This document shows, piece after piece, positions 1-64,000 of a stretch of DNA of 64,000 nucleotides. The notes under the pieces were generated by a model. That model did not search any database and was not told the origin of the DNA. It saw only the letters and a list, made by a program, of their open reading frames with translations. Location of the stretch: the NCBI RefSeq assembly GCF_005954645.2, contig NZ_CP040695.2, positions 1,426,001-1,490,000 on the forward strand, read 5' to 3'. Both the position numbers and the translations under genes were made by a program. Numbering within the stretch: position 1 is the stretch's first letter; each line of letters starts with the position of its first letter. This stretch comes from Nocardioides sp. S-1144 (lineage in GTDB: Bacteria > Actinomycetota > Actinomycetes > Propionibacteriales > Nocardioidaceae).

Positions 1-218
1 CCGACCTGGCCCGCCGGGTGGCCGCGGCCAACCCCGACGACCCCACCGACATCGGCACGTTCCGGTCGTTGACCGTGCTGGGCCGCGACGGCGGTGGCGC
101 GTTCGGCGGCCGGGTCACCTCGATCCGGATCACCGGCACCGCCGGCTCCACGGTGCTGACCGGCGAGAACTTCCGCTACCTCGCCGCCCTCCGCTCCACC
201 CTCTTCACGCTCTCCTGA
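1..218 (+). CDS. SpoIID/LytB-domain protein, C-terminal end (partial)
   Basis: Only the last 71 codons are in the window; the reading frame is open from base 3. The tail has the pattern seen at the end of SpoIID/LytB domains: a glycine-rich turn, then RITGTAGSTVLTGENFR and a final LRSTLF segment. Members of this family act on peptidoglycan outside the membrane, and in non-sporulating actinobacteria they are usually secreted proteins of unknown substrate. The gene ends 211 bp before the convergent pyruvate carboxylase stop, with a palindromic repeat array between them. The assignment rests on the tail only, so the N-terminal architecture is unknown. Confidence 0.6.
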   Translation, partial: DLARRVAAANPDDPTDIGTFRSLTVLGRDGGGAFGGRVTSIRITGTAGSTVLTGENFRYLAALRSTLFTLS

Positions 219-222
219 CGCC

Positions 223-420
223 GACCCGTCGCTGATCACTGACGGGTCACCTCACCTGGAGCGCTGACCCGTCGCTGATCACTGACGGGTCACCTCACCT
301 GGAGCGCTGACCCGTCGCTGATCACTGACGGGTCACCTCACGCGGTGCGCTGACCCGTCGCTGATCACTGACGGGTCACCTCACGCGGAGCGCTGACCCG
401 TCAGTGATCGCTGACGGGTC
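223..420. repeat. 43-bp tandem repeat, five copies, each with a near-palindrome
   Basis: Five copies start at 223, 266, 309, 352 and 395, an exact 43-bp period. Each holds the arms GACCCGTC and GACGGGTC, perfect reverse complements, around a core containing TGATCA (TGATCG in the last copy); 17-bp linkers separate them. The array fills the gap between two convergent genes. The same unit and period recur at 56611-56765. A role as bidirectional terminator is inferred from position and stem potential. Confidence 0.9.
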
Positions 421-429
421 AGCGTGGGG

Positions 430-3400
430 TCAGGTGAGGACGACGACCAGGTCGCCGCCGTCGACGGCCTGGGTGCCGCTGAGGGCGACCCGCTCGACCG
501 TGCCGGCGACCGGGGCGGTGATCGAGGCCTCCATCTTCATCGCCTCGATGGTGGCGACGGTCTGGCCGGCCTCGACGGCGTCGCCCGCGGCCACGGCGAG
601 CGTGACGACGCCCTGGTAGGGCGCCGCGACGTGGCCCGGCTTGGCGGGGTCGGCCTTCTCGGCGACGGCGACGTCGGAGGCGATCGAGCGGTCGCGCACC
701 GAGATCGGCCGCATCTGGCCGTTGATGGTGGTCATCACGGTGCGGATGCCGCGCTCGTCGGGCTCGCTGATCGCCTGGAGCCCGATCAGCAGCGTGACGC
801 CGGGCTCGAGCTCGACCTCGTGCTCCTCGCCCTGGCGCAGGCCGTAGAGGTAGTCGCGGGTCGGCAGCACCGAGATGTCGCCGAAGGTCTGCCGGGACTC
901 GTCGAACTCGCGCGTCGGGCCGGGGAAGAGCAGCTGGTTGAGGGTGCGCCGCCGCGTCGGCGCGGCGCCGGCCAGGCCGGCGGCCTGATCGTCGGTGAGG
1001 TTCTCCGCGGGCGCCTTCCAGGTGCGGCCCTCGAGGGCCCGCGACCGGAACGGCTCGGGCCAGCCGCCGGGCGGGTCGCCGAGCTCGCCGTTGAGGAAGC
1101 CGATCACGGAGTCGGGGATGTCGTAGCGCGACGGGTCCTCGGCGAACTCGGCCGGGTCGGCGCCGATGCCGACCAGCGCGAGGGCCAGGTCACCGATCAC
1201 CTTCGAGGACGGCGTCACCTTCGGCACCCGGCCGAGGATGTCGTTGGCCGCGGCGTACATGTCCTCGACCTGCTCGAACTTCTCGCCCAGGCCGAGGGCG
1301 ATCGCCTGCTGGCGCAGGTTGGAGAGCTGACCGCCGGGGATCTCGTGGCGGTACACGCGGCCGGTGGGGGCGGGCAGGCCCGACTCGAACGGCGCGTAGA
1401 CGCGGCGGGTCGCCTCCCAGTACGGCTCCAGGGCGTTGACGGCGGCCAGCGACAGGCCGGTCTCCCGCGGGGAGTGGTCGGTCGCCGAGACCAGGGCCGA
1501 CAGCGCCGGCTGGGACGTCGTGCCGGCCACCGCCGCGCAGGCCGCGTCGACGGCGTCCACCCCGGCGTCGATCGCCGCCAGGAGCGTGGCGAGCTGCCCG
1601 CCCGGGGTGTCGTGGGTGTGCAGGTGCACCGGGAGGTCGAAGCGGTCGCGCAGCGCGGAGACCAGGGTGCGGGCGGCCGGCGCGCGCAGCAGGCCGGCCA
1701 TGTCCTTGATCGCCAGCACGTGCGCGCCGGCGTCGACGATCCGCTCGGCCAGGCGCAGGTAGTAGTCGAGGGTGTAGAGGTCCTCGTCGGGGTTGGACAG
1801 GTCGCCGGTGTAGCAGAGGGCGACCTCGGCGACGGCGGTGCCCGTGGCGCGCACGGCCTCGATCGCCGGTCGCATCTGCTCCACGTCGTTGAGGGCGTCG
1901 AAGACCCGGAAGACGTCGATGCCGGTCGCCGCGGCCTCCTCGACGAAGGCGTTGGTGACGGCGGTCGGGTACGGGGTGTAGCCCACGGTGTTGCGCCCGC
2001 GCAGCAGCATCTGCAGGCAGATGTTGGGCACCGACTGCCGCAGCACGGCCAGCCGCTCCCACGGGTCCTCGCCGAGGAAGCGCAGCGCGACGTCGTAGGT
2101 CGCCCCGCCCCAGGCCTCGAGCGACCACAGCTCGGGCGTCGTGCGGGCCACGTGCCCCGCGACGGCGTCCAGGTCGCGGGTGCGGACCCGGGTGGCCAGC
2201 AGCGACTGGTGGGCGTCGCGGAACGTGGTGTCGGTGACGGCGACGCGGTCCTGGGCGCGCAGCCGGCGGGCGAACTCCTCCGGGCCGACCTCCAGCAGCA
2301 GCTGGCGGGTGCCGTCGGGGGCCGGGACCTCGAGGTCGACCGAGGGCAGCTTGCTCACCGGGTCGATGCTCACCGGCGCGGCGCCGTGCGGCTGGTTGAC
2401 CGTGACGTCGGCGAGGTAGGTCAGCAGCTTGGTGCCGCGGTCGCCGGAGCTGCGGGCGCTCAGCAGCTGCGGGTGGGTCTCGATGAACGACGTCGTCACC
2501 CGGCCGGCGGCGAAGTCGGGGTCGTCGAGCAGCGCCTGGAGGAAGGGGATGTTGGTGGAGACGCCGCGGATGCGGAACTCCGCCACCGCGCGCTTGGCCT
2601 TGGCGACCGCGCTCTCGAAGGTGCGGCCGCGGCAGGTGAGCTTGGCCAGCATCGAGTCGAAGTGCGCCGAGACCTCGGCGCCGGTGTAGACCGTGCCGCC
2701 GTCGAGCCGGATGCCGCCGCCGCCGGGGGAGCGGTAGGTGGTGATGATGCCGGTGTCGGGACGGAAGTTGTTGGCGGGGTCCTCGGTGGTGATCCGGCAC
2801 TGCAGGGCGGCGCCGCGCAGCTGCACGGTCTCCTGCGACAGGCCGAGGTCGTCGAGGGTCTCGCCCGCGGCGATCCGCAGCTGCGACTGCACGAGGTCGA
2901 CGTCGGTGACCTCCTCGGTCACGGTGTGCTCGACCTGGATGCGCGGGTTCATCTCGATGAAGACGTAGTTGCCCGCCGGGTCGAGGAGGAACTCGACGGT
3001 GCCGGCGTTGCGGTAGCCGATCTCGCGGGCGAAGCGGACGGCGTCCGCGCACATCCGCTCCCGCAGCTCGGGGTCGAGGTTGGGGGCCGGCGCGATCTCG
3101 ACGACCTTCTGGTGCCGGCGCTGCACCGAGCAGTCGCGCTCGAAGAGGTGCATCACGTGGCCCGCGCCGTCGGCGAGGATCTGCACCTCGATGTGGCGCG
3201 GCTCGACGACGGCCTGCTCGATGAAGACCGTCGGGTCGCCGAAGGCGCCCTCGCCCTCGCGCATGCAGGTCGCGACCGCCTCGCGCAGGTCCCGGGGGTC
3301 GTCGACGCGGCGCATGCCGCGCCCGCCGCCACCGGCGACGGCCTTGACGAACAGCGGGTACGGCAGGTCCGCGGCCGCGGCGACGAGGGTGTCGACGTCG

Positions 3401-3816
3401 GTGCCGGGCTCGACGCTGGCCAGCGTCGGGACGCCGGCCGCCTTGGCCGCCGCGATCGCGCGCGCCTTGTTGCCGGTCAGCTCGAGGACGTCGGAGGTCG
3501 GGCCGACGAAGGTGATGCCGGCGTTCGCGCAGGCCTCGGCCAGCGCCGGGTTCTCCGAGAGGAACCCGTAGCCGGGGTAGACGGCGTCCGCGCCCGCCCG
3601 GAGGGCGACCGCCACGATCGCGTCGGCGTCGAGGTAGGCGCGCACGGGGTGGCCGCGCTCGCCGATCTCGTAGGCCTCGTCGGCCTTGAGGCGGTGCTCG
3701 GACCAGCGGTCCTCGTAGGGGAACACCGCCACCGTCTTCGCGCCGAGCTCGTAGGCGGCGCGGAAGCCGCGGATCGCGATCTCGCCTCGGTTGGCGACCA
3801 GGACCTTGGAGAACAT
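430..3816 (-). CDS. pyc: pyruvate carboxylase
   Basis: Carboxylates pyruvate to oxaloacetate with ATP and bicarbonate; cytosolic anaplerotic enzyme. At 1128 residues it has the normal single-chain length. Biotin carboxylase fills roughly residues 1-450 (KVLVANRGEIA at the N terminus, ATP-grasp loop KAVAGGGGRGMRRV). The carboxyltransferase domain starts near 520 (TDTTFRDAHQSLLATRVRT), and the C-terminal biotinyl domain carries EAMKME with the biotin lysine at about K1094. I chose the ATG at 3816, which begins MFSKVLVANRGEIA, over an upstream in-frame start. A TAGGTT box at 3824-3829 lies 7 nt upstream, so the mRNA is probably leaderless. It stands alone, converging on the SpoIID-like gene. Confidence 0.97.
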   Translation of the reverse strand: MFSKVLVANRGEIAIRGFRAAYELGAKTVAVFPYEDRWSEHRLKADEAYEIGERGHPVRAYLDADAIVAVALRAGADAVYPGYGFLSENPALAEACANAGITFVGPTSDVLELTGNKARAIAAAKAAGVPTLASVEPGTDVDTLVAAAADLPYPLFVKAVAGGGGRGMRRVDDPRDLREAVATCMREGEGAFGDPTVFIEQAVVEPRHIEVQILADGAGHVMHLFERDCSVQRRHQKVVEIAPAPNLDPELRERMCADAVRFAREIGYRNAGTVEFLLDPAGNYVFIEMNPRIQVEHTVTEEVTDVDLVQSQLRIAAGETLDDLGLSQETVQLRGAALQCRITTEDPANNFRPDTGIITTYRSPGGGGIRLDGGTVYTGAEVSAHFDSMLAKLTCRGRTFESAVAKAKRAVAEFRIRGVSTNIPFLQALLDDPDFAAGRVTTSFIETHPQLLSARSSGDRGTKLLTYLADVTVNQPHGAAPVSIDPVSKLPSVDLEVPAPDGTRQLLLEVGPEEFARRLRAQDRVAVTDTTFRDAHQSLLATRVRTRDLDAVAGHVARTTPELWSLEAWGGATYDVALRFLGEDPWERLAVLRQSVPNICLQMLLRGRNTVGYTPYPTAVTNAFVEEAAATGIDVFRVFDALNDVEQMRPAIEAVRATGTAVAEVALCYTGDLSNPDEDLYTLDYYLRLAERIVDAGAHVLAIKDMAGLLRAPAARTLVSALRDRFDLPVHLHTHDTPGGQLATLLAAIDAGVDAVDAACAAVAGTTSQPALSALVSATDHSPRETGLSLAAVNALEPYWEATRRVYAPFESGLPAPTGRVYRHEIPGGQLSNLRQQAIALGLGEKFEQVEDMYAAANDILGRVPKVTPSSKVIGDLALALVGIGADPAEFAEDPSRYDIPDSVIGFLNGELGDPPGGWPEPFRSRALEGRTWKAPAENLTDDQAAGLAGAAPTRRRTLNQLLFPGPTREFDESRQTFGDISVLPTRDYLYGLRQGEEHEVELEPGVTLLIGLQAISEPDERGIRTVMTTINGQMRPISVRDRSIASDVAVAEKADPAKPGHVAAPYQGVVTLAVAAGDAVEAGQTVATIEAMKMEASITAPVAGTVERVALSGTQAVDGGDLVVVLT

Positions 3817-3903
3817 GGCCGCAAACCTAGTGGCGGCGGGGACCGTCCCGGTCACGAGTCTCATGGTGCGGGTGGTGCGCGCGCCGGCGTGGCGCCGCCC
3901 GGC

Positions 3904-4803
3904 TCACGCGTCGCGGGGTCGGACGTGCTCGGCCAGGGCGGCGATGTCGGAGGGTGCGGTGCCGCAGCAGCCGCCGACCAGCCGCGCGCCGGCGTCGACC
4001 CAGGCGTCGACCAGGTCCAGGTCGAGACCGCCGGCGCCCTCCCACTCCCGGGTCGCGCTGTTCCAGGTGCCGCCGCGGTTGGGGTAGACGACGCCGGGCA
4101 GCCCGGTGACGGCGACGCTGGTCGTGACGGCGTGCAGCACGTCGCCGGGTGCGGAGCAGTTGACGCCGGCGGCCACCAGCGAGGTGCTGCCGCGCAGCAC
4201 CGCGTAGGCCTCCTCGAGCGGCTGCCCGGCGGCGGTCGTGGTGCCCCGGACGACGTAGCCGAACCAGGCGGGGATGCCGATCTCGTCGAGCAGCGGCACC
4301 AGCACGGCCGCCTCGTCGAGGTCGGGGACGGTCTCGACGGCGAGCAGGTCGGGCCCGGCGGAGGCCAGGAGCTCGAGGCGCGGACCGTGGAAGTCGCGCA
4401 GCTCGCGCGCGGTGCGGCCGTAGCGGCCGCGGTACTCCGAGCCGTCGGCCAGCACGGCGCCGTAGGGCCCGACGGACGCCGCCACCCGCAGCCCGGTCCG
4501 GAGCGTGTCGGTCGCCTCGTCGCGGGCGACGCGGGCGAGCTCGACCGCTGCCACGACCAGCCGCCGCGCCTCGGCCTCGTCGTGGCCGGCGGCGACGAGG
4601 CTCGGGACGCTCGCCTGGTAGCTGGCCGCGGTGGCGACCTCGGCCCCCGCCTCGAAGTAGGCCCGGTGGGCCGCGACGACCCGGGCCGGGTCGTCGCGCA
4701 CCAGGCGGGCGGTCCACAACGCCGAGCCGAGGTCGGCGCCGAGCTCCTCCAGGGCCGTGGAGAGGCCGCCGTCGAGGATGGTCGTGGTGGTGGTCGCGGT
4801 CAT
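3904..4803 (-). CDS. mmuM: homocysteine S-methyltransferase
   Basis: 299 residues, normal for the MmuM/YagD family, which transfers a methyl group from S-methylmethionine or S-adenosylmethionine to homocysteine to make methionine. The N terminus (ILDGGLSTALEELG) and the C-terminal zinc motif GGCCGT match the family. The third zinc-ligand cysteine sits in the segment VNCSAPGD. Its ATG overlaps the stop of the preceding PH-domain gene by 4 nt (ATGA), so it is translationally coupled to that gene. The pairing with membrane PH proteins does not obviously relate to methionine metabolism. No SAM riboswitch is seen. Confidence 0.92.
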   Translation of the reverse strand: MTATTTTTILDGGLSTALEELGADLGSALWTARLVRDDPARVVAAHRAYFEAGAEVATAASYQASVPSLVAAGHDEAEARRLVVAAVELARVARDEATDTLRTGLRVAASVGPYGAVLADGSEYRGRYGRTARELRDFHGPRLELLASAGPDLLAVETVPDLDEAAVLVPLLDEIGIPAWFGYVVRGTTTAAGQPLEEAYAVLRGSTSLVAAGVNCSAPGDVLHAVTTSVAVTGLPGVVYPNRGGTWNSATREWEGAGGLDLDLVDAWVDAGARLVGGCCGTAPSDIAALAEHVRPRDA

Positions 4804-6392
4804 GCGGAGAGGCTAGGGCGTCCCGGGCCGGGCTCGAGGAACTGCTCGACCAGCCCGGGGACGGCGTCGGCGGCCAGCGCCACGGCGGCCGGCTCCGGCA
4901 CGTCGGGCACGGTGACCGACCCGCCACCGCCCGCTGTCGTCGCCACCAGCGTGGTCAGCCCGGCCCGGCGCTGGAACCAGGTGGCCCGCAGGTTCCAGCC
5001 GATGACGTGCTCGACACCGAGCGCCTCGCGGCGCCGGGTCAGGCTCCCGGAGCGGACGACGACGTGGCGCCCGGCGAGCACGTGCCCGAGCCCGGCGACC
5101 CGGTCGGCGGCGAGCACGGCGGAGCCGGCGAGGGCCGCGGTCGCGACGACCACCGGCCACCACCAGCCGGTGGCGACCACGAGGACGACGGCCGCGGCGA
5201 CCACGGGCAGCGCGCCGAGCAGCGCGCGGGTCCAGCGTCGCCGCGACGCCCGCGGGCCGTGCCCGACGAGCGGGGCGTCGACGGGTGCGGCCGAGCCGAC
5301 CAGCTCGCGGGCGACCCGGGTCGCGACGGCGGCGGGGGAGGGCGGGACCAGGGTCGAGCTGCCGCTCTCGCTGCGGTCGACGCCGGTGACGATCGCCTGG
5401 AGGTGGCGGCCGCCGGCGAGGCGGAGGGCGAGCGGCTCCCCGAGCGCGACGCCGGCGAGGCGGCCCTCGTCGATGCTGGTCTCGCGGGTGGTGAGCAGCC
5501 CGCGCCGCACGTGCCAGGCGCCGGCGGCGCGGGTGAGCCGGTAGCCGCCGTTGGTGACGAGGTAGCCGAGCACCGAGGCGGTCACCAGCACGACGAGGGC
5601 GCCCACGACCAGCACGGCGATCCCGAGGAGGGAGGGCACGGCGACGTCGCCGACGTCGAGGCGCTCCCAGAGGTCGAGCGAGTCGAGCACCTGGCTCAGG
5701 CCGCCCACGGTCGCCGCGACGACGACGGCGCCGGTGGCGGTGAACGGCGCGAACCGCAGCCAGCGCACGTCGAAGGTGGCCAGGGTCCGCGGCGCCGCGA
5801 GGTGGGCGCCCGCCGGGTCGACGTCCGCGCCCTCCGTGCCGTCGGTCGCGGCGGGTCCGACCGGCGCGGCGTGCAGCAGCTCGGCGCGCAGCGCGTGCGC
5901 CCGGGCGACCGGGAGCCCGTCGAGGTCGAGCGACTCACCGTCGTCGCTGCTGGCCAGGCCGGTGCCGATGCGCAGGGTGGTCAGGCCGAGCAGCCGGTGG
6001 ATGAGGGAGGCGGTCAGGTCGACGGTGCGCACGCGCGCGACCGGCGTCGACGTGACCCGGCGGCTCAGCAGGCCGCGGCTGAGCTCGACGCGTCCGTCGG
6101 CGACCCGGAACCGCGTCGTGAGGTAGCGGAAGATGCCGTACGCGATCGGCGCGACGACGCCGAGCAGCTGCCACGGGGGGCCGCCGGAGGCCGAACCGGC
6201 GATCAGCAGGCCGACGAGGACCGGCAGGAACCGGACCAGCTCGCGCACCGGGTGGACCAGGAGCATCCGGGCGTCGAGGCGCTGCCAGCCCTGGTCGGGG
6301 GACGCGGACGGGTCGGGCGGCGGGGGCGGGCCGGGTGGCGCGGGCGGCGGGGGCGCTGGGGGCGGGCCGGGTGGCGCGGGCGGCTCGCTCAC
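4800..6392 (-). CDS. PH-domain membrane protein, YdbT type
   Basis: 530 residues starting from a GTG that overlaps the previous stop by 4 nt. The first 40 residues are a Pro-rich cytoplasmic tail. Then come hydrophobic hairpins separated by three bacterial PH (bPH_2/DUF304) modules, recognisable from repeats such as FRVADGRVELSRGLLSRRVTSTPVARVRTVDL. The architecture matches Bacillus YdbT, always paired with YdbS, as here. The function is not firmly known; in Bacillus the pair gives resistance to an amylolysin-type bacteriocin. The start was chosen because the longer open frame runs across the upstream gene. The Pro-rich tail is coded by low-complexity sequence at 6300-6390. Confidence 0.85.
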   Translation of the reverse strand: MSEPPAPPGPPPAPPPPAPPGPPPPPDPSASPDQGWQRLDARMLLVHPVRELVRFLPVLVGLLIAGSASGGPPWQLLGVVAPIAYGIFRYLTTRFRVADGRVELSRGLLSRRVTSTPVARVRTVDLTASLIHRLLGLTTLRIGTGLASSDDGESLDLDGLPVARAHALRAELLHAAPVGPAATDGTEGADVDPAGAHLAAPRTLATFDVRWLRFAPFTATGAVVVAATVGGLSQVLDSLDLWERLDVGDVAVPSLLGIAVLVVGALVVLVTASVLGYLVTNGGYRLTRAAGAWHVRRGLLTTRETSIDEGRLAGVALGEPLALRLAGGRHLQAIVTGVDRSESGSSTLVPPSPAAVATRVARELVGSAAPVDAPLVGHGPRASRRRWTRALLGALPVVAAAVVLVVATGWWWPVVVATAALAGSAVLAADRVAGLGHVLAGRHVVVRSGSLTRRREALGVEHVIGWNLRATWFQRRAGLTTLVATTAGGGGSVTVPDVPEPAAVALAADAVPGLVEQFLEPGPGRPSLSA

Positions 6393-6889
6393 GTGGCGTC
6401 GCCCTCGACGGCGTCGGCCCGGAGGGTGAGGTCGTCGACCAGGCGGCGCGCGGTGTCGCGGTCGAGGCCGTCGATGCTGATCGCGCCGGCGGCCGAGGCG
6501 GTGGTGATGGTGACGCGGGCGAGGCCGAAGAGCCGGGCGACGGGCCCCTCGGCGTAGTCGACGGTCTGGATCCTGCTCATCGGGGCGATCCGCCGCTCGC
6601 GCGCCCACCACCCGGTCTGGGTGTACACGGCGGTCTCGGTGGTCTCCCAACGGTGCACCAGGTAGCGCCACCGCGGGACGACGGCGGCCCACCCGACCTG
6701 CACGACGGCCAGGGCGGCGATCGTCCAGGCCGGCACGCGGTCCCAGAGCAGGACGGCGCCGGTGAGCAGCGCGACCGCGAACACACCCTCGACGACCGCG
6801 CTCAGGTGCCACATCGTGCGCGCCCGGGGGCTGACCCGGTGGGCGGGCTCGCGCAGGCTGATCCCGACCGTCGTCCCTGCTGCACCCAC
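6389..6889 (-). CDS. PH-domain membrane protein, YdbS type
   Basis: 166 residues: a short N-terminal tail, two adjacent transmembrane helices (about 25-70), then one bPH_2 domain ending with a conserved IDGLDRDTARRLVDDL segment. This is the YdbS partner of the YdbT-type protein encoded immediately downstream, with a GTGA overlap. The GTG at 6889 is preceded by TACGCT at 6897-6902, 7 nt upstream, so the operon (YdbS-YdbT-MmuM) probably has a leaderless transcript starting here. It is divergent from the small gene at 6973, sharing an 83-bp promoter region. Confidence 0.85.
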   Translation of the reverse strand: MGAAGTTVGISLREPAHRVSPRARTMWHLSAVVEGVFAVALLTGAVLLWDRVPAWTIAALAVVQVGWAAVVPRWRYLVHRWETTETAVYTQTGWWARERRIAPMSRIQTVDYAEGPVARLFGLARVTITTASAAGAISIDGLDRDTARRLVDDLTLRADAVEGDAT

Positions 6890-6972
6890 GTCGGCGAGCG
6901 TAGTGGGCGCAGCGGCACCGCCGGGCCCGGCGGGCGGGCTGCACGTGCCGGCCGAGCCCCTACGCTGCCGCC

Positions 6973-7272
6973 ATGGACCTGGTGGTCGTCGGCGAGGTGT
7001 GGTGGTGGCGCGGGCCGTCGCCGTTCCACTTCGTGAGCGTGCCCGCCGAGGAGTGCGCCGAGCTCGCCGAGGTCGCCCCGATGGTGTCCTACGGCTGGGG
7101 GATGGTCCCGGTGACCGGTCGGGTCGGTGGCACCGGGTTCACGACGTCGCTGTGGCCCCGGGACGGCGGGTACGTCGTCCCGCTCAAGGACGCCGTCCGC
7201 CGGGCCGAGGGCGTCGGGCTCGGCGACGTCGTCACGGTGCAGCTCACGGTCCGGATGCCGCACGAGCGGTAG
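6973..7272 (+). CDS. DUF1905-type small protein
   Basis: 99-residue cytosolic protein with no signal peptide or membrane segment. The central motif GWGMVPVTGRVGGTGFTTSLWPRDGGYVVPLKDAVRRAEGVG is the DUF1905 signature, a small beta-barrel-like domain of unknown function. A TACGCT box at 6961-6966, 6 nt before the ATG, suggests leaderless transcription. It lies between the PH-domain operon (divergent) and ilvA (same strand, 45 bp downstream, with its own promoter-like box). Confidence 0.85.
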   Translation: MDLVVVGEVWWWRGPSPFHFVSVPAEECAELAEVAPMVSYGWGMVPVTGRVGGTGFTTSLWPRDGGYVVPLKDAVRRAEGVGLGDVVTVQLTVRMPHER

Positions 7273-7317
7273 CCCGTCCCGCGCCGCGCCGCGGGACGCC
7301 GCGTAGGTTGAGGCACC

Positions 7318-8580
7318 GTGAACGAGCAGCCGCCCCTCGCGCCCGTCTCGGCCGACGCGATCGAGGAGTCCGCGCGCCGCGTCGCCGGCGTCGCGGTGCG
7401 CACCCCGCTGGAGCGGAGCACCCGGCTGTCGCGGCTGACCGGGCTCGACGTCTGGCTGAAGCGCGAGGACCTCCAGCCGGTGCGGTCCTACAAGATCCGC
7501 GGCGCCTACAACTTCATGGCCCAGCTGAGCGAGGAGACCCTGACCCGCGGTGTGGTGTGCGCGAGCGCCGGCAACCACGGCCAGGGGGTGGCCCTGGCCT
7601 GCGGCCGGCTGCGCGCCGAGGGGCGGATCTACGTCCCGAAGACGACCCCGCGGCAGAAGCGCGACCGGATCGCCGCGCTCGGCGGCGGCAGCGTCGCCGT
7701 CGTCGTGCTCGGCGACACCTACGAGGAGGCGAGCGCCGCCGCCGCGGCCGACGCCGCCCGCACGGGCGCGACCCTGGTGCCGGCCTTCGACGACCCGCGC
7801 ACGATCAACGGCCAGGGCACCGTGGCACCGGAGATCGTCGAGCAGCTCGGCCACGCGCCCGGCGCCGTCGTGGTCCCGGTCGGTGGGGGCGGCCTGCTGG
7901 CCGGCACGGCGACGTGGCTGCGCGAGCGCGGTCACACCACGCGCATCGTCGGGGTCGAGCCGGCCGGCGCGGCCTGCCTGGCCGCCGCGATCCGCGCCGG
8001 TGGCCCGGTGGACCTGCCCTCGGTCGACACCTTCGTCGACGGTGCGGCCGTCGGCCGTGCCGGCGCGCACACCCACGCCGCGGTCCGCGACAGGGGCGTC
8101 GACCTGGTCACCGTCGAGGAGGGCCGGGTCTGCACCGAGATGCTCGACCTCTACCAGAGCGACGGGATCATCGCCGAGCCCGCCGGCGCGCTCGCCACGG
8201 CCGCGCTGCTCGCCCTCGACCTGCTGCCGGGCTCCGACGTCGTGTGCGTGGTCTCCGGGGGCAACAACGACGTCAGCCGCTACGGCGAGGTGCTCGAGCG
8301 CTCGCTCGTGCACCGCGGGCTCAAGCACTACTTCCTGGTCTCGTTCCCGCAGGAGCCCGGCGCCCTGCGCCGCTTCCTCGACGAGGTGCTCGGCCCCGAC
8401 GACGACATCACCCTGTTCGAGTACGTCAAGCGCAACAACCGGGAGACCGGCCCGGCCCTCATCGGCGTCGAGCTCGCCGACCCCGGCGACCTGACCGGCC
8501 TGCTCGAGCGGCTCGAGGTCAGCCCGGTGAGCGTCGAGCCGGTCGAGCCGGGCAGCCCGTTCTTCCAGTTCCTCGTCTGA
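7318..8580 (+). CDS. ilvA: threonine ammonia-lyase (threonine dehydratase)
   Basis: PLP enzyme converting threonine to 2-oxobutyrate, the first step of isoleucine synthesis. It has 420 residues, the length of the biosynthetic actinobacterial form with one short regulatory domain. The PLP lysine is in VRSYKIRGAYN, the phosphate-binding glycine loop is PVGGGGLLAG, and the C-terminal ACT-like domain (about 325-420, SFPQEPGALRRFL) implies allosteric control. Starts at GTG 7318, 8 nt after a TAGGTT box (7304-7309). Followed by two GC-rich hairpins. Confidence 0.95.
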   Translation: MNEQPPLAPVSADAIEESARRVAGVAVRTPLERSTRLSRLTGLDVWLKREDLQPVRSYKIRGAYNFMAQLSEETLTRGVVCASAGNHGQGVALACGRLRAEGRIYVPKTTPRQKRDRIAALGGGSVAVVVLGDTYEEASAAAAADAARTGATLVPAFDDPRTINGQGTVAPEIVEQLGHAPGAVVVPVGGGGLLAGTATWLRERGHTTRIVGVEPAGAACLAAAIRAGGPVDLPSVDTFVDGAAVGRAGAHTHAAVRDRGVDLVTVEEGRVCTEMLDLYQSDGIIAEPAGALATAALLALDLLPGSDVVCVVSGGNNDVSRYGEVLERSLVHRGLKHYFLVSFPQEPGALRRFLDEVLGPDDDITLFEYVKRNNRETGPALIGVELADPGDLTGLLERLEVSPVSVEPVEPGSPFFQFLV

Positions 8581-8603
8581 GCCCCGGCCGGGCCGGGACG
8601 CAG

Positions 8604-8640
8604 CCGGCGGGGTCCCGCCGGTCCACCTCGACGGGTGGAC
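8604..8640 (+). terminator. tandem hairpins after ilvA
   Basis: Two adjacent perfect inverted repeats start 24 bp after the ilvA stop: CCGGCGGG/CCCGCCGG with a 2-nt spacer (8604-8621), and GTCCACC/GGTGGAC with a 6-nt loop (8621-8640). There is no U tract, as is common for actinobacterial terminators. Confidence 0.55.
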
Positions 8641-8672
8641 CGACGGGTCGGCGCCACGAGCACGCTGTCCAG

Positions 8673-8759
8673 ATGAAGTACATCCTGCTGCTCGTCATCC
8701 TGGTCATCGTCGCGGCGCTGGCCTACCGGTTCCTGCTCGCGGGACGCACCCGCCGCTGA
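8673..8759 (+). CDS. 28-residue single-pass membrane peptide
   Basis: ATG to TGA encodes a 28-residue peptide that is almost all one transmembrane helix (YILLLVILVIVAALAYRFLL) followed by a basic tail GRTRR, so the C terminus is probably cytoplasmic. I recognise no family. Support is codon bias (third positions nearly all G/C), the coherent helix plus positive-inside tail, and its neat fit between the ilvA terminator and the convergent gene at 8769. No Shine-Dalgarno motif is visible. It could be a chance frame. Confidence 0.45.
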   Translation: MKYILLLVILVIVAALAYRFLLAGRTRR

Positions 8760-8768
8760 CCGGTCCGC

Positions 8769-9716
8769 TCAGGCGAACTCGTGGGCCGCGATCGCGGCCT
8801 GCAGCGCCTCGTCGTCGATGCTGCTGTAGGCACGGCCGTCCTCGATGAAGGCGATGAACGGGCAGCTGGCCTCCGGGGCCTCGAGGTCGGGGGCCGTGCC
8901 GAGGTCGCGACCAGTCGCCGCCTCCGCGAACCGCAGCGAGTACGGCACGGTGACGTAGGTGTAGGTGATCGGCTTGTCGTCGGCGTCGGTCGACTCGCAC
9001 TTGACCTGGTCGGCCGGCTCGCCCGGCGTCAGGCAGGCGACCACGCTCACCTTCTCGAAGTCCTCGTAGTCGACGTAGTAGGGCTTGTCGGAGGGCACGT
9101 ACTGCGACAGCCACAGGTCGTTGCCGGGCAGCTGCTTGAACGGCGAGATCTTGGGCGACGCCGGGTCGTAGGCGGCGGCGTTGGACATCGCGCCGCCGTC
9201 GCACACGTCGCCGACGTCGGAGCCGTACTCCGCCGTGAACGGCGTCCCCGTGCCCTCGGCGGGCTCGGTCTCGGTCGGCTCGACGGGCGAGGGCTCGGGC
9301 TCCTCCGGCTCGGTGGGGGAGTCGCTCTCGGCCGGCGTGCTCGGGTCGGCGGGGGCGGAGGTGTTGTCGTCGCGCGCGGTGTCGTCGCCGTCGCCGTCGT
9401 CGTCGCCCGAGACGACGAAGCCGATGGCGGTGCCCACGCCGACCACGAGGACCAGGGCCAGCACGCCCAGGCCGATCCACAGGCCGCGGCGCGACCCGCC
9501 GCCGCCGGGGCCCCCGGGGCCGGGCTGGCCGTACGGCGGCTGTCCGCCCCACCCGGGCGGCTGGCCACCGTAGGGGGGACCGCCGTAGGGCGGGCCGCCG
9601 TAGGGCGGGCCGCCGTAGGGCGGACCGCCGGGCGGGGGACCGGACGGGGGACCCTGGGGCGGGTACCCGCCGCCGGGCGGGGGCGACATGGGCGGGGGCG
9701 GCACGTGACCGGACAT
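8769..9716 (-). CDS. Pro/Gly-rich single-pass protein with extracytoplasmic domain
   Basis: 315 residues. The first 75 or so are a cytoplasmic Pro/Gly/Tyr-rich tail including four tandem PPYGG units. One transmembrane helix follows (LWIGLGVLALVLVVGVGTAIGF after RR), then an acidic Asp/Ser/Thr/Glu/Pro linker and a roughly 130-residue outer domain with four cysteines that could form two disulfides. I do not recognise the outer domain; such proteins are often annotated DUF4190-like or septum-associated. The ATG at 9716 has a good AGGAGAG site upstream, which excludes a longer in-frame extension. It has its own ribosome site 88 nt after the FAD dehydrogenase stop. Confidence 0.8.
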   Translation of the reverse strand: MSGHVPPPPMSPPPGGGYPPQGPPSGPPPGGPPYGGPPYGGPPYGGPPYGGQPPGWGGQPPYGQPGPGGPGGGGSRRGLWIGLGVLALVLVVGVGTAIGFVVSGDDDGDGDDTARDDNTSAPADPSTPAESDSPTEPEEPEPSPVEPTETEPAEGTGTPFTAEYGSDVGDVCDGGAMSNAAAYDPASPKISPFKQLPGNDLWLSQYVPSDKPYYVDYEDFEKVSVVACLTPGEPADQVKCESTDADDKPITYTYVTVPYSLRFAEAATGRDLGTAPDLEAPEASCPFIAFIEDGRAYSSIDDEALQAAIAAHEFA

Positions 9717-9804
9717 CGACAACTCTCCTGGGGCTTGCTCGGGGACCGCAGCCTGTCCGGTGGGCGGGCCGGACAAACCCATCGGGGCGGGCCGGTCGGA
9801 CTGC

Positions 9805-11487
9805 TCAGCCGGCGGACGCGACGGCGCGCCCGGCCGCCCGGCCGGAGAAGATGCAGCCGCCCAGGAAGGTGCCCTCCAGCGCGTTGTGGCCGTGCACCCC
9901 GCCGCCGCCGAACCCCGCGACCTCACCCGCGGCGTACAGGCCGGGGACGGGCTCGCCCGAGGCGTCGAGGGCCCGCGACGACAGGTCGGTCTGGATCCCG
10001 CCGAGCGTCTTGCGGGTCAGGATGTTCAGCCGGACGGCGATGAGCGGGCCGTGCGCCGGGTCGAGGATCCTGTGCGGCTTGGCGACGCGGACCAGCTTGT
10101 CGGTGCGGGAGCGGCGGGCGTTGGCGACCAGCATCAGCTGGGCGTCCTTGGAGAAGCCGTTGTCGAGCTCCCGGTCGCGGGCCGCGACCATCGCCTCGAC
10201 CTCGGCGGCGTCGAGCTGCGGCCCGCGTGCGATGGCGTTCATGCCGGCGACCAGCTCGGCGACCGAGTCGGCGACCACGAAGTCCTCGCCGTGCTCCTTG
10301 AACGCCTCCACCGGCGACGGCGCGCCCTTGGCCAGCCGCTCGCGCAGCAGGACCCGGAGGTCCTTCTCGGTCACGTCGGGGTTCTGCTCGGAGCCCGAGA
10401 GCGCGAACTCCTTCTCGATGACCGACTGGGTGAGCACGAACCAGGAGTAGTCGTGGCCGGTCGCGAGGATGGCGCGCATCGTGGCGAGGTTGTCGCAGCC
10501 GGGGAAGTTCGGTGCCGGGAACCGCTTCCCGTGCGCGTCGAGCCACAGCGACGACGGCCCGGGGATGATCCGGATCGCGTGGTCGGGCCAGATCGGGTCC
10601 CAGTTGTGCACGCCCTCGGTGTAGTGCCACATCCGGTCGCGGTTCACGACGTGGGCGCCGGCGGCCTCGCTGATGGCGAGCATCCGCCCGTCGACGTGGG
10701 CCGGGACGCCGGAGATCAGGTGCTCGGGCGCCGGACCCATCCGCTCGGTCGGCCAGGTCTGCCGGACGAGGTCGTGGTTGCCGCCGATGCCGCCCGAGGT
10801 GACGACCACCGCCGGGGCGCGCAGCTCGAAGGTGTCGACGACCTCGCGCGCGGACCTCACCCCGCGGTCCTCCTCGCTCGGCACGAGCACGGAGCCGCGG
10901 ACGCCGACCACCGTCGGTCCGGCCGGTCCGTCCTCGACGACGACCTCGTCGACCTGGTGGCGGAAGGCGAAGGAGACCAGGCCGCGCTCCTCGGCGGCGA
11001 GCACCGGCTCGGCGAAGACGCGGACGACCTCCGGGCCGGTGCCCCAGGTCAGGTGGAAGCGCGGCACGGAGTTCCCGTGGCCCTGGGGGTCGGCGGCGCC
11101 GCGCTCGGCCCAGCCGACCATCGGCACCGAGCGCAGCCCGAGCGCGTGCAGGTACTCGCGCTTCTCGCCGGCGGCGAACTCGACGTAGGCCTCGGCCCAC
11201 CGGCGCCCCCAGTGGTCCTCGGGGCCGTCGCCGAAGCCCGCGGAGCCGAACCAGTCCTGGAGGGCGAGCTCCCTCGAGTCCTTGATGCCCATCCGGCGCT
11301 GCTCGGGGGAGTCGACGAGGAACAGCCCGCCGAGCGACCAGAACGCCTGGCCGCCGAGGTTGGCCCGGTTCTCCTGGTCGAGCACCAGGACCTTCCGGCC
11401 GGCCAGCACCAGCTCGTGGGTGGCCACGAGGCCGGCCAGGCCGGCGCCGACGACGATCGCGTCGGGCTCGAAGGGGGGCAGGGTCAC
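9805..11487 (-). CDS. FAD-binding dehydrogenase (ketosteroid dehydrogenase-like)
   Basis: 560-residue flavoprotein. The N-terminal Rossmann motif is DAIVVGAGLAGLVATHEL with a following acidic VLDQENRANLGGQ, and the C terminus has the second FAD contact (GLYAAGEVAGFGGGGVHGHNALEGTFLGGC). It belongs to the family of FAD-dependent dehydrogenases related to 3-ketosteroid delta-1-dehydrogenase and fumarate reductase flavoproteins; the substrate is not known. It starts at GTG 11487 with GAGGAG upstream and overlaps the TetR stop by 4 nt (GTGA), so the regulator and enzyme form an operon and the TetR protein likely controls it. Confidence 0.88.
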   Translation of the reverse strand: MTLPPFEPDAIVVGAGLAGLVATHELVLAGRKVLVLDQENRANLGGQAFWSLGGLFLVDSPEQRRMGIKDSRELALQDWFGSAGFGDGPEDHWGRRWAEAYVEFAAGEKREYLHALGLRSVPMVGWAERGAADPQGHGNSVPRFHLTWGTGPEVVRVFAEPVLAAEERGLVSFAFRHQVDEVVVEDGPAGPTVVGVRGSVLVPSEEDRGVRSAREVVDTFELRAPAVVVTSGGIGGNHDLVRQTWPTERMGPAPEHLISGVPAHVDGRMLAISEAAGAHVVNRDRMWHYTEGVHNWDPIWPDHAIRIIPGPSSLWLDAHGKRFPAPNFPGCDNLATMRAILATGHDYSWFVLTQSVIEKEFALSGSEQNPDVTEKDLRVLLRERLAKGAPSPVEAFKEHGEDFVVADSVAELVAGMNAIARGPQLDAAEVEAMVAARDRELDNGFSKDAQLMLVANARRSRTDKLVRVAKPHRILDPAHGPLIAVRLNILTRKTLGGIQTDLSSRALDASGEPVPGLYAAGEVAGFGGGGVHGHNALEGTFLGGCIFSGRAAGRAVASAG

Positions 11488-12056
11488 GGGGTCTCCTCGA
11501 GGAGTGGGCGGAGCAGGTCGGCGAGGACTCTCAGGCTGGCCTCGTCGCGGTCGGGGTCGGGCAGGACGTGGGCGACGGCGGCCTCGCCGTCGAGGTAGTT
11601 GACGACGACGCGGAGCGCCGCCTGGTGGGCCGGGGTCCACGGCCGGTCGGCCGGCGTCATGGCGACCACGGCGGACCCGGTGCGCCGGTGGTACTCCCGC
11701 AGGGCCGGGGCCAGGTCGGCCCGCAGCTCGGCGTCGGTGCGCGCCGCCCGCACCAGCTCATGCCAGACCTGGTTGGGCCTCGAGCGCACGAGCGCACGGA
11801 GGTGGCGCAGGGACTCGAGCAGCCCGAGCCCCGCGGGGACGTCGTCGGTCTGGCGCTCCGCAACCCGGCTCGCGGTGGCGACCAGCAGGGCCCGGCGGTG
11901 CGGGAAGTGCCGGAACAGCCCGCCCTGGCTGACCCCGGCCTCGGCGCACACGGCCGCGATGGTCGTGTCGGCGTAGCCGCGCTCGTGGACGACGACCTCG
12001 GTCGCGTCGAGCAGGCGCGAGATCGTCGCGGCGCGTCGCTCGACCTGGGTGGGCAC
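11484..12056 (-). CDS. TetR-family transcriptional regulator
   Basis: 190 residues. The N-terminal helix-turn-helix (about 10-55) has the TetR pattern TTIAAVCAEAGVSQGGLFRHFPHRRALL; the rest is a variable ligand-binding domain. It is the first gene of an operon with the FAD dehydrogenase. The GTG at 12056 is preceded by TAGGGT (12063-12068, 6 nt), and a near-perfect inverted repeat overlaps this promoter, so autorepression is likely. The ligand is unknown. Confidence 0.9.
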   Translation of the reverse strand: MPTQVERRAATISRLLDATEVVVHERGYADTTIAAVCAEAGVSQGGLFRHFPHRRALLVATASRVAERQTDDVPAGLGLLESLRHLRALVRSRPNQVWHELVRAARTDAELRADLAPALREYHRRTGSAVVAMTPADRPWTPAHQAALRVVVNYLDGEAAVAHVLPDPDRDEASLRVLADLLRPLLEETP

Positions 12057-12070
12057 GGGCCGACCCTAAC

Positions 12071-12092
12071 TTGGCGAGCGGTTGCTCGCTAA
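12071..12092. promoter_or_regulatory. putative TetR operator
   Basis: Inverted repeat with arms GCGAGC and GCTCGC around GGTT, extended by TT and AA at the ends. It begins 2 bp upstream of the TAGGGT box of the tetR gene and overlaps the GntR stop codon. The 22-bp size, 4-bp centre and position are typical of TetR-family operators. Confidence 0.65.
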
Positions 12093-12862
12093 CTCCGGTG
12101 GTCGCCGCTCCGTGCCGCGGGGGTGTCGGCCCGGTCGTCGGCCCGCGCGTCGGCCCGGGGGGTGGCCTGCGTGGTCGCCGGGTGGGCGACGCCGTGCAGG
12201 TCGTGGGGCAGGTCGGCGTAGGCCCACTGGTGCACGCGGGCGTGCAGGCAGGCCCGGTCGACGTCCCCGGCCCGCAGGACCTCGAGCAGGTCGGCGTGCT
12301 CCACGGCGACGCGGTTCAGGTCGGGCGCGGCGACGACCAGCGCGATGGCGGTGCGCGCCTCGATCTGCAGGCCCTCCCAGGCGCGGTCGAGCAGCAGGTT
12401 GCCGCTCGCCTGGACGATCCGCCGGTGGAACCGGCTGCTGGCGACCCCCATCGCGTGCAGGTCCTCGCCCTCGGCGCTCCGGTACATCTCGACGACGTCC
12501 GCCTCCAGCGCCTCCCAAGGGAGCTGTCCGCCGATCAGCGCCAGCCGGGTGGCCGCCTCCTCCAGGGCGGCGCGCACCACGTAGGCCTCGCGGAGCGTCT
12601 GCTCGACGAAGGGGAGCACGTGCCTGCCGCGGCGCGGGCGGCTCTCGATCAGGCCGAGTCCCTCGAGCTCGCGCAGCGCCTCGCGGACCGGAGCCTGGCT
12701 GGTTCCGTAGTCGGCGGCGATCTTGGTCTCGACCAGCCGCTCCCCGCTCTCCAGATCGCCGGAGACGATCGCCTCGACGAGGCCGTCGCGGATCCGCTCG
12801 CTCAGGGTGGGCTTGGCGACCCGGCCGGCGGGGGCGCGCGGCGCGGGCACGGAGGTCGTCAT
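12089..12862 (-). CDS. GntR-family (FadR/FCD) regulator of the Mo-hydroxylase operon
   Basis: 257 residues. An N-terminal winged helix (about 20-85, LVETKIAADYGTSQAPVREALRELEGLGLIESRPRRG) is followed by an all-helical FCD ligand-binding domain whose RFHRRIVQASGN and HADLLEVLRAGD segments carry the usual metal-binding histidines. It is divergent from the molybdenum hydroxylase operon, separated by 118 bp containing a promoter and a 20-bp palindrome, so it very likely represses that operon and responds to a pathway acid. It ends 32 bp before the TetR start. Confidence 0.9.
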   Translation of the reverse strand: MTTSVPAPRAPAGRVAKPTLSERIRDGLVEAIVSGDLESGERLVETKIAADYGTSQAPVREALRELEGLGLIESRPRRGRHVLPFVEQTLREAYVVRAALEEAATRLALIGGQLPWEALEADVVEMYRSAEGEDLHAMGVASSRFHRRIVQASGNLLLDRAWEGLQIEARTAIALVVAAPDLNRVAVEHADLLEVLRAGDVDRACLHARVHQWAYADLPHDLHGVAHPATTQATPRADARADDRADTPAARSGDHRS

Positions 12863-12923
12863 GCGTCAGGGCTCTTCTTCCGGTGGCGGAGGTGTGGCCG
12901 TCGCACGACGCCGGACGGCGGCA

Positions 12924-12952
12924 TTGACCAGCATAGGGGGAACCAGTACGGT
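12924..12952 (+). promoter_or_regulatory. sigma-70-type promoter of the Mo-hydroxylase operon
   Basis: TTGACC (12924-12929), a 17-bp spacer, then TACGGT (12947-12952). This places the transcript start at about 12959, inside the adjoining palindrome. Confidence 0.6.
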
Positions 12953-12972
12953 CATTATCGATATCGATAATG
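12953..12972. promoter_or_regulatory. perfect 20-bp palindrome, putative GntR operator
   Basis: CATTATCGATATCGATAATG is fully palindromic and strikingly AT-rich in this GC-rich DNA. It abuts the -10 box, covers the expected +1, and its last base is the first G of the GGAGGG ribosome site of the next gene. A repressor bound here would block both promoter clearance and translation. The divergent GntR protein is the obvious candidate. Confidence 0.75.
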
Positions 12973-12980
12973 GAGGGCAG

Positions 12981-13775
12981 ATGCTCACCGAAGTTCACGT
13001 TCCCGACGATCTGTCCGAGGCCCTCCGGCTCCTTGCCGGGGGAGCCCGGGTGCTGGGTGGCGGCACGAGCCTGATGCCGCGGCTCAACGACCACGCCTCG
13101 GCGCCCACCGAGCTGGTGAGCCTGCGCCGGGCCGGCCTGGCCGGCGTGCGCGTGGACGGGTCCACCGTCCGCATCGGCGCCACGACCACGCTGGCCGCGC
13201 TCGAGCACGACGACCGGGTCGCGTTCCTGTCGCCCGTGGTGCGCTCGATCGCCTCGGTCCCGGTGCGCAGCCTGGCGACCGTGGGGGGCAACCTGTTCGC
13301 CGAGCAGCCCTACGGCGACCTGACCGTCGCGCTGGTCGCGCTGGACGCCCGGGCCTCGGTGCTGGACGCCGCGGGCCACCGCGAGGAGCCGGTGGCCTCG
13401 CTGGCCGGACAGCACCCGGGGCTGGTCACCGAGCTGGTGCTGGAGGTCCCGGCCCCCTCCGCCTTCCGCTACCTCAAGGCGACCCGACGCCGGTACAACT
13501 CGGCCTCGATCGTGACGGTCGCCGCTGTCGTCGAGCAGGCCGACGGCGTCGTGTCCGCCGCCCGCGTCGCCGTCGGGGGAGTCGGGCGGCAGGTCGTCCG
13601 CGCGACCGCCGTCGAGGAGGCCCTGCTGGGCCGGCCGCTCGACGAGGCCACCGTGGCGGGCGCCGCCCAGGCCGGTCTCGACCAGCTCGACCCGCGCGAC
13701 GACGCCTACGCCTCGGCCTGGTACCGAGCCCGCGTGTTCCCCGTCCACCTGCGCCGAGCCCTGCTCGGGCGCTGA
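12981..13775 (+). CDS. molybdenum hydroxylase, FAD subunit
   Basis: 264 residues, CoxM/XdhB-FAD type: FAD-binding PCMH domain with VLGGGTSLMPRLN and SLATVGGNL as the two flavin loops, then the CO-dehydrogenase flavoprotein C-terminal domain (from about 160). It passes electrons from the 2Fe-2S subunit to an acceptor. First gene of the catabolic operon. The ATG at 12981 has GGAGGG just upstream, overlapping the palindromic operator by one base. At 264 residues it is on the short side for the family (about 280-290). Confidence 0.9.
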   Translation: MLTEVHVPDDLSEALRLLAGGARVLGGGTSLMPRLNDHASAPTELVSLRRAGLAGVRVDGSTVRIGATTTLAALEHDDRVAFLSPVVRSIASVPVRSLATVGGNLFAEQPYGDLTVALVALDARASVLDAAGHREEPVASLAGQHPGLVTELVLEVPAPSAFRYLKATRRRYNSASIVTVAAVVEQADGVVSAARVAVGGVGRQVVRATAVEEALLGRPLDEATVAGAAQAGLDQLDPRDDAYASAWYRARVFPVHLRRALLGR

Positions 13776-13794
13776 CTGCGAAGAAGGTCCCGCG

Positions 13795-14354
<560 letters not shown>

Positions 14355-14355
<1 letters not shown>

Positions 14356-15734
14356 TGGCCAAGATCAACGAGATCGACACCGAGTTCTTCGCCGACGAGC
14401 GCACGTCGGACTTCACCGTCATCGGCACGCCCGCCCAGCGGTCCGACGCGCTCGGCCACGTCACCGGGCGGACCGAGTTCTTCGAGGACCGTGCCTTCCC
14501 GGACCTGGCCCACGTCAAGATCCACCGCTCGGTGCACCACCACGCCCGGATTGACGACATCGACTGCTCCGAGGCCCTCGCGGTCCCGGGCGTGCTCCGG
14601 GTCATCACCCACCACGACGTCCCGGCCAACTGGTACCTGGTGCTGCGGCTGATCGGCGTCGAGCCCCTCGACGAGCCGGTGCTGGCCGAGGACCGCGTGC
14701 TCTACGTGGGGGAGCCGATCGTCGCCGTCGTGGCCGACACCGAGGCGGCGGCCATCGAGGGCGCCAGCCGCGTCAAGGTGTCCTACACCGAGCTGCCCGC
14801 CGTCCTCGACGTCGAGGAGGCGCTGTCCCCGGACGCGCCGGTGATCAAGAAGGACGGCACCAACTACTTCGTCTACGAGGGCCACCACGCCCGCCGCATC
14901 CGCTTCGGCGACGTGGAGGAGGGGTTCGCGCAGGCCGACCACGTCTTCGAGTGGCGCTACAGCTCGGCACCCATCGAGCACGCGCCCACCGAGACGACCG
15001 GGTGCATCGTGGTCCCGCAGAGCGGCAACCGCCTGCTCATCCACTCCAACACCCAGGCGGCGTTCTTCACCCTCGACAACACCGCGCTGATCCTGGACCG
15101 CCCCTTCACCGACCTCCAGGTCAAGGGCGGCACCGTCGGCGGCGGCTTCGGGGGCAAGGTCGACGTGATGGTCGAGCCGCTGGCCTGCATCGCCGCGACC
15201 CTGACCAACCGGCCGGTCAAGTTCGTCTACTCCCGCGAGGAGGAGATGCAGGTCTCCTCTCCCCGGGCCGCGGAGCGGATCTACATCAAGGACGGCGTGA
15301 TGGCCGACGGGCGGATCGTGGCGCGCAAGGTCATGCTCTACGTCGACTCCGGCGCCTACTCGCGGCACACGCCGTACGGCACCACGAAGGCGGCAGCCCA
15401 CCTGCCCGGTCCCTACACGATCCCCAACGTCCACGCCGACTGCCACTGCGTCTACACGAACCGGACGCCGTCCAGCGCGATGCGCGGCTTCGGGGTCACC
15501 ATCGCCGACTTCGCCATCGAGTCGCAGATGGACCGCATCGCGCGGGCCCTCGACATCGACCCGCTCGAGCTCCGGCTGCGCAACGCCTACCGCGACGGGG
15601 ACATGAAGGCCCACCGCAAGGTCGCCTCGGGCACCGCCCTGATCGAGGTCATCCAGCGGGCCGCGGCCCTGGTCGGTCACGACCTGCCGCCGGAGTACCT
15701 GGCCCTGTCGTCGTCCACCCCGAGGGAGGCCTGA
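14355..15734 (+). CDS. molybdenum hydroxylase large subunit, N-terminal half
   Basis: 459 residues covering the aldehyde oxidase a/b hammerhead domain (about 20-150) and the first molybdopterin-binding domain. Cofactor motif VGGGFGGKVDVMVEP is near 255 and the conserved SSAMRGFG near 375. It ends at SSTPREA and stop, about where the first MoCo domain ends in single-chain xanthine dehydrogenases. The second half is the next gene, so the catalytic subunit is two polypeptides. A comparable split (50 and 37 kDa) is known for nicotinate dehydrogenase of Eubacterium barkeri. The AMRGFG loop is the xanthine/aldehyde/nicotinate type, not the CO dehydrogenase loop with Cys. Confidence 0.93.
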
Positions 15735-15736
15735 GC

Positions 15737-16756
15737 ATGGCCCTGCTGCGTGGACGCGGCTACGCGTCCGTCAACTACCCCACCGGCATGAACCTCGGCG
15801 GTGATCCCTCCCAGGCGCTGATCCACGCCACCACCATGGGCGGCTTCGTGGTCAGCCTCTCCTCGGTCGACCTCGGCCAGGGGCTCAAGACCATCGCGGC
15901 GCAGTGCGCGGCCGAGACCCTCGGCATGCCCATGGACAACGTCATCGTCGACACCGCCGACACCGACACCGGCCCGCACTGCATGGGCACCTTCGCCAGC
16001 CGCGGCACCCACCGGGTCGGCAACGCCGTGGTCATGGCGGCGCGCGAGGCCCGCGAGGTGATGCTGCAGGTCGCCGCCGAGGAGCTCGAGGTCGACGCGG
16101 ACGACCTCGAGACCGACGGCTCGGGCTACGTGCGGCTCAAGGGCAGCCCGGAGACGAAGATCCACGTCCAGGACATCGCCCTGGCCGCCCACTTCAAGCA
16201 GGGCAGGACCATCTCCGGGCGCGGGATCTTCCTCAAGGAGCGCAGCTACCCGGTCCCCGAGACCGGTGAGATGGACCCCGACTCGGCCCAGGCGCACGCC
16301 TGCACGGTCGCCGAGGTCGAGGTCGACGACGAGACCGGCATCGTCACCGTCCTCAGCCTGCACAACGCCTACGAGATCGGTCGCGCCCTGAACCCGGCGA
16401 TGGTGACCCAGCAGGTCGAGGGCGGCGCGTGGATGGGTGTCTCGCACGCCGTCTTCGAGGCGACCGAGCCCTACTACCCGAGCTCCCGGGCCCACGGTCC
16501 CGTCGACTTCAGCGAGTACCTGATGCCCGGCCCGGCCGAGACCCCCGTCCAGACCAGCGTCATCCTCGAGCGGCCCGCGGCCAACGGGCCGTTCGGGGCC
16601 AAGGGCATCGGCGAGATGACGGCCAACGCCCCGATCCCGGCGGTGGCCAACGCCATCTTCGACGCCTGCGGCGTGCGGATCACGGTGATGCCGTTCACCC
16701 CGGAGTCGATCCTGCGGGGCCTCGACGAGCTGCGTGACGCGGAGCCGTCGGCCTGA
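15737..16756 (+). CDS. molybdenum hydroxylase large subunit, C-terminal half
   Basis: 339 residues forming the second molybdopterin-binding domain. It has VDLGQGLKTIAAQCAAE near residue 40 and GPFGAKGIGEMT near 290; the Glu in GIGE is the catalytic base of the family. The gene begins 2 nt after the preceding stop, with its own GGGAGG ribosome site ending 7 nt before the ATG, and starts with a normal linker (MALLRGRGYASVNYPTG). This is a true gene boundary rather than a sequencing frameshift. The two halves must assemble around one cofactor. The stop overlaps the next ATG by one base. Confidence 0.93.
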   Translation: MALLRGRGYASVNYPTGMNLGGDPSQALIHATTMGGFVVSLSSVDLGQGLKTIAAQCAAETLGMPMDNVIVDTADTDTGPHCMGTFASRGTHRVGNAVVMAAREAREVMLQVAAEELEVDADDLETDGSGYVRLKGSPETKIHVQDIALAAHFKQGRTISGRGIFLKERSYPVPETGEMDPDSAQAHACTVAEVEVDDETGIVTVLSLHNAYEIGRALNPAMVTQQVEGGAWMGVSHAVFEATEPYYPSSRAHGPVDFSEYLMPGPAETPVQTSVILERPAANGPFGAKGIGEMTANAPIPAVANAIFDACGVRITVMPFTPESILRGLDELRDAEPSA

Positions 16757-17622
16757 TGCTCATCGACCACGCCACGCTGGACCGGCAGCTGACCGAGCGC
16801 CGCTACCTCGCGGACGAGGGTCTGCTGACGGCGGTCCGCCTGGCCGTCGCGCTGGGGCGACCGCTGCTGCTGGAGGGTGAGCCCGGGGTAGGCAAGACCC
16901 AGGTCTCGCACGTGCTCGCCGACGTGCTCGGGCGCGAGCTCGTCCGCCTGCAGTGCTACGAGGGGATCGACGTGTCCCAGGCGCTCTACGAGTGGGACTA
17001 CCCCAAGCAGCTGCTGAGCCTGCGCGCCGCCGAGGTCACCGGCGCCGTCGTCGCCGACCTGTACGACGACGCGTTCCTCCTGGAGCGGCCGCTGCTCAAG
17101 ACCCTGCGGAGCCCCACCGGGGCGGTCCTGCTGATCGACGAGATCGACCGCGCCGACAGCGAGTTCGAGGCCTTCCTCCTGGAGTTCCTCGACGGGTTCC
17201 AGATCACCATCCCCGAGATGGGCACGGTGACCGCGACCGTGCCCCCCGTGGTGGTCCTGACCTCCAACCGGACCCGCGAGCTGCACGACGCGCTGAAGCG
17301 CCGCTGCCTCTACCACTGGATCCCGTTCCCCGAGCCGGAGCGGGAGCGGGCCATCGTCGAGGCGCAGGCGCCGGGGCTGAGCGCGCGCAGCGCCGAGCAG
17401 CTGGTGCGCTCGGTCAACGTCATCCGCGCCCTGGGCCCGGCCAAGCGGCCCGGCATCGCGGAGTCCATCGCGTGGGCCCAGGGCTCCGTGGCGCTGGCCG
17501 AGGACGGCACCGCGTGGGGCGAGGCGCTGCGGGCCTCCCTCGGGCTCCTGGTCAAGAACGAGGAGGACGTCGAGCTGGTCGGGGCCCACGACCACGAGGT
17601 GTTCACCGATGCCGACGGCTGA
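16756..17622 (+). CDS. MoxR-type AAA+ ATPase, CoxD-like
   Basis: 288 residues: Walker A GEPGVGKTQ near 40, Walker B VLLIDEIDRAD near 130, sensor 1 VVVLTSNRTREL. In CO dehydrogenase clusters the homologue CoxD is needed to mature the metal centre by adding sulfur, working with the VWA protein CoxE. Location right after the molybdenum subunits and before the VWA gene supports that role for this hydroxylase. The 3' end overlaps the next gene by 14 nt. Confidence 0.9.
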   Translation: MLIDHATLDRQLTERRYLADEGLLTAVRLAVALGRPLLLEGEPGVGKTQVSHVLADVLGRELVRLQCYEGIDVSQALYEWDYPKQLLSLRAAEVTGAVVADLYDDAFLLERPLLKTLRSPTGAVLLIDEIDRADSEFEAFLLEFLDGFQITIPEMGTVTATVPPVVVLTSNRTRELHDALKRRCLYHWIPFPEPERERAIVEAQAPGLSARSAEQLVRSVNVIRALGPAKRPGIAESIAWAQGSVALAEDGTAWGEALRASLGLLVKNEEDVELVGAHDHEVFTDADG

Positions 17623-18823
17623 CCCCGGGGTGCGTGTGTCGGTCGACCCGCGCCTGGTCGCCCGGACCCGGGACCACCTGGCCGCGTTCCTGCGCGCCCT
17701 GCACGACGCGGGCCTCAGCGTGCCGGCCACCAAGCAGCGGGACTTCCACGCCGGGATCGAGGCCGTGGCGCCGTCCACCACCGGACAGCTCTACTGGGTC
17801 GGCGTCGCGACGATCGTCACCTCCGAGTCCGGGCACCCGGTCTTCGACGAGGTCTTCCGCCGCTTCTTCGGCTCTCCGGAGGACGCCGTCCTCGTCGTCG
17901 ACGAGCCCGCCGAGGCTCCCGAGGAGCAGGACGGGGACGACGACGAGGAGGAGCAGGGCTCGGCTCCAGCAGGGGACGAGGTCGAGGACCTCCTCGTCAC
18001 GGAGACGAGCGGGTCGGGACTCCGAGCCGGACTGGGCAGCCCCGAGCTGCCGAAGCGCTTCGGGCGCACCTCGGCGTCGGCGCACGCGGTGATGCGCGAG
18101 ATCGCCGCGGAGCTGCCCCGCGCGGTTCCCCGGGCGCGCTCGCGCCGCCACCGACCCGGACGCCGCCGCCACCGGGTGGACCTGCGTGCGGTCTACCTGG
18201 AGTCCCGGCGCACGCAGGGCGAGATCGTCCGGTTGCGGTGGCGGCACCGGCCGACGCAGCCGCGTCGTGTCCTGGTGCTCATCGACGTCTCCGGCTCCAT
18301 GAAGCAGCACAGCCCCGACCACCTGAGGTTCGCCCACACCGTGCTCGCGACCTGCTCGGGCGCGGAGGTCTTCACCTTCGGCACCCGGCTGACCCGGGTG
18401 ACCGCGGCCCTGCGGCACCGCGACGTCGACGAGGCGCTCGACTCGCTGGCTCCGCTGGTCCTGGACGCGGACGGCGGGACGCTGATCGGCGAGAGCCTGA
18501 CGGAGCTCCTGGCCGACCCCCACGTCGTGACCATGGCCCGGGGCGCGCTCGTGCTGGTCCTCTCCGACGGCCTCGAGCGGGGGGACTGCACGGCCATGGT
18601 CGGGGCGGTCGGACGGCTCTCCCGCCTTGCCCACCAGCTCACCTGGTGGTCACCCCTGGCCTGCGATCCCGCCTACCGGCCGCTGACCCGCGGCATGGCC
18701 GCGGTGGTCGGCGACCTCGACGCACTGGCGGGGGTCCGCGACCTGGAGACGGCGCTGGCCCAGGTGCGCAGCTCGTTCTCCCACGCCCCCGCGCACCACC
18801 CCAGGAGGAGGAACCATGACTGA
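17609..18823 (+). CDS. VWA-domain protein, CoxE-like
   Basis: 404 residues. The C-terminal half is a von Willebrand A domain with MIDAS motif DVSGSM starting at residue 226. The middle is very acidic then very basic (about 105-190), probably disordered. Partner of the MoxR ATPase in the CoxD/CoxE maturation pair. It starts at ATG 17609 inside the end of the ATPase gene and overlaps the amidohydrolase start by 8 nt, so translation is coupled. Confidence 0.88.
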   Translation: MPTADPGVRVSVDPRLVARTRDHLAAFLRALHDAGLSVPATKQRDFHAGIEAVAPSTTGQLYWVGVATIVTSESGHPVFDEVFRRFFGSPEDAVLVVDEPAEAPEEQDGDDDEEEQGSAPAGDEVEDLLVTETSGSGLRAGLGSPELPKRFGRTSASAHAVMREIAAELPRAVPRARSRRHRPGRRRHRVDLRAVYLESRRTQGEIVRLRWRHRPTQPRRVLVLIDVSGSMKQHSPDHLRFAHTVLATCSGAEVFTFGTRLTRVTAALRHRDVDEALDSLAPLVLDADGGTLIGESLTELLADPHVVTMARGALVLVLSDGLERGDCTAMVGAVGRLSRLAHQLTWWSPLACDPAYRPLTRGMAAVVGDLDALAGVRDLETALAQVRSSFSHAPAHHPRRRNHD

Positions 18824-19739
18824 CGAGCTCTACGACGGCGACATCGTCGACGCGCACCACCACGTGTGGCGCCAGGCGGACATGCCGTGGCTCTCCGGCC
18901 CCATGGTGCCCCGCATCTTCGGACCCTACGAGCCGATCCGCCGGGACTACCTCGTCGAGGAGTACGTCGAGGACGCCCGCTCGGCCGGCATCGGGACCTC
19001 GGTCTACGTGCAACCCAACTGGCCGCTGGACCGGGTCGTCGACGAGGTGCGCTGGGTCGCCGAGCTGCACGGGAGGACCGGCTGGCCGATGGCCGTGGTG
19101 GGCTGCGCCGACCTGTTCTCCGAGGACGCCGTCGAGGTGATGCGGACCCAGCAGGCGCTGAGCCCGCTCGTCGTGGGGACGCGACTCCAGCTGCACTGGC
19201 ACGAGCGCCCGGAGTTCCGGTTCGCCGACGGCCCCGAGCAGATGAAGGACCCGGTCCTCGACCGCAACCTCGCGAGCCTGCCCGACCTCGGCTGGCTCTT
19301 CGAGCTCCAGGTCTTCGCCGGCCAGATGTCCGACGCCGCTGCGCTGGTCCGGGCGCACCCCCAGGTCACCTTCGTCCTGGTCCACGCCGGCATGCTCGTC
19401 GACCGGGACGACGCCGACGAGCTCGGCCGGTGGCGTCGGGGCATGGACGGCCTCGCCGCCCTCCCGAACGTGGTGGTCAAGCTGACCGGGCAGGGCACGT
19501 TCGTGCACCGTCTCGACGAGGACCTCCTGCGCCTCGTCGCCGACGAGGTGCTCGACCGCTTCGGGTCGGACCGCGCGATGTTCGGCACCAACTTCCCGGT
19601 CGAGAAGCTGTGGACCTCGATGCCCGAGCTGACCCGCGCGTGGAAGCGCGCGGTGAGCCACCGCACGCCGCAGGAGCAGGCCGACGTCTTCTCGCGCACC
19701 GCCCGGCGCACCTACGGGCTGGGGCCGGCTGGTGCGTGA
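18816..19739 (+). CDS. amidohydrolase-2 / lactonase-type TIM-barrel hydrolase
   Basis: 307 residues, amidohydrolase family 2 (COG3618-like). The metal motif DAHHHVW is at residues 13-19, with later strand histidine LVHAGM and C-terminal FGTNFP aspartate/asparagine region. The family includes fuconolactonase and rhamnonolactonase, pyrone dicarboxylate hydrolase and decarboxylases. The PLRRDY-like segment (EPIRRDYLVEEY) resembles the sugar lactonases most. It has a strong AGGAGGAGG site within the preceding gene. In context it should open a lactone or ring made after the molybdenum-enzyme oxidation; the substrate is not known. Confidence 0.85.
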   Translation: MTDELYDGDIVDAHHHVWRQADMPWLSGPMVPRIFGPYEPIRRDYLVEEYVEDARSAGIGTSVYVQPNWPLDRVVDEVRWVAELHGRTGWPMAVVGCADLFSEDAVEVMRTQQALSPLVVGTRLQLHWHERPEFRFADGPEQMKDPVLDRNLASLPDLGWLFELQVFAGQMSDAAALVRAHPQVTFVLVHAGMLVDRDDADELGRWRRGMDGLAALPNVVVKLTGQGTFVHRLDEDLLRLVADEVLDRFGSDRAMFGTNFPVEKLWTSMPELTRAWKRAVSHRTPQEQADVFSRTARRTYGLGPAGA

Positions 19740-20835
19740 CATCCTGCCCTCCCTGGAGAGGTGGACGAGCGCCGCGGTGCCCTACGCCACGGGCACCGTC
19801 GTCGGGACCTGGAGCTCCGCGCCCCGCCAGCCCGGTGCCTCGATGGCGGTGGCCGCCGACGGCGAGGTCGTCGGCAGCGTCTCCGGCGGCTGCGTCGAGG
19901 GCGCGGTCTACGAGGAGTGCCGCGACGCGCTCGAGACCGGGGTGCCCCGGCTGCTGCGCTACGGGGTGTCCGACGACGACGCCCTCGCCGTCGGGCTGAC
20001 CTGCGGCGGGATCCTCGACGTCTTCGTCCAACCGGTGACCGCCCAGCAGTCGGCCCTGCTCGACCAGGTCGCGGCCCTGGTGCGGGACCGGCGGCCGGTG
20101 GCGCTGGCGACGGTGGTCGCGGGGGAGTCGATCGGCCGTCAGGTCCTCCTCACCCCGGACGGGTCCGTCGGTGACCTGGGCCCGGCCCGCCTGACCGAGG
20201 CCGTGGTCGACGACGCCCGCGGCCTGCTCACCCGGGGTTCGAGCGCCACCCTGACCCTCGGCGCCGACGGGCAGCGCCGCATGGAGGAGCTCTCGGTCTT
20301 CGTCGAGTCGTTCGCCCCGCCGCCGCGACTCATCGTCTTCGGAGCCATCGACTTCGCGGCCGCGGTCGCCCGGATCGGGAAGTTCCTCGGCTACCACGTC
20401 GTCGTGTGCGACGCCCGTCCGGTGTTCGCGACGGCCACCCGGTTCCCGGACGCCGACGAGGTGGTCGTCGAGTGGCCCCACCGCTACCTGGAGCGGGCCG
20501 ACGTCGACGCGTCGACGTCGCTCTGCGTGCTGACCCACGACCCCAAGTTCGACGTGCCGCTGCTCGTGGCGGCGCTCCGGACGCCGGCGGCCTACATCGG
20601 CGCGATGGGCAGCCGGCGCACCCACGACGACCGGGTCCGCCGGCTCCGGGAGGAGGGCGTCCCACCGGAGGCACTGGCGCGGCTCCGCTCGCCCATCGGC
20701 CTCGACCTCGGCGCCCGCACCCCCGAGGAGACGGCCGTCTCGATCGCGGCCGAGATGGTCGCCTCGACGTGGGGTGGCAGCGGACGTGCCCTGACCGGGA
20801 CCCGACAGCCCATCCACGCCCCCAGCGGGCCCTGA
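19732..20835 (+). CDS. XdhC/CoxI-family molybdenum cofactor maturation protein
   Basis: 367 residues. The N-terminal XdhC domain has APRQPGASMAV and GSVSGGCVEGAV (about 30-65), and the C-terminal Rossmann domain has GAIDFAAAVARIGKFLGYHVVVCDARPVFAT (about 203). XdhC proteins bind sulfurated molybdenum cofactor and load it into the hydroxylase. It starts at GTG 19732, overlapping the previous gene by 8 nt. With the MoxR and VWA proteins it completes a dedicated maturation set. Confidence 0.9.
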   Translation: MRDILPSLERWTSAAVPYATGTVVGTWSSAPRQPGASMAVAADGEVVGSVSGGCVEGAVYEECRDALETGVPRLLRYGVSDDDALAVGLTCGGILDVFVQPVTAQQSALLDQVAALVRDRRPVALATVVAGESIGRQVLLTPDGSVGDLGPARLTEAVVDDARGLLTRGSSATLTLGADGQRRMEELSVFVESFAPPPRLIVFGAIDFAAAVARIGKFLGYHVVVCDARPVFATATRFPDADEVVVEWPHRYLERADVDASTSLCVLTHDPKFDVPLLVAALRTPAAYIGAMGSRRTHDDRVRRLREEGVPPEALARLRSPIGLDLGARTPEETAVSIAAEMVASTWGGSGRALTGTRQPIHAPSGP

Positions 20836-20858
20836 GCACCACGAACCCAGGAGACGAC

Positions 20859-21704
20859 ATGGAACTGCTGCGACTCGGCCCTCCCGGCGCCGAGGTCCCC
20901 GCCCTGCGGGTGGCCGACACGATCCTCGACCTGAGGAGCGTCACCGACGACATCGACCCGGACTTCTTCGCCACGGGCGGTGTCGACCGGGTGCGCGAGG
21001 CCCACGACGCTGGTCGGCTCGACGTGCTCGACGGGGCCGACGGCCTGCGCGTCGGCGTCCCGGTCGCCCGGCCGGGCGCGGTGCTGTGCATCGGGCAGAA
21101 CTACGCCGCGCACGCGGCGGAGTCCGGGAGCGAGCCCCCGCGCGAGCCGATCCTCTTCCTCAAGGCCCGCAGCTGCCTGGTCGGCGCGAACGACGACGTC
21201 GTCCTGCCGCCGGGGAGCGCCCAGAGCGACTGGGAGGCCGAGCTGGTCGTCGTGATCGGCGCCCGGGCCAGCCGGCTCGACTCCCCGGCGGAGGCCGCCG
21301 GGGTGATCGCCGGCCTCACCGTGGGCAACGACGTCTCCGAGCGGTCCTGGCAGCTCGGCAAGGACGGCGGCCAGTGGTCCCAGGGCAAGAGCTTCGCGAC
21401 CTTCGGTCCGCTCGGGCCCTCGATCGTGCTCGACCCGGTCGACCACGGCAGCCTCGCCATCAGGTCCTGGGTCAACGGCGAGCCGCGCCAGGACTCCAGC
21501 ACCCAGGACATGATCTTCGGCGTCGACCACCTGGTCTGGTGGCTCTCGCAGGTGCTGGTCCTCGAGCCGGGCGACGTCGTGTTCACCGGGACCCCGGAGG
21601 GGGTCGCCCTCTCCGGGCGCTACCCCTACCTCCGCGACGGCGACGTCGTCGAGATCTCGATCGACGGCCTCGGCCGTCAGCGTCAGTCGGTCGTCGCCGG
21701 CTGA
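20859..21704 (+). CDS. fumarylacetoacetate hydrolase-family enzyme
   Basis: 281 residues. A roughly 60-residue N-terminal domain precedes the FAH fold, which starts at VLCIGQNYAAHAAESG. The metal ligands lie in the conserved acidic positions of PREPILFLKA / DWEAELVVVIG, and GNDVSERSWQLGKDGGQWSQGKSF is the signature of the subgroup containing 2,4-diketo-3-deoxy sugar acid hydrolases and oxo-hydrolases. The usual GVGMG segment is replaced by GVALSGRYPYLRDGD. The ATG at 20859 is preceded by AGGAG. In context it should cleave a C-C bond of a diketo acid or tautomerise one. Confidence 0.88.
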   Translation: MELLRLGPPGAEVPALRVADTILDLRSVTDDIDPDFFATGGVDRVREAHDAGRLDVLDGADGLRVGVPVARPGAVLCIGQNYAAHAAESGSEPPREPILFLKARSCLVGANDDVVLPPGSAQSDWEAELVVVIGARASRLDSPAEAAGVIAGLTVGNDVSERSWQLGKDGGQWSQGKSFATFGPLGPSIVLDPVDHGSLAIRSWVNGEPRQDSSTQDMIFGVDHLVWWLSQVLVLEPGDVVFTGTPEGVALSGRYPYLRDGDVVEISIDGLGRQRQSVVAG

Positions 21705-21746
21705 CCCCCCTGTTTCCCCTGTGATCCACCTACGAAAGGAACGACC

Positions 21747-22025
21747 ATGGCCTACTTCGTCCTCACCTACGGCTACCACGACACCCCCCTCCGGGCCGAG
21801 CGGCGCCCCGACCACATGAGCCACCTCGCCCGGCTCGAGGAGGCCGGGTCCGTCGTCCTGGCCGGTCCGCTGGCCGACCTCACGGGCGGCATCATCGTCT
21901 TCTCCGCCGAGGACCTGGACGCCGCGCAGGCGCTCGTGGACCAGGATCCCTACACCCAGCTCGACGTGACCAAGGACCGCACCCTGCAGGAGTGGAAGAT
22001 CACCGTCGGTCCGTTCGCCGCCTGA
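21747..22025 (+). CDS. YciI-family protein
   Basis: 92 residues with the dimeric alpha/beta-barrel YciI fold: N-terminal strand MAYFVLTYGYHD, the conserved histidine region RRPDHMSHLARLEEAG (His and Asp are candidate catalytic residues), and VVLAGPLAD. Family members include chlorohydroquinone dehalogenase-fusion domains and muconolactone isomerase-like proteins, often found in degradation operons; the chemistry is unproven. Preceded by AAAGGAACGACC. The stop overlaps the glycerate kinase start by one base. Confidence 0.88.
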   Translation: MAYFVLTYGYHDTPLRAERRPDHMSHLARLEEAGSVVLAGPLADLTGGIIVFSAEDLDAAQALVDQDPYTQLDVTKDRTLQEWKITVGPFAA

Positions 22026-23077
22026 TGGGAGCGGCCGCCGGGGCCGAGCGCGGTGTCCGTGTGCTGGTGGCCCCTGACTCGTTCAAGGGCACCCACGCCG
22101 CGGACGTCGTGGCCGCCTCGGTGGCCGCCGGGCTGCGGGCCGCCGGCGTCGAGCCGGTGAGCATGCCGCTGGCCGACGGCGGCGAGGGCACGCTCGACGT
22201 GCTCCGTGGTGCCCACGGCGGGACGGTGCACGACGTGCCGGTGACCGGCCCCCTCGGGGCACCGGTCACCGGTCGCCTCCTGGTGTCCGCCGACCGGCGC
22301 ACGGCGGTGGTCGAGACGGCGTCGGCCAGCGGCCTCACCCTCGTGGTGCCGCATCCCCTGGGGGCCTGGAACGCCAGCACCCGCGGCACCGGCGAGCTCG
22401 TCGCGGCGGCCGTGGCCAGCGGTGTCGGACGCATTCTGCTCGGCGTCGGCGGGAGCGCCACCACGGACGGCGGGGCCGGGGCGATCGGGTCGATCCTCGA
22501 GCACGGGGGGTTGCGGGGGACTCACCTCGAGGTTCTCTGCGACGTGACCACGCCGTTCGAGCGGGCCGCCGCCGTCTACGCGCCCCAGAAGGGCGCCGAC
22601 GCGGCGACCGTCGCCCGGCTGGAGGAACGTCTCGAGGCCCTGGCACGACGCCTGCCGCGCGACCCGCGAGGCGTGCCGCGCACCGGGTGTGCCGGCGGGC
22701 TGTCGGGCGGGCTGTGGGCCGCGCTCGGCGCGGAGCTCAGGCCCGGCATCGAGGTGGTCCTCGACGCGCTCGGGTTCGACGAGGCCGCCGGTGGCTGTGT
22801 CGCGGTCGTCACCGGGGAGGGACGTCTGGACGGCCAGACCCGGGAGGGCAAGGTGGTGGCCGGCGTGGTCGAGGCGTCCGGCCGGTCCGGCGCAGGCCTG
22901 CCGATCCACGCCGTGGTCGGTCAGAGCCTGCTGGGCGACGCCGAGTCACGAGCCCTCGGTCTGTCGTCGGTCACGGTGGCCTCGACCACCGCTGAGCTCG
23001 TGGAGGCCGGTCGGCGACTGGGCCGGCGGATCCTCGACGAGCACCGCGCAGCCTCGCCGGGCGCCGGCGGCCGCTGA
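22025..23077 (+). CDS. glycerate 2-kinase (type I)
   Basis: 350 residues, GarK/GlxK family: APDSFKGTHAADVVAAS at the N terminus, PLADGGEGTLDVL near 55, GVGGSATTDGGAGA near 140, and VVTGEGRLDGQTREGKVVAGV near 260. It phosphorylates glycerate, usually to 2-phosphoglycerate, feeding lower glycolysis. As the last gene of the catabolic operon it suggests the pathway ends in glycerate. It starts by TGATG overlap with the YciI gene and ends 6 bp before the convergent transporter gene. Confidence 0.93.
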   Translation: MGAAAGAERGVRVLVAPDSFKGTHAADVVAASVAAGLRAAGVEPVSMPLADGGEGTLDVLRGAHGGTVHDVPVTGPLGAPVTGRLLVSADRRTAVVETASASGLTLVVPHPLGAWNASTRGTGELVAAAVASGVGRILLGVGGSATTDGGAGAIGSILEHGGLRGTHLEVLCDVTTPFERAAAVYAPQKGADAATVARLEERLEALARRLPRDPRGVPRTGCAGGLSGGLWAALGAELRPGIEVVLDALGFDEAAGGCVAVVTGEGRLDGQTREGKVVAGVVEASGRSGAGLPIHAVVGQSLLGDAESRALGLSSVTVASTTAELVEAGRRLGRRILDEHRAASPGAGGR

Positions 23078-23083
23078 GCGTCG

Positions 23084-24277
23084 TCAGCGCGAGGCCGGCG
23101 GCGCGGCGCCGACCCGCACCACGAGCAGGAACACACCACCGGCCAGGAGGGCCCAGAACGCCGCTCCCACGCCCGCGACCGTCAACCCGGACGCCGCGAC
23201 GACGAACGTGACGGCGGCCGCCTCGCGGAAGTCCTCGTCGCCCAGGGCGGAGGCGGCCGCCGAGCCGAAGGTGCCGATCAGGGCCAGTCCGGCGACCGTG
23301 GCGATGACCCCGGCCGGGGCCACGGCCGACACCGTGGTCACCAGGGCGGTCAGGGGACCCAGCAGCATGTAGGTGATCCCCGTGGAGACGCCGGCCACCC
23401 AGCGCCGGGTCGGGTCCTCCCCGGCCGTCGGGCCGGCCGAGATGGCCGCGGTGATCGCCCCGAGGTTGATCGAGAAGCCGCCGAGCGGCGCGGTGGCGAC
23501 CGTCGCGACACCGGTGTACCTCAGGGCCGGGGCCAGCGGGGCGCGGTAGCCGAACGAGCCGAGCACCGCGACCCCGGGGATGTTCTGGCTCGTCATCGTC
23601 ACCAGGTAGAGGGGGACGCCGATCGCCACCATGGTGGCGAGGTCGAAGGCCGGCGTCGTCCAGGTGAGGGTCGGGGCGAGGTCGCCGGCGGCGACCTCTG
23701 CGAGCGACCCGGAGGCCACGATCACGACGATCGCGGTGGCGAACGCACCGGGCACGGCCCAGCGGCGGGCCACGCGCAGGAGCACGAGCCAGACCACGAG
23801 CACGGGGGCCACGGCGCCCGGCTCGTCCACGACGGCCAGGAACGGCTGGACGCACAGCGTCAGCAGGACGCCGGCGAGCATCGCGTTGGCCAGCGACGTC
23901 GGGATCCGGCGCACCAGGTCGCCCAGCGGCCGGACCAGGCCGGTCGCCACGTAGAGGAGCCCGGCCAGGGCGAAGGCGCCGACGGCGTCGGCGTACCCGC
24001 CGTCCGGCACGGTCGCCCCCGCGAGCAGGGCCGCGCCCGGGGTGGACCAGGCGATGGTCACCGGGATCCTCGTGCGCCAGGAGAACAGCAGGCACCCCAG
24101 ACCCATGGTCGTCGTGACGACCAGCAGCCCGGAGGCCGCGTCACCGGGGGAGGCGCCGACCCGGTCCAGCCCGGCGAGGACGACCGCGAAGGAGGAGGTG
24201 AACCCGACGACGGCGGTGATGACGCCGGCGACGACGGACTGGCCCAGCTGCGGGTCGCGGGAGGAGTGGTGCTTGAT
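23084..24277 (-). CDS. BenE-family transporter, non-canonical ATC start likely
   Basis: Inner-membrane proton symporter of the benzoate/H+ (BenE) family, about 397 residues and 10-12 helices. Motifs RIPVTIAWSTPGAALLA and GGFSINLGAITAAI are typical. Translation upstream of the first ATG (24106) continues in the family pattern (VVAGVITAVVGFTSSFAVVLAG), so starting there would remove about 57 residues and the first helices. No ATG, GTG or TTG exists between that ATG and the in-frame stop at 24281. An ATC at 24277 sits 7 nt after AAGGA (24285-24289) and would give MKHHSSRDPQLGQ. The gene follows the carboxylase stop by 3 nt. The substrate, probably an aromatic or other carboxylate, is unknown. 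Confidence 0.8.
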   Translation of the reverse strand: MKHHSSRDPQLGQSVVAGVITAVVGFTSSFAVVLAGLDRVGASPGDAASGLLVVTTTMGLGCLLFSWRTRIPVTIAWSTPGAALLAGATVPDGGYADAVGAFALAGLLYVATGLVRPLGDLVRRIPTSLANAMLAGVLLTLCVQPFLAVVDEPGAVAPVLVVWLVLLRVARRWAVPGAFATAIVVIVASGSLAEVAAGDLAPTLTWTTPAFDLATMVAIGVPLYLVTMTSQNIPGVAVLGSFGYRAPLAPALRYTGVATVATAPLGGFSINLGAITAAISAGPTAGEDPTRRWVAGVSTGITYMLLGPLTALVTTVSAVAPAGVIATVAGLALIGTFGSAAASALGDEDFREAAAVTFVVAASGLTVAGVGAAFWALLAGGVFLLVVRVGAAPPASR

Positions 24278-24280
24278 GCG

Positions 24281-26056
24281 TCAGTCCTTGAGCTCGCAGA
24301 GGGTCTGGCCGCTGGTGACGGTCGCCCCGACCTCGGCCACGAGCCCGGTGACGGTGCCGGCCCGGTGCGCCTTGAGCGGCTGCTCCATCTTCATCGCCTC
24401 GATGACCACGATGGTGTCGCCCTCGGCGACCTCCTGGCCGTCGGTGACGACGACCTTGACGATGGTGCCCTGCATCGGGCTGGTGACGGCGTCGCCGGAC
24501 GCCGCGGCGCCGGCCTTCCTGCCGGCCGCGCGCCGGGGCTTCCTCGCGCCGGCGCTGCCGCCGCCGGCCGACAGGCCGCCGAGGCCGCCGGGGATGACGA
24601 CCTCGAGGCGCCTGCCGCCGACCTCGACGACGACGCTCTGGCGCTCCTCGGGCTCGCCGGCCTCGGCGGGGGCGCCGGCGTACGGGGTGATCTGGTTGTC
24701 GAAGTCGGTCTCGATCCACTGCGTGTAGATGCTGAAGCCCGCACCGTCGCCGACGAAGGCGGGGTCGCGGGTGACCGCGCGGTGGAACGGGATCACCGTC
24801 GGCATGCCGTCGACGACGAACTCGTCGAGGGCGCGGCGCGAGCGCTCCAGCGCCTGGGTCCGGTCGCGGCCGGTGACGACGAGCTTGGCGATCAGGGAGT
24901 CGAACGAGCCGGGGACGGTCTCGCCGTTCTCGTAGCCGCCGTCGAGCCGGACGCCGGGGCCCTGCGGCGGGCTCCAGGCCGACAGCGTGCCGGGGGCGGG
25001 CATGAAGTTGGCGCCGCCGTCCTCGGCGTTGATGCGGTACTCGATGGAGTGGCCGGTGACCGTGGGGTCGTCGTAGCCGAGCTCCTCGCCGGCGGCGATG
25101 CGGAACATCTCGCGCACCAGGTCGATGCCGGTGACCTCCTCGGAGACGCAGTGCTCCACCTGGAGGCGGGTGTTGACCTCGAGGAAGGAGATCGTGCCGT
25201 CGGCGGCGACGAGGAACTCGCAGGTGCCGGCGCCGACGTAGGCCGCCTCGCGCAGGATCGCCTTGGACGAGGCGTAGAGCTCGGCGACCTGCTCGTCGGT
25301 GAGGAACGGCGCTGGTGCCTCCTCGACGAGCTTCTGGTTGCGGCGCTGCAGCGAGCAGTCGCGGGTCGAGACGACCACGACGTTGCCGTGCTGGTCGGCC
25401 AGGCACTGGGTCTCGACGTGGCGCGGCTTGTCGAGGAACTTCTCGACCAGGCACTCGCCGCGGCCGAACGCGCTGACGGCCTCGCGGACCGCGGACTCGT
25501 AGGCGTCCGGGATCTCCTCGAGCGTGCGCGCGACCTTGAGGCCGCGGCCGCCGCCGCCGAAGACGGCCTTGATGGCGACCGGCAGCCCGGCCTCCCTGGC
25601 GAACGCGACGACCTCGTCGGCGTCCTTGACGGGGTCCTTGGTGCCGGGGGCCAGGGGGGCGTTGGCCCGCTCGGCGATGTGCTTGGCCTTGGCCTTGTCG
25701 CCCAGCGCCTCGATGGCCGCGGGCGGGGGACCGATCCAGACGAGCCCGGCGTCGAGGACGGCCTGGGCGAAGTCGGCGTTCTCGGCGAGGAAGCCGTAGC
25801 CGGGGTGCACGGAGTCGGCGCCCGACTTCTCGGCGACCGCGATGATCTTGGCGATGTCGAGGTAGGACTCGGCCGGCGTGGCGCCGCCGAGGGAGTGGGC
25901 CTCGTCGGCGAGCCGGACGAACTGGGCGTCGCGGTCGGGGTCGGCGTAGACGGCGACGCTGCCGATCCCGGCGTCCTTGCACGCCCGGACGACCCGGACG
26001 GCGATCTCGCCGCGGTTGGCGATCAGGACCTTCTGCAACGGCTTGACGTCGGGCAC
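24281..26056 (-). CDS. accA: acyl-CoA carboxylase alpha subunit (biotin carboxylase-BCCP)
   Basis: 591 residues: biotin carboxylase (1-450, [21 protein letters not shown]-grasp [14 protein letters not shown]), then a linker with a Ala/Gly/Arg-rich stretch, and a C-terminal biotinyl domain with EAMKMEQ (biotin lysine about K556). Actinobacterial alpha subunits of this type (AccA1/A3, PccA) serve acetyl- or propionyl-CoA carboxylases with separate beta and epsilon subunits, which are encoded at 33-35 kb. The start is GTG 26056 with AGGAG 7 nt upstream; the longer open frame lacks such a site. The stop is 3 nt from the transporter start. Confidence 0.95.
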
Positions 26057-26204
26057 GCGTGGCTCCTGTGGTGCGAGGGATCGGTCGGCAGCCGCGGTCG
26101 TGTCGTGGGCGCCGCCGGGCACGTTACCGCTCCCGGCGCCGTCCGGAGCGGGTGGGCCGAGGGGCAGACCCCGCGGCGCGAGGCCCCCTGTCTATGCTCG
26201 GGAC

Positions 26205-26876
26205 GTGTCCGAGTACCAGCAGGAACGCAAGGGGTTCTGGTACGAGGCGAGCGGCGTCGCCACCTCCGAGCCGATCGCCCTCGAGACCTGGGCCCGAGCC
26301 GCCCACCCGATCCTGGAGGAGGCCGCCGCGTCCTACCACGCGGTGGTGCGCGAGGCGGTGCTCGCCGAGCGGCTGCAGGTCGACTCCGGCATCCGCACGA
26401 CCCGCTCCCACGACCGCTGGCTCGGCAAGGTGCTGCTGCCCCTGGTGCACCTGCACGCCCGCGACGGCTACCCGCCGCTGACGGCGCTGGTCGTCGACGC
26501 CAACGGACGCGTGGGGGAGCGCTACGACGCCGTCCTCGAGGCCGCGGAGGAGCGTCCGGTCACCGAGGCCCTGGCGCGCGAGCGGCACGCCGCGGAGTCC
26601 CGGCTGCTGTGCTACCAGTGGGCCGGGTCCGCGCCCGAGGACGGCGGCGTCCCCGACTCCGTCTACCGCACCTCGACCCGCGCGGCCCGCGCTCCTCGCG
26701 CCGCGGCGGCGCCGCGCACGCCGCGCACCCCGGGCGAGCCGCGAGCACCGCGTGAGCCGCGCGAGCCGAAGGTGGTGGCGCCCAAGCGGGTGGCGGTCAC
26801 CGACCGGCCGGTCAACGTCTGCCCGCGCTGCTTCATGGCGATCCCGGCGACCGGCCTCTGCGACAACTGCGACTGA
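26205..26876 (+). CDS. uncharacterised protein with C-terminal Cys4 zinc-ribbon motif
   Basis: 223 residues, cytosolic. An N-terminal alpha-helical domain (about 1-150) starts SEYQQERKGFWYEASGVA. It is followed by a low-complexity Ala/Pro/Arg/Glu linker (APREPREPK) and a short CPRC-x10-CDNC knuckle at the very end. I do not recognise the helical domain. The zinc knuckle suggests nucleic acid or protein binding (inference). It starts at GTG 26205, 6 nt after TATGCT (26193-26198), the clearest leaderless promoter in the window. Divergent from the carboxylase alpha gene. Confidence 0.82.
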   Translation: MSEYQQERKGFWYEASGVATSEPIALETWARAAHPILEEAAASYHAVVREAVLAERLQVDSGIRTTRSHDRWLGKVLLPLVHLHARDGYPPLTALVVDANGRVGERYDAVLEAAEERPVTEALARERHAAESRLLCYQWAGSAPEDGGVPDSVYRTSTRAARAPRAAAAPRTPRTPGEPRAPREPREPKVVAPKRVAVTDRPVNVCPRCFMAIPATGLCDNCD

Positions 26877-26895
26877 GCCCTCCTAGAGTCACTGC

Positions 26896-27942
26896 GTGAC
26901 TTCCTCCGGCGCGCAGCAGGTCCCCGAACCCGATCCCGGCTCCGGCGACCCGACCGAGTTCTGGTCGTGGTGGGCCGAGGAGGGCGCGGGCGCCTGCGAG
27001 GCGGCCATCGAGAGCCGGTCCTTCGAGGCCGTCACCGACGAGATCAACGCGCGCGTCCACGCCGTCGACCCCCGCCTGGTCTGGGAGCTCGGCCCCGGCC
27101 GGGAGGCGCGCCACGTGCTGGTCGTGACGTCGGAGGGTGACGCCGGGGCCCGCGCCGTCGCGCGGCGGTGGCTGCGGGCCGCGCCCGCACCCTCGGCCAC
27201 CTGGGAGTACGCCGACGCGCGGCAGGCCGAGGTCGACGTCGACGCGATGGTGCTCAAGGTCGGCGAGACGGAGGTCGACTTCGCCGCCGTCCGGGTGGTG
27301 GCCGAGCGGGTGGGCAACCACGTCGACGTCGTCGTGCACCACCCGGCGATGGCCTCCCTGCCCGAGCAGGCGCGCAACACCGTCGCCTTCCTCGCCCTCG
27401 ACGCGACCCTGGGGGAGAACGACTGCGAGACGTGGGTCGGCGCGGTCGAGGTCGCCCTGGCGCCACCGGTCGGGGCCACCCTGCTGGCGGCGCTGCGCGA
27501 GGTGGTCGCAGAGGTCCGGGACGACTCCGTCGACGAGCACGGGACGCCGGTCTGGGTGCTGCTGCGCGGCGAGGTCGACGGCGCGCCGATCATGGCCGCC
27601 GCCCAGGTGCCGCTCGCCGGCAGCTGGGCCCCGCAGCTCGACACCCACGTCGCCGTCGCGGTGCCCTACCGGCGCGCGACCGAGCAGGGGCTGCCCGACC
27701 CCGGCACCCTGGAGTCGCTGCGCGCGCTCGAGGACCACCTCGGCGAGCGGCTCGGCGACTCCGCGCGGCTGGTCGCCCACGAGACCTCCTCCGGCACCCG
27801 GACCCTGCACTTCTACGCCGACTCGACCACGCCCGCCGCCGCCGTCCTGCAGGCCGCGGTCACCGGCTGGGACCAGGGTCGGGTCACCGTCGCCGCCCAG
27901 CCCGACCCGGCCTGGCACGCCGTGCGGCACCTGCGCACCTGA
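26896..27942 (+). CDS. DUF695-like protein
   Basis: 348 residues, no signal peptide or membrane helix. The C-terminal third (GTLESLRALEDHLGERLGDSARLVAHETSSGTRTLHFYADST) matches DUF695-type domains. The first part (FWSWWAEEG, LVWELGPGREARHVLVVTSEGD) occurs in actinobacterial fusions with that domain. Function unknown. It starts at GTG 26896, 6 nt after TAGAGT (26884-26889), only 19 bp after the previous stop but with its own promoter-like box. Confidence 0.75.
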   Translation: MTSSGAQQVPEPDPGSGDPTEFWSWWAEEGAGACEAAIESRSFEAVTDEINARVHAVDPRLVWELGPGREARHVLVVTSEGDAGARAVARRWLRAAPAPSATWEYADARQAEVDVDAMVLKVGETEVDFAAVRVVAERVGNHVDVVVHHPAMASLPEQARNTVAFLALDATLGENDCETWVGAVEVALAPPVGATLLAALREVVAEVRDDSVDEHGTPVWVLLRGEVDGAPIMAAAQVPLAGSWAPQLDTHVAVAVPYRRATEQGLPDPGTLESLRALEDHLGERLGDSARLVAHETSSGTRTLHFYADSTTPAAAVLQAAVTGWDQGRVTVAAQPDPAWHAVRHLRT

Positions 27943-27955
27943 GCCGACCCGTGCC

Positions 27956-27987
27956 GGTTAACAAGCGCTAACCAATCGGGCTACGAT
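27956..27987 (+). promoter_or_regulatory. promoter and imperfect palindrome before acyl-CoA dehydrogenase
   Basis: TTAACA (27958-27963), an 18-bp spacer and TACGAT (27982-27987) form a promoter, with the ATG 7 nt beyond. GGTTA (27956-27960) and TAACC (27969-27973) are inverted arms around ACAAGCGC, overlapping the -35 box. TetR-family regulators of fatty-acid genes use TTA/TAA-type operators like this (inference). Confidence 0.5.
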
Positions 27988-27994
27988 CGCAGGC

Positions 27995-29167
27995 ATGACG
28001 TTCGAGCTGACCCGTGAGCACGAAGAGTTCCGACGCAGCGTCCGCGAGTTCGCGGAGGCCGAGATCGCGCCGCACGCGGCGCGGTGGGACCGCGACCACC
28101 ACTTCCCGGTCGACGTGGTGCAGAAGATGGGCCGGCTCGGGCTCTTCGGCCTGACCGCCCCCGAGGAGTTCGGCGGCGCCGGCGACGACGGCGACTTCAC
28201 CAGCCTGTGCGTGGCGATCGAGGAGCTCGGCCGGGTCGACCAGTCGATGGGCATCACGCTCCAGGCGGGCGTCGGCCTGGGCATCAACCCGATCCTCACC
28301 TACGGCACCGCCGAGCAGAAGGAGCGCTGGCTGCCCGCCCTCGTGGCCGGCGACGCGCTGGCCGGCTTCGGCCTCACCGAGCCCGGTGCCGGCTCCGACG
28401 CCGGCGCCACCGCCACCCGGGCCGAGCTGGTCGGCGACGAGTGGGTCGTCAACGGCGCCAAGCAGTTCATCACCAACTCCGGCTCCGACATCACCAGCCT
28501 GGTCACCGTCACCGCCCGCACCGGCACCCGCGACGACGGCCGCCCGGAGATCAGCGCCATCACGGTGCCGAGCGGCACGCCCGGCTTCGTCGCCGAGAAG
28601 GCCTACGACAAGCTCGGCTGGCACGCCTCGGACACCCACCCGCTCAGCTTCGACGACTGCCACGTCCCGGCCGACGCGCTGCTCGGCGAGCGCGGCCGCG
28701 GCTACGCCCAGTTCCTCGCCACCCTCGACGACGGCCGCGTGGCCATCTCCGCGCTCAGCGTCGGCTGCCTCCAGGCCTGCCTCGACATGGTCGTCCAGTA
28801 CGCCGGCGAGCGGCAGACCTTCGGCGGCCCGATCGGTCGCAAGCAGGGTGTCGCCTTCCAGATCGCCGACCTCGAGGTGATGCTGCAGGCCTCCCGGCTG
28901 CTCACCTACAAGGCGGCCGCCCTCAAGGACGCCGGAGCGCCCTACCGGCAGTTCAAGCAGGCCGCCGCGGTCGCCAAGGTCTACTCGACCGAGTCCGCGG
29001 TCACCGGCACCCGGATCGCCACCCAGGTCTTCGGCGGCTACGGCTTCATGGAGGAGTACCCCGTCGCCCGCTTCTACCGCGACGCGAAGGTGCTCGAGAT
29101 CGGTGAGGGCACCTCGGAGGTGCAGCGGATGCTGATCGCGCGCGGACTCGGCCTGCCGGTCGAGTGA
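27995..29167 (+). CDS. acyl-CoA dehydrogenase
   Basis: 390 residues, the standard length. FAD-dependent alpha,beta-dehydrogenation of an acyl-CoA. Motifs: GFGLTEPGAGSDAGA near 125, VNGAKQFITNSGSD near 150, QVFGGYGFMEEYPVARFYRDAK near 345, and EIGEGTSEVQRMLIARGL with the catalytic Glu near 369. This position and sequence are typical of short/branched-chain or butyryl-type enzymes; chain length cannot be set by eye. Monocistronic between the DUF695-like gene and gtrA. Confidence 0.95.
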   Translation: MTFELTREHEEFRRSVREFAEAEIAPHAARWDRDHHFPVDVVQKMGRLGLFGLTAPEEFGGAGDDGDFTSLCVAIEELGRVDQSMGITLQAGVGLGINPILTYGTAEQKERWLPALVAGDALAGFGLTEPGAGSDAGATATRAELVGDEWVVNGAKQFITNSGSDITSLVTVTARTGTRDDGRPEISAITVPSGTPGFVAEKAYDKLGWHASDTHPLSFDDCHVPADALLGERGRGYAQFLATLDDGRVAISALSVGCLQACLDMVVQYAGERQTFGGPIGRKQGVAFQIADLEVMLQASRLLTYKAAALKDAGAPYRQFKQAAAVAKVYSTESAVTGTRIATQVFGGYGFMEEYPVARFYRDAKVLEIGEGTSEVQRMLIARGLGLPVE

Positions 29168-29210
29168 CGCCTGCGCGGAACCCCGGTTCCCGTCTCCTAC
29201 CATGGTCGGT

Positions 29211-29681
29211 GTGACCGACCCCTGGAGACGCCGTCTCGGTGAGGTCGCGCGGTTCTTCGTCGTCGCCCAGGCGGCCACCTGGGTCTCGTTCGTGCTGTTC
29301 AACGTGCTGCTGCACGGGATGTTCGTCGGCGACGCGCTGCTGGAGGACCAGGCCATCCCGGCCTACGTGCTGGCCAACTGCGTCGGCATGGTCATCAGCT
29401 TCCACGGCTCGCGCGGCTGGGTCTTCCCGCACCGACCCCCGCGCCAGGCCGACGGCGGCCTGACGGCGTACGTGGTCATCAACCTGGCCGCGATGGTGCT
29501 GCCGGTCGGCTGCCTCTACCTCAGCCGCGAGGTCCTCGGCCTCGACAGCGCGCTGGCCGACAACCTGTCCGCGAACGGCATCGGGCTGGTGCTGGCCTTC
29601 GGGGCCCGGTTCCTGCTGTTCAAGCGGTTCGTCTTCCCGCTCCCGGCCGAGTCGACGCCCGACGCCGTCGCCACCCGCTGA
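29211..29681 (+). CDS. GtrA-family membrane protein
   Basis: 156 residues with four transmembrane helices and the GtrA/DPMS pattern: RFFVVAQAATWVSFVLFNVLL, then VLANCVGMVISFHGSRGWVF, a third helix and a last GLVLAFGARFLLFKRFVF. GtrA proteins flip lipid-linked sugars or assist glycosyltransferases at the membrane. An in-frame ATG lies 9 nt earlier, but TACCAT at 29198-29203 is 7 nt before the GTG at 29211, favouring that start. No glycosyltransferase is adjacent. Confidence 0.85.
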   Translation: MTDPWRRRLGEVARFFVVAQAATWVSFVLFNVLLHGMFVGDALLEDQAIPAYVLANCVGMVISFHGSRGWVFPHRPPRQADGGLTAYVVINLAAMVLPVGCLYLSREVLGLDSALADNLSANGIGLVLAFGARFLLFKRFVFPLPAESTPDAVATR

Positions 29682-29771
29682 CCCCGGCGACCGGCTCGGG
29701 GGACCCCGCGGGGTGAGGCACCGCCCGGCAGCGGGTGTGAGCGTGTGTCGCGCCCACCACTAGGAGGACCA

Positions 29772-31154
29772 GTGCTCCCGTCGTTCCTGGCGCGCGACCG
29801 CATCGTCGCCGGCCCCGGCTACAGCCGGTGGCTCATCCCGCCGGCCGCCCTGGCCGTGCACCTGTGCATCGGACAGGTCTACGCCACCAGCGTCTACAAG
29901 AACGCGCTGGTGGCCCACTTCGACAGCAGCCTGACCACGATCGGGTTCATCTTCTCCCTCGCCATCGTCATGCTCGGCCTGGCCGCCGGGTTCGGCGGCA
30001 CGTGGGTCGACCGCAACGGCCCCCGCGCCGCGATGGCGGCCTCGGCGGCGTTCTGGGTCACCGGGTTCCTGGTCGCCGCGCTCGGGATCACGCTCGGGTG
30101 GCTGTGGCTGGTCTTCCTCGGCTACGGGGTGATCGGCGGCATCGGCCTCGGCATCGGCTACATCTCGCCGGTCTCGACGCTGATCAAGTGGTTCCCCGAC
30201 CGGCCGGGCCTGGCCACCGGGATGGCGATCATGGGCTTCGGGGGTGGCGCGCTGATCGCGAGCCCGCTGAGCGGTCGCCTGATGGGCCTCTACGACTCCG
30301 ACTACGACGCCACCGACCCGACCTCGGTCGCCGACGGCCACGCCGTCGCGCTGCTCTTCGTGACACTCGCCGCCCTCTACCTCGTCTTCATGTCCTTCGG
30401 CGCGTTCACGGTGCGGGTCCCGGCCGACGACTGGGTGCCGGAGGGCTGGGACCCCTCGGAGGTGCGGAGCAAGAAGCTCGTCACCACGGCCAACGTCTCG
30501 GCCGACAACGCGATCCGCACGCCGCAGTTCTGGCTGCTGTGGGTGGTGCTGTTCTGCAACGTCACCGCCGGCATCGGGATCCTCGAGCAGGCGGCGCCGA
30601 TGATCCAGGACTTCTTCCGCGAGGGCGGGACGTCGAGCGTGAGCGCCGCGGCGGCCGGCGGGTTCGTCGGCCTGCTGTCGATCGCGAACATGTCGGGCCG
30701 GTTCGTGTGGTCCTCGACCTCCGACGTCGTGGGTCGCAAGCCCATCTACCTGCTCTACCTCGGGGTGGGGCTGGTCCTCTACGCCCTCCTCGCGACCGTC
30801 GGGTCGTCGTCCACGGCACTGTTCGTCTTCCTGGCCGCGGTCATCCTGACCTTCTACGGCGGCGGGTTCGCGACGATCCCGGCCTACCTGCGCGACCTGT
30901 TCGGCACCTTCCAGGTCGGCGCCATCCACGGCCGGCTGCTGACGGCGTGGTCGGCGGCGGGCGTGGCCGGGCCGTTCATCGTCAACCGGTTCCTGGACGC
31001 CCAGGGCGAGCCGGGAGCGCTCACCGCCGACGCCTACCGCCCGGCGCTGCTCACCATGGTGGGGCTGCTCGCCGTCGGCCTGGTGGCCAACCTGCTCGTC
31101 CGCCCGGTGGCGGAGAGGTTCCACGAGACGTCCCACGAGGGGAGCAAGGCATGA
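29772..31154 (+). CDS. OFA-family MFS transporter
   Basis: 460 residues, twelve predicted helices. The N-terminal helix has the oxalate/formate antiporter family pattern (LAVHLCIGQVYATSVYKNAL), with the loop motif DRNGPRAAM between helices 2 and 3 and SSTSDVVGRKP in the middle. The substrate is an anion or organic acid; oxalate/formate exchange is not proven. The GTG at 29772 has AGGAGG starting 10 nt upstream. A 12-bp palindrome, ACCCCGCGGGGT (29703-29714), lies in the leader. The stop overlaps the next tiny gene by 4 nt. Confidence 0.9.
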   Translation: MLPSFLARDRIVAGPGYSRWLIPPAALAVHLCIGQVYATSVYKNALVAHFDSSLTTIGFIFSLAIVMLGLAAGFGGTWVDRNGPRAAMAASAAFWVTGFLVAALGITLGWLWLVFLGYGVIGGIGLGIGYISPVSTLIKWFPDRPGLATGMAIMGFGGGALIASPLSGRLMGLYDSDYDATDPTSVADGHAVALLFVTLAALYLVFMSFGAFTVRVPADDWVPEGWDPSEVRSKKLVTTANVSADNAIRTPQFWLLWVVLFCNVTAGIGILEQAAPMIQDFFREGGTSSVSAAAAGGFVGLLSIANMSGRFVWSSTSDVVGRKPIYLLYLGVGLVLYALLATVGSSSTALFVFLAAVILTFYGGGFATIPAYLRDLFGTFQVGAIHGRLLTAWSAAGVAGPFIVNRFLDAQGEPGALTADAYRPALLTMVGLLAVGLVANLLVRPVAERFHETSHEGSKA

Positions 31155-31252
31155 GAGCGCGCATCGCGGTCGCCTGGGCGCTGGTCGGCATCCCGCTGGC
31201 CTACGGCGTGGTGGAGACCATCCGCAAGGCGTCCAGCCTGTTCAGCGGCTGA
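31151..31252 (+). CDS. 33-residue MFS transporter small subunit
   Basis: ATGA overlap with the OFA transporter stop. It encodes one transmembrane helix (IAVAWALVGIPLAYGVVETI) followed by RKASSLFSG. Short proteins of this shape, with W-x-L-V-G-I-P-L-A-x-G-V, are encoded directly after OFA-type transporters in other bacteria and are annotated as MFS transporter small subunit (from memory). The coupling implies a 1:1 partner or stabiliser. Its last 11 bases overlap the end of the convergent maf gene. Confidence 0.8.
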   Translation: MRARIAVAWALVGIPLAYGVVETIRKASSLFSG

Positions 31253-31853
31253 CCCAGAGGTCGGTCCAGCGGTGCCCGAGGTCGGCGACCAGGGTGCGCA
31301 GGAGGGGCAGCGAGACGCCGACGACGTTGTGCGGGTCGCCCTCGATGCCGGTCACGAAGGCGCCGCCGAGGCCGTCGAGGGTGAAGGCCCCGGCCACCTG
31401 GAGCGGCTCGCCGGTCGCGACGTAGGCGGCGACCTCCTCGTCGGTGACCTCGGCGAAGTGCACGGTCGTCGACGCCGTGGCCCCGGTCGAGCGCCCGGTC
31501 GCGGTGTCGCGCAGGACGTGTCCGGTCCGCAGCACCCCCGAGCGTCCGCGCATCGCGCGCCACCGCGCCGTCGCGGTGGCGGCGTCACCGGGCTTGCCGA
31601 GCGCCTCGCCGTCGAGGTCGAGCACCGAGTCGCAGCCGAGCACCAGCGCGCCGCCGGTCAGGGCCGCGACGTCGGCGCGCCCGGCGACGGCGTCGCACTT
31701 GAGCCGGGCCAGCCCGAGGGCGAGCTCGCCCGGGTCGAGGTCGACCAGCTGCGACTCGTCGATGCCGGACACGACGACGGTCGGCTCGATCCCCGCCGAG
31801 CGCAGGGTGGCGAGGCGGGCGGGGGAGGCGGAGGCGAGGACCAGCTGCGGCAT
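31242..31853 (-). CDS. maf: Maf-family nucleotide pyrophosphatase
   Basis: 203 residues. Maf proteins hydrolyse non-canonical or canonical NTPs to NMP and pyrophosphate and affect septation. N-terminal LASASPARLATLRSAGI, catalytic-base region VLGCDSVLDLDGEALGKPGD, and GVSLPLLR at the end fit the family. Starts at ATG 31853, 7 nt after TAGGGT (31861-31866), so it is probably leaderless, even though the upstream 1.1 kb is repeat DNA. The 3' end overlaps the convergent small ORF by 11 nt. Confidence 0.93.
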   Translation of the reverse strand: MPQLVLASASPARLATLRSAGIEPTVVVSGIDESQLVDLDPGELALGLARLKCDAVAGRADVAALTGGALVLGCDSVLDLDGEALGKPGDAATATARWRAMRGRSGVLRTGHVLRDTATGRSTGATASTTVHFAEVTDEEVAAYVATGEPLQVAGAFTLDGLGGAFVTGIEGDPHNVVGVSLPLLRTLVADLGHRWTDLWVSR

Positions 31854-31882
31854 GGTGGCGACCCTAGATCGACGCCGGCGGC

Positions 31883-32904
31883 GGTCTCGACTCGGCTCGA
31901 CCAGCGCGTCCTCCGGTGGTCGAGCCGCGGGGACGGAGTCACCGCGAGTCGAGACCTCCGGGTGGCCGGGTGGTCTCGACTCGGCTCGCTGGCGGATAGG
32001 CCGGGTTCTCCGGAGGGGTCCTTCGGTGGTCGAGCCGCGGGGACGGAGTCACCGTGAGTCGAGACCTCCGGGCTGGCGAGTGGTCTCGACTCGTCTCGCT
32101 GGCGCTCGCCGGCTCGACCAGCGGGGTGCCGGGGGTTCGCGGGAGGGTTCTCCGGTTTCTCGACTCCGCTCGTCCGAGGGATAGGCCGGGTCCTCCGGTG
32201 GTCGAGCCGCGGGGACGGAGTCACCGCGAGTCGAGACCTCGGGGTGGCCGGGGTGGTCTCGACTCGGCTCGCTGGCGCTCGCCGGCTCGACCCGCGGAGG
32301 CCGGTCTCGACTCGGCTCGTCCGGCGGATGGGCCGGGTTCTGCGGAGGGTCCTCCGGTGGTCGAGCCGCGGGGACGGAGTCACCGCGAGTCGAGACCTCC
32401 GGGCTGGCGAGTGGTCTCGACTCGGCTCGCTGGCGCTCGCCGGCTCGACCAGCGGAGGCCGGTCTCGACTCGGCTCGTCCGGCGGATAGGCCGGGTTCTG
32501 CGGAGGGTCCTCCGGTGGTCGAGCCGCGGGGACGGAGTCACCGCGAGTCGAGACCTCCGGGCTGCCGGGGTGGTCTCGACTCGGCTCGCTGACGCTCGCC
32601 GGCTCGACCAGCGGGGTGCCGGGGGTTCGCGGGAGGGTCCTCCGGTGGTCGAGCCGCGGGGACGGAGTCACCGCGAGTCGAGACCTCCGGGCTGCCCGGG
32701 TGGTCTCGACTCGGCTCGCTGACGCTCGCCGGCTCGACCAGCGGGGTGCCGGGGGTTCGCGGGAGGGTCCTTCGGTGGTCGAGCCGCGGGGACGGAGTCA
32801 CCGCGAGTCGAGACCTCCGGGCTGCCGGGGTGGTCTCGACTCGGCTCGCTGACGCTCGCCGGCTCGACCAGCGGAGGCCGGTCTCGACTCGGCTCGACCA
32901 GCGG
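31883..32904. repeat. 1-kb array of interleaved inverted repeats, seven units
   Basis: This 1.1-kb gap between accE and maf contains no gene I can support. It is built from two modules. Module A begins GGTGGTCGAGCCGCGGGGAC and ends CGAGTCGAGACC, starting at 31915, 32025, 32197, 32356, 32514, 32644 and 32774. Module B begins GGTCTCGACTCGGCTCG and ends GGCTCGACCA. The end of A is the reverse complement of the start of B, and the start of A of the end of B, so each A-B pair can fold into one large hairpin. Intervals are 110, 172, 159, 158, 130 and 130 bp; the last two units are nearly identical. Open frames here are artefacts of the repeat. Confidence 0.9.
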
Positions 32905-32953
32905 AGGGGCCGGGAATCTCCGGAGGGTCCTCCGGGTCGACCGGTGGGGGAGG

Positions 32954-33174
32954 TCAGTGCGGGAGGGTGCTGGTGCGCCACCCGCCGGGGCCGTGGGGCA
33001 GGGTGCGGCGCACCTGGCGGTGCGGGCTGCCCCACGCGGGACGACGGCGCGGGGCGGGCGCCTCGCCGCCACCGAGCGCGCTGAGGACCGCGACGAGGGC
33101 CGCGACCTCCTCCGGCGTCGCGTCGGGGTTGACGATGCGGAACACCGGTGGGGTGGACGCTTCGCTGGCGCCGC

Positions 33175-33178
<4 letters not shown>
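32954..33178 (-). CDS. accE: acyl-CoA carboxylase epsilon subunit
   Basis: 74 residues, the usual size of the small basic epsilon subunit that links alpha and beta subunits in actinobacterial acyl-CoA carboxylases. The conserved core is [23 protein letters not shown], followed by a basic Pro/Trp-rich tail (RRRPAWG). Its GTG overlaps the stop of the beta subunit by 4 nt, so the two are translated together. Confidence 0.9.
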
Positions 33179-34803
<1,625 letters not shown>

Positions 34804-34872
34804 GGCTCTCCTCACCTCACCCGTCTGGCGGGCTGCTTGGACTTGGCGGATCGGTACGACAGGCTAGACCCC

Positions 34873-35685
34873 GTGACCACGGACTCGACCGAGCGCCCAC
34901 CACTCGACAAGGCCCGCCTGACGAGCGAGCACCCGGAGCTGATGCCCGACCTCACCGTCGAGGTCGTCGACGTCCTCGAGTCCTCGAACGCCGTCGCCGC
35001 CGAGCGTGCGCAGGAGGGGGCGCCCGACGGTCTCGTGATCGTCGCCGACCACCAGAGCGCCGGGCGCGGCCGCCTCGACCGCACCTGGGAGACGCCGCCC
35101 GGGACGGCGGTCACCTTCTCGGTGCTGCTGCGGCCCGACGCCCCGACCCGCTCGTGGCCCTGGCTCCCGCTGCTCACCGGCTACGCCGTCGACAAGGCCC
35201 TGAAGTCCCACGGTCTCGAGGCCGGGGTGAAGTGGCCCAACGACGTCCTGGTGGGCGAGAAGAAGGTCGCCGGCATCCTCGTGGAGCGCCTCGAGACGCC
35301 GACCGGCCCGGCCGCGATCGTCGGCGTCGGCATCAACGTGGGCCTCCGCGCCGACGAGCTGCCCGTCCCGACGGCGACCTCGCTCGAGATCGAGCTCGGC
35401 CGCCCCGTCGACCGCACCGACGTCCTCGTCGAGGTGCTCAACGCGATCCGCGAGGCCGTCGACGCCTGGGAGCTCGGGGGTGACCTCAACGGCATGCGGC
35501 TGCGCGACTCCTACGCCGCCGCCTGCGTCACGGTCGGACGCGACGTCCGCGTCGACCTCCCCGACGGCTCCGTCCTCGAGGGGCGCGCGGTCGAGATCGA
35601 CCCGACCGGGCAGCTCGTCGTCGAGCACGACGGCGTGCGCACGCCGGTCGCGGCCGGCGACGTCGTGCACGTGCGGACCGCCTGA
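34873..35685 (+). CDS. birA: biotin-[acetyl-CoA-carboxylase] ligase
   Basis: 270 residues without the N-terminal DNA-binding domain of E. coli BirA, so a ligase only. Biotinoyl-AMP site SAGRGRLDRTWETPPGTAVTFSVLL near 60-85, KWPNDVLVGEKKVAGILVE near 120 and GIGINV-like VGVGINVGL near 150; the C-terminal small domain ends the chain. It biotinylates the three biotin carboxyl carriers relevant here (pyruvate carboxylase and acyl-CoA carboxylase alpha are both in this window). Position next to the carboxylase beta subunit is a common actinobacterial arrangement. Confidence 0.95.
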   Translation: MTTDSTERPPLDKARLTSEHPELMPDLTVEVVDVLESSNAVAAERAQEGAPDGLVIVADHQSAGRGRLDRTWETPPGTAVTFSVLLRPDAPTRSWPWLPLLTGYAVDKALKSHGLEAGVKWPNDVLVGEKKVAGILVERLETPTGPAAIVGVGINVGLRADELPVPTATSLEIELGRPVDRTDVLVEVLNAIREAVDAWELGGDLNGMRLRDSYAAACVTVGRDVRVDLPDGSVLEGRAVEIDPTGQLVVEHDGVRTPVAAGDVVHVRTA

Positions 35686-35738
35686 CCGCGGCCCCGCACC
35701 TCCCTCCACCCCGGACGGAGAAGTGCAATGATCCGTGC

Positions 35739-36245
35739 GTGGTCATCTCCTCCAAGCTGCTCAACCCGGGTGAAGAGATCGTCGTCAGCACCCGCACCCA
35801 CGCCAAGGCGCTGCTGCTGCCGCTGGCGACCCTGGTGGTGCTGCTCGCCCTCGGCGTCCTCGCCCAGACCTTCGTCGACCAGGGCACCGTCACGCTGGTG
35901 GTGTGGGTCGTCCTCGCGCTGCTCGCGGTGTGGCGCGTGGTGTGGCCGTTCCTGGAGTGGCTCACCGCGTCGTACACGATCACCAACCGCCGCCTGATCA
36001 CCCGCCACGGCGTGATCACCCGCCGCGGCCACGACATCCCGCTGGGCCGGATCAGCGACGTCGCCTACGAGCGCGACCTGATCGACCGGATGCTCGGCTG
36101 CGGCACGCTGGTCATCAGCGACGCCAGCACCAACGGTCAGGTGCTGATCTACGACATCCCGCGGGTCGAGGACACGCAGCGGCGGCTCAACCACCTGCTG
36201 CACGGTCTCCACGGCGGCGAGACCCGGACCCACGAGGGGCACTGA
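35739..36245 (+). CDS. PH-domain membrane protein
   Basis: 168 residues: a short N-terminal strand (LNPGEEIVVSTRTHAKALLLP), two transmembrane helices (about 25-75), then one bPH_2 domain with YTITNRRLITRHGVITRRGHDIPLGRISDVAYERDL. Common actinobacterial membrane protein of unknown function, frequently found between birA and adenylate cyclase. Begins at GTG 35739. The stop lies within the putative CTG start of the cyclase gene. Confidence 0.88.
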   Translation: MVISSKLLNPGEEIVVSTRTHAKALLLPLATLVVLLALGVLAQTFVDQGTVTLVVWVVLALLAVWRVVWPFLEWLTASYTITNRRLITRHGVITRRGHDIPLGRISDVAYERDLIDRMLGCGTLVISDASTNGQVLIYDIPRVEDTQRRLNHLLHGLHGGETRTHEGH

Positions 36246-37273
36246 TCAGCACCCCGGACCGGCCCGACGACCGTCCCGCAGCGGCGGCGACGTCGGCCGA
36301 GCGCACCTGGAGCGACCCCGGCCAGATCGTCCGCGCGATCCTGCGGGAGGACCCGATCTACTCCGCCGCCGACGTCGCGGCCGAGTCGGGCATCTCGCTG
36401 GACCAGGCGCGCCGGCTGTGGCGGGCCCTCGGCTTCCCCGAGGCCGACGGCAACGCCGTCTACACCGCCTCGGACGCCGGTGCCCTGCGCGCCCTGGGCA
36501 CCTCGATCGAGTCCGGCCTGCTCGACTTCGACCTGGCGGTGGCCATCACCCGGGCCCTCGGCCAGACGATGGCCCGGCTCGCGGACTGGGAGGTCGGGGC
36601 GCTGACCCACCGGGTCGACGAGATGCACCACGCCGGCCCGGCGCCCGGTGACCGCGTCGACACCGCGCTGCGGATGCTGGACGACCTCAGCGACGGCTTC
36701 GAGGCGCTCATGGTCTACGTCTGGCGACGCCACCTCGCCGCGGCGGTCTCGCGGATCATGGCCCTCGACCCCGACGACGACCTGAACACCACCGAGCTGA
36801 CCGTCGGTTTCGCCGACATCGTCAGCTTCACCGCGCTGAGCAACGACCTGTCGCGGCAGCGGATCGGCGACCTCGTCGAGCTGTTCGAGTCACGCTGCGC
36901 CGACGTCGTCGCCGGCCAGCGCGGCCGGGTGATCAAGAGCATCGGCGACTCGGTGCTCTTCGTCAACGACGACCCGATCCGGGCCTACGACACCGCCGAG
37001 GGCATCATCAACGTGATCGGTCGCGACAGCCGGATGCCCGACGTCCGGCTCGGCCTGGCCACCGGGGGCGTGGTGATGCGGCTCGGCGACGTGTTCGGCC
37101 CGCCGGTCAACATGGCGGCCCGGCTGACCGCGGTGGCCCGGCGCAACCGGATCATCGTCGACGCCGCGATGGCCTCGCTGCTGCCGCCCGACCAGTTCGA
37201 GACCCGGCGGCTGCCGGCCCGGCCGGTGCGCGGCTTCGGGCTCGTGGAGCCGGTCGCCGTCCGCCGGCACTGA
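36242..37273 (+). CDS. class III adenylate/guanylate cyclase, probable CTG start
   Basis: 343 residues. An N-terminal regulatory domain (about 15-165; LDQARRLWRALGFPEA is typical of pH-sensing adenylate cyclase regulatory modules) precedes a class III catalytic domain (about 180-330). The catalytic domain has metal-binding Asp in VGFADIVSF and VIKSIGDSVLF, and GDVFGPPVNMAARL for the Asn/Arg transition-state residues. No ATG, GTG or TTG exists in frame at the 5' end. The only good option is CTG 36242, giving a CTGA overlap with the preceding stop, parallel to the ATGA/GTGA overlaps elsewhere. Makes a cyclic nucleotide in the cytosol. Confidence 0.85.
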   Translation: MISTPDRPDDRPAAAATSAERTWSDPGQIVRAILREDPIYSAADVAAESGISLDQARRLWRALGFPEADGNAVYTASDAGALRALGTSIESGLLDFDLAVAITRALGQTMARLADWEVGALTHRVDEMHHAGPAPGDRVDTALRMLDDLSDGFEALMVYVWRRHLAAAVSRIMALDPDDDLNTTELTVGFADIVSFTALSNDLSRQRIGDLVELFESRCADVVAGQRGRVIKSIGDSVLFVNDDPIRAYDTAEGIINVIGRDSRMPDVRLGLATGGVVMRLGDVFGPPVNMAARLTAVARRNRIIVDAAMASLLPPDQFETRRLPARPVRGFGLVEPVAVRRH

Positions 37274-37373
37274 CCGCGGGAGCCGGCACCGGTCGGAGCA
37301 GGTGGTCTAGAACAATTGGTGAAATACCGGGCCAACCGGTGTCGCGGGCTCCCGGCCTTCCTACCGTGGTCGG

Positions 37374-37691
37374 GTGCACGAGTTCCAAGGGGTCCGCGTG
37401 GATCCCGAGGTGCGCGGGGTCTGGCTGCAGGGCGAGCCCGTGACCCTCTCGCGCAAGGAGTTCGACCTCCTGCTCGCGCTGATCTCGCGCGCGGGCCAGG
37501 TCGTCACGCGCGAGGAGCTGATGCGCGACGTGTGGCAGACGACGTTCTGGACGTCGTCGAAGACCATCGACGTGCACCTCGGCTGGCTGCGCCGCAAGCT
37601 CGGTGACGACAGCCGCCACCCGCACCTGATCACCACGGTCCGCGGTCGGGGGCTGCGGTTCGAGACCGAGGCGCCCGTCCCGGCGGAGTGA
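37374..37691 (+). CDS. stand-alone winged-helix (OmpR-type) DNA-binding protein
   Basis: 105 residues consisting only of an OmpR/PhoB C-terminal effector domain: VTLSRKEFDLLLALISRAGQVVTREELMRDVW, then TIDVHLGWLRRKLGDD and ITTVRGRGLRFE. There is no receiver domain, so it is not a normal response regulator. It starts at GTG 37374, 6 nt after TACCGT (37362-37367). The 100-bp upstream region is AT-richer (AACAATTGGTGAAATA) and holds ACCGG/CCGGT arms (37326-37340), a possible self-operator. Confidence 0.88.
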   Translation: MHEFQGVRVDPEVRGVWLQGEPVTLSRKEFDLLLALISRAGQVVTREELMRDVWQTTFWTSSKTIDVHLGWLRRKLGDDSRHPHLITTVRGRGLRFETEAPVPAE

Positions 37692-37720
37692 CCGGGGCCC
37701 GGAGCCCCTAGGGTTGGGGG

Positions 37721-38896
37721 GTGCCTGGGTCCGCTCCTCTCGTCGCGGTCATCGGCGGCGGTCAGCTGGCCCGGATGATGGCCGAGCCCGCCGCCGCGCT
37801 CGGCATCCCGCTGCGCCTGCTCGCCGAGGCCCCCGGGGTCTCCGCTGCCCAGGTGATCGTCGACCAGCAGGTCGGCGACCACACCGACCTGGCCGACCTC
37901 CGGTCGGTGACCGCCGGCGCCGCGGTGGTGACCTTCGACCACGAGCACGTGCCCACCGCCCACCTGCGGGCCCTCGCCGGCGACGGCGTCGCCGTGCGGC
38001 CCGGGCCCGACGCCCTCGTGCACGCCCAGGACAAGGGCGTCATGCGCGAGCGCCTCGGCGCGCTCGGCGTGCCCTGCCCGCGCCACGCGATCGTCGCCTC
38101 GGTCGCCGACGTCGAGGCGTTCGGCTTCCCGTGCGTGCTCAAGACCACCCGCGGCGGCTACGACGGCAAGGGCGTCTGGGTGGTCCGCTCGGCCGACGAC
38201 GTCCCCGGTCCGCTCGCGACCGCCGAGGCCAACGGCGTGCGGCTGCTCGCCGAGGAGCTCGTCGACTTCCGCCGCGAGCTGTCCGCGCTCGTCGTCCGCG
38301 CGCCGAGCGGCCAGGCGGCCGCCTACCCCGTCGTGGAGTCGGTGCAGCGCGACGGCGTCTGCCACGAGGTGGTCGCCCCGGCGCCCGGGCTCGACCCCGC
38401 GCTGGCCACGCACGCCCAGGAGGTGGCGCTGCGGGTGGCCGGCGAGCTCGACGTCACCGGCGTCCTCGCGGTGGAGCTGTTCGAGACCGCCGACGGGCGG
38501 ATCCTGGTCAACGAGCTGGCGATGCGGCCGCACAACACCGGCCACTGGACCCAGGACGGGGCGGTGACCTCGCAGTTCGAGAACCACCTGCGCGCGGTGC
38601 TCGACCTGCCGCTCGGCTCGCCCGCGCCGCGCGAGCGGTGGACGGTGATGGTCAACATCCTCGGCGCACCCGAGGGGCCCGAGGGCGCCGGGCAGCCGGG
38701 GCGCCTCTACGACGGCTACCCGCACGCGATGGCCCGCGACCCGCGGCTGCGCGTGCACCTCTACGGCAAGGACCTGCGCCCCGGGCGCAAGGTCGGCCAC
38801 GTCAACGCCTACGGCGACGACCTCGACGACTGCCTGGAGCGGGCGCGGCACGCCGCCGCCTGGTTCCGGGGCGACCTGGGCAACGAGAGCGAGTGA
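37721..38896 (+). CDS. purK: N5-carboxyaminoimidazole ribonucleotide synthase
   Basis: 391 residues, ATP-grasp enzyme of purine synthesis that carboxylates AIR with bicarbonate. N-terminal [13 protein letters not shown] loop [17 protein letters not shown] near 140, and [17 protein letters not shown] near 265 are diagnostic. Starts at GTG 37721, 6 nt after TAGGGT (37709-37714). Followed after 4 nt by purE, its pathway partner. Confidence 0.97.
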
Positions 38897-38900
38897 GCAG

Positions 38901-39440
38901 ATGAGCCAGCAGACCAGCGCGCCGACCGGGGGTCCCCGCGTCGGGATCGTGATGGGGTCCGACTCCGACTGGCCGGTGATGAAGCTCGCCGCGCTCGCGC
39001 TGGAGGAGTTCGACGTCGCCCACGAGGCCGACGTGGTCTCGGCCCACCGGATGCCCGAGGAGATGCTGGCCTACGGCAAGGAGGCCGCGGCCCGCGGACT
39101 GTCGGTGATCATCGCCGGCGCCGGCGGCGCCGCGCACCTGCCCGGCATGCTCGCCTCGGTCACCCCGCTGCCCGTGATCGGCGTCCCCGTGCCGCTGAGC
39201 AACCTCGACGGTCTCGACTCGCTGCTCTCGATCGTGCAGATGCCCGCCGGCGTGCCGGTCGCGACCGTCGCCGTCGGCGGCGCGCGCAACGCCGGGCTGC
39301 TCGCCGTCCGGATCCTCGCGACGTCCGACCCGGCCCTGCGCGAGCGGATGGTGGCCTTCCAGGCCGACCTGAAGCGCTCGGCGCAGGAGAAGGGTGCGGC
39401 CGTGCGCGGGGAGAGCGGTGGCCGGCGCCTCGGCTTCTAG
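38901..39440 (+). CDS. purE: N5-carboxyaminoimidazole ribonucleotide mutase
   Basis: 179 residues, class I Pur[15 protein letters not shown] near 13, [11 protein letters not shown] and [17 protein letters not shown]. It moves the carboxyl group made by PurK to C4 of the imidazole ring. A short hydrophilic tail (about 165-179) extends past the core. The 3' end overlaps the likely start of the next membrane protein gene by about 23 nt. Confidence 0.97.
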
Positions 39441-40572
39441 CCCCACGCACCCCGGCGCGCGGCTCGTCGGGATCGACGTCGCCCGCTGCGTGGCGCTGCT
39501 CGGCATGGTGGCCACCCACGTCCTGGACGCGCGCACCCCCGCCGGTGACGTGGCCGCGTCGCAGTGGCTGGCCGGCGGCCGCGCCTCGGCGCTGTTCGCG
39601 GTGCTCGCCGGGGTCTCGCTGGCGCTCGTCACCGGCCGGCGGACGCCGTTCGCGGGCCGCCGGCGGCTCCGGGCCACCCGGGCGGTCGTCGTCCGGGCGG
39701 TGCTGGTGGGCCTGGTCGGACTGCTGCTCGGCGAGCTCGACACCGGGCTCGCGGTGATCCTCACCTACTACGCGGTCCTCTTCGTGCTGGCCCTGCCGTT
39801 CCTCGGGCTGCGGGCTCGGCCGCTGCTGGTGCTGGCCGTCGGCTGGGCGGTCCTCGCCCCCGTCGTCAGCCACCTGGTGCGTCCCGGCCTGCCGGACCGC
39901 GGCACCGCCAGCCCGGCCCTCGACCAGCTCGCCGAGCCCGGGCGCCTGCTGTCCGAGCTGCTGCTCACCGGCTACTACCCGGCCGTGCCGTGGCTGGCCT
40001 ACCTGCTCCTCGGCCTCGCGCTGGGCCGCCTCGACCTCGGGTCGGCCCGCGTCGCCGCGCGGCTGGTGGGGGTCGGGCTCGCGGTCGCGGTGGGCGCGAC
40101 CCTCCTCTCGGGCCTGCTGACCCGCGACCGGTTCGGCGCCGCCGAGCTCGACCGCGTCGCCACCGGCATGTGCGGCCAGACCCCGACCGACGACGGCTGG
40201 CGCTGGCTCCTCGTCGTCGCGCCGCACTCGACGACGCCGTTCGACCTCCTCCAGACCGGCGGCAGCGCCGCGGTCGTGGTCGGTCTGTGCCTGCTGCTGG
40301 TCGCCGCGGTCTCGGCCGTGGCCGGGCCGGGGGAGCGGGCGGTGCAGGTGCTGTGCGGGGCCGGGACGATGACGCTGACGCTCTACAGCCTGCACGTCGT
40401 CATGCGCACCGACGCCGTCTGGCCGGCCGAGGAGCCGGACAGCCTCGTCTGGCACGTGCTGGTGCTGGCGTGGGTCGGCGCGCTGTACGCCGCCCTCGAC
40501 CGCTCGGGACCACTCGAGCGGGTCGTCGCGCTCGCCTCGCGGCGGGCCGGCGGCACCACCGGTCGCGGATGA
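39418..40572 (+). CDS. DUF1624/DUF418-like membrane acyltransferase
   Basis: 384 residues with about ten hydrophobic helices. N-terminal [23 protein letters not shown] is the signature of heparan-alpha-glucosaminide N-acetyltransferase-like and DUF418 proteins, thought to acylate sugars across the membrane. The start is GTG 39418 with GGGGAGA just upstream; an alternative GTG at 39394 would lengthen it by eight residues. Overlap with purE suggests co-transcription, though the functions are unrelated. Confidence 0.78.
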
Positions 40573-40575
40573 CGT

Positions 40576-40617
40576 CGGCACCGTGAGCCCGGGACCGTGA
40601 ACCCGGCACCGTGAGCC
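40576..40617. repeat. 14-bp tandem repeat, three copies
   Basis: CGGCACCGTGAGCC, CGGGACCGTGAACC and CGGCACCGTGAGCC in direct tandem, then a degenerate fourth copy. It lies in the 165-bp gap between two membrane acyltransferase genes. No function can be assigned; the rest of the gap shows nothing else. Confidence 0.8.
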
Positions 40618-40737
40618 CGGCACCGGCGACGGCCGGGCCCGCCCGCCGGTGGCGCCGCCGCGACGTCGTACCAGCGGGCGGTGCCCCGGTACCTGCGGAC
40701 GATCCGGGCCGCACCCCCGGGCCGCGACGATCCTCGG

Positions 40738-41829
40738 GTGCCCGAGACCTCGCTGCCGCCCGTCCCACGACCTGACCCGCGCCCGGCCCGCGAGCAGTGG
40801 GCCGACGTCGCCAAGGGGGTCTGCATCGTGCTCGTCGTGCTGTGGCACGTGACGCGCAAGGACTACCTCGTCCTCCCGTGGGACGTCGGGGTGCCGGTCA
40901 CCGGTGCCTGGGGCCGGGCCTCGGAGCTCCTGCTGCCCGTGCGGATGCCGCTGTTCTTCCTGATCTCCGGGCTCTTCGCGGCCCGGCAGGTGCAGCGGCC
41001 GTGGCCGGAGGTGTGGCGGCGCCGGGTGGCCCCGCTGGTGTACCTCTTCGTGCTCTGGACGCTGGTCCACACCGTCGTCCTGCAGGCCACGCCCGGCTTC
41101 GACACCGCGATCGCCGACGGTCCCCGCGCGCTCCTCGTGCAGCTGAGCGTGACGCCGGGCAACCTCTGGTACCTCCTGGCCCTCGCCCTCTACGTCGCCG
41201 TGGCCCGCGCGACCCGGTCCGTCCCGCACTGGGCGCTGGCCGGCGCCCTCGTGCTCAGCGCCGTGGCGAGCGCCGGACTGGTGCCCACCCCGGGGAACCG
41301 GGCCGGTCTGCTGGTCAACCTGGTCTGGTTCCTGCTCGGCGTCCGGGCCGGGCGACCGGCGGCCCGCCTCCCCGCCGTGGGCCGGCTCGCCCGCGCGCGC
41401 CCGCGGGTGGTGCTGGCGGTGGGCGCGGTGTTCGCCGGGGCGGCCGGGCTCTGGCAGGCGCTGGACGCCGACGCCTGGGTCGGCGTCCGGCCGGTGCTCG
41501 GCCTGCTCGGCATCCTCGCCGGCGTCGCCGCCGCCGGCGTGCTGGCCCGCTCCTCGGCCGGGCCGGCCCTGGCCGCGCTCGGCCGGCGCACCCTGCCGGT
41601 CTACGTGCTGCACCTGCCGCTCGTGGCGCTGGTGCACCTGGCCGCGGCCGACCTCGTGGCCGGCCCGGTCGCGCGGTCGCTGCCGCTCGCCGTGCTCTAC
41701 CCGGTGCTCGTCAGCGCCGTGGTGGTCGTGGCCTGCCTCGCCCTGCACCGGCTGGCGGGGGCGCTCGGGGCGTGGTGGCTGTTCACCGCGCCGTGGTCGG
41801 GGCGGGCGGCGCCGGCGCGGGCCACCTGA
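40738..41829 (+). CDS. acyltransferase-3 family membrane protein
   Basis: About 363 residues with ten or so helices. N-terminal EQWADVAKGVCIVLVVLWHVTRK contains the conserved His of acyltransferase family 3, and PLFFLISGLFAARQV follows. These proteins O-acylate extracellular sugars or lipids. The start is uncertain: GTG 40738 is chosen because a GACGAT box lies 6 nt upstream, but an in-frame GTG at 40681 is possible. Converges on the response regulator gene with a 15-bp gap. Confidence 0.82.
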   Translation: MPETSLPPVPRPDPRPAREQWADVAKGVCIVLVVLWHVTRKDYLVLPWDVGVPVTGAWGRASELLLPVRMPLFFLISGLFAARQVQRPWPEVWRRRVAPLVYLFVLWTLVHTVVLQATPGFDTAIADGPRALLVQLSVTPGNLWYLLALALYVAVARATRSVPHWALAGALVLSAVASAGLVPTPGNRAGLLVNLVWFLLGVRAGRPAARLPAVGRLARARPRVVLAVGAVFAGAAGLWQALDADAWVGVRPVLGLLGILAGVAAAGVLARSSAGPALAALGRRTLPVYVLHLPLVALVHLAAADLVAGPVARSLPLAVLYPVLVSAVVVVACLALHRLAGALGAWWLFTAPWSGRAAPARAT

Positions 41830-41844
41830 ACAGCCCCGGGACGC

Positions 41845-42522
41845 TCAGCGACCGACGAGGCCGTGCTCGTGGGCGTAGACGACGATCTGGACCCGGTCGC
41901 GCAGGCCGAGCTTGCGCAGGATCGCCCCGACGTGGGTCTTCACCGTCGACTCGGAGGCGAAGACCAGGCCGCCCACCTCGGCGTTCGAGAGCCCGCGCGC
42001 CACGGCGGCGAAGACCTCCCGCTCCTTGTCGGTGAGGTCCAGGTACGCCGCGGGGGTCGGCGTCGGCGGCGTGAAGCTGCCCGCCAGCAGCGAGGTCAGG
42101 TCGCCGGGGGCCAGCACGGCGTTGCCGGCGTGGACGGTGCGGATGGCGTCGGCCAGCATCGGCGGCGTGGTGTCCTTGAGCAGGAAGCCGCTGGCGCCGT
42201 GCCGGATCGCGGTCGCGGCCCGGTCGTCGAGGTTGAACGTCGTCAGCACGACCACCCGCACCGGCCGCGCCCCGGTCGCCGCGCGGCGGGCGACCCGGTC
42301 GGGAGCGAAGATCTGGCGGGTCGCCTCGACGCCGTCCATCTCGGGCATCCGGACGTCCATCAGGACGACGTCGGGGACGAGCTCGTCGACGAGCCGGACG
42401 GCCTCGAACCCGTCACCGGCGGTGCCGACGACGCCCATGCCGTCCTGGGCGTCGACGATGACCCGCACGCCCTCGCGGAACAGGTCCTGGTCGTCGACGA
42501 GGAGCACCCGGATGTCGGTCAC
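41845..42522 (-). CDS. NarL/LuxR-type response regulator
   Basis: 225 residues. Receiver domain: acidic pair in VLLVDDQDLFREG, phosphorylated Asp in PDVVLMDVRMPEMDG, and switch Lys in GFLLKDTTP. The C-terminal LuxR helix-turn-helix (about 160-220) has LTDKEREVFAAVARGLSNAEVGG and ESTVKTHVGAILRKLGLRDRVQIVVYA. It is 7 nt downstream of its histidine kinase. Together they follow the D,D-dipeptidase/racemase/ligase operon on the same strand, so it may regulate envelope genes. Confidence 0.93.
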   Translation of the reverse strand: MTDIRVLLVDDQDLFREGVRVIVDAQDGMGVVGTAGDGFEAVRLVDELVPDVVLMDVRMPEMDGVEATRQIFAPDRVARRAATGARPVRVVVLTTFNLDDRAATAIRHGASGFLLKDTTPPMLADAIRTVHAGNAVLAPGDLTSLLAGSFTPPTPTPAAYLDLTDKEREVFAAVARGLSNAEVGGLVFASESTVKTHVGAILRKLGLRDRVQIVVYAHEHGLVGR

Positions 42523-42529
42523 GGCCCCA

Positions 42530-43801
42530 TCATCCCGGGGCGCCCGCGCCGTCTCGGAGCCGGCTCACGGGCAGCCAGGCGGTCACGGTGAACGTGACGA
42601 CGGCGTCCTCGTCGCGGCGGCGGACGTCGAGCCGGCCGCCGACCGCCTCGAGCCGCTGGCGCATGCCGTCGAGGCCACGACCGGTGTCGTCGACCTCGCC
42701 GGTCCCCTCGGGCGGCGCGGCGAGGACGGCGTTGCGGACCTCGATGCGCAGGTCGCGGGCGTTGGTGCCGTCGGGCCAGTGCCGCTCCACGAAGACCGGC
42801 TCGTCGCGGCTGCCGTGCTTCACGGCGTTCGTCAGCATCTCCTGCAGCACGCGGTAGGCGACGACCTCCAGCTCGGGCGGCAGCGGCTGCGGCGTGCCCA
42901 GCTCGCGCGAGACGACCTCGTGGCCGCCGGCCCGCACGCCCTCGACCAGGGTGTCGAGCGGGCGCGGTGCGGCGCCGGCGACGGAGTCGGGCGTGAGCAC
43001 CGCGCGCACCTCCTGCAGCGAGGAGCGCGCGGACGTCGCGATGGTCGCCATCGTCTGCTTGAGCCGGGCGGGGTCGTCGTCGGGCAGGTACTGCGCCGAC
43101 TCCGCCTGGGCCAGGATGACGGCGAGGGAGTGGCCCACCACGTCGTGCACGTCGCGGGCCAGCCGGGCCTGCTCGTCGCGCAGCCGGGCGATCTCGAGGG
43201 CCTGCCCCGACTCGCGGACCGCGCGCGCGGCCTCCTCCTCGGCCCGGGCCTGCGAGACCTGCGAGGCGCGGGCCCGGTCGCTGAACCGCATCGCGATACC
43301 GGCCAGCCAGGGCAGGCCGAGCAGGCCGACCACGATGACCACGGCGCCGATGCGCCAGGAGTCGCCGAAGCGCGAGGCCGTGTCGAGCAGGGCCTGGTAG
43401 CCGACGACGTCGAGCAGCGGCAGGTAGTCCTGGGTGGCGACCAGGAGCACCAGGCAGGACGCCGCCCCCGGCACCGACAGGGCGCTGGCGGCCACGGTGA
43501 GCGGGTGGCCCCAGCGGGCCGAGGCGAAGGCGACGACCACGAAGGCCGACTGCACCAGCATCAGCTGGGTGTCGCTGGCCAGCTGCAGCAGCAGTATCAG
43601 CCAGGCCAGCGCGAGCGCCGGCCCCGGGAAGCGGCGGCTCGCCGCCACCGCGCCCGCGGTCGCGACGGCCACGAGCGCCAGGGCACCCCGTCCGTGGGTG
43701 CTGTAGACGTAGGGCGTCGAGACCGCCTCGGCCAGGCCGAGCGCCAGGACGAGCACGCCGAGGGCGATCGTCGGCGCCCACCGCCTCACCCGGTCGTCCA
43801 T
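42530..43801 (-). CDS. sensor histidine kinase (HisKA_3 type)
   Basis: 423 residues. Five to six N-terminal helices (about 10-175), a coiled-coil linker, then the HisKA_3 phosphoacceptor LARDVHDVVGHSLAVILAQAE (His near 225) and a HATPase domain (YRVLQEMLTNAVKHG; DTGRGLDGMRQRL). The short loops between helices suggest it senses something in or at the membrane, as in LiaS/DesK-like kinases. The ATG at 43801 was preferred over a longer in-frame start. Starts 143 bp after the ddl stop. Confidence 0.92.
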   Translation of the reverse strand: MDDRVRRWAPTIALGVLVLALGLAEAVSTPYVYSTHGRGALALVAVATAGAVAASRRFPGPALALAWLILLLQLASDTQLMLVQSAFVVVAFASARWGHPLTVAASALSVPGAASCLVLLVATQDYLPLLDVVGYQALLDTASRFGDSWRIGAVVIVVGLLGLPWLAGIAMRFSDRARASQVSQARAEEEAARAVRESGQALEIARLRDEQARLARDVHDVVGHSLAVILAQAESAQYLPDDDPARLKQTMATIATSARSSLQEVRAVLTPDSVAGAAPRPLDTLVEGVRAGGHEVVSRELGTPQPLPPELEVVAYRVLQEMLTNAVKHGSRDEPVFVERHWPDGTNARDLRIEVRNAVLAAPPEGTGEVDDTGRGLDGMRQRLEAVGGRLDVRRRDEDAVVTFTVTAWLPVSRLRDGAGAPG

Positions 43802-43944
43802 GCCCCCGCCTCGGGTGGGTGGGTGGGCGGGCTCATGACCGGGCCATCGAACCACGCCGGCGCCGACCACCGGCGCCGACCACCGGCTCCACACCCGGGG
43901 CGGGACCGGGGCGCGGCCGGGGCGCGGCTGGGCTCACCCGGCGC

Positions 43945-44943
43945 TCACCCGGGCCGGCCCGGCGCCAGCGCGTCGCGGACGAGCAGGTCGAGCAGGTCGG
44001 CGTAGGGCAGCCCGGCGGCGGCGAACATCCGCGGCACCTGGGACCGGGCGGTGAAGCCGGGCATCGTGTTGACCTCGTTGAGCACCGGCCCGGCCGTCGA
44101 CCCCGGGGCCACCTGGTCGGGGAGGAAGAAGTCGACGCGGGCCACGCCGGCACAGCCGAGCGCGTCGTAGACGGCGACGGCGGCGTCCTTGAGGCTCTTG
44201 CGCTCGGTCTCGGAGATCGCGGCCGGCAGCCGGAAGTCGGCGTGGCCGCCGTACTTCTCCTCGAAGCCGAACAGCCCGTCGACGACGATCTCCAGCGCGG
44301 GCGAGACCACCCGCGAGCCGTCGGGCCGGCTGAGCACGGCGACGTCGACCTCCCGGCCCACCACGAGGTCCTCGACCAGGACCCGGTCGTCGAGGGCGAA
44401 GGCCGCGGCGAGCGCGTCGTCGAGGCCCGCCGGCTCGTCGACGAGCGTGACGCCGTGGCTGGACCCCGCGGCGACCGGCTTGACCACGACGGGGTGGGTC
44501 CAGCGGTGGCCGGCGCGGGTCGCCGGCGTGAGGAGCACACCGGGGGCCGTGGCCACCCCGACGGCGTTGGCGACGAGCTTGGTCGTCCACTTGTCCATCG
44601 CCAGCGCCCCGGCGCGCACGCCGGAGCCGACGTAGGGCACCCCGGCGAGGTCGCAGAGCGCGGCCAGGGTGCCGTCCTCGCCGTGCGGGCCGTGCACGAC
44701 GGGCAGCACCACGTCGCACCGGCGCAGCAGGCACGCGGCGCCGGTGAGCCCGACCGGGCGCCCCTCGCGGTCGAGCCAGGTGCCGTGCGGGTCGATGGTG
44801 AGCCGGACGACGTCGTAGGCCGCGGTGTCGAGGTGGTCGGCGACCGAGGCCGCCGAGGCGAGCGAGACGTCGTGCTCGCAGCTGGCCCCGCCGCCGATGA
44901 CGGCGACGCGGATCCGGCCGGCGCCCACGGTGGGGGCGCTCAC
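43945..44943 (-). CDS. ddl: D-alanine--D-alanine (or D-Ala-D-X) ligase
   Basis: 332 residues, ATP-grasp. N-terminal VAVIGGGASCEHDVSL, loop HGPHGEDGTLAAL near 84-96, KPVAAGSSHGVTLV near 155-168, omega-loop FGFEEKY (tyrosine at 231) and C-terminal metal motif NEVNTMPGFT. The EKY form is that of D-Ala-D-Ala and D-Ala-D-Ser ligases rather than D-Ala-D-Lac ligases. The GTG overlaps the racemase stop by 4 nt. As the third gene after a dipeptidase and racemase, it is probably not the housekeeping ligase (inference). Confidence 0.92.
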   Translation of the reverse strand: MSAPTVGAGRIRVAVIGGGASCEHDVSLASAASVADHLDTAAYDVVRLTIDPHGTWLDREGRPVGLTGAACLLRRCDVVLPVVHGPHGEDGTLAALCDLAGVPYVGSGVRAGALAMDKWTTKLVANAVGVATAPGVLLTPATRAGHRWTHPVVVKPVAAGSSHGVTLVDEPAGLDDALAAAFALDDRVLVEDLVVGREVDVAVLSRPDGSRVVSPALEIVVDGLFGFEEKYGGHADFRLPAAISETERKSLKDAAVAVYDALGCAGVARVDFFLPDQVAPGSTAGPVLNEVNTMPGFTARSQVPRMFAAAGLPYADLLDLLVRDALAPGRPG

Positions 44944-46103
44944 GACCGCGCCACCCGGGCGCCGATGCCCGTGACGATCTCGTGCTCGATGGTGCCGGCC
45001 CAGCCCGCCCACTCGGAGACGGTGGGCTCGCCGGCGCTCCCGGGCCCGAAGACGGTGGCGACGTCGCCCGGCTGCACGGCCTCGTCGCCGACGTCGACGA
45101 CGACCTGGTCCATCGAGATCCGGCCGACGACCGGGTGCCGGCGCCCGCGCAGGGCCACCTCGGCGCGCCCGGACGCCACCCGGGGCAGCCCGTCGGCGTA
45201 CCCGAGCGGCAGCAGCGCCAGCGTCGTGGCCCGGCCGGCCGCCCACGCGTGGCCGTAGCCGACGGCGGTGCCGGCGGCGACCCGGCGGACCCCGACCACC
45301 GGCGCGGTGAGGGTCAGGGCGGGGGAGAGGCGGGTGCTGCCGCTGGGGTCGATGCCGACCAGACCGGCGCCGACGCGGCTCATCGTGTGCAGCGCGGCGG
45401 GGTCGGTGAGGGTGGCCGCGGTTGCGGCGAGGTGGCGCAGCGGCGGTCGCAGGCCGGCGGCGCGGGCCTCACCCAGGCCCCACGCGAAGACGGTCCGGGC
45501 GGCGGCGTTGGCCGGGTCCTCGGGGACGTCGGCGCAGCCGAGGTGCCCCATCACCCCGACGACCCGCACCTGCCCGGCCCGCTCGGCGCGGCGGGCGGCG
45601 CGGCACAGGGCGGCCCAGTCGGACGGGGCGGCGCCGTCGCGCGCCATCCCGGTGTCGAGGTGCAGGTGCACCCGGGCGCCGACGCCGGCGCGGGTCACGG
45701 CCGCGAGGTGCGCCGCGCTGGGGACGGCGACGTCGACCTGGTGGCCGATCGCGGCGGTGAAGTCGGCGCCGACCGGGTTCAACCAGCTCAGCACCGGCGC
45801 CCGGACGCCGTCCGCGCGCAGGGCGAGCGCCTCGTCGAGGCTGGTGACCCCGAGCCAGGAGGCGCCGTGCGCGAGCGCCGTCCGGGCCACCGCGGCGGCG
45901 CCGTGGCCGAAGCCGTCGGCCTTGACGACGGCCATCAGCGCGCCGGGGGTCCGTGCCGCGAGGAGGGCGGTGTTGGCCGCGACGGCGTCGAGGTCGACGT
46001 GCAGCCGGGCCCCGGTGGAACGGATGGCCGGGACGGACCGCACGGCCGGTCGCGGTGCCGTCGGCGGCGTCGCGCCGCGGTGGTCGGTCGCGGGCTGGCT
46101 CAT
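44940..46103 (-). CDS. alr: alanine racemase-family enzyme
   Basis: 387 residues, fold-type III PLP enzyme. The PLP lysine is in AVVKADGFGHGA (family usually has Tyr where this has Phe), the second catalytic base Tyr in TAVGYGHAWAAG, and RISMDQVVVDVG follows. In the C-terminal signature, usually TI-x-Y-E-I-x-T-x-I-x-x-R-V, the Tyr is His (GTIEHEIVTGIGARV). Both changed tyrosines contact the cofactor phosphate in known enzymes, so substrate preference may differ from alanine. The start is ATG 46103, overlapping the dipeptidase stop by 4 nt; an N-terminal tail of 30 residues precedes the barrel. Confidence 0.88.
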   Translation of the reverse strand: MSQPATDHRGATPPTAPRPAVRSVPAIRSTGARLHVDLDAVAANTALLAARTPGALMAVVKADGFGHGAAAVARTALAHGASWLGVTSLDEALALRADGVRAPVLSWLNPVGADFTAAIGHQVDVAVPSAAHLAAVTRAGVGARVHLHLDTGMARDGAAPSDWAALCRAARRAERAGQVRVVGVMGHLGCADVPEDPANAAARTVFAWGLGEARAAGLRPPLRHLAATAATLTDPAALHTMSRVGAGLVGIDPSGSTRLSPALTLTAPVVGVRRVAAGTAVGYGHAWAAGRATTLALLPLGYADGLPRVASGRAEVALRGRRHPVVGRISMDQVVVDVGDEAVQPGDVATVFGPGSAGEPTVSEWAGWAGTIEHEIVTGIGARVARS

Positions 46104-46792
46104 GCCGCGACCGCGATCTCGACCGGGCCGTGCAGGGCGTGCGGCGCCCCGGTGAGCAGCGCCCAGTAGCGGTCGCCGTAGGACCAGTGCCACCACTCGG
46201 TCGGGTAGTTCACCAGCCCGGCGCCCCGCAGGACCAGGGCGAGCAGGTCACGGTGGGCACGGGCGTCGGCCCCGATGCCGTCGGCGTCGAGGTAGCAGCG
46301 GCCCTCGCTCTGCTCGGGGGTCGCGTCGATCGGCGTCCCGAGGTCGAGCTCGTCGCCGCAGGCGTCGACGAGGGTGACGTCGACCGCGGCGCCGGCCACG
46401 TGCGGTGCCACGTCGACCGGTGCCACGAAGCGGCTGGTGAGCACGTGCAGGTCGGTGGCCGAGATGCCGGGGTGCCGGGCGCAGAGGTCGGCGGCGTAGG
46501 TGGCGATGATCGCGCGCTGCTCGGCCACGGTGCGGTGGCCCTCGACGACCTTCAGGCCGACGCCGGCCGGCAGGGCGGCCGCCGCGGCGGTGAGCCGCCC
46601 GGCGAGCCCGGCCCGCACCAGCGCCCGGACCGGGGAGAGCGCCTCGGGCAGCCGCACCAGCGGCTCGCCGGTGTCGTGGACCGGCACGGCGCCGACGCGG
46701 GGGTCGGAGAGCAGGATCGTCGTGCTGCTCCCGGCGGCGTCGCTCGCGGCGCGGCGCGGCGGGGGAGCGGGGGAGGTCGTGGCGCGGGTCAT
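46100..46792 (-). CDS. D-alanyl-D-alanine dipeptidase, VanX/DdpX family
   Basis: 230 residues, zinc peptidase M15D. Zinc ligands H131 and D138 in PHVAGAAVDVTL (pattern H-x2-G-x-A-x-D), catalytic E199 and ligand H202 in EWWHW, and R87 in GHR match VanX. No signal peptide: the N-terminal 25 residues are Ala/Thr/Pro-rich but lack a hydrophobic core, so it acts in the cytosol like VanX. First gene of the operon; ATG 46792 lies 7 nt after TAGCGT (46800-46805). It removes free D-Ala-D-Ala. Confidence 0.9.
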   Translation of the reverse strand: MTRATTSPAPPPRRAASDAAGSSTTILLSDPRVGAVPVHDTGEPLVRLPEALSPVRALVRAGLAGRLTAAAAALPAGVGLKVVEGHRTVAEQRAIIATYAADLCARHPGISATDLHVLTSRFVAPVDVAPHVAGAAVDVTLVDACGDELDLGTPIDATPEQSEGRCYLDADGIGADARAHRDLLALVLRGAGLVNYPTEWWHWSYGDRYWALLTGAPHALHGPVEIAVAA

Positions 46793-46870
46793 GGGGGGAA
46801 CGCTAGGAAGCCGCGGCGGCGGCGCCCTCCACCTGAGGTACCGGTGCGCCGACCTGCGGTACCGGGCGGC

Positions 46871-47289
<419 letters not shown>

Positions 47290-47293
<4 letters not shown>

Positions 47294-47715
47294 GGCGCGT
47301 CGCCGCGCCGGCGCCACTCGATCGCGGGGCAGGTGTCCATCACCATCGGGACGCCGGCCGCGGTCGTGCGGGCGTGGGCCGCCTCGTCGACGACCCCGAG
47401 CTGGAACCACACCGCGCGCGCCCCGACCGCGACGGCCTGGTCGGCGAACTCGCCGGCCGCCTCCGAGCGACGGAACACGTCGACGACGTCGATGCCGAAG
47501 GGGACCTCGGCCAGGGTGCGGTACCCCTGCTCGCCGAGCACCTCGGCGCCGTCGGGGTTGATCGGCACCACCCGCTTGCCGCGCTCCTGCAGCAGCGCGG
47601 CGATCGAGTACGCCGTCCGGGCGGGGTTGGGGGTGAGCCCCACGACCGCCCACGTCTCGCAGTCGTCGAGCATGAAGCGCACGGCACCGGGGTCCTGCCA
47701 GTCGGGGTTCGCCAC
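47290..47715 (-). CDS. CoA-binding domain protein (YccU type)
   Basis: 141 residues forming a single Rossmann-like CoA_binding domain: CETWAVVGLTPNPARTAYSIAALLQERGKRVVPINP near the N terminus and AVWFQLGVVDEAA near 105. Members bind CoA through a glycine loop; function unknown. The GTG at 47715 is 6 nt after TACCGT (47722-47727), so probably leaderless, and it drives the pair with arfB. Confidence 0.88.
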
Positions 47716-47786
47716 ACCGTCACGGTACCGACCCCGCTCCCGGACCCGTCCCGCATGACGTCGCCAGCACGGGGTACGGCGGTGGC

Positions 47787-47823
47787 GAGGAGCCGCCGAG
47801 ATCCCCCCGCTCGGCGGCTCCTC
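47787..47823. other. strong hairpin in the sigma-factor upstream region
   Basis: GAGGAGCCGCCGAG (47787-47800) and CTCGGCGGCTCCTC (47810-47823) form a perfect 14-bp stem with a 9-nt loop, extendable past a small bulge. It sits between two divergent genes, where a terminator is not expected. The remaining 272-bp gap is AT-richer near the sigma gene (GTTGTGGGTCACACGAAACTG) but shows no clear promoter. Confidence 0.65.
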
Positions 47824-47987
47824 CTCGCCCGGGGGCGTCGATGCGGCGGTGTGCCGCAATCCGCCCGAAATCGCTGGACACATGTCAAACTGATGCCGGC
47901 ACGGGTGTTGTGGGTCACACGAAACTGGTGTCAGCATGCAATGGCACTGGGGGGCCCGATGGACAACCTCCGGAAGGTAGCTCGCAC

Positions 47988-48761
47988 ATGGGGTCGAGTC
48001 GCACGATGAATGAAGCCACACGTCGATTGGAGACGGCCAGGTTGCTGTCACGCGCCCGCGCCAGCCGCGGGGATGCCCGCGCCGGCTACGAGGACGAGGT
48101 CATCCGCCTCAACATGGTCGTCGCCACCGACGTCGCCCGTCGCTACCACGGCCGCGGGGTCCCGGCCGAGGACATCGACCAGGTGGCCTACCTGGGCCTG
48201 GTGAAGGCGGTCCGCGGTTTCGACCCGGCCGTCGGGCACGAGTTCCTCAGCTACGCCGTCCCGACGCTGCGCGGTGAGATCCAGCGCTACTTCCGCGACG
48301 CCGGGTGGACGATCCGGCCACCCCGCTCGGTGCAGGAGGTGCAGGCGCGGGTGACCCGGGCCGATGCCGAGCTCACCCAGCGGCTCGGGCGCGCACCCCG
48401 CCCGCACGAGGTCGCCGAGCACCTCGACGTCACGGTCGAGCTCGTCGTCGACGCGCTGGCGGCCACCGGCTGCTTCAGCCCGCAGTCGCTCGACGCGCCC
48501 CGCCCCGACGGCGAGCAGGCGACCAGCCCGCTCGACCGGCTCGGCGGTGTCGACCCGGCCTTCGCGACGGCCGAGGCCAGGCTCGCGCTGCAGCCGCTCA
48601 TGGCCGAGCTCTCGGACCGGGAGCGGCTGATCCTCGAGCTGCGCTTCTTCGAGCACCGCACCCAGGCCCAGATCGGGCTCGAGCTCAGCGTCAGCCAGGA
48701 GCAGGTCTCCCGGCTGCTCTCCGGCATCCTCCGGCGACTGCGGAGGGACCTGGCGGCCTGA
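47988..48761 (+). CDS. RNA polymerase sigma factor, SigB/SigF group
   Basis: 257 residues. Region 2 (RLNMVVATDVARRYHGRGVPAEDIDQVAYLGLVKAVRGFDP) about 38-80, region 3 (TIRPPRSVQEVQARV) about 105, and region 4 helix-turn-helix (ELSDRERLILELRFFEHRTQAQIGLELSVSQEQVSRLLSGILRRLRR) at the end. This is the general-stress or sporulation-like sigma group. No anti-sigma factor is adjacent. ATG 47988 has GGAAGG 11 nt upstream; ATG 48006 is an alternative. Confidence 0.92.
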   Translation: MGSSRTMNEATRRLETARLLSRARASRGDARAGYEDEVIRLNMVVATDVARRYHGRGVPAEDIDQVAYLGLVKAVRGFDPAVGHEFLSYAVPTLRGEIQRYFRDAGWTIRPPRSVQEVQARVTRADAELTQRLGRAPRPHEVAEHLDVTVELVVDALAATGCFSPQSLDAPRPDGEQATSPLDRLGGVDPAFATAEARLALQPLMAELSDRERLILELRFFEHRTQAQIGLELSVSQEQVSRLLSGILRRLRRDLAA

Positions 48762-48771
48762 CTGGAGCAGC

Positions 48772-48799
48772 GGTCGGAGGCCGGCGGTCGGAGGCCGGC
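48772..48799. repeat. 14-bp tandem duplication between convergent genes
   Basis: GGTCGGAGGCCGGC occurs twice in direct tandem, filling the 41-bp gap between the sigma factor and enoyl-CoA hydratase stops. GCCGGC and GGCC parts could pair as a short terminator hairpin. Confidence 0.7.
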
Positions 48800-48802
48800 A
48801 GG

Positions 48803-49678
48803 TCAGGCCTCGGGGAAGATCCGGGGCAGGTCGGAGGCGCGCCCGGTGAACTCCGGCGGCCGCTTCGCCAGGAACGCCGCCACACCCTCCTTGCCGTCGC
48901 CCACCGCGGCATGCCACATCGCCAGCGAGTCGGACAGGTGCGCCTCGAGCGGGTCGGCGGCCGCGGAGTTGCGGTAGACCAGCTGCTTGGCCAGCGCCAG
49001 GGCGGTGGGGGAGCGGTCGACGACGAACGAGCGGGCCAGCCCGAGCGCGGTCGGCAGCAGCTCGTCGGGCTCGTGCACCGAGCGGACCAGCCGGCCGGCC
49101 AGGGCGGCCTCGGCGGTGAGGATCTCGGCCGAGTAGACCCACTCCAGCGCCTGCTGCACCCCGACGATCCGCGGCAGGAACCAGCTCGACGCAGCCTCCG
49201 GCACGATGCCGAGGCGCCCGAACACGAACCCGATCCGGGCCTTGGTGGAGGCCAGGCGGAGGTCCATGGCGAGCGTCATGGTCGCGCCGATGCCGACCGC
49301 GGCGCCGTTGATCGCCGCAATCACCGGCTTCGGCAGCGCGTGGATCGCGAGCGTCACCTTGCCACCGGTGTCGCGGACCCCGTCGACGTAGACGGGGTCG
49401 TCGAAGCGCTCGCGGATCGACTCCGGCGTCGGGTCCTGGGTCTCGTCGAGCCCGAACACGTTGCCCTCGGCCGACAGGTCCATCCCGGCGCAGAAGGCGC
49501 GACCCTCACCGGTGACCACCACGGCCCGGACGGCGTCGTCGCGGGCGTCGGTGGTGAAGACCTGGAGCAGCTCGCGCGCCATGGTCAGGTCGAAGGCGTT
49601 GAGGGCGTCGGGTCGGTGCAGCGTGAGCAGGGCGACGCCGTCCGCGTCGACCTCCCAGCGCAGGGTCTCGTAGGCCAT
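48803..49678 (-). CDS. enoyl-CoA hydratase/isomerase family protein
   Basis: 291 residues, crotonase fold. Oxyanion-hole segments GEGRAFCAGMDLS near 60 and KPVIAAINGAAVGIGATMTLAMDLRLAS near 120; acidic active-site region GIVPEAASSWFLPRIVG near 160. The long insert AEGNVFGLDETQDPTPESIRERFDDP after the first motif is typical of a subgroup acting on larger acyl-CoAs (inference). ATG 49678 follows AGGA by 8 nt; an ATG three codons upstream is less well placed. Confidence 0.9.
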   Translation of the reverse strand: MAYETLRWEVDADGVALLTLHRPDALNAFDLTMARELLQVFTTDARDDAVRAVVVTGEGRAFCAGMDLSAEGNVFGLDETQDPTPESIRERFDDPVYVDGVRDTGGKVTLAIHALPKPVIAAINGAAVGIGATMTLAMDLRLASTKARIGFVFGRLGIVPEAASSWFLPRIVGVQQALEWVYSAEILTAEAALAGRLVRSVHEPDELLPTALGLARSFVVDRSPTALALAKQLVYRNSAAADPLEAHLSDSLAMWHAAVGDGKEGVAAFLAKRPPEFTGRASDLPRIFPEA

Positions 49679-49766
49679 GCCCGTCATCCTGGCGGCCGGC
49701 TCCCCGCCGCGGGGCGGCGGGGTGGGGTCCGCGCGCCGACCCGACGGGGCCGGCCGACGTCGGCGG

Positions 49767-51044
49767 CTACGGGCGGGGGATGCCGTTCGGGGTGCACTGG
49801 GCCTTGGTGATGTCGCCGGTGCTGTCGTCGATGATCGCCTGGAAGAGCGGGTCGGCGCGGTCGCGGTCCCAGGTCTCGGCCGACGGACTGGTGACCGGCA
49901 TGGTGCAGGTGAGGTTGTCGCCGGTGCCGGTCTTGGTCATCGCCAGGGCCCAGCGGCCGGCGTCGATGGAGCTGGTGCCCTCGCCGAAGCCGAAGAACGT
50001 CGGGACGGCGCGGTTGAGCTTCCACCAGCGGACCGGGTTGGCGACCGACCACGGCGAGAGCACCTTGTCGCCGATCGCGCCGATGACCTCGCGCTGGCGC
50101 TCGACGCGGGCCAGGTCGCCGAGGGTCGACTGCTTGCGGGAGCGCGAGTAGGCCAGCGCCGTCGCGCCGTCGACCTCCTGGCAGCCCTTCGAGATCTTCA
50201 GGCCGGCCAGCGGGTCCTGGATCCGTTCCTTCGGGCAGACCTCGATGCCGCCGACCGCGTCGACGACGTCCGCGACGCCGCCGAGGCCGATCTCGACGTA
50301 CTTGTCGATCCGGATGCCGGTCTCGTTCTCGAGGGTCTGCACGAGCAGCTCGGGCCCGCCGCGCGAGTAGGCGGAGTTGATCTTGCCCTGCCCGTAGCCG
50401 GGCATGTCGACGATCGAGTCGCGCGGCACCGACAGCAGCACGCTGGGGCCGTCGCCGGTGTGCAGCAGCATGATCGTGTCGGTGAGCTCGGACTTCGGGT
50501 TGCCGGTGCTGAGCTCCTTGCGCTCCTCGGCGCTCAGCCCGGCGCGGGAGTCGCTGCCGACGAGCAGGTAGGTCGTCCCGTCCTGCTCGGCGGGGCGGTC
50601 ACCGTCGGGCTCGAAGGCGACCTGGTCGGCGCTGCGCCAGGTCACGAAGGGCACGGCGACGGTGTAGACCAGCCACAGCAGGAGCAGCACGAGCACGGTG
50701 CGGATCCAGAAGCGGGGCCGGCGCACGCGGCGGGCCCAGAAGCCACCGCCGCCGCCGCGACGGCTCGGCTCGCCGGGACCCGGCGGGACGGGTGGGCCGG
50801 CGGGTGTCAGGGGCTGCTGCGGCGGGGCGTCGTACGGCGTGGGGGCGGGCTGCACCGGGCGCGGCGTGGTCGGCCGCGCGGCCGTGGGCTCGGGACGCTG
50901 CTGGACCGGCATCATCCGGGTGGCCTCGGGCGGCGGCTCGTCGGCGGGCTGCCCGGGAGGTCGGTCGGGGTTGCGGTTGCCTCCGTAGAGCCAGCCGAAC
51001 TCCGGCCCGTCCTGGGGGCCACCGTTCCCGGGGCGGTCGGTCAT
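49767..51044 (-). CDS. LytR-CpsA-Psr family cell-wall glycopolymer ligase
   Basis: 425 residues. Pro-rich cytoplasmic tail (1-115), one transmembrane helix (FWIRTVLVLLLLWLVYTVAVPFV), then an LCP domain: GTTYLLVGSDSRAGLS, DTIMLLH, VLLSVPRDSIVDMPGYGQGKINSAYSRGG, and DGATALAYSRSRKQSTLGDLARVERQREVIGAI. These enzymes transfer polyprenyl-linked glycopolymers onto peptidoglycan outside the membrane. The ATG at 51044 is 8 nt after TACGGT. Divergent from a second LCP gene. Confidence 0.93.
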   Translation of the reverse strand: MTDRPGNGGPQDGPEFGWLYGGNRNPDRPPGQPADEPPPEATRMMPVQQRPEPTAARPTTPRPVQPAPTPYDAPPQQPLTPAGPPVPPGPGEPSRRGGGGGFWARRVRRPRFWIRTVLVLLLLWLVYTVAVPFVTWRSADQVAFEPDGDRPAEQDGTTYLLVGSDSRAGLSAEERKELSTGNPKSELTDTIMLLHTGDGPSVLLSVPRDSIVDMPGYGQGKINSAYSRGGPELLVQTLENETGIRIDKYVEIGLGGVADVVDAVGGIEVCPKERIQDPLAGLKISKGCQEVDGATALAYSRSRKQSTLGDLARVERQREVIGAIGDKVLSPWSVANPVRWWKLNRAVPTFFGFGEGTSSIDAGRWALAMTKTGTGDNLTCTMPVTSPSAETWDRDRADPLFQAIIDDSTGDITKAQCTPNGIPRP

Positions 51045-51101
51045 GGGGCAAGACCGTACCCGTCCCGGGTGCATCGACCCTTGTCGGCGTGCCGTGAGCC
51101 C

Positions 51102-51128
51102 TGTGACCGGTGTGACTGGTGATACTGG
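51102..51128. promoter_or_regulatory. three tandem 9-bp direct repeats between LCP genes
   Basis: TGTGACCGG, TGTGACTGG and TGATACTGG follow each other without gap in the 125-bp divergent promoter region. A similar pair, TGTGACTGA and TGTGAAAGT, occurs before the amidase-like gene at 63 kb. Tandem 9-bp direct repeats suit an OmpR-family regulator such as MtrA (inference). Confidence 0.5.
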
Positions 51129-51169
51129 CGTTCCGTTCTGCTTCCTTCCCCAGCAGAAAGATTGTTCCC

Positions 51170-52594
51170 ATGTCGCCCGTTTCGGAGCGAGCCGCCCAGG
51201 TGCGGTTCCGTCGTGCGCTGTCCCTGATGGCCATGACCCTCGTCGCACCCGGTTCCGCCCAGCTGATCGCCGGCAACCGGCGCGTCGGGCTGATCGCCTT
51301 CTGCAGTGCCGCCGGTCTGCTCGTCACCGCGGTGCTGGGCGGCCTGCTCGCCCTCGTGCACCGCCCGTTCGCCTACTGGGTGGCCACCAGCCCCCCGGCC
51401 CTGTTCTGGATCTACCTGGTGCTCACCGCCGCGGCCGTCGGCTGGGCGGCGCTGTTCATCGACGCCTGGCGCATCGGCGAGCCCCTGTCGTACTCGATGA
51501 CGCACCGCCGGATGGCGGTGGGCGTCAACGGGCTGCTCTGCTTCTCCGTCGCCGGGACCCTGCTCGTCGGGGCGCACCTGGTCGGCGTCCAGCGCGACTT
51601 CATGAACGCCACGTTCGGCGACGGCGAGGCGTCCGGCGCCCACCACGGCCGCTACAACGTCCTGATCATGGGCGGGGACGCCGGCGCCGGCCGCTGGGGC
51701 CTGCGCCCCGACTCGATGACCGTGGCCTCGGTGGACGCCGAGACCGGCAAGACCGTGCTGATCGGGCTGCCCCGCAACATGTCGCACTTCCCGTTCCGCG
51801 AGGGCTCGGTGATGGACGAGCAGTTCCCCGACGGCTTCGACTGCGACGGCTGCATGCTCAACGGCGTCAGCACGTGGGCCGAGGACAACACCGAGCTCTT
51901 CGGCAAGGCCGAGGACCCGGGCGTGGACGCCACGATCATGGCGATCGAGGGCATCACCGACCTCAAGATCAACTACTGGGCGATGGTCAACCTCGAGGGC
52001 TTCAAGGACCTCGTGGACGCCGTCGGCGGCGTCACCCTCAACGTGCGGCAGGAGATCCCGATCGGGCTGCCGGGCGACAAGGTCACCGGCACCATCGAGC
52101 CCGGCACGCGCAAGCTCGACGGCTTCGAGACCCTCTGGTACGCCCGGGCCCGCGACGGGTCGGACGACTACTCGCGGATGGCGCGCCAGAAGTGCGTGAT
52201 GAACGCGATGCTCGAGCAGATCAGCCCCCAGTCGGCGCTGCGCAACTTCCAGCGGATCGCGAAGGCGTCCTCGGAGATGGTCTCGACCAACCTGCCGTCG
52301 TCCGAGGTCGACCGGTTCCTCGACCTCGCCATGAAGGCCAAGGGCCAGAAGCTCGCGACGCTGTCGCTGGTGCCGCCGATGATCGCCACCGCCGACCCCG
52401 ACATCGACCTCGTCCACGCCAAGGTCGCCGAGGCCATCGACCGGGCCGAGGGCCGCGCGCCCGCGACCTCCGACGACGGCGCCAAGAAGCCGAGCAGGAA
52501 GAAGGAGTCGACCAGCGTCACCGGCGGCTCGGTCGGCTCCCTCAAGGAGGGCTACGCCGCCAACGACTCCGAGGACCTCGGCGCCGCCTGCTGA
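51170..52594 (+). CDS. LytR-CpsA-Psr family protein with four N-terminal helices
   Basis: 474 residues. Unlike its divergent neighbour it has about four transmembrane helices (about 20-145) before the LCP domain, which starts at YNVLIMGGDAGAGRWGLRPDSMTVASVD and continues with TVLIGLPRNMSHFPF, a conserved arginine-rich LWYARARDGSDDYSRMARQK and a basic C-terminal tail. This multi-helix form is typical of actinobacteria. Probably attaches galactan or another polymer to peptidoglycan, given the galactan locus nearby. ATG 51170 has no strong ribosome site. Confidence 0.9.
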   Translation: MSPVSERAAQVRFRRALSLMAMTLVAPGSAQLIAGNRRVGLIAFCSAAGLLVTAVLGGLLALVHRPFAYWVATSPPALFWIYLVLTAAAVGWAALFIDAWRIGEPLSYSMTHRRMAVGVNGLLCFSVAGTLLVGAHLVGVQRDFMNATFGDGEASGAHHGRYNVLIMGGDAGAGRWGLRPDSMTVASVDAETGKTVLIGLPRNMSHFPFREGSVMDEQFPDGFDCDGCMLNGVSTWAEDNTELFGKAEDPGVDATIMAIEGITDLKINYWAMVNLEGFKDLVDAVGGVTLNVRQEIPIGLPGDKVTGTIEPGTRKLDGFETLWYARARDGSDDYSRMARQKCVMNAMLEQISPQSALRNFQRIAKASSEMVSTNLPSSEVDRFLDLAMKAKGQKLATLSLVPPMIATADPDIDLVHAKVAEAIDRAEGRAPATSDDGAKKPSRKKESTSVTGGSVGSLKEGYAANDSEDLGAAC

Positions 52595-52724
52595 CCCCCC
52601 GGCCGCGACACCACCACAGCGTCGGGGTGCCAGGTCCGTGCAATTGCCGAGATCGGCTCGATTCTGGCCGCCCGGACCGCCCAATCCGCGGCAATTGCCG
52701 AGGTTGGCTCAGTCCCGGCCCTAG

Positions 52725-53832
52725 GTGTGATGCCCAGGCACGTTGTGCGATCGGGTACGGCGAGTCCGTAGATAGGTGAAGGCCTCCCGCGGTGGAGTGG
52801 AGCTGTCTAGAAACCGCTTCACCGCAAGGAGGCCTTCATGTCCCACGCTAACGCCGCACTCACTCCACGACACCGTCTACGCCTGGCCAGGTTGATCGTG
52901 GAGGACGGTTGGCCGCCCTCACGGGCTGCTGAGTTCTTCAACGTCACCTGGCGAACCGCCGACAAATGGGCTGAGCGCTACCGCGCCGAAGGACCGGCCG
53001 GGATGAACGACCGATCCTCAGCCAGGCGCACCCAGCACGCCAAGACCCCGGCCCCGGTGGTCCGCAAGATCGTCCACCTGCGGTGGAAGCAACGCCTCGG
53101 CCCGGTCCCGATCGCCGCCAAGCTCAACATGCCGGCCTCGACGGTGCACGCGGTGCTGACCCGGTGCCGGTTGAACCGGCTCTCCCACATCGACCGGGTC
53201 ACCGGGCAACCCGCACGCCGCTACGAACGCGAAGGCCCCGGGGAGCTGATCCACGTCGACGTCAAGAAGCTCGGCAACATCCCCGACGGCGGCGGCTGGC
53301 GCTACCGGGGCCGGGCAGCGGGAAAGAAGAACCGGATCCTGACCAAGGACCGCACAGGCGTCGCGAACATCTACGGCAACCCCAAGGTCGGGACCTGCTT
53401 CGTGCACACCGTGATCGATGACCACACCCGCCTGGCCTACGCCGAGTGCCATGACGACGAGACCGCCGCGACCGCCGTGAAGGTCCTGCAACGCGCCGTG
53501 ACCTGGTTCGCTGAGCGCGGCGTCACCGTCGAGCGAGTCCTCTCCGACAACGGAAGCGCCTACAGATCCCACCTGTGGCGTGATACCTGCGCCGACCTCG
53601 ACATCGCGGTGAAGAAGACCCGGCCCTACCGTCCCCAGACCAACGGCAAGATCGGGCGCTTCCACCGCACCCTGGCCGACGGCTGGGCCTACCGCCGCCT
53701 CTACAACTCCGAGAACACCCGCCGAGCAGCACTGGCAGGATGGCTCCACCAGTACAACCACCACCGGCCCCACTCAGCCCTCGCAGGCCATCCACCCATC
53801 ACCCGGTTGGACAACCTGGCTGGGCATCACAC
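52725..53832 (+). mobile_element. IS481-family insertion sequence
   Basis: About 1108 bp, bounded by inverted repeats GTGTGATGCCCAGGCA (left) and the complement of GTGTGATGCCCAGCCA (right), 15 of 16 matching. CTAG flanks both sides (52721-52724 and 53833-53836), the target duplication expected for IS481-like elements. It carries one transposase gene and has split a 51-bp repeat array. Near-identical ends suggest a recent insertion. Confidence 0.9.
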
Positions 53833-53836
53833 CTAG
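52838..53836 (+). CDS. IS481-family transposase, catalytic Glu replaced by Gly
   Basis: 332 residues. N-terminal helix-turn-helix domains (about 10-120), then an RNase H-like DDE domain with D141 (ELIHVDVKK) and D237 (VLSDNGSAYRS). The third acidic residue, 35 residues after D237, lies in the family motif QTNGK-(V/I)-E-R-F-H-R-T-L but here reads QTNGKIGRFHRTL, with Gly at 273 (codon GGG, 53654-53656; GAG expected). The enzyme should be unable to transpose. The stop codon TAG is not part of the IS: it is made by the CTAG target duplication. Confidence 0.93.
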   Translation: MSHANAALTPRHRLRLARLIVEDGWPPSRAAEFFNVTWRTADKWAERYRAEGPAGMNDRSSARRTQHAKTPAPVVRKIVHLRWKQRLGPVPIAAKLNMPASTVHAVLTRCRLNRLSHIDRVTGQPARRYEREGPGELIHVDVKKLGNIPDGGGWRYRGRAAGKKNRILTKDRTGVANIYGNPKVGTCFVHTVIDDHTRLAYAECHDDETAATAVKVLQRAVTWFAERGVTVERVLSDNGSAYRSHLWRDTCADLDIAVKKTRPYRPQTNGKIGRFHRTLADGWAYRRLYNSENTRRAALAGWLHQYNHHRPHSALAGHPPITRLDNLAGHHT

Positions 53837-53966
53837 GACCGACCGATCCGCGGCAATTGCCGCGATCGGCTCGGTCTCACGCCGCCGAACTGGCCGATTC
53901 GCGGCAATTGCGCGGCTGGGGCCAGTTCCGTCGGGACCAGGCCCAGGACTGGCCGAGGTCGCGCCC

Positions 53967-54746
53967 CTAGAAGGACCAGCTCGCGACGACGTCGGCGTGG
54001 ACGTCGTCCGACGCGGCGGCCACCAGGACGCCGGGGTGCGGGGTGCGGGGGTCGTAGGCCTCGCCGGACGGCGTCCGCAGGGTGCCGCCGGCCTCGGTGA
54101 GCAGGAGCCCGCCGGGGGCGTGGTCCCAGGGCATGGTGCCGCCGTAGAGCAGGTAGTCGGCCGCCCCGGACACCAGCTGGGGGTAGTCGACGCCGCAGCA
54201 CACCCACGACAGCTCGAGCGGGCGGCGCCCCTCGAGGGCCTGCCCGACCCAGGCCCGGCGCGAGGTGACCCCGCGCCAGGTCGACGGCGGACCGGCCGGC
54301 GGCGTGACCACGAGCGGCTCGCCGTTGCGCGACGCGCCGGCGCCGAGCTCGGCGACGTAGGCGACCTCGTGCTGCGGCTGCCAGATCCACGAGCGGACGA
54401 CGACCCCGTCGCGCAGCTCGGCGGCCATCACGGCGTGGTCGGGGGAGCCGTTGACGAAGTTCTTGGTGCCGTCGACCGGGTCGACGGTGAAGGCGTGCGC
54501 GGCGGTGGCGTACCGGTCGCCGAGGCTCGGGTCGGCCGCGAAGGCCTCCTCGCCGAGCACGACGGCGTCCGGGTAGGCCTCCAGGAGCGCGGCGGTGATG
54601 AGCACCTCGGCCTCGTGGTCGGCCACGGTCACGAGGTCGCCGGGCTTCTTCTCGCTGATCTGGTCGGCGTCGAGGGAGCGGAAGCGAGGCGTGATGACCT
54701 CGGCGGCGACGTCCTGGAGGAGAGTGGTGATGGCGTCGGTCTGCAC
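53967..54746 (-). CDS. inositol monophosphatase-family phosphatase
   Basis: 259 residues. Metal-binding motifs: VLGEEAFAAD near 78, VDPVDGTKNFVNG near 105, and MPWDHAPGGLLLTEAGG near 205. The family includes inositol-1-phosphatase, histidinol-phosphatase HisN and fructose bisphosphatase-like enzymes; I cannot separate these by eye, though length and the TKNF signature fit HisN-like proteins. GTG 54746 is 6 nt after TACTGT (54753-54758). Divergent from the glycosyltransferase operon. Confidence 0.88.
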   Translation of the reverse strand: MQTDAITTLLQDVAAEVITPRFRSLDADQISEKKPGDLVTVADHEAEVLITAALLEAYPDAVVLGEEAFAADPSLGDRYATAAHAFTVDPVDGTKNFVNGSPDHAVMAAELRDGVVVRSWIWQPQHEVAYVAELGAGASRNGEPLVVTPPAGPPSTWRGVTSRRAWVGQALEGRRPLELSWVCCGVDYPQLVSGAADYLLYGGTMPWDHAPGGLLLTEAGGTLRTPSGEAYDPRTPHPGVLVAAASDDVHADVVASWSF

Positions 54747-54795
54747 GCCACCACAGTAGGGCCGCCCCTCCGGACCACCCAGTAGGGTCGGCGTC

Positions 54796-55707
54796 GTGCA
54801 GGTCGTGGCGGTGGTGGTGACGTTCAACCGGCTGCCCCTCCTCGAACGGCTGCTCGACCGGCTCCTGGAGGTGCGGGAGGTCGCCGAGGTGCTCGTGGTC
54901 GACAACGCCTCCACCGACGGCACGGGGGAGTGGCTGCGCGGCCGGTTCCCCCACGGCGGCCCCGACCGCGTCCGGACCCGGACCCTCGACTCCAACACCG
55001 GCGGCGCGGGCGGCTTCGCCACCGGGCTCACCTGGGCGATGGAGCGCGACGCCGACCGCGTCTGGCTGATGGACGACGACGCCGTGCCGGAGCCCGACTG
55101 CCTCGCGCTGCTCCTCGAGCGGCCCGACCTCGACTTCTGGGGCCCGGCCGTGGTCGCGGAGCAGGACGCCTCCCGCCTGTGCTTCCCGATCCGGCTCCCC
55201 GGCGGCACCCGGGTGGTGCACCGGATGGCCGAGGTCGAGGCCGCCGCGCGCGACGGGCTGATCCCGGGCGTGGTGATCCCGTTCAACGGCGTCCTGGTGA
55301 CCCGCGAGCTCGTCGAGCGGATCGGCGTCCCGCGGGCGGAGTTCTTCATCTGGGGCGACGACGTCGAGTACCTCTGGCGGGCCGAGCGGGCCGGCGCCCG
55401 GATCGCGACCGTCGTCGAGGCGATCTTCACCAACCCGGCCACCGACGACCTCGGCACCCCGATGATGTTCGGCCGCACGACGTACAACCACACGCCCAGC
55501 GACCTCAAGCACTACTGCATGGCCCGCAACAACACCGTCAACCTGCGCGACTACCGCGGCTGGCCGTTCGTGCTGATGTTCTGGGTCAAGACCGTCTGGT
55601 TCTACCTGTTCACCCGCCGCCGGCCGGGCCGGATCGCGATGAGCGCGCGGGCGGCGTGGGCCGGGCTGCGCGGCGACTTCACCGGGCACCGGAAGTACCT
55701 GGCGTGA
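54796..55707 (+). CDS. GT2 galactofuranosyltransferase, GlfT1-like (first)
   Basis: 303 residues, GT-A fold. N-terminal VVAVVVTFNRLPLLERLLD, DNASTDGTGEWL, the NTGGAGGFATGLTWAM loop typical of GlfT1-like enzymes, and metal-binding DDD in VWLMDDDAVPEPDCL. C-terminal amphipathic helices (TVWFYLFTRRRPGR) attach it to the membrane. In mycobacteria GlfT1 adds the first galactofuranoses to the lipid-linked primer. The GTG at 54796 follows TAGGGT (54783-54788) by 7 nt. Overlaps the next GT2 gene by 4 nt. Confidence 0.88.
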   Translation: MQVVAVVVTFNRLPLLERLLDRLLEVREVAEVLVVDNASTDGTGEWLRGRFPHGGPDRVRTRTLDSNTGGAGGFATGLTWAMERDADRVWLMDDDAVPEPDCLALLLERPDLDFWGPAVVAEQDASRLCFPIRLPGGTRVVHRMAEVEAAARDGLIPGVVIPFNGVLVTRELVERIGVPRAEFFIWGDDVEYLWRAERAGARIATVVEAIFTNPATDDLGTPMMFGRTTYNHTPSDLKHYCMARNNTVNLRDYRGWPFVLMFWVKTVWFYLFTRRRPGRIAMSARAAWAGLRGDFTGHRKYLA

Positions 55708-56612
55708 GCGCGGCCGAGACGGTCGCGGTCGTCGTGGTGACCTACAACCGCGCCGACCTGCTCGAGGGCATGCTCGCCGGCCTGGCCGCGCTCGAGCCGG
55801 CGCCCGACGCGGTGATCGTGGTCGACAACCACAGCGACGACCACACCGCCGACGTCCTCGCCCGGGCCGGTCTCCCGGGGCTGCAGGTGCTCCGCACCGA
55901 CGACAACCTGGGCGGTGCCGGCGGCTTCCACCTCGCCGTCCGCACGGCCCACGAGCAGGGCTACGACCGGATCTGGCTGATGGACGACGACGTCCTCCCC
56001 GCGCCCGACTGCCTGGCCAGGCTGATGGCGGTCGACGAGGCCTGCCTGACGTCGGTGCGCGAGGACCGCAGCGGCGCCCTGGTCGAGAAGGCCGCGACCC
56101 GCTTCGACCTACGCAACCCGCTAGCGATCAAGCCGAAGACCGCGATGGTCGAGACCGACTTCGGCACCCGCGCGGCGATGCCCGAGCTGGTCGAGGTGCA
56201 GAACGTCGCCTTCGAGGGCTTCCTGGTGCGCCGCGAGGTCGTCGACGCGATCGGGCTGCCCGACCCGGCCTACTTCATCTTCTACGACGACGTCGACTTC
56301 GCCGTGCGCGCCCGTCGCGCCGGGTACCGCATCTGGGCGGTCCGCGACGCCGTCCTGGTGCGCCGGCTCGACTTCGACCAGCAGCACGACCTGGCGGGCT
56401 GGAAGGGGTACTACATGTACCGCAACCTGTTCGTCGTGCACCGCCGCTACGGCGAGAACGCGCTGGTGCGGGCCAAGCCGTGGCTGATCGCGCTGGCCGT
56501 CGTCCTGCTCAGCCCGCTGCGCGGTGGCCGGGCCGAGGCCCGCAACGTCGTCCGCGCGGCCCGGGACTCGCGCACCCTGACCCGGCTCTCACCCGAGGCC
56601 CGCCCCCGCTGA
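55704..56612 (+). CDS. GT2 galactofuranosyltransferase, GlfT1-like (second)
   Basis: 302 residues, a close structural parallel of the preceding gene (AVVVVTYNRADLLEGML, DNLGGAGGFHLAVRTA, IWLMDDDVLPAPDCLARL), so the pair probably arose by duplication. Two related enzymes suggest successive sugar additions or different linkages. It starts at GTG 55704, overlapping the previous stop (GTGA). Its own stop codon is the first two bases of a palindromic repeat array. Confidence 0.88.
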   Translation: MSAAETVAVVVVTYNRADLLEGMLAGLAALEPAPDAVIVVDNHSDDHTADVLARAGLPGLQVLRTDDNLGGAGGFHLAVRTAHEQGYDRIWLMDDDVLPAPDCLARLMAVDEACLTSVREDRSGALVEKAATRFDLRNPLAIKPKTAMVETDFGTRAAMPELVEVQNVAFEGFLVRREVVDAIGLPDPAYFIFYDDVDFAVRARRAGYRIWAVRDAVLVRRLDFDQQHDLAGWKGYYMYRNLFVVHRRYGENALVRAKPWLIALAVVLLSPLRGGRAEARNVVRAARDSRTLTRLSPEARPR

Positions 56613-56765
56613 CCCGTCCCTGATCAGCGACGGGTCGGCACCAAACTCGCGCTGACCCGTCAGTGATCAGCGACGGGTCGGCACGAAAAGCCCGCTGACC
56701 CGTCAGTGATCAGCGACGGGTCGGCACCAAATCCGCGGTGACCCGTCAGTGATCAGCGACGGGTC
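56611..56765. repeat. 43-bp tandem repeat, four copies, same palindrome as at 223-420
   Basis: Copies start at 56611, 56654, 56697 and 56740, exactly 43 bp apart. Each has GACCCGTC, a core TGATCA, and GACGGGTC. Linkers differ from the first locus (GGCACCAAA-type instead of ACCTCACC-type). The array spans the whole gap between the convergent GT2 and PAP2 genes. Confidence 0.9.
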
Positions 56766-56769
56766 AGGG

Positions 56770-57846
56770 TCAGGCGACGGGGGTGGAGGTGACCTCGTCG
56801 GTGACCTCGGCGCGCTTGAGCCGGGGACGGAGCCCGTCGTGGTTGCCGGTGGCGAGGGCGGCGAGCCAGACGGTGACCGACCCGAGGGCGACGCCGCCGA
56901 GGACGTCGACGAAGTAGTGCCAGCCGAGGTAGAGGGTGGCCACGATCGTGAGGCCGAGGAAGACCCACGACACCACGCGGATCCAGCGCGCCAGGCCGAC
57001 GTACTGGGCGAAGACGCAGATCGTCACCATGATCCCGGTGTGCAGCGACGGGAAGGCCGCGATCGTCTGCAGGGTGCCGGAGCCGAAGACGTCGCCGACG
57101 ACCGCGACGCGGTCGTCCCACATGCTGTTGGCGAGGTCGGTGTTGTAGGTGTGGTCGAGGGCGTCGAACTGGCCGCGCTGGGCGGTGGTGTACACCGGGC
57201 CGACCGACGGCAGCATCAGGTAGACCGCCGCGCCGAGCAGCCAGTCGAAGGCCACCGCGGTGACGTACCACGAGCTGGCGGTCCGCGACCGGGTCCAGAC
57301 CAGCGCGATCGCGATGCTCACCGGCACCAGGGCGATCCAGATGAAGTAGACGCCGGAGAAGACGTGCGAGGCGATGCCGGTGCCGAAGAGGTCGTGCATC
57401 AGGACGGCGGGGTCGTGGCCGAACCACAGCACCTGGTCGATCTTGCGGAACTCGGCGTCCCAGTTGTGGCCGTTGACGAACGGCACGAAGCTCTTGAGGT
57501 TCCGGAAGGCGGCGTAGGTGAGGTACCAGGCGCCGATGCCGCTCAGCGCGAAGAGCCAGTGCGCCTTGGTCCAGCGCTCGCGCATGATCCCGCGCAGCGT
57601 CTCGACCGCGCCCCGGGAGCCGTGGGTCAGGCGCCAGACCAGCCGCGGCAGGACGTCGAGCGCGATGGCGCCGAAGACGATCGCCGGGAAGCGGATGTAG
57701 CCGGGCACGAAGTTGTCGGGGTCGCGGATCGGCAGCTCGGCGACGGCGGCGAACACGACGGTCGCGACCGCCATGGCGATGCCGGCCGCCCAGGCGTACC
57801 CGAAGTTGCGCTCGAGAACGGCGCGCACGCCCACAGACTCCTGCAT
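56770..57846 (-). CDS. PAP2-superfamily membrane phosphatase
   Basis: 358 residues with about eight helices. The PAP2 signature is spread over MLPSVGPVYTT, the second motif FPSLHTGIMVT (Ser-Leu-His) near 265, and LGWHYFVDVLGGVALG near 315. Members dephosphorylate polyprenyl or inositol lipids, or act as inositol phosphotransferases in mycobacterial cell-wall synthesis. Its place inside a galactan locus suggests lipid carrier recycling (inference). ATG 57846 is 7 nt after TAAACT (57854-57859). Confidence 0.88.
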   Translation of the reverse strand: MQESVGVRAVLERNFGYAWAAGIAMAVATVVFAAVAELPIRDPDNFVPGYIRFPAIVFGAIALDVLPRLVWRLTHGSRGAVETLRGIMRERWTKAHWLFALSGIGAWYLTYAAFRNLKSFVPFVNGHNWDAEFRKIDQVLWFGHDPAVLMHDLFGTGIASHVFSGVYFIWIALVPVSIAIALVWTRSRTASSWYVTAVAFDWLLGAAVYLMLPSVGPVYTTAQRGQFDALDHTYNTDLANSMWDDRVAVVGDVFGSGTLQTIAAFPSLHTGIMVTICVFAQYVGLARWIRVVSWVFLGLTIVATLYLGWHYFVDVLGGVALGSVTVWLAALATGNHDGLRPRLKRAEVTDEVTSTPVA

Positions 57847-58011
57847 GGGCCCGAGTTTACGCGTCGTGGCCCGCCACGACGGCATCCTCGGACCCGGCGT
57901 GGGCGGGGTCACGCCCGGTCGCGCCCGCGCCCGCGCGGGCGCCGAACCGTGGTTGTGACACGGTCGTGGGCGTTGCGGAATCGGGGGAGGCTGGTGGCAT
58001 CCGTAGACTGA

Positions 58012-61307
<3,296 letters not shown>

Positions 61308-61317
61308 GCGAGATGCG

Positions 61318-62208
61318 ATGACCGACACCACCACCGACGCGGCGCGGGCGCAGGCCGAGAAGGACCTGCCGCCGCTGGCCCCGCCGACGGCCGACAACGG
61401 GCTCAAGGCGGTCTTCCAGCGGCGCTACCTGCTCAAGCTGCTGGTGACGCGCGAGATCAGTGCGCGCTACCAGGGCTCGGTGCTCGGTCTGCTGTGGTCC
61501 TACATCAACCCGCTGTCGCAGTTCTGCATCTACTTCTTCATCATGGGCACGATCTTCGCCCTGCACCGGAACGTGCCGAACTTCGCCATCCACATCTTCT
61601 CGGCGCTGATCATCGTCCACTTCTTCAACGAGACGTTCAACGCCGGCACCCGCTCGATCGTGCGCAACCGCCAGATCGTGCAGAAGATGGCGATGCCGCG
61701 GGAGATGTTCCCCGTCGCCTCGATGCTGGTCTCTCTGTACCACGTGCTCCCGCAGGTGGTGATCCTCGTGGTGGCCTGCCTGTTCTCCGGCTGGCGACCC
61801 GACGTCACCGGGGTCGTCTGCTTCTTCATCGCCCTGGTCCTGATCAGCGTGCTCGGCACCGGGCTGGCGCTGATGTTCAGCGCGGCCAACGTGTTCTTCC
61901 GCGACGTCGGCAGCGTGGTGGCCATCCTGACCAACGTGGTGCGCTTCGGCGTGCCGATGATCTACAGCTACGAGATGGTCGACCAGCGGTTCGGCAGCTT
62001 CGCGCCCTACTACATGCTGAACCCGCTCGCGAACGCCGTGATCCTGTTCCAGCGGGCGTTCTGGACCGGCAGCACGACGCAGGAGACGGTCATGCCCGAC
62101 CACCTCGTCGAGCGGGGGCTGGTGATGGTCCTGGTCTCCGTGGTGGTGCTGGGCATCGGCCAGCTGGTGTTCAGCCGGCTCGAGAACAAGATCCCCGAGA
62201 GGCTCTGA
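61318..62208 (+). CDS. ABC-2 transporter permease, Wzm type (galactan export)
   Basis: 296 residues with six helices. After a 35-residue cytoplasmic tail comes RRYLLKLLVTREISARYQGSVLGLLWSYINPLSQ, the Wzm/TagG signature, then helices ending in LVFSRLENKIPERL. It pairs with the ATPase encoded 1 nt downstream to move lipid-linked galactan across the membrane. Ten nt separate it from the GlfT2-like gene. Confidence 0.93.
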   Translation: MTDTTTDAARAQAEKDLPPLAPPTADNGLKAVFQRRYLLKLLVTREISARYQGSVLGLLWSYINPLSQFCIYFFIMGTIFALHRNVPNFAIHIFSALIIVHFFNETFNAGTRSIVRNRQIVQKMAMPREMFPVASMLVSLYHVLPQVVILVVACLFSGWRPDVTGVVCFFIALVLISVLGTGLALMFSAANVFFRDVGSVVAILTNVVRFGVPMIYSYEMVDQRFGSFAPYYMLNPLANAVILFQRAFWTGSTTQETVMPDHLVERGLVMVLVSVVVLGIGQLVFSRLENKIPERL

Positions 62209-62209
62209 C

Positions 62210-62989
62210 GTGGTCGACTCCATCCGCGTGGAGCACGCGACGAAGACCTTCACCAAGCGCTACCAGCGCACCCTCAAGCAGATCACCGTCGCCAAGCTGC
62301 GCGGCAACCAGACCATCGCCGAGTTCAACGCCGTCGACGACGTGTCGTTCACCGTCGAGCAGGGCGAGTCGATCGGCCTGATGGGCCTCAACGGCTCCGG
62401 CAAGAGCACGCTGCTGAAGATGATCAACGGCGTGATGCGACCCGACACCGGCTCGATCCTCACGCGCGGGCGGATCGCCGGGCTGATCGCGACCGGGGCG
62501 GGGTTCCACCCGCAGCTCACCGGCCGCGACAACCTCGAGCTCAACGCCGCCATCCTCGGCATGACCGAGAAGGAGCTGGCCCGCAAGTTCGACGCGATCG
62601 TCGACTTCGCCGGGCTCGAGGACAAGCTCGACACCCAGGTCGGCCACTACTCCTCGGGACAGAGCGCGCGGCTGGGCTTCTCGATCGCCATCCACGTCGA
62701 CTCCGACATCTTCCTCGCCGACGAGGTCCTCGCGGTGGGGGACCGGCCGTTCAAGAAGAAGTGCCTGGCCCGGATGGGCGAGATCCGCGACAGCGGTCGC
62801 ACCCTGTTCTACGTCTCGCACTCGGCCGGCTCGGTGCGCCGGATGTGCTCGCGCGTCCTGGTGCTCGAGGAGGGCCGGCTGGCCTACGACGGACCGGTCG
62901 ACGCCGGCATCCGCTTCCTCGAGTACGACGACGACGTCACGCCCGAGAACGAGGAGGAGATGGACGAGGAGCTCGGCGCCGACATCTGA
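62210..62989 (+). CDS. ABC transporter ATPase, Wzt type (galactan export)
   Basis: 259 residues. Walker A LNGSGKSTLLK near 62, a polysaccharide-exporter type signature loop YSSGQSARLGFSIAIHVDSDIFLADEVLAVGD near 145-175 with Walker B, and YVSHSAGSVRRMCSRVLVLEEGRL. It lacks a long C-terminal carbohydrate-binding domain, so export does not need a terminally capped glycan. The acidic C-terminal tail ends in EEEMDEELGADI. Starts at GTG 62210 directly after the permease stop. Confidence 0.95.
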   Translation: MVDSIRVEHATKTFTKRYQRTLKQITVAKLRGNQTIAEFNAVDDVSFTVEQGESIGLMGLNGSGKSTLLKMINGVMRPDTGSILTRGRIAGLIATGAGFHPQLTGRDNLELNAAILGMTEKELARKFDAIVDFAGLEDKLDTQVGHYSSGQSARLGFSIAIHVDSDIFLADEVLAVGDRPFKKKCLARMGEIRDSGRTLFYVSHSAGSVRRMCSRVLVLEEGRLAYDGPVDAGIRFLEYDDDVTPENEEEMDEELGADI

Positions 62990-63085
62990 GTCGGCCCGAC
63001 CCGCAGAGTTGACAAATCTCTGGTCCAGCGGCGTGTCGAGTGGAAATTACAGTCGTGTAGTTACTCAGGTTCTCTTCCCAACTCC

Positions 63086-63120
63086 TGTGACTGATGTGAA
63101 AGTTGCGTCTCGTGTGACTC
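63086..63120 (+). promoter_or_regulatory. direct repeats before the amidase-like gene
   Basis: TGTGACTGA and TGTGAAAGT are adjacent 9-mers (63086-63103), and a third TGTGACTC follows at 63113-63120. They match the repeats between the LCP genes. The 159-bp region is AT-richer than its surroundings and includes TTGACA at 63009-63014 without a convincing -10 box at normal spacing. Confidence 0.45.
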
Positions 63121-63148
63121 TTCCCCTCGCACTGGAGCTGCTGAAAAC

Positions 63149-64000
63149 ATGTCATCTGAGAACGTCACGACCACCCACCCCAAGCACCCGCGGTTCGTCA
63201 CCGCGTGCCAGCAGCTGCTGGTCCTCGGCGTCATCTGCGCCGTCCTGACGCCCGCCGCCCGGGTCATCTCGATCGAGCTGGGCCCGGCCCCCGACGGCGC
63301 CGGATCGACGCCGTCCGGCACGGCCGCGGCCACCCCCTCGCTCGAGTTCGCCGCCTACGCCGCGGCCCAGCAGGTCCCGACGCTGGTGCCCTCCGAGGTC
63401 GTCGACCCGACGGTGCGCGAGGTCCCGCTGACCGCGCCCCGCGGCGCCCGGATCGCTCCCGGCATGCTCGCCGCGCGGGCCACCCTGAAGCGCGGCGGTG
63501 CGACCGAGCTGGTCAGCACGCCGCAGAAGGTCACCGGCTACGGCGCGGTCGGCGTGACGTGGGAGCACGGCGCCGTCGTCCCCGACGACGAGATCGCCAT
63601 CCAGGTCCGCACCCGCGACGAGGCCGGCTGGTCGTCGTGGCTCGACATGGAGTACCACGACGACCACGGTCCCGACCCCGACAGCCGGGAGGCCAGGAAG
63701 GCCCGTCCCGGCACCGACGAGCTGCTCGTCGGCGAGGTCGACGACGTCCAGGTGAAGATCGTCAGCGACGCCGCCGCGCCGCCCGACGTGAAGCTCGCCG
63801 TCATCGACCCGGGCGTGGCCGAGGAGTCGGCCAAGGAGCTGCCGACGATCGAGACCGGTCCCAGCCAGGGCACCGGCGGTACCGGAACCGGCAGCGGCAC
63901 CGCGGCCCCCGCCAGCACGACCGGGGACGGCGCCATGGCGTCGTCGGCCGGCGACCTCGAGCTCGCCGCCGCGACCTACACCCCCCGGCCGGTCATCTAC
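63149..64000 (+). CDS. exported peptidoglycan amidase-like protein, N-terminal part
   Basis: The first 284 codons are in the window and the frame is open at the edge. Residues 15-45 (RFVTACQQLLVLGVICAVLTPAARVISI) are a signal peptide or anchor. Then comes a domain with VTGYGAVGVTWEHGAVVPDDEIAIQVRTRDEAGWSSW and PGTDELLVGEVDDVQVKI, a low-complexity Gly/Thr linker, and YTPRPVIY at the edge. In actinobacteria this N-terminal region precedes an N-acetylmuramoyl-L-alanine amidase (PGRP-like) domain; that domain lies outside the window, so the activity is inferred. ATG 63149 has no strong ribosome site. Confidence 0.78.
   Translation, partial: MSSENVTTTHPKHPRFVTACQQLLVLGVICAVLTPAARVISIELGPAPDGAGSTPSGTAAATPSLEFAAYAAAQQVPTLVPSEVVDPTVREVPLTAPRGARIAPGMLAARATLKRGGATELVSTPQKVTGYGAVGVTWEHGAVVPDDEIAIQVRTRDEAGWSSWLDMEYHDDHGPDPDSREARKARPGTDELLVGEVDDVQVKIVSDAAAPPDVKLAVIDPGVAEESAKELPTIETGPSQGTGGTGTGSGTAAPASTTGDGAMASSAGDLELAAATYTPRPVIY

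Follow-up and report, generated by a model that had tools for sequence, protein, structure and literature searches.

Arrays of a REP-like palindrome at convergent gene ends in Nocardioides sp. S-1144, apparently paired with a predicted AbiEi/EDxHD endonuclease

Among the short repeats dispersed in bacterial chromosomes, the REP and REPIN elements with their RAYT (TnpA-REP) genes offer the closest comparison for the palindromes described here. Passages of PMC3733652 and PMC3116915 present them as short extragenic palindromes occurring in many copies at the 3' ends of genes, with a bias towards convergent and unidirectional gaps, and passages of the latter associate each type of palindrome with one single-copy gene flanked by that very palindrome. 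As far as these passages go, a genome can harbour two distinct genes, each accompanied by a family of its own, and the variants are species-specific; the co-evolution of RAYTs with their REPs is stated in PMC8266576. The CGTC-tagged REPs (Di Nocera et al. 2013) consist of palindromes with a stem of 8-9 bp located at 3' ends, in which CGTC forms an unpaired terminal tag and for which the passages concerned (PMC3733652) name no dedicated gene; the text of that paper contains no match for 'actinobacter' or 'nocardi'. On the protein side, two groups have to be taken into account, i.e., the homing endonuclease I-Bth0305I together with Vsr, the EDxHD name and its kinship to restriction-type chemistry being treated in part of PMC3943268, and the AbiEi antitoxins of type IV toxin-antitoxin systems, which bind inverted repeats according to PMC7319586.

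The palindromes of Nocardioides sp. S-1144 share with REPs a size of 20-40 bp, a high copy number and an extragenic location near 3' ends, with the same preference for convergent gaps. As in REP-like systems in the wider sense, a gene is flanked by its own palindrome, the flanking motif predicts a dispersed family, and two such genes with distinct families reside in one genome. They differ from REP/RAYT systems in that the gene encodes an AbiEi/EDxHD-type predicted nuclease instead of a Y1 HUH enzyme, the GTAG tag is missing, the copies form arrays with a period of 43 bp, and the centre is rewritten in place between sister species. CGTC is present in the arm GACCCGTC, but in contrast to the CGTC-tagged REPs it lies inside the paired stem, and a linked gene is present. 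The predicted protein resembles I-Bth0305I and Vsr by the modelled fold of its C-terminal domain, and the palindrome suggests a long symmetric target, whereas no intron or intein is seen around the gene, the putative targets are many dispersed palindromes, and the N-terminal part is AbiEi-like. With AbiEi antitoxins it would have in common an N-terminal winged-helix followed by a second domain, as judged from the model, but it possesses an additional nuclease domain, its sites are dispersed over the genome, and no AbiEii/DUF1814 toxin gene adjoins its gene. Taking these comparisons together with the results given below, it seems somewhat probable that the arrays are members of a REP-like family paired with one dedicated predicted AbiEi/EDxHD endonuclease, which would maintain and rewrite the palindromes.

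The window, i.e., the whole stretch of 64,000 nucleotides that was analysed, contains two arrays (Table 1). The original prediction, made from this stretch, had announced five and four palindromic repeats with a 43-bp period at two loci, each between convergent genes, and both points are confirmed with a spacing of 43 bp throughout, array 1 separating the SpoIID-domain and pyruvate carboxylase genes and array 2 the glycosyltransferase and PAP2 genes. Array 1 begins 4 bp after the stop codon TGA (216-218) of the SpoIID-domain gene, the first palindrome of array 2 overlaps the stop codon TGA (56610-56612) of the glycosyltransferase gene, and the stop codon of the PAP2 gene is located 4 bp past array 2. 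A search allowing up to 3 mismatches retrieved exactly these nine palindromes from the window, with none expected from 100 shuffles. The arms had been described as surrounding TGATCA, which holds for most of the copies but not for copy 5 of array 1, whose core is AGTGATCGCT, so that TGATCA is not always perfect. Array 1 with its flanks had no match in phage records.

Table 1. Coordinates of the two arrays and their neighbouring genes (positions of the window) and of the candidate cognate gene (positions of the host contig)
Feature	Coordinates	Strand	Remarks
SpoIID-domain protein gene, 3' end	1-218	+	Pfam SpoIID 8.6e-27 for the complete gene (L065)
Array 1, five 26-bp palindromes	223-420	.	Period 43, linkers 17 nt; copies 223-248, 266-291, 309-334, 352-377, 395-420; centres GC-TGATCA-CT in four copies, AG-TGATCG-CT in the last
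Pyruvate carboxylase gene	430-3864	-	Stop codon 9 bp past array 1
Family 2 glycosyltransferase gene	55707-56612	+	Start provisional
Array 2, four 26-bp palindromes	56611-56765	.	Period 43; copies 56611-56636, 56654-56679, 56697-56722, 56740-56765; centres CC-TGATCA-GC in the first copy, AG-TGATCA-GC in the remaining copies
PAP2-superfamily phosphatase gene	56770-57690	-	Low coordinate is the stop codon; start approximate
Candidate cognate gene	2916407-2917375 (contig)	-	Between cytochrome b and YkuD L,D-transpeptidase genes

In the host contig of 4,427,648 bp (the own genome in the comparisons below), the pattern GACCCGTC-N10-GACGGGTC occurs 147 times, against 0 for the reversed control pattern. 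The sequence analysed in detail comprises the stretches around every listed place plus the last third of the chromosome, which together make up 53% of the genome and hold all 147 exact-arm places. In it, the 26-bp palindrome is represented by 159 copies that deviate at no more than one position over arms and core and are distributed over 70 loci with 1 to 8 copies each; copies with 2-4 mismatches are absent from this 53%, and the background begins at 5 mismatches (2 matches). The 22 fixed positions of the palindrome differ by about 1%, as compared to 19% for the 17-nt linkers within an array and 54% between arrays, so that arrays apparently grow by local duplication, the linkers drifting and the palindromes not. 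The idea of a conserved dispersed element, locally expanded, with a constrained palindrome and with linkers alike within a locus but different between loci, is therefore upheld. Each half-site reads GACCCGTC-[GC or AG]-TGA. The two halves of the palindrome agree at 22 of the 28 single-copy loci, and at these 28 loci the outer flank positions 1-2 pair and covary (Fisher p 0.006; permutation p 0.0065 and 0.01). Multi-copy arrays exhibit no covariation of the half-sites; on visual inspection, asymmetry in a single orientation often runs through the entire array, apart from a symmetric GC-GC copy at one end. A stretch of 411 kb (2383146-2793610, own genome) is devoid of palindrome loci, which is not significant when taken alone (P 0.08).

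Successive copies are spaced by 43 bp in 75 cases, and otherwise by 32 (8), 41 (4) or 42 bp (2). Selection on the palindrome itself, one half of what had been proposed, agrees with these data, whereas selection on the spacing is possible, tandem duplication also generating a constant period. Phasing by helical turns is left unproved, given that the 32-bp spacing is confined to 3 loci and differs from the 43-bp spacing, by eye, by a duplicated 11-bp piece. Two of the arrays with the 32-bp spacing lie 10 kb apart in the own genome (3470585-3470845 and 3460377-3460477); they differ from the 43-bp form by the duplicated 11-bp GACCCGTCGCT, and most of their inner copies share the CACCCGTC variant.

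With respect to gene order, the 70 loci were placed on 2202 genes called by a purpose-written gene finder (coding share 91%). Convergent genes surround 43 of the 70 loci, as against 392 of the 2167 adjacent gene pairs (18%) in the same sequence; restricting the background to gaps of 20-600 bp leaves the convergent proportion at 18%, which gives a binomial p of about 2e-15 for the loci. The genome-wide count put forward as a check of the original prediction thus brings out the very bias whose absence would have spoken against it. For 66 of the 70 loci, the distance to the preceding stop codon is 30 bp at most, and 18 loci overlap the stop codon itself. The calls include a few oddities: two loci come out as divergent, and among the 43 convergent ones two overlap a called gene. 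A GC-rich stem is present at the gene ends, and inspection by eye of the flanks of all 70 loci revealed mostly CGCT/AGCG or GCC/GGC.

Searching 215 genomes of the genus, the TGATCA-core pattern was found in two, the own genome (143) and its closest relative G128, which is Nocardioides sp. 1609 (4). With an open core, nine genomes contain at least 24 copies each, namely the own genome (147), G189 (124), G128 (123), G155 (109), G098 (81), G092 (72), G181 (37), G068 (24) and G168 (24); elsewhere in the genus the number is at most 6 per genome, and it is 0 in 177 of the 215 genomes searched. Each of the palindrome-rich genomes has its own centre, e.g., ACCTATAGGT in G128, GCCCATGGGC in G092 and GCGTNNACGC in G098. 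In G128, where the array period is again mostly 43, comparison of 700-bp flanks indicates that 24 of 27 arrays share their place with the own genome, three of these 24 places being based on one flank only and two of the three pointing to a single own array. Two of the 27 arrays had entered the comparison by their TGATCA core, and omitting them leaves 22 shared places out of 25. As for the remaining arrays of G128, two have no match in the fetched part of the own genome and one corresponds to an own place without palindrome (L212).

The two species differ at position 3 of the half-core: of the 318 own half-sites, 315 have T at this position, and C stands there in 96 of the 106 half-sites of G128 (94 of 100 without the two TGATCA-selected loci). 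Three single-copy own loci keep the same TGATCA-type core in both genomes, and intermediate half-cores (AGCGA, GCCGA, ACCGA) occur in G128. Shared array places combined with changed centres show that the centre was replaced in place.

The candidate cognate gene was found by looking for genes located between palindromes; palindrome arrays flank it on both sides, at about 1.43 Mb from the arrays of the window. Homologs of the gene occur in 180 genomes. The best of them in the genus all reside in palindrome-rich genomes (G128, 67%; G189, 61%; G092, 60%; G098, 59%; G181, 59%), and the homolog of G155 also has palindromes on both sides. Among the 15 best homolog loci (L215 and L217-L230, the own paralog being excluded and the second side of the own L215 being read from the genome-wide locus map), palindromes occur on both sides in 11, on one side in 2, and on neither side at the threshold in 2. 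In a protein tree, a single clade (99/99) unites the seven rows labelled GACCCGTC; the G126 row was disregarded owing to a wrong open frame, and one G200 row has an X at an internal stop. The assumption that any gene lying between two arrays is special was dropped, an ordinary gene (2793750-2794619, panB-like by eye) being situated between two single palindromes.

Beyond the close homologs, a flank test was performed on the best 80 of 197 relatives, mostly from Nocardioides with some from Marmoricola and Microlunatus, and 75 loci offered complete flanks. At 43 of these 75 loci the left and right flanks have an inverted repeat of 15 nt or more in common, as against 1 of 387 own control genes (Fisher 8e-39), and at the other 32 no inverted repeat reaches this threshold; direct flank repeats are shared at 5 of 75 and 5 of 387 loci, respectively. 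In many other species, as seen at 8 inspected loci, the motif is not a palindrome but a direct repeat of about 20-32 nt starting at the stop codon of the neighbour. The motif GACCCGCCCGAAA-N-TTTCGGGCGGGTC, read from the homolog flanks in G161, G166, G177, G200 and G203, recurs 66, 19, 50, 39 and 52 times in these respective genomes; it occurs 16 times in G171, a 69% complete assembly with no close homolog seen, once in G169, and not at all in the other 208 of the 215 genomes. At the sequence level, the gene and the palindrome motif are thus paired, the flanking motif predicting a dispersed family. Flank repeats suggest that the system, so far encountered in Nocardioides, perhaps extends to other Propionibacteriales.

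The own paralog (2032133-2033044, 42% identity) is flanked on either side by a copy of another 43-bp palindrome (L216). A smaller family of its own, CGCCGAGTCGGCGTTCG..CGAACGCCGACTCGGCG, after which a conserved tail resembling GACTTGAACTTCA is often seen, appears to occupy 7 intergenic places in the fetched half of the genome, as judged from 12 groups (260619, 2877945, 3148948, 3430397, 3504937, 3620835 and 4252547). In N. pinisoli, an uncultured Nocardioides sp. and N. pini (L278, L281 and L286), homologs with differing neighbours are bordered on both sides by 3-6 direct repeats of about 31-32 nt (GACCGGGCACTTCC...), which start at or near the TGA stop codon of the neighbour gene and read with that gene.

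The AlphaFold model of the 322-residue protein has a mean pLDDT of 89.6 and a pTM of 0.85. Its C-terminal domain superimposes on I-Bth0305I (3r3p_A) with a Z score of 11.7 and 2.4 A over 95 residues, and on the putative endonuclease 3hrl and Vsr with Z scores of 10.3 and 9.6, respectively, while residues 11-204 align with an AbiEi antitoxin (Z 9.3, 177 residues, rmsd 9.4 A). The nuclease fold is read from these superposition Z scores and not from Foldseek, which taken alone is weak for this domain (I-Bth0305I, E 1.4). Residues E212, D245, H263 and D271 are invariant in 28 homologs and may correspond to the conserved E, D, H and D residues of EDxHD homing endonucleases. Pfam AbiEi_4 (3e-5) falls just under the cut-off and PADLOC AbiEi gives 1.1e-13; a sequence profile found no solved structure at E 0.1, NCBIfam returned no match for the own protein or its paralog, and the G203 homolog has a weak NCBIfam DUF559 match (E 0.0038), far below the cut-off. 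The gene is accordingly predicted to encode a site-specific endonuclease that combines an EDxHD/Vsr-like nuclease domain with an AbiEi-like part for DNA binding. Between the own genome and G128 the nuclease gene shows 67% amino-acid identity, with dS 0.65 and dN 0.25, as compared to medians of 94%, 0.18 and 0.03 for 45 genes (nuclease gene included), the next lowest identity being 84%. As dS is raised along with dN, the divergence may reflect a single allele replacement as much as a steady fast evolution.

Two palindrome-bearing genomes, G068 and G168, have only distant matches to the protein profile (best 7.4e-13 and 8.5e-16), the absence of the gene from G168 being uncertain because its assembly is 89% complete. 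Counting copies with at most 2 arm mismatches and subtracting the reversed control, exact copies amount to 24 of 61 in G068 and 24 of 74 in G168, against 147/167, 123/149, 72/88, 81/93, 124/156, 109/138 and 37/49 (76-88%) in the seven gene-bearing genomes. The pooled Fisher test gives 9e-28 for copies that are not independent and for two gene-less genomes only. In these two genomes, for which a close homolog was not detected, the palindromes are degenerate.

Binding, cutting and copying by the nuclease, as we infer them, might proceed as follows. The AbiEi-like part would bind two head-to-head half-sites, GACCCGTC-NN-TGA in the own species, one per monomer, and a spacing of about 3 or 4 helical turns would permit side-by-side binding. 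The EDxHD-like part would nick or cut the centre of the palindrome, and repair from other copies, by gene conversion or slippage, would keep the copies uniform and expand the arrays in tandem. Following a change in the specificity of the protein, this copying repair would rewrite the centres in place. The sites would persist after stop codons since insertions elsewhere are harmful and a hairpin may be tolerated or useful at the ends of transcripts. No new palindrome insertion was caught between the own genome and G128, and the conserved array positions fit maintenance and conversion better than active transposition. A more daring proposal, which we advance tentatively and would not yet bet on, is an intragenomic homing unlike any described, in which an AbiEi-EDxHD endonuclease, resident in the host and vertically placed, would keep over 100 post-gene palindromes uniform and rewrite their centres chromosome-wide upon each change of its specificity, whether this came about through allele replacement or through fast evolution.

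The main rival to this scheme of cutting and copying is a pure binding role combined with co-evolution by point mutation. The palindromes would then be architectural or regulatory sites to which the AbiEi-nuclease, its nuclease perhaps inactive or rarely used, binds for anchoring, insulation or termination after genes; selection would keep each site, and point mutations would follow the changes in specificity of the protein. Such a role agrees with the 24 of 27 arrays that hold their position while the cores change, and a stepwise change would account for the intermediate half-cores of G128 and for the few unchanged single-copy sites. The spacings of 43, 41, 42 and 32 bp, which keep about 4 or 3 helical turns, and the inverted-repeat binding reported for AbiEi proteins in PMC7319586 also speak for it. 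It would require, however, well over 100 parallel substitutions at one and the same half-site position, while the silent-site difference is about 0.18, and the invariance of the presumed nuclease residues in 28 homologs argues that the nuclease is used. On balance, we regard this explanation as rather unlikely, though it deserves serious attention.

Of the three options originally envisaged, the REP-like one fits best, a bound protein is likely and now has a named candidate, and the plain bidirectional terminator proves insufficient, given the lack of a U-tract, a sequence fixed across loci and a core that changed between species. The remaining explanations dispense with this protein. The palindromes might be bidirectional intrinsic terminators or hairpins protecting the 3' end of mRNAs, with a sequence common by descent only and no dedicated protein. 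Their location just after stop codons at 66 of the 70 loci, the matching half-sites and covarying outer flanks of the single-copy loci, and a stable predicted RNA fold for both arrays of the window are in keeping with such a function. T tracts (at least 5 T in 10 nt) occur in only 3 of 56 flanks of single-copy loci, although U-less terminators remain compatible with this, the half-sites of multi-copy arrays do not covary, and the window contains no Rfam family at the gathering threshold. Since it also leaves the identical arms, the species-specific cores and the tie to one gene unexplained, this reading is improbable. Classical REP/RAYT elements moved by a Y1 (HUH) transposase occupy the same genomic niche and obey the same logic of one gene for many palindromes (passages of PMC3733652 and PMC3116915), but Y1_Tnp (PF01797) has 0 matches in the own genome, while the same search was positive in 5 of 14 control genomes, and inspection by eye of the flanks of all 70 loci disclosed no unpaired GTAG tag; the family is therefore not a REP/RAYT member in the strict sense, and we give this possibility hardly any credit. 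DNA uptake sequences, finally, exist in species 'dialects' and form inverted repeats at 3' ends. An arrangement of such sequences as inverted repeats would resemble the present palindromes in both respects, but solitary half-sites GACCCGTC-NN-TGA number 2 outside palindromes, against 302 inside, in the fetched 53% of the genome, which makes it equally far-fetched.

If the pairing of the palindromes with a maintaining endonuclease is correct, REP-like palindromes spread over a genome have arisen together with a second enzyme type that is unrelated to the first, and the general traits of such systems, i.e., one gene, many 3'-end palindromes and co-evolving centres, can be separated from those specific to HUH enzymes. 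The more tentative homing proposal, if true, would amount to a bacterial counterpart of drive, in which one fast-changing DNA-recognition protein co-evolves with its many sites. The species considered here would then offer a natural series with shared sites and different centres, in which a single protein and one oligonucleotide set would permit a direct test of how short repeats dispersed in bacterial genomes are kept uniform and yet change in concert. No such gene-palindrome pairing was found among open-licence PMC papers, which does not prove its absence from print.

Repeats unrelated to the palindrome were also observed at equivalent places. At about 2106323-2106512 (L073), a place occupied by a palindrome array in G128, the own genome instead contains an unrelated repeat, GGGGGTTTCGTCGGCGCTCGCCGGGGCTCGCTTGCTCAACCTCCGGGTGGCTTGG, of about 60 nt in two copies. 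At the position corresponding to array 1, before the 3' end of the pyruvate carboxylase gene, unrelated tandem repeats occur in G097 (L157, GCCGAGTCGGCG type) and G074 (L148, GTGCCGGAAGTGCCGACTCGG type), and this 3' end looks like a standing host for tandem arrays in several species.

Follow-up and report, generated by a model that had tools for sequence, protein, structure and literature searches.

A conserved vanX-alr-ddl operon with its own two-component system in Nocardioides: a candidate D-Ala-D-X precursor switch resembling VanC/VanG

Why should a bacterium keep a second racemase and a second ligase of the D-Ala-D-Ala branch beside an enzyme expected to destroy D-Ala-D-Ala, with a two-component system following on the same strand? 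The question is raised by a five-gene operon, vanX-alr-ddl-kinase-regulator, of the soil actinobacterium Nocardioides sp. S-1144 (GCF_005954645.2). It lies on the minus strand, from 46792 to 41845, of the window, by which we mean the whole stretch of 64,000 nt analysed here (NZ_CP040695.2, 1,426,001-1,490,000, forward strand). The sequence and its open reading frames give the following features:

46826..46864, minus strand: putative tandem operator CGGTACCGCAGGT-8nt-CGGTACCTCAGGTGGAGG, two ACCTSAGGT-type boxes with starts 21 bp apart
46800..46805, minus strand: probable -10 element TAGCGT, 7 nt 5' of the vanX ATG
46100..46792, minus strand: predicted VanX-like zinc D-Ala-D-Ala dipeptidase (M15), 230 aa (Pfam Peptidase_M15, 52 bits)
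44940..46103, minus strand: alanine-racemase-family PLP enzyme, His replacing the specificity Tyr (TIGR00492, 240 bits; Pfam Ala_racemase N and C)
43945..44943, minus strand: predicted D-Ala-D-X ligase, ATP-grasp (TIGR01205, 263 bits; Pfam Dala_Dala_lig N and C)
42530..43801, minus strand: HisKA_3 sensor kinase (Pfam HisKA_3 and HATPase_c)
41845..42522, minus strand: NarL/LuxR-type response regulator (Pfam Response_reg and GerE; NarL model, 150 bits)

We propose, at a probability of about 0.6, that this operon is an inducible D-Ala-D-X precursor switch, X probably being Ser, which resembles the VanC/VanG vancomycin-resistance systems of enterococci and is independently built. A description of the operon was not found in the open-access literature searched.

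A sequence-only reading of this DNA had noticed the 4-nt overlaps between the vanX-, alr- and ddl-type genes, followed by a kinase and a regulator on the same strand. Both observations are real: the three genes are joined by ATGA and GTGA, Pfam confirms the assignments, and the names of all five proteins agree between Pfam and NCBIfam profile searches. The arrangement is far from chance, its order being repeated, with the kinase in the same position, in 40 of 80 vanX loci retrieved from many families of Actinomycetes; vanX-alr-ddl alone stands in 14 more. The order is alr-ddl-vanX in Kribbella, and in Promicromonospora ddl and alr are divergent and upstream of vanX. The closest named relative locus is that of Nocardioides sp. 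1609, with a dipeptidase 91% identical to ours. Because the flanking genes encode an RF-1-domain protein, a CoA-binding protein and an unrelated acyltransferase-3 (AT3), membership of a biosynthetic cluster is unsupported. Elsewhere in the window, a transposase-like gene, IS481 type by appearance (52838-53836, plus strand), lies directly beside two LytR-CpsA-Psr-like genes (49767-52594). A further cluster (54796-62989, plus strand), galactan-type by appearance and judged from translations only, codes for several glycosyltransferases, a protein resembling UDP-galactopyranose mutase, a PAP2-like membrane protein and an ABC exporter pair.

The sequence-only reading had staked its case on the presence of second ddl and alr genes. 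Both were found: the genome, one contig of 4.43 Mb that is 100% complete, has a separate housekeeping ddl at C1:3111701 and a separate housekeeping alr at C1:1272323. The operon genes are therefore not the sole copies, and the operon is accessory; nor do its enzymes have the Tyr that housekeeping Alr and Ddl carry at their specificity positions. Among 118 genomes of the genus, operon-type ddl (at least 65% identity) occurs in 45, the rest having only the housekeeping type of ∼45% identity. Operon-type alr accompanies it in 44 of these 45 genomes, the exception being a cut contig (Fisher p = 8e-32), and close vanX in 38 (Fisher p = 4e-24); in the 73 other genomes operon-type ddl, alr and vanX were all not found at that identity level. 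The seven operon genomes without close vanX, one of them a cut contig, would work, if at all, without the operon dipeptidase. Among 296 genomes drawn evenly from the phylum there was only one further close ligase, at 56% identity, and the operon is therefore patchy. In two relatives (L152 and L153; genomes G033 and G042) operon genes lie between gpsA and the housekeeping ddl, next to the latter; a search of the whole G033 genome found no vanX, and there the promoter is kept before alr.

The VanX residues that had been claimed for the dipeptidase are all present, namely the Arg of EGHR, the His and Asp of APHVAGAAVD, and EWWH, and these active-site residues (Arg, His/Asp, Glu/His) are invariant in 40 homologues. 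The best PDB match of an AlphaFold model from the 40 homologues (pLDDT 88) is VanX (1r44, Z 16.7), clearly above VanY (Z 11.7) and VanXYC (Z 10.9). The predicted model and the invariant residues together place the protein within the VanX/VanXY fold, with the corresponding active site; the NCBIfam VanX model gives it only 31 of 320 bits. Judged by the model, the protein would be a VanX-type enzyme cleaving D-Ala-D-Ala. A second VanX-like (M15) gene of this genome (C1:3668566-3669183), 50% identical to operon vanX, lies 3' of a trehalose-6-phosphate-synthase-like gene and near another kinase/regulator pair.

The ligase carries the motifs LFGFEEKY and TARSQVP. The FEEKY pointed out earlier is thus present; the Phe and Gln at two specificity positions had not been mentioned. 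We take these positions to be those of F250 and R322 in VanC2, which Healy and co-workers reportedly described in 1998 as D-Ser determinants, and they presumably correspond to Tyr210 and Leu282 in DdlB numbering. In our alignment the first is Phe in 64/64 operon ligases versus Tyr in 39/39 ordinary Ddl, and the second is Gln in 64/64 versus Met, Val, Ala or Gly in 39/39: the Phe of the D-Ser pair is found throughout and its Arg is replaced by Gln throughout. VanG has Phe and Arg at these positions, as does VanA, in which the omega-loop Lys-Tyr is lost; the Lys-Tyr is kept in all 64 operon ligases. The protein lies outside the Van D-Ala-D-Ser ligase family, scoring 224 bits with the D_ala_D_ser model versus a cut-off of 520, and 240 bits with the VanG model versus a cut-off of 495. 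In a tree made by a quick method and containing only two Van sequences, the main operon group and Kribbella form a branch of their own (support 92, not starred) that the Promicromonospora ligases adjoin, and VanG and VanA are paired in another part of the tree (support 99). In Micromonospora (L069, L070, L089, L090, L091) we observed a ddl-vanX pair without a racemase, whose ligase is of another type and has a third residue combination, Phe at the first position and Met at the second.

Alanine specificity of Alr is reported to be held by a Tyr (Tyr354 in Geobacillus, Tyr364 in M. tuberculosis), which is reportedly Asn in VanT (PMC3485190). When TIEHEIV of the window racemase is aligned with TIHYEVV of 1xfc and ITNELL of VanT 4ecl, the window protein has His for Tyr and 4ecl has Asn. 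This position is His in 58 and Asn in 4 of 62 operon racemases, and Tyr in 30/30 other Alr. An annotated alanine racemase, 4y2w, carries Gln there, so loss of the Tyr does not by itself prove that serine is used. The enzyme had been said to lack a membrane domain, and it is indeed a soluble protein with His, different from the VanT-type membrane serine racemase with its AT3 fusion and Asn; the vanT-G model gives it 199 bits versus a cut-off of 460. A quick tree with few Van sequences unites the operon racemases in a single clade (support 97), nested within actinobacterial Alr and apart from VanT. Our VanC1 and VanT probes retrieved the PDB chains 4fu0 and 4ecl, on which the comparisons rest, and a plasmid search for VanC/VanT references returned VanA/VanB and general Ddl/Alr instead. 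Since both trees place the operon enzymes apart from VanG/VanA and VanT, the likeness to VanC/VanG is best read as convergence, not as membership.

VanT is a fusion of an acyltransferase-3 domain with a serine racemase, and mutations linked to vancomycin resistance have been reported in its acyltransferase part (PMC12423673); vanT mutations are also known from evolved C. difficile (PMC11326576). One orthologous AT3 gene stands exactly between ddl and kinase in 18 of 41 five-gene loci. An NCBIfam search of these AT3 proteins found no VanT match, only a weak one to SucT, so they are VanT-like by domain, and specific kinship to the VanT membrane domain is unsupported. The gene is missing from this slot in the window, and the window's own convergent AT3 gene (40681-41829), considered as its counterpart, has no significant similarity to it and is therefore not counted as part of the operon. 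Convergent with the operon, the window carries an HGSNAT_cat and an Acyl_transf_3 gene side by side, both for transmembrane acyltransferases (39394-41829, plus strand); the window-type AT3 gene also adjoins the operon in L013 and lies upstream in L085.

The kinase and regulator are of the NarL type, as the sequence-only reading had it: Pfam and NCBIfam give a HisKA_3 kinase and a Response_reg/GerE regulator, not an OmpR-type VanRS pair. The N-terminal half of the kinase is hydrophobic, with no large extracellular domain apparent in the sequence, and the regulator is 76-86% identical across five-gene loci of Nocardioidaceae and Jiangella. Upstream of vanX stand two CGGYACCTSAGGTGGAGG-type boxes 21 bp apart, then TTCCTAGCGT, then the ATG. 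Of 42 five-gene loci, that of the window among them, 20 have both boxes with no more than 2 mismatches, versus 0.1 of 42 expected in shuffles, a comparison that is not blind, because the pattern was composed after viewing the window and a few relatives. The two-box pattern occurs in 0 of 18 vanX loci without the full five-gene set; roughly half of the five-gene loci have it in degenerate form or not at all, and many of these keep the proximal box and have a different distal one. A genome-wide count provides independent support for the operator: an exact single box is present in 10 of 45 operon genomes versus 0 of 73 others (p = 3e-5). In most loci listed, TTCCTAGCGT lies at a constant distance from box and ATG, and in L152, which lacks vanX, the same box and TTCCTAGCGT promoter stand before alr. 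The co-occurrence suggests that the operon regulator binds these putative boxes, and the -10 placed 7 nt before the vanX ATG would give a leaderless operon transcript. The only other exact box in the genome (C1:1179467-1179484, in L210, C1:1174000-1185500) precedes a gene for a DUF6518 membrane protein of 213 aa, lies as far from a TAGGTT -10 and the ATG as in the operon, and is conserved in the nearest relative's genome (L222); the DUF6518 protein is a possible second member of the regulon.

How might these parts work together? The membrane-embedded kinase would sense an envelope insult, most likely an antibiotic that binds D-Ala-D-Ala, upon which the NarL-type regulator would bind both conserved boxes and activate the leaderless promoter. 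The VanX-like enzyme, to judge from its modelled fold and active site, would then remove the D-Ala-D-Ala made by the housekeeping Ddl. With its changed specificity residue, the racemase would supply, in place of D-Ala or in addition to it, a different D-amino acid, most likely D-Ser; the ligase, altered at both positions, would join it to D-Ala, and MurF would add the D-Ala-D-Ser to the precursor, so that antibiotic affinity falls and glycopeptide resistance could follow. We favor this precursor switch because housekeeping ddl and alr are separate, operon-type alr and vanX accompany ddl in 44 and 38 of its 45 genomes (of 118) and all three are missing from the other 73, the specificity residues are cleanly separated from those of ordinary enzymes, the closest fold is that of VanX, an AT3 gene lies within 18 of 41 operons, Lys-Tyr is kept, and the operator co-occurs with the kinase and regulator. 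Counted against it are the racemase His in place of the VanT Asn, the Gln of 4y2w, the ligase Gln in place of the VanG Arg, the genomes without close vanX (7/45), and the loss or degeneration of the two-box operator in about half of the loci.

Some of these points could be accommodated by the same switch with a last residue other than D-serine, such as a residue with a side chain that pairs with the ligase Gln and needs the room left by the lost racemase Tyr. The combination of His and Gln is unlike VanT and VanG, and the Tyr is also lost in racemases for bulkier residues, Lyr having Thr and Bar having Ala at this position (PMC3485190); however, His is itself still bulky, and four relatives with the same ligase type have the Asn of VanT, and we consider a non-serine residue unlikely. 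We would give a similarly small chance to a stress-induced duplicate of the D-Ala branch, in which drug-insensitive Alr and Ddl sustain D-Ala-D-Ala under D-cycloserine or a similar drug and the dipeptidase recycles. The two targets of D-cycloserine are Alr and Ddl (PMC5717164), both operon enzymes are altered near the active site, and the missing vanX in some operon genomes would fit. Yet most genomes have in the same operon a VanX-fold enzyme expected to destroy the very product to be sustained, and the changes in ligase and racemase fall on positions that discriminate D-Ser.

The dipeptidase might also serve ordinary wall recycling, degrading D-Ala-D-Ala from turnover and leaving Alr and Ddl to balance D-Ala pools. 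VanX-like genes do stand alone in 12 of 80 loci (Streptomyces, Nonomuraea and relatives), and this genome has a second M15 gene (C1:3668731). For such a task, however, the housekeeping alr and ddl would suffice, and one would not expect strict co-occurrence, a dedicated two-component system with an operator, or specificity residues that are changed throughout; recycling seems to us quite improbable.

For the precursor switch, we put the odds at about even that a D-Ala-D-Ser (or D-Ala-D-X) system evolved independently in Actinomycetes, with racemase and ligase derived from actinobacterial Alr and Ddl and convergent on the specificity sites of VanT and VanG, AT3 recruited as a separate gene, and NarL-type envelope-stress control. 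If this is true, there have been at least two origins of the D-Ala-D-Ser strategy, which has a chromosomal form in soil Actinomycetes. The natural variation (racemase His or Asn, ligase Gln or Arg, AT3 fused, separate or absent) turns two questions into testable ones: which residues determine specificity for D-Ser, and what role the acyltransferase part of VanT plays.

It is instructive to compare the operon with known systems. The VanC-like parts list of the sequence-only reading is strengthened by the second alr and ddl, the changed specificity residues, the AT3 gene of relatives and the conserved operator; the locus is nonetheless no VanC operon, with the ligase outside the VanG/VanA branch, the racemase among actinobacterial Alr and the regulators NarL-type. 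Like the operon, VanC/E/G/L/N combine dipeptidase, racemase, ligase and two-component system with separate housekeeping alr and ddl; VanG shares the Phe at the first ligase position, VanT has likewise lost the Alr Tyr, and its AT3 domain resembles the AT3 gene in many relatives' operons. In contrast, their ligases and racemases are separate lineages, with Arg in VanG versus Gln and Asn in VanT versus (mostly) His; VanT is a membrane fusion, whereas the operon racemase is soluble, with AT3 separate or absent; their dipeptidase is VanXY and their regulators are OmpR-type, versus VanX type and NarL type; and the order dipeptidase-racemase-ligase-kinase-regulator is unlike theirs. VanHAX of actinomycetes and enterococci shares the VanX-type dipeptidase and an accessory ligase, VanA having Phe at the same position. 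It has a vanH dehydrogenase, however, where the operon has a racemase, and VanA lacks the omega-loop Lys-Tyr that the operon ligases keep (64/64), and on these grounds we rejected a D-Ala-D-Lac operon. By domain type, the two-component system resembles LiaSR/VraSR, with a NarL-type regulator and a HisKA_3 kinase apparently without a large extracellular domain, but differs from them in sitting among genes for precursor enzymes.
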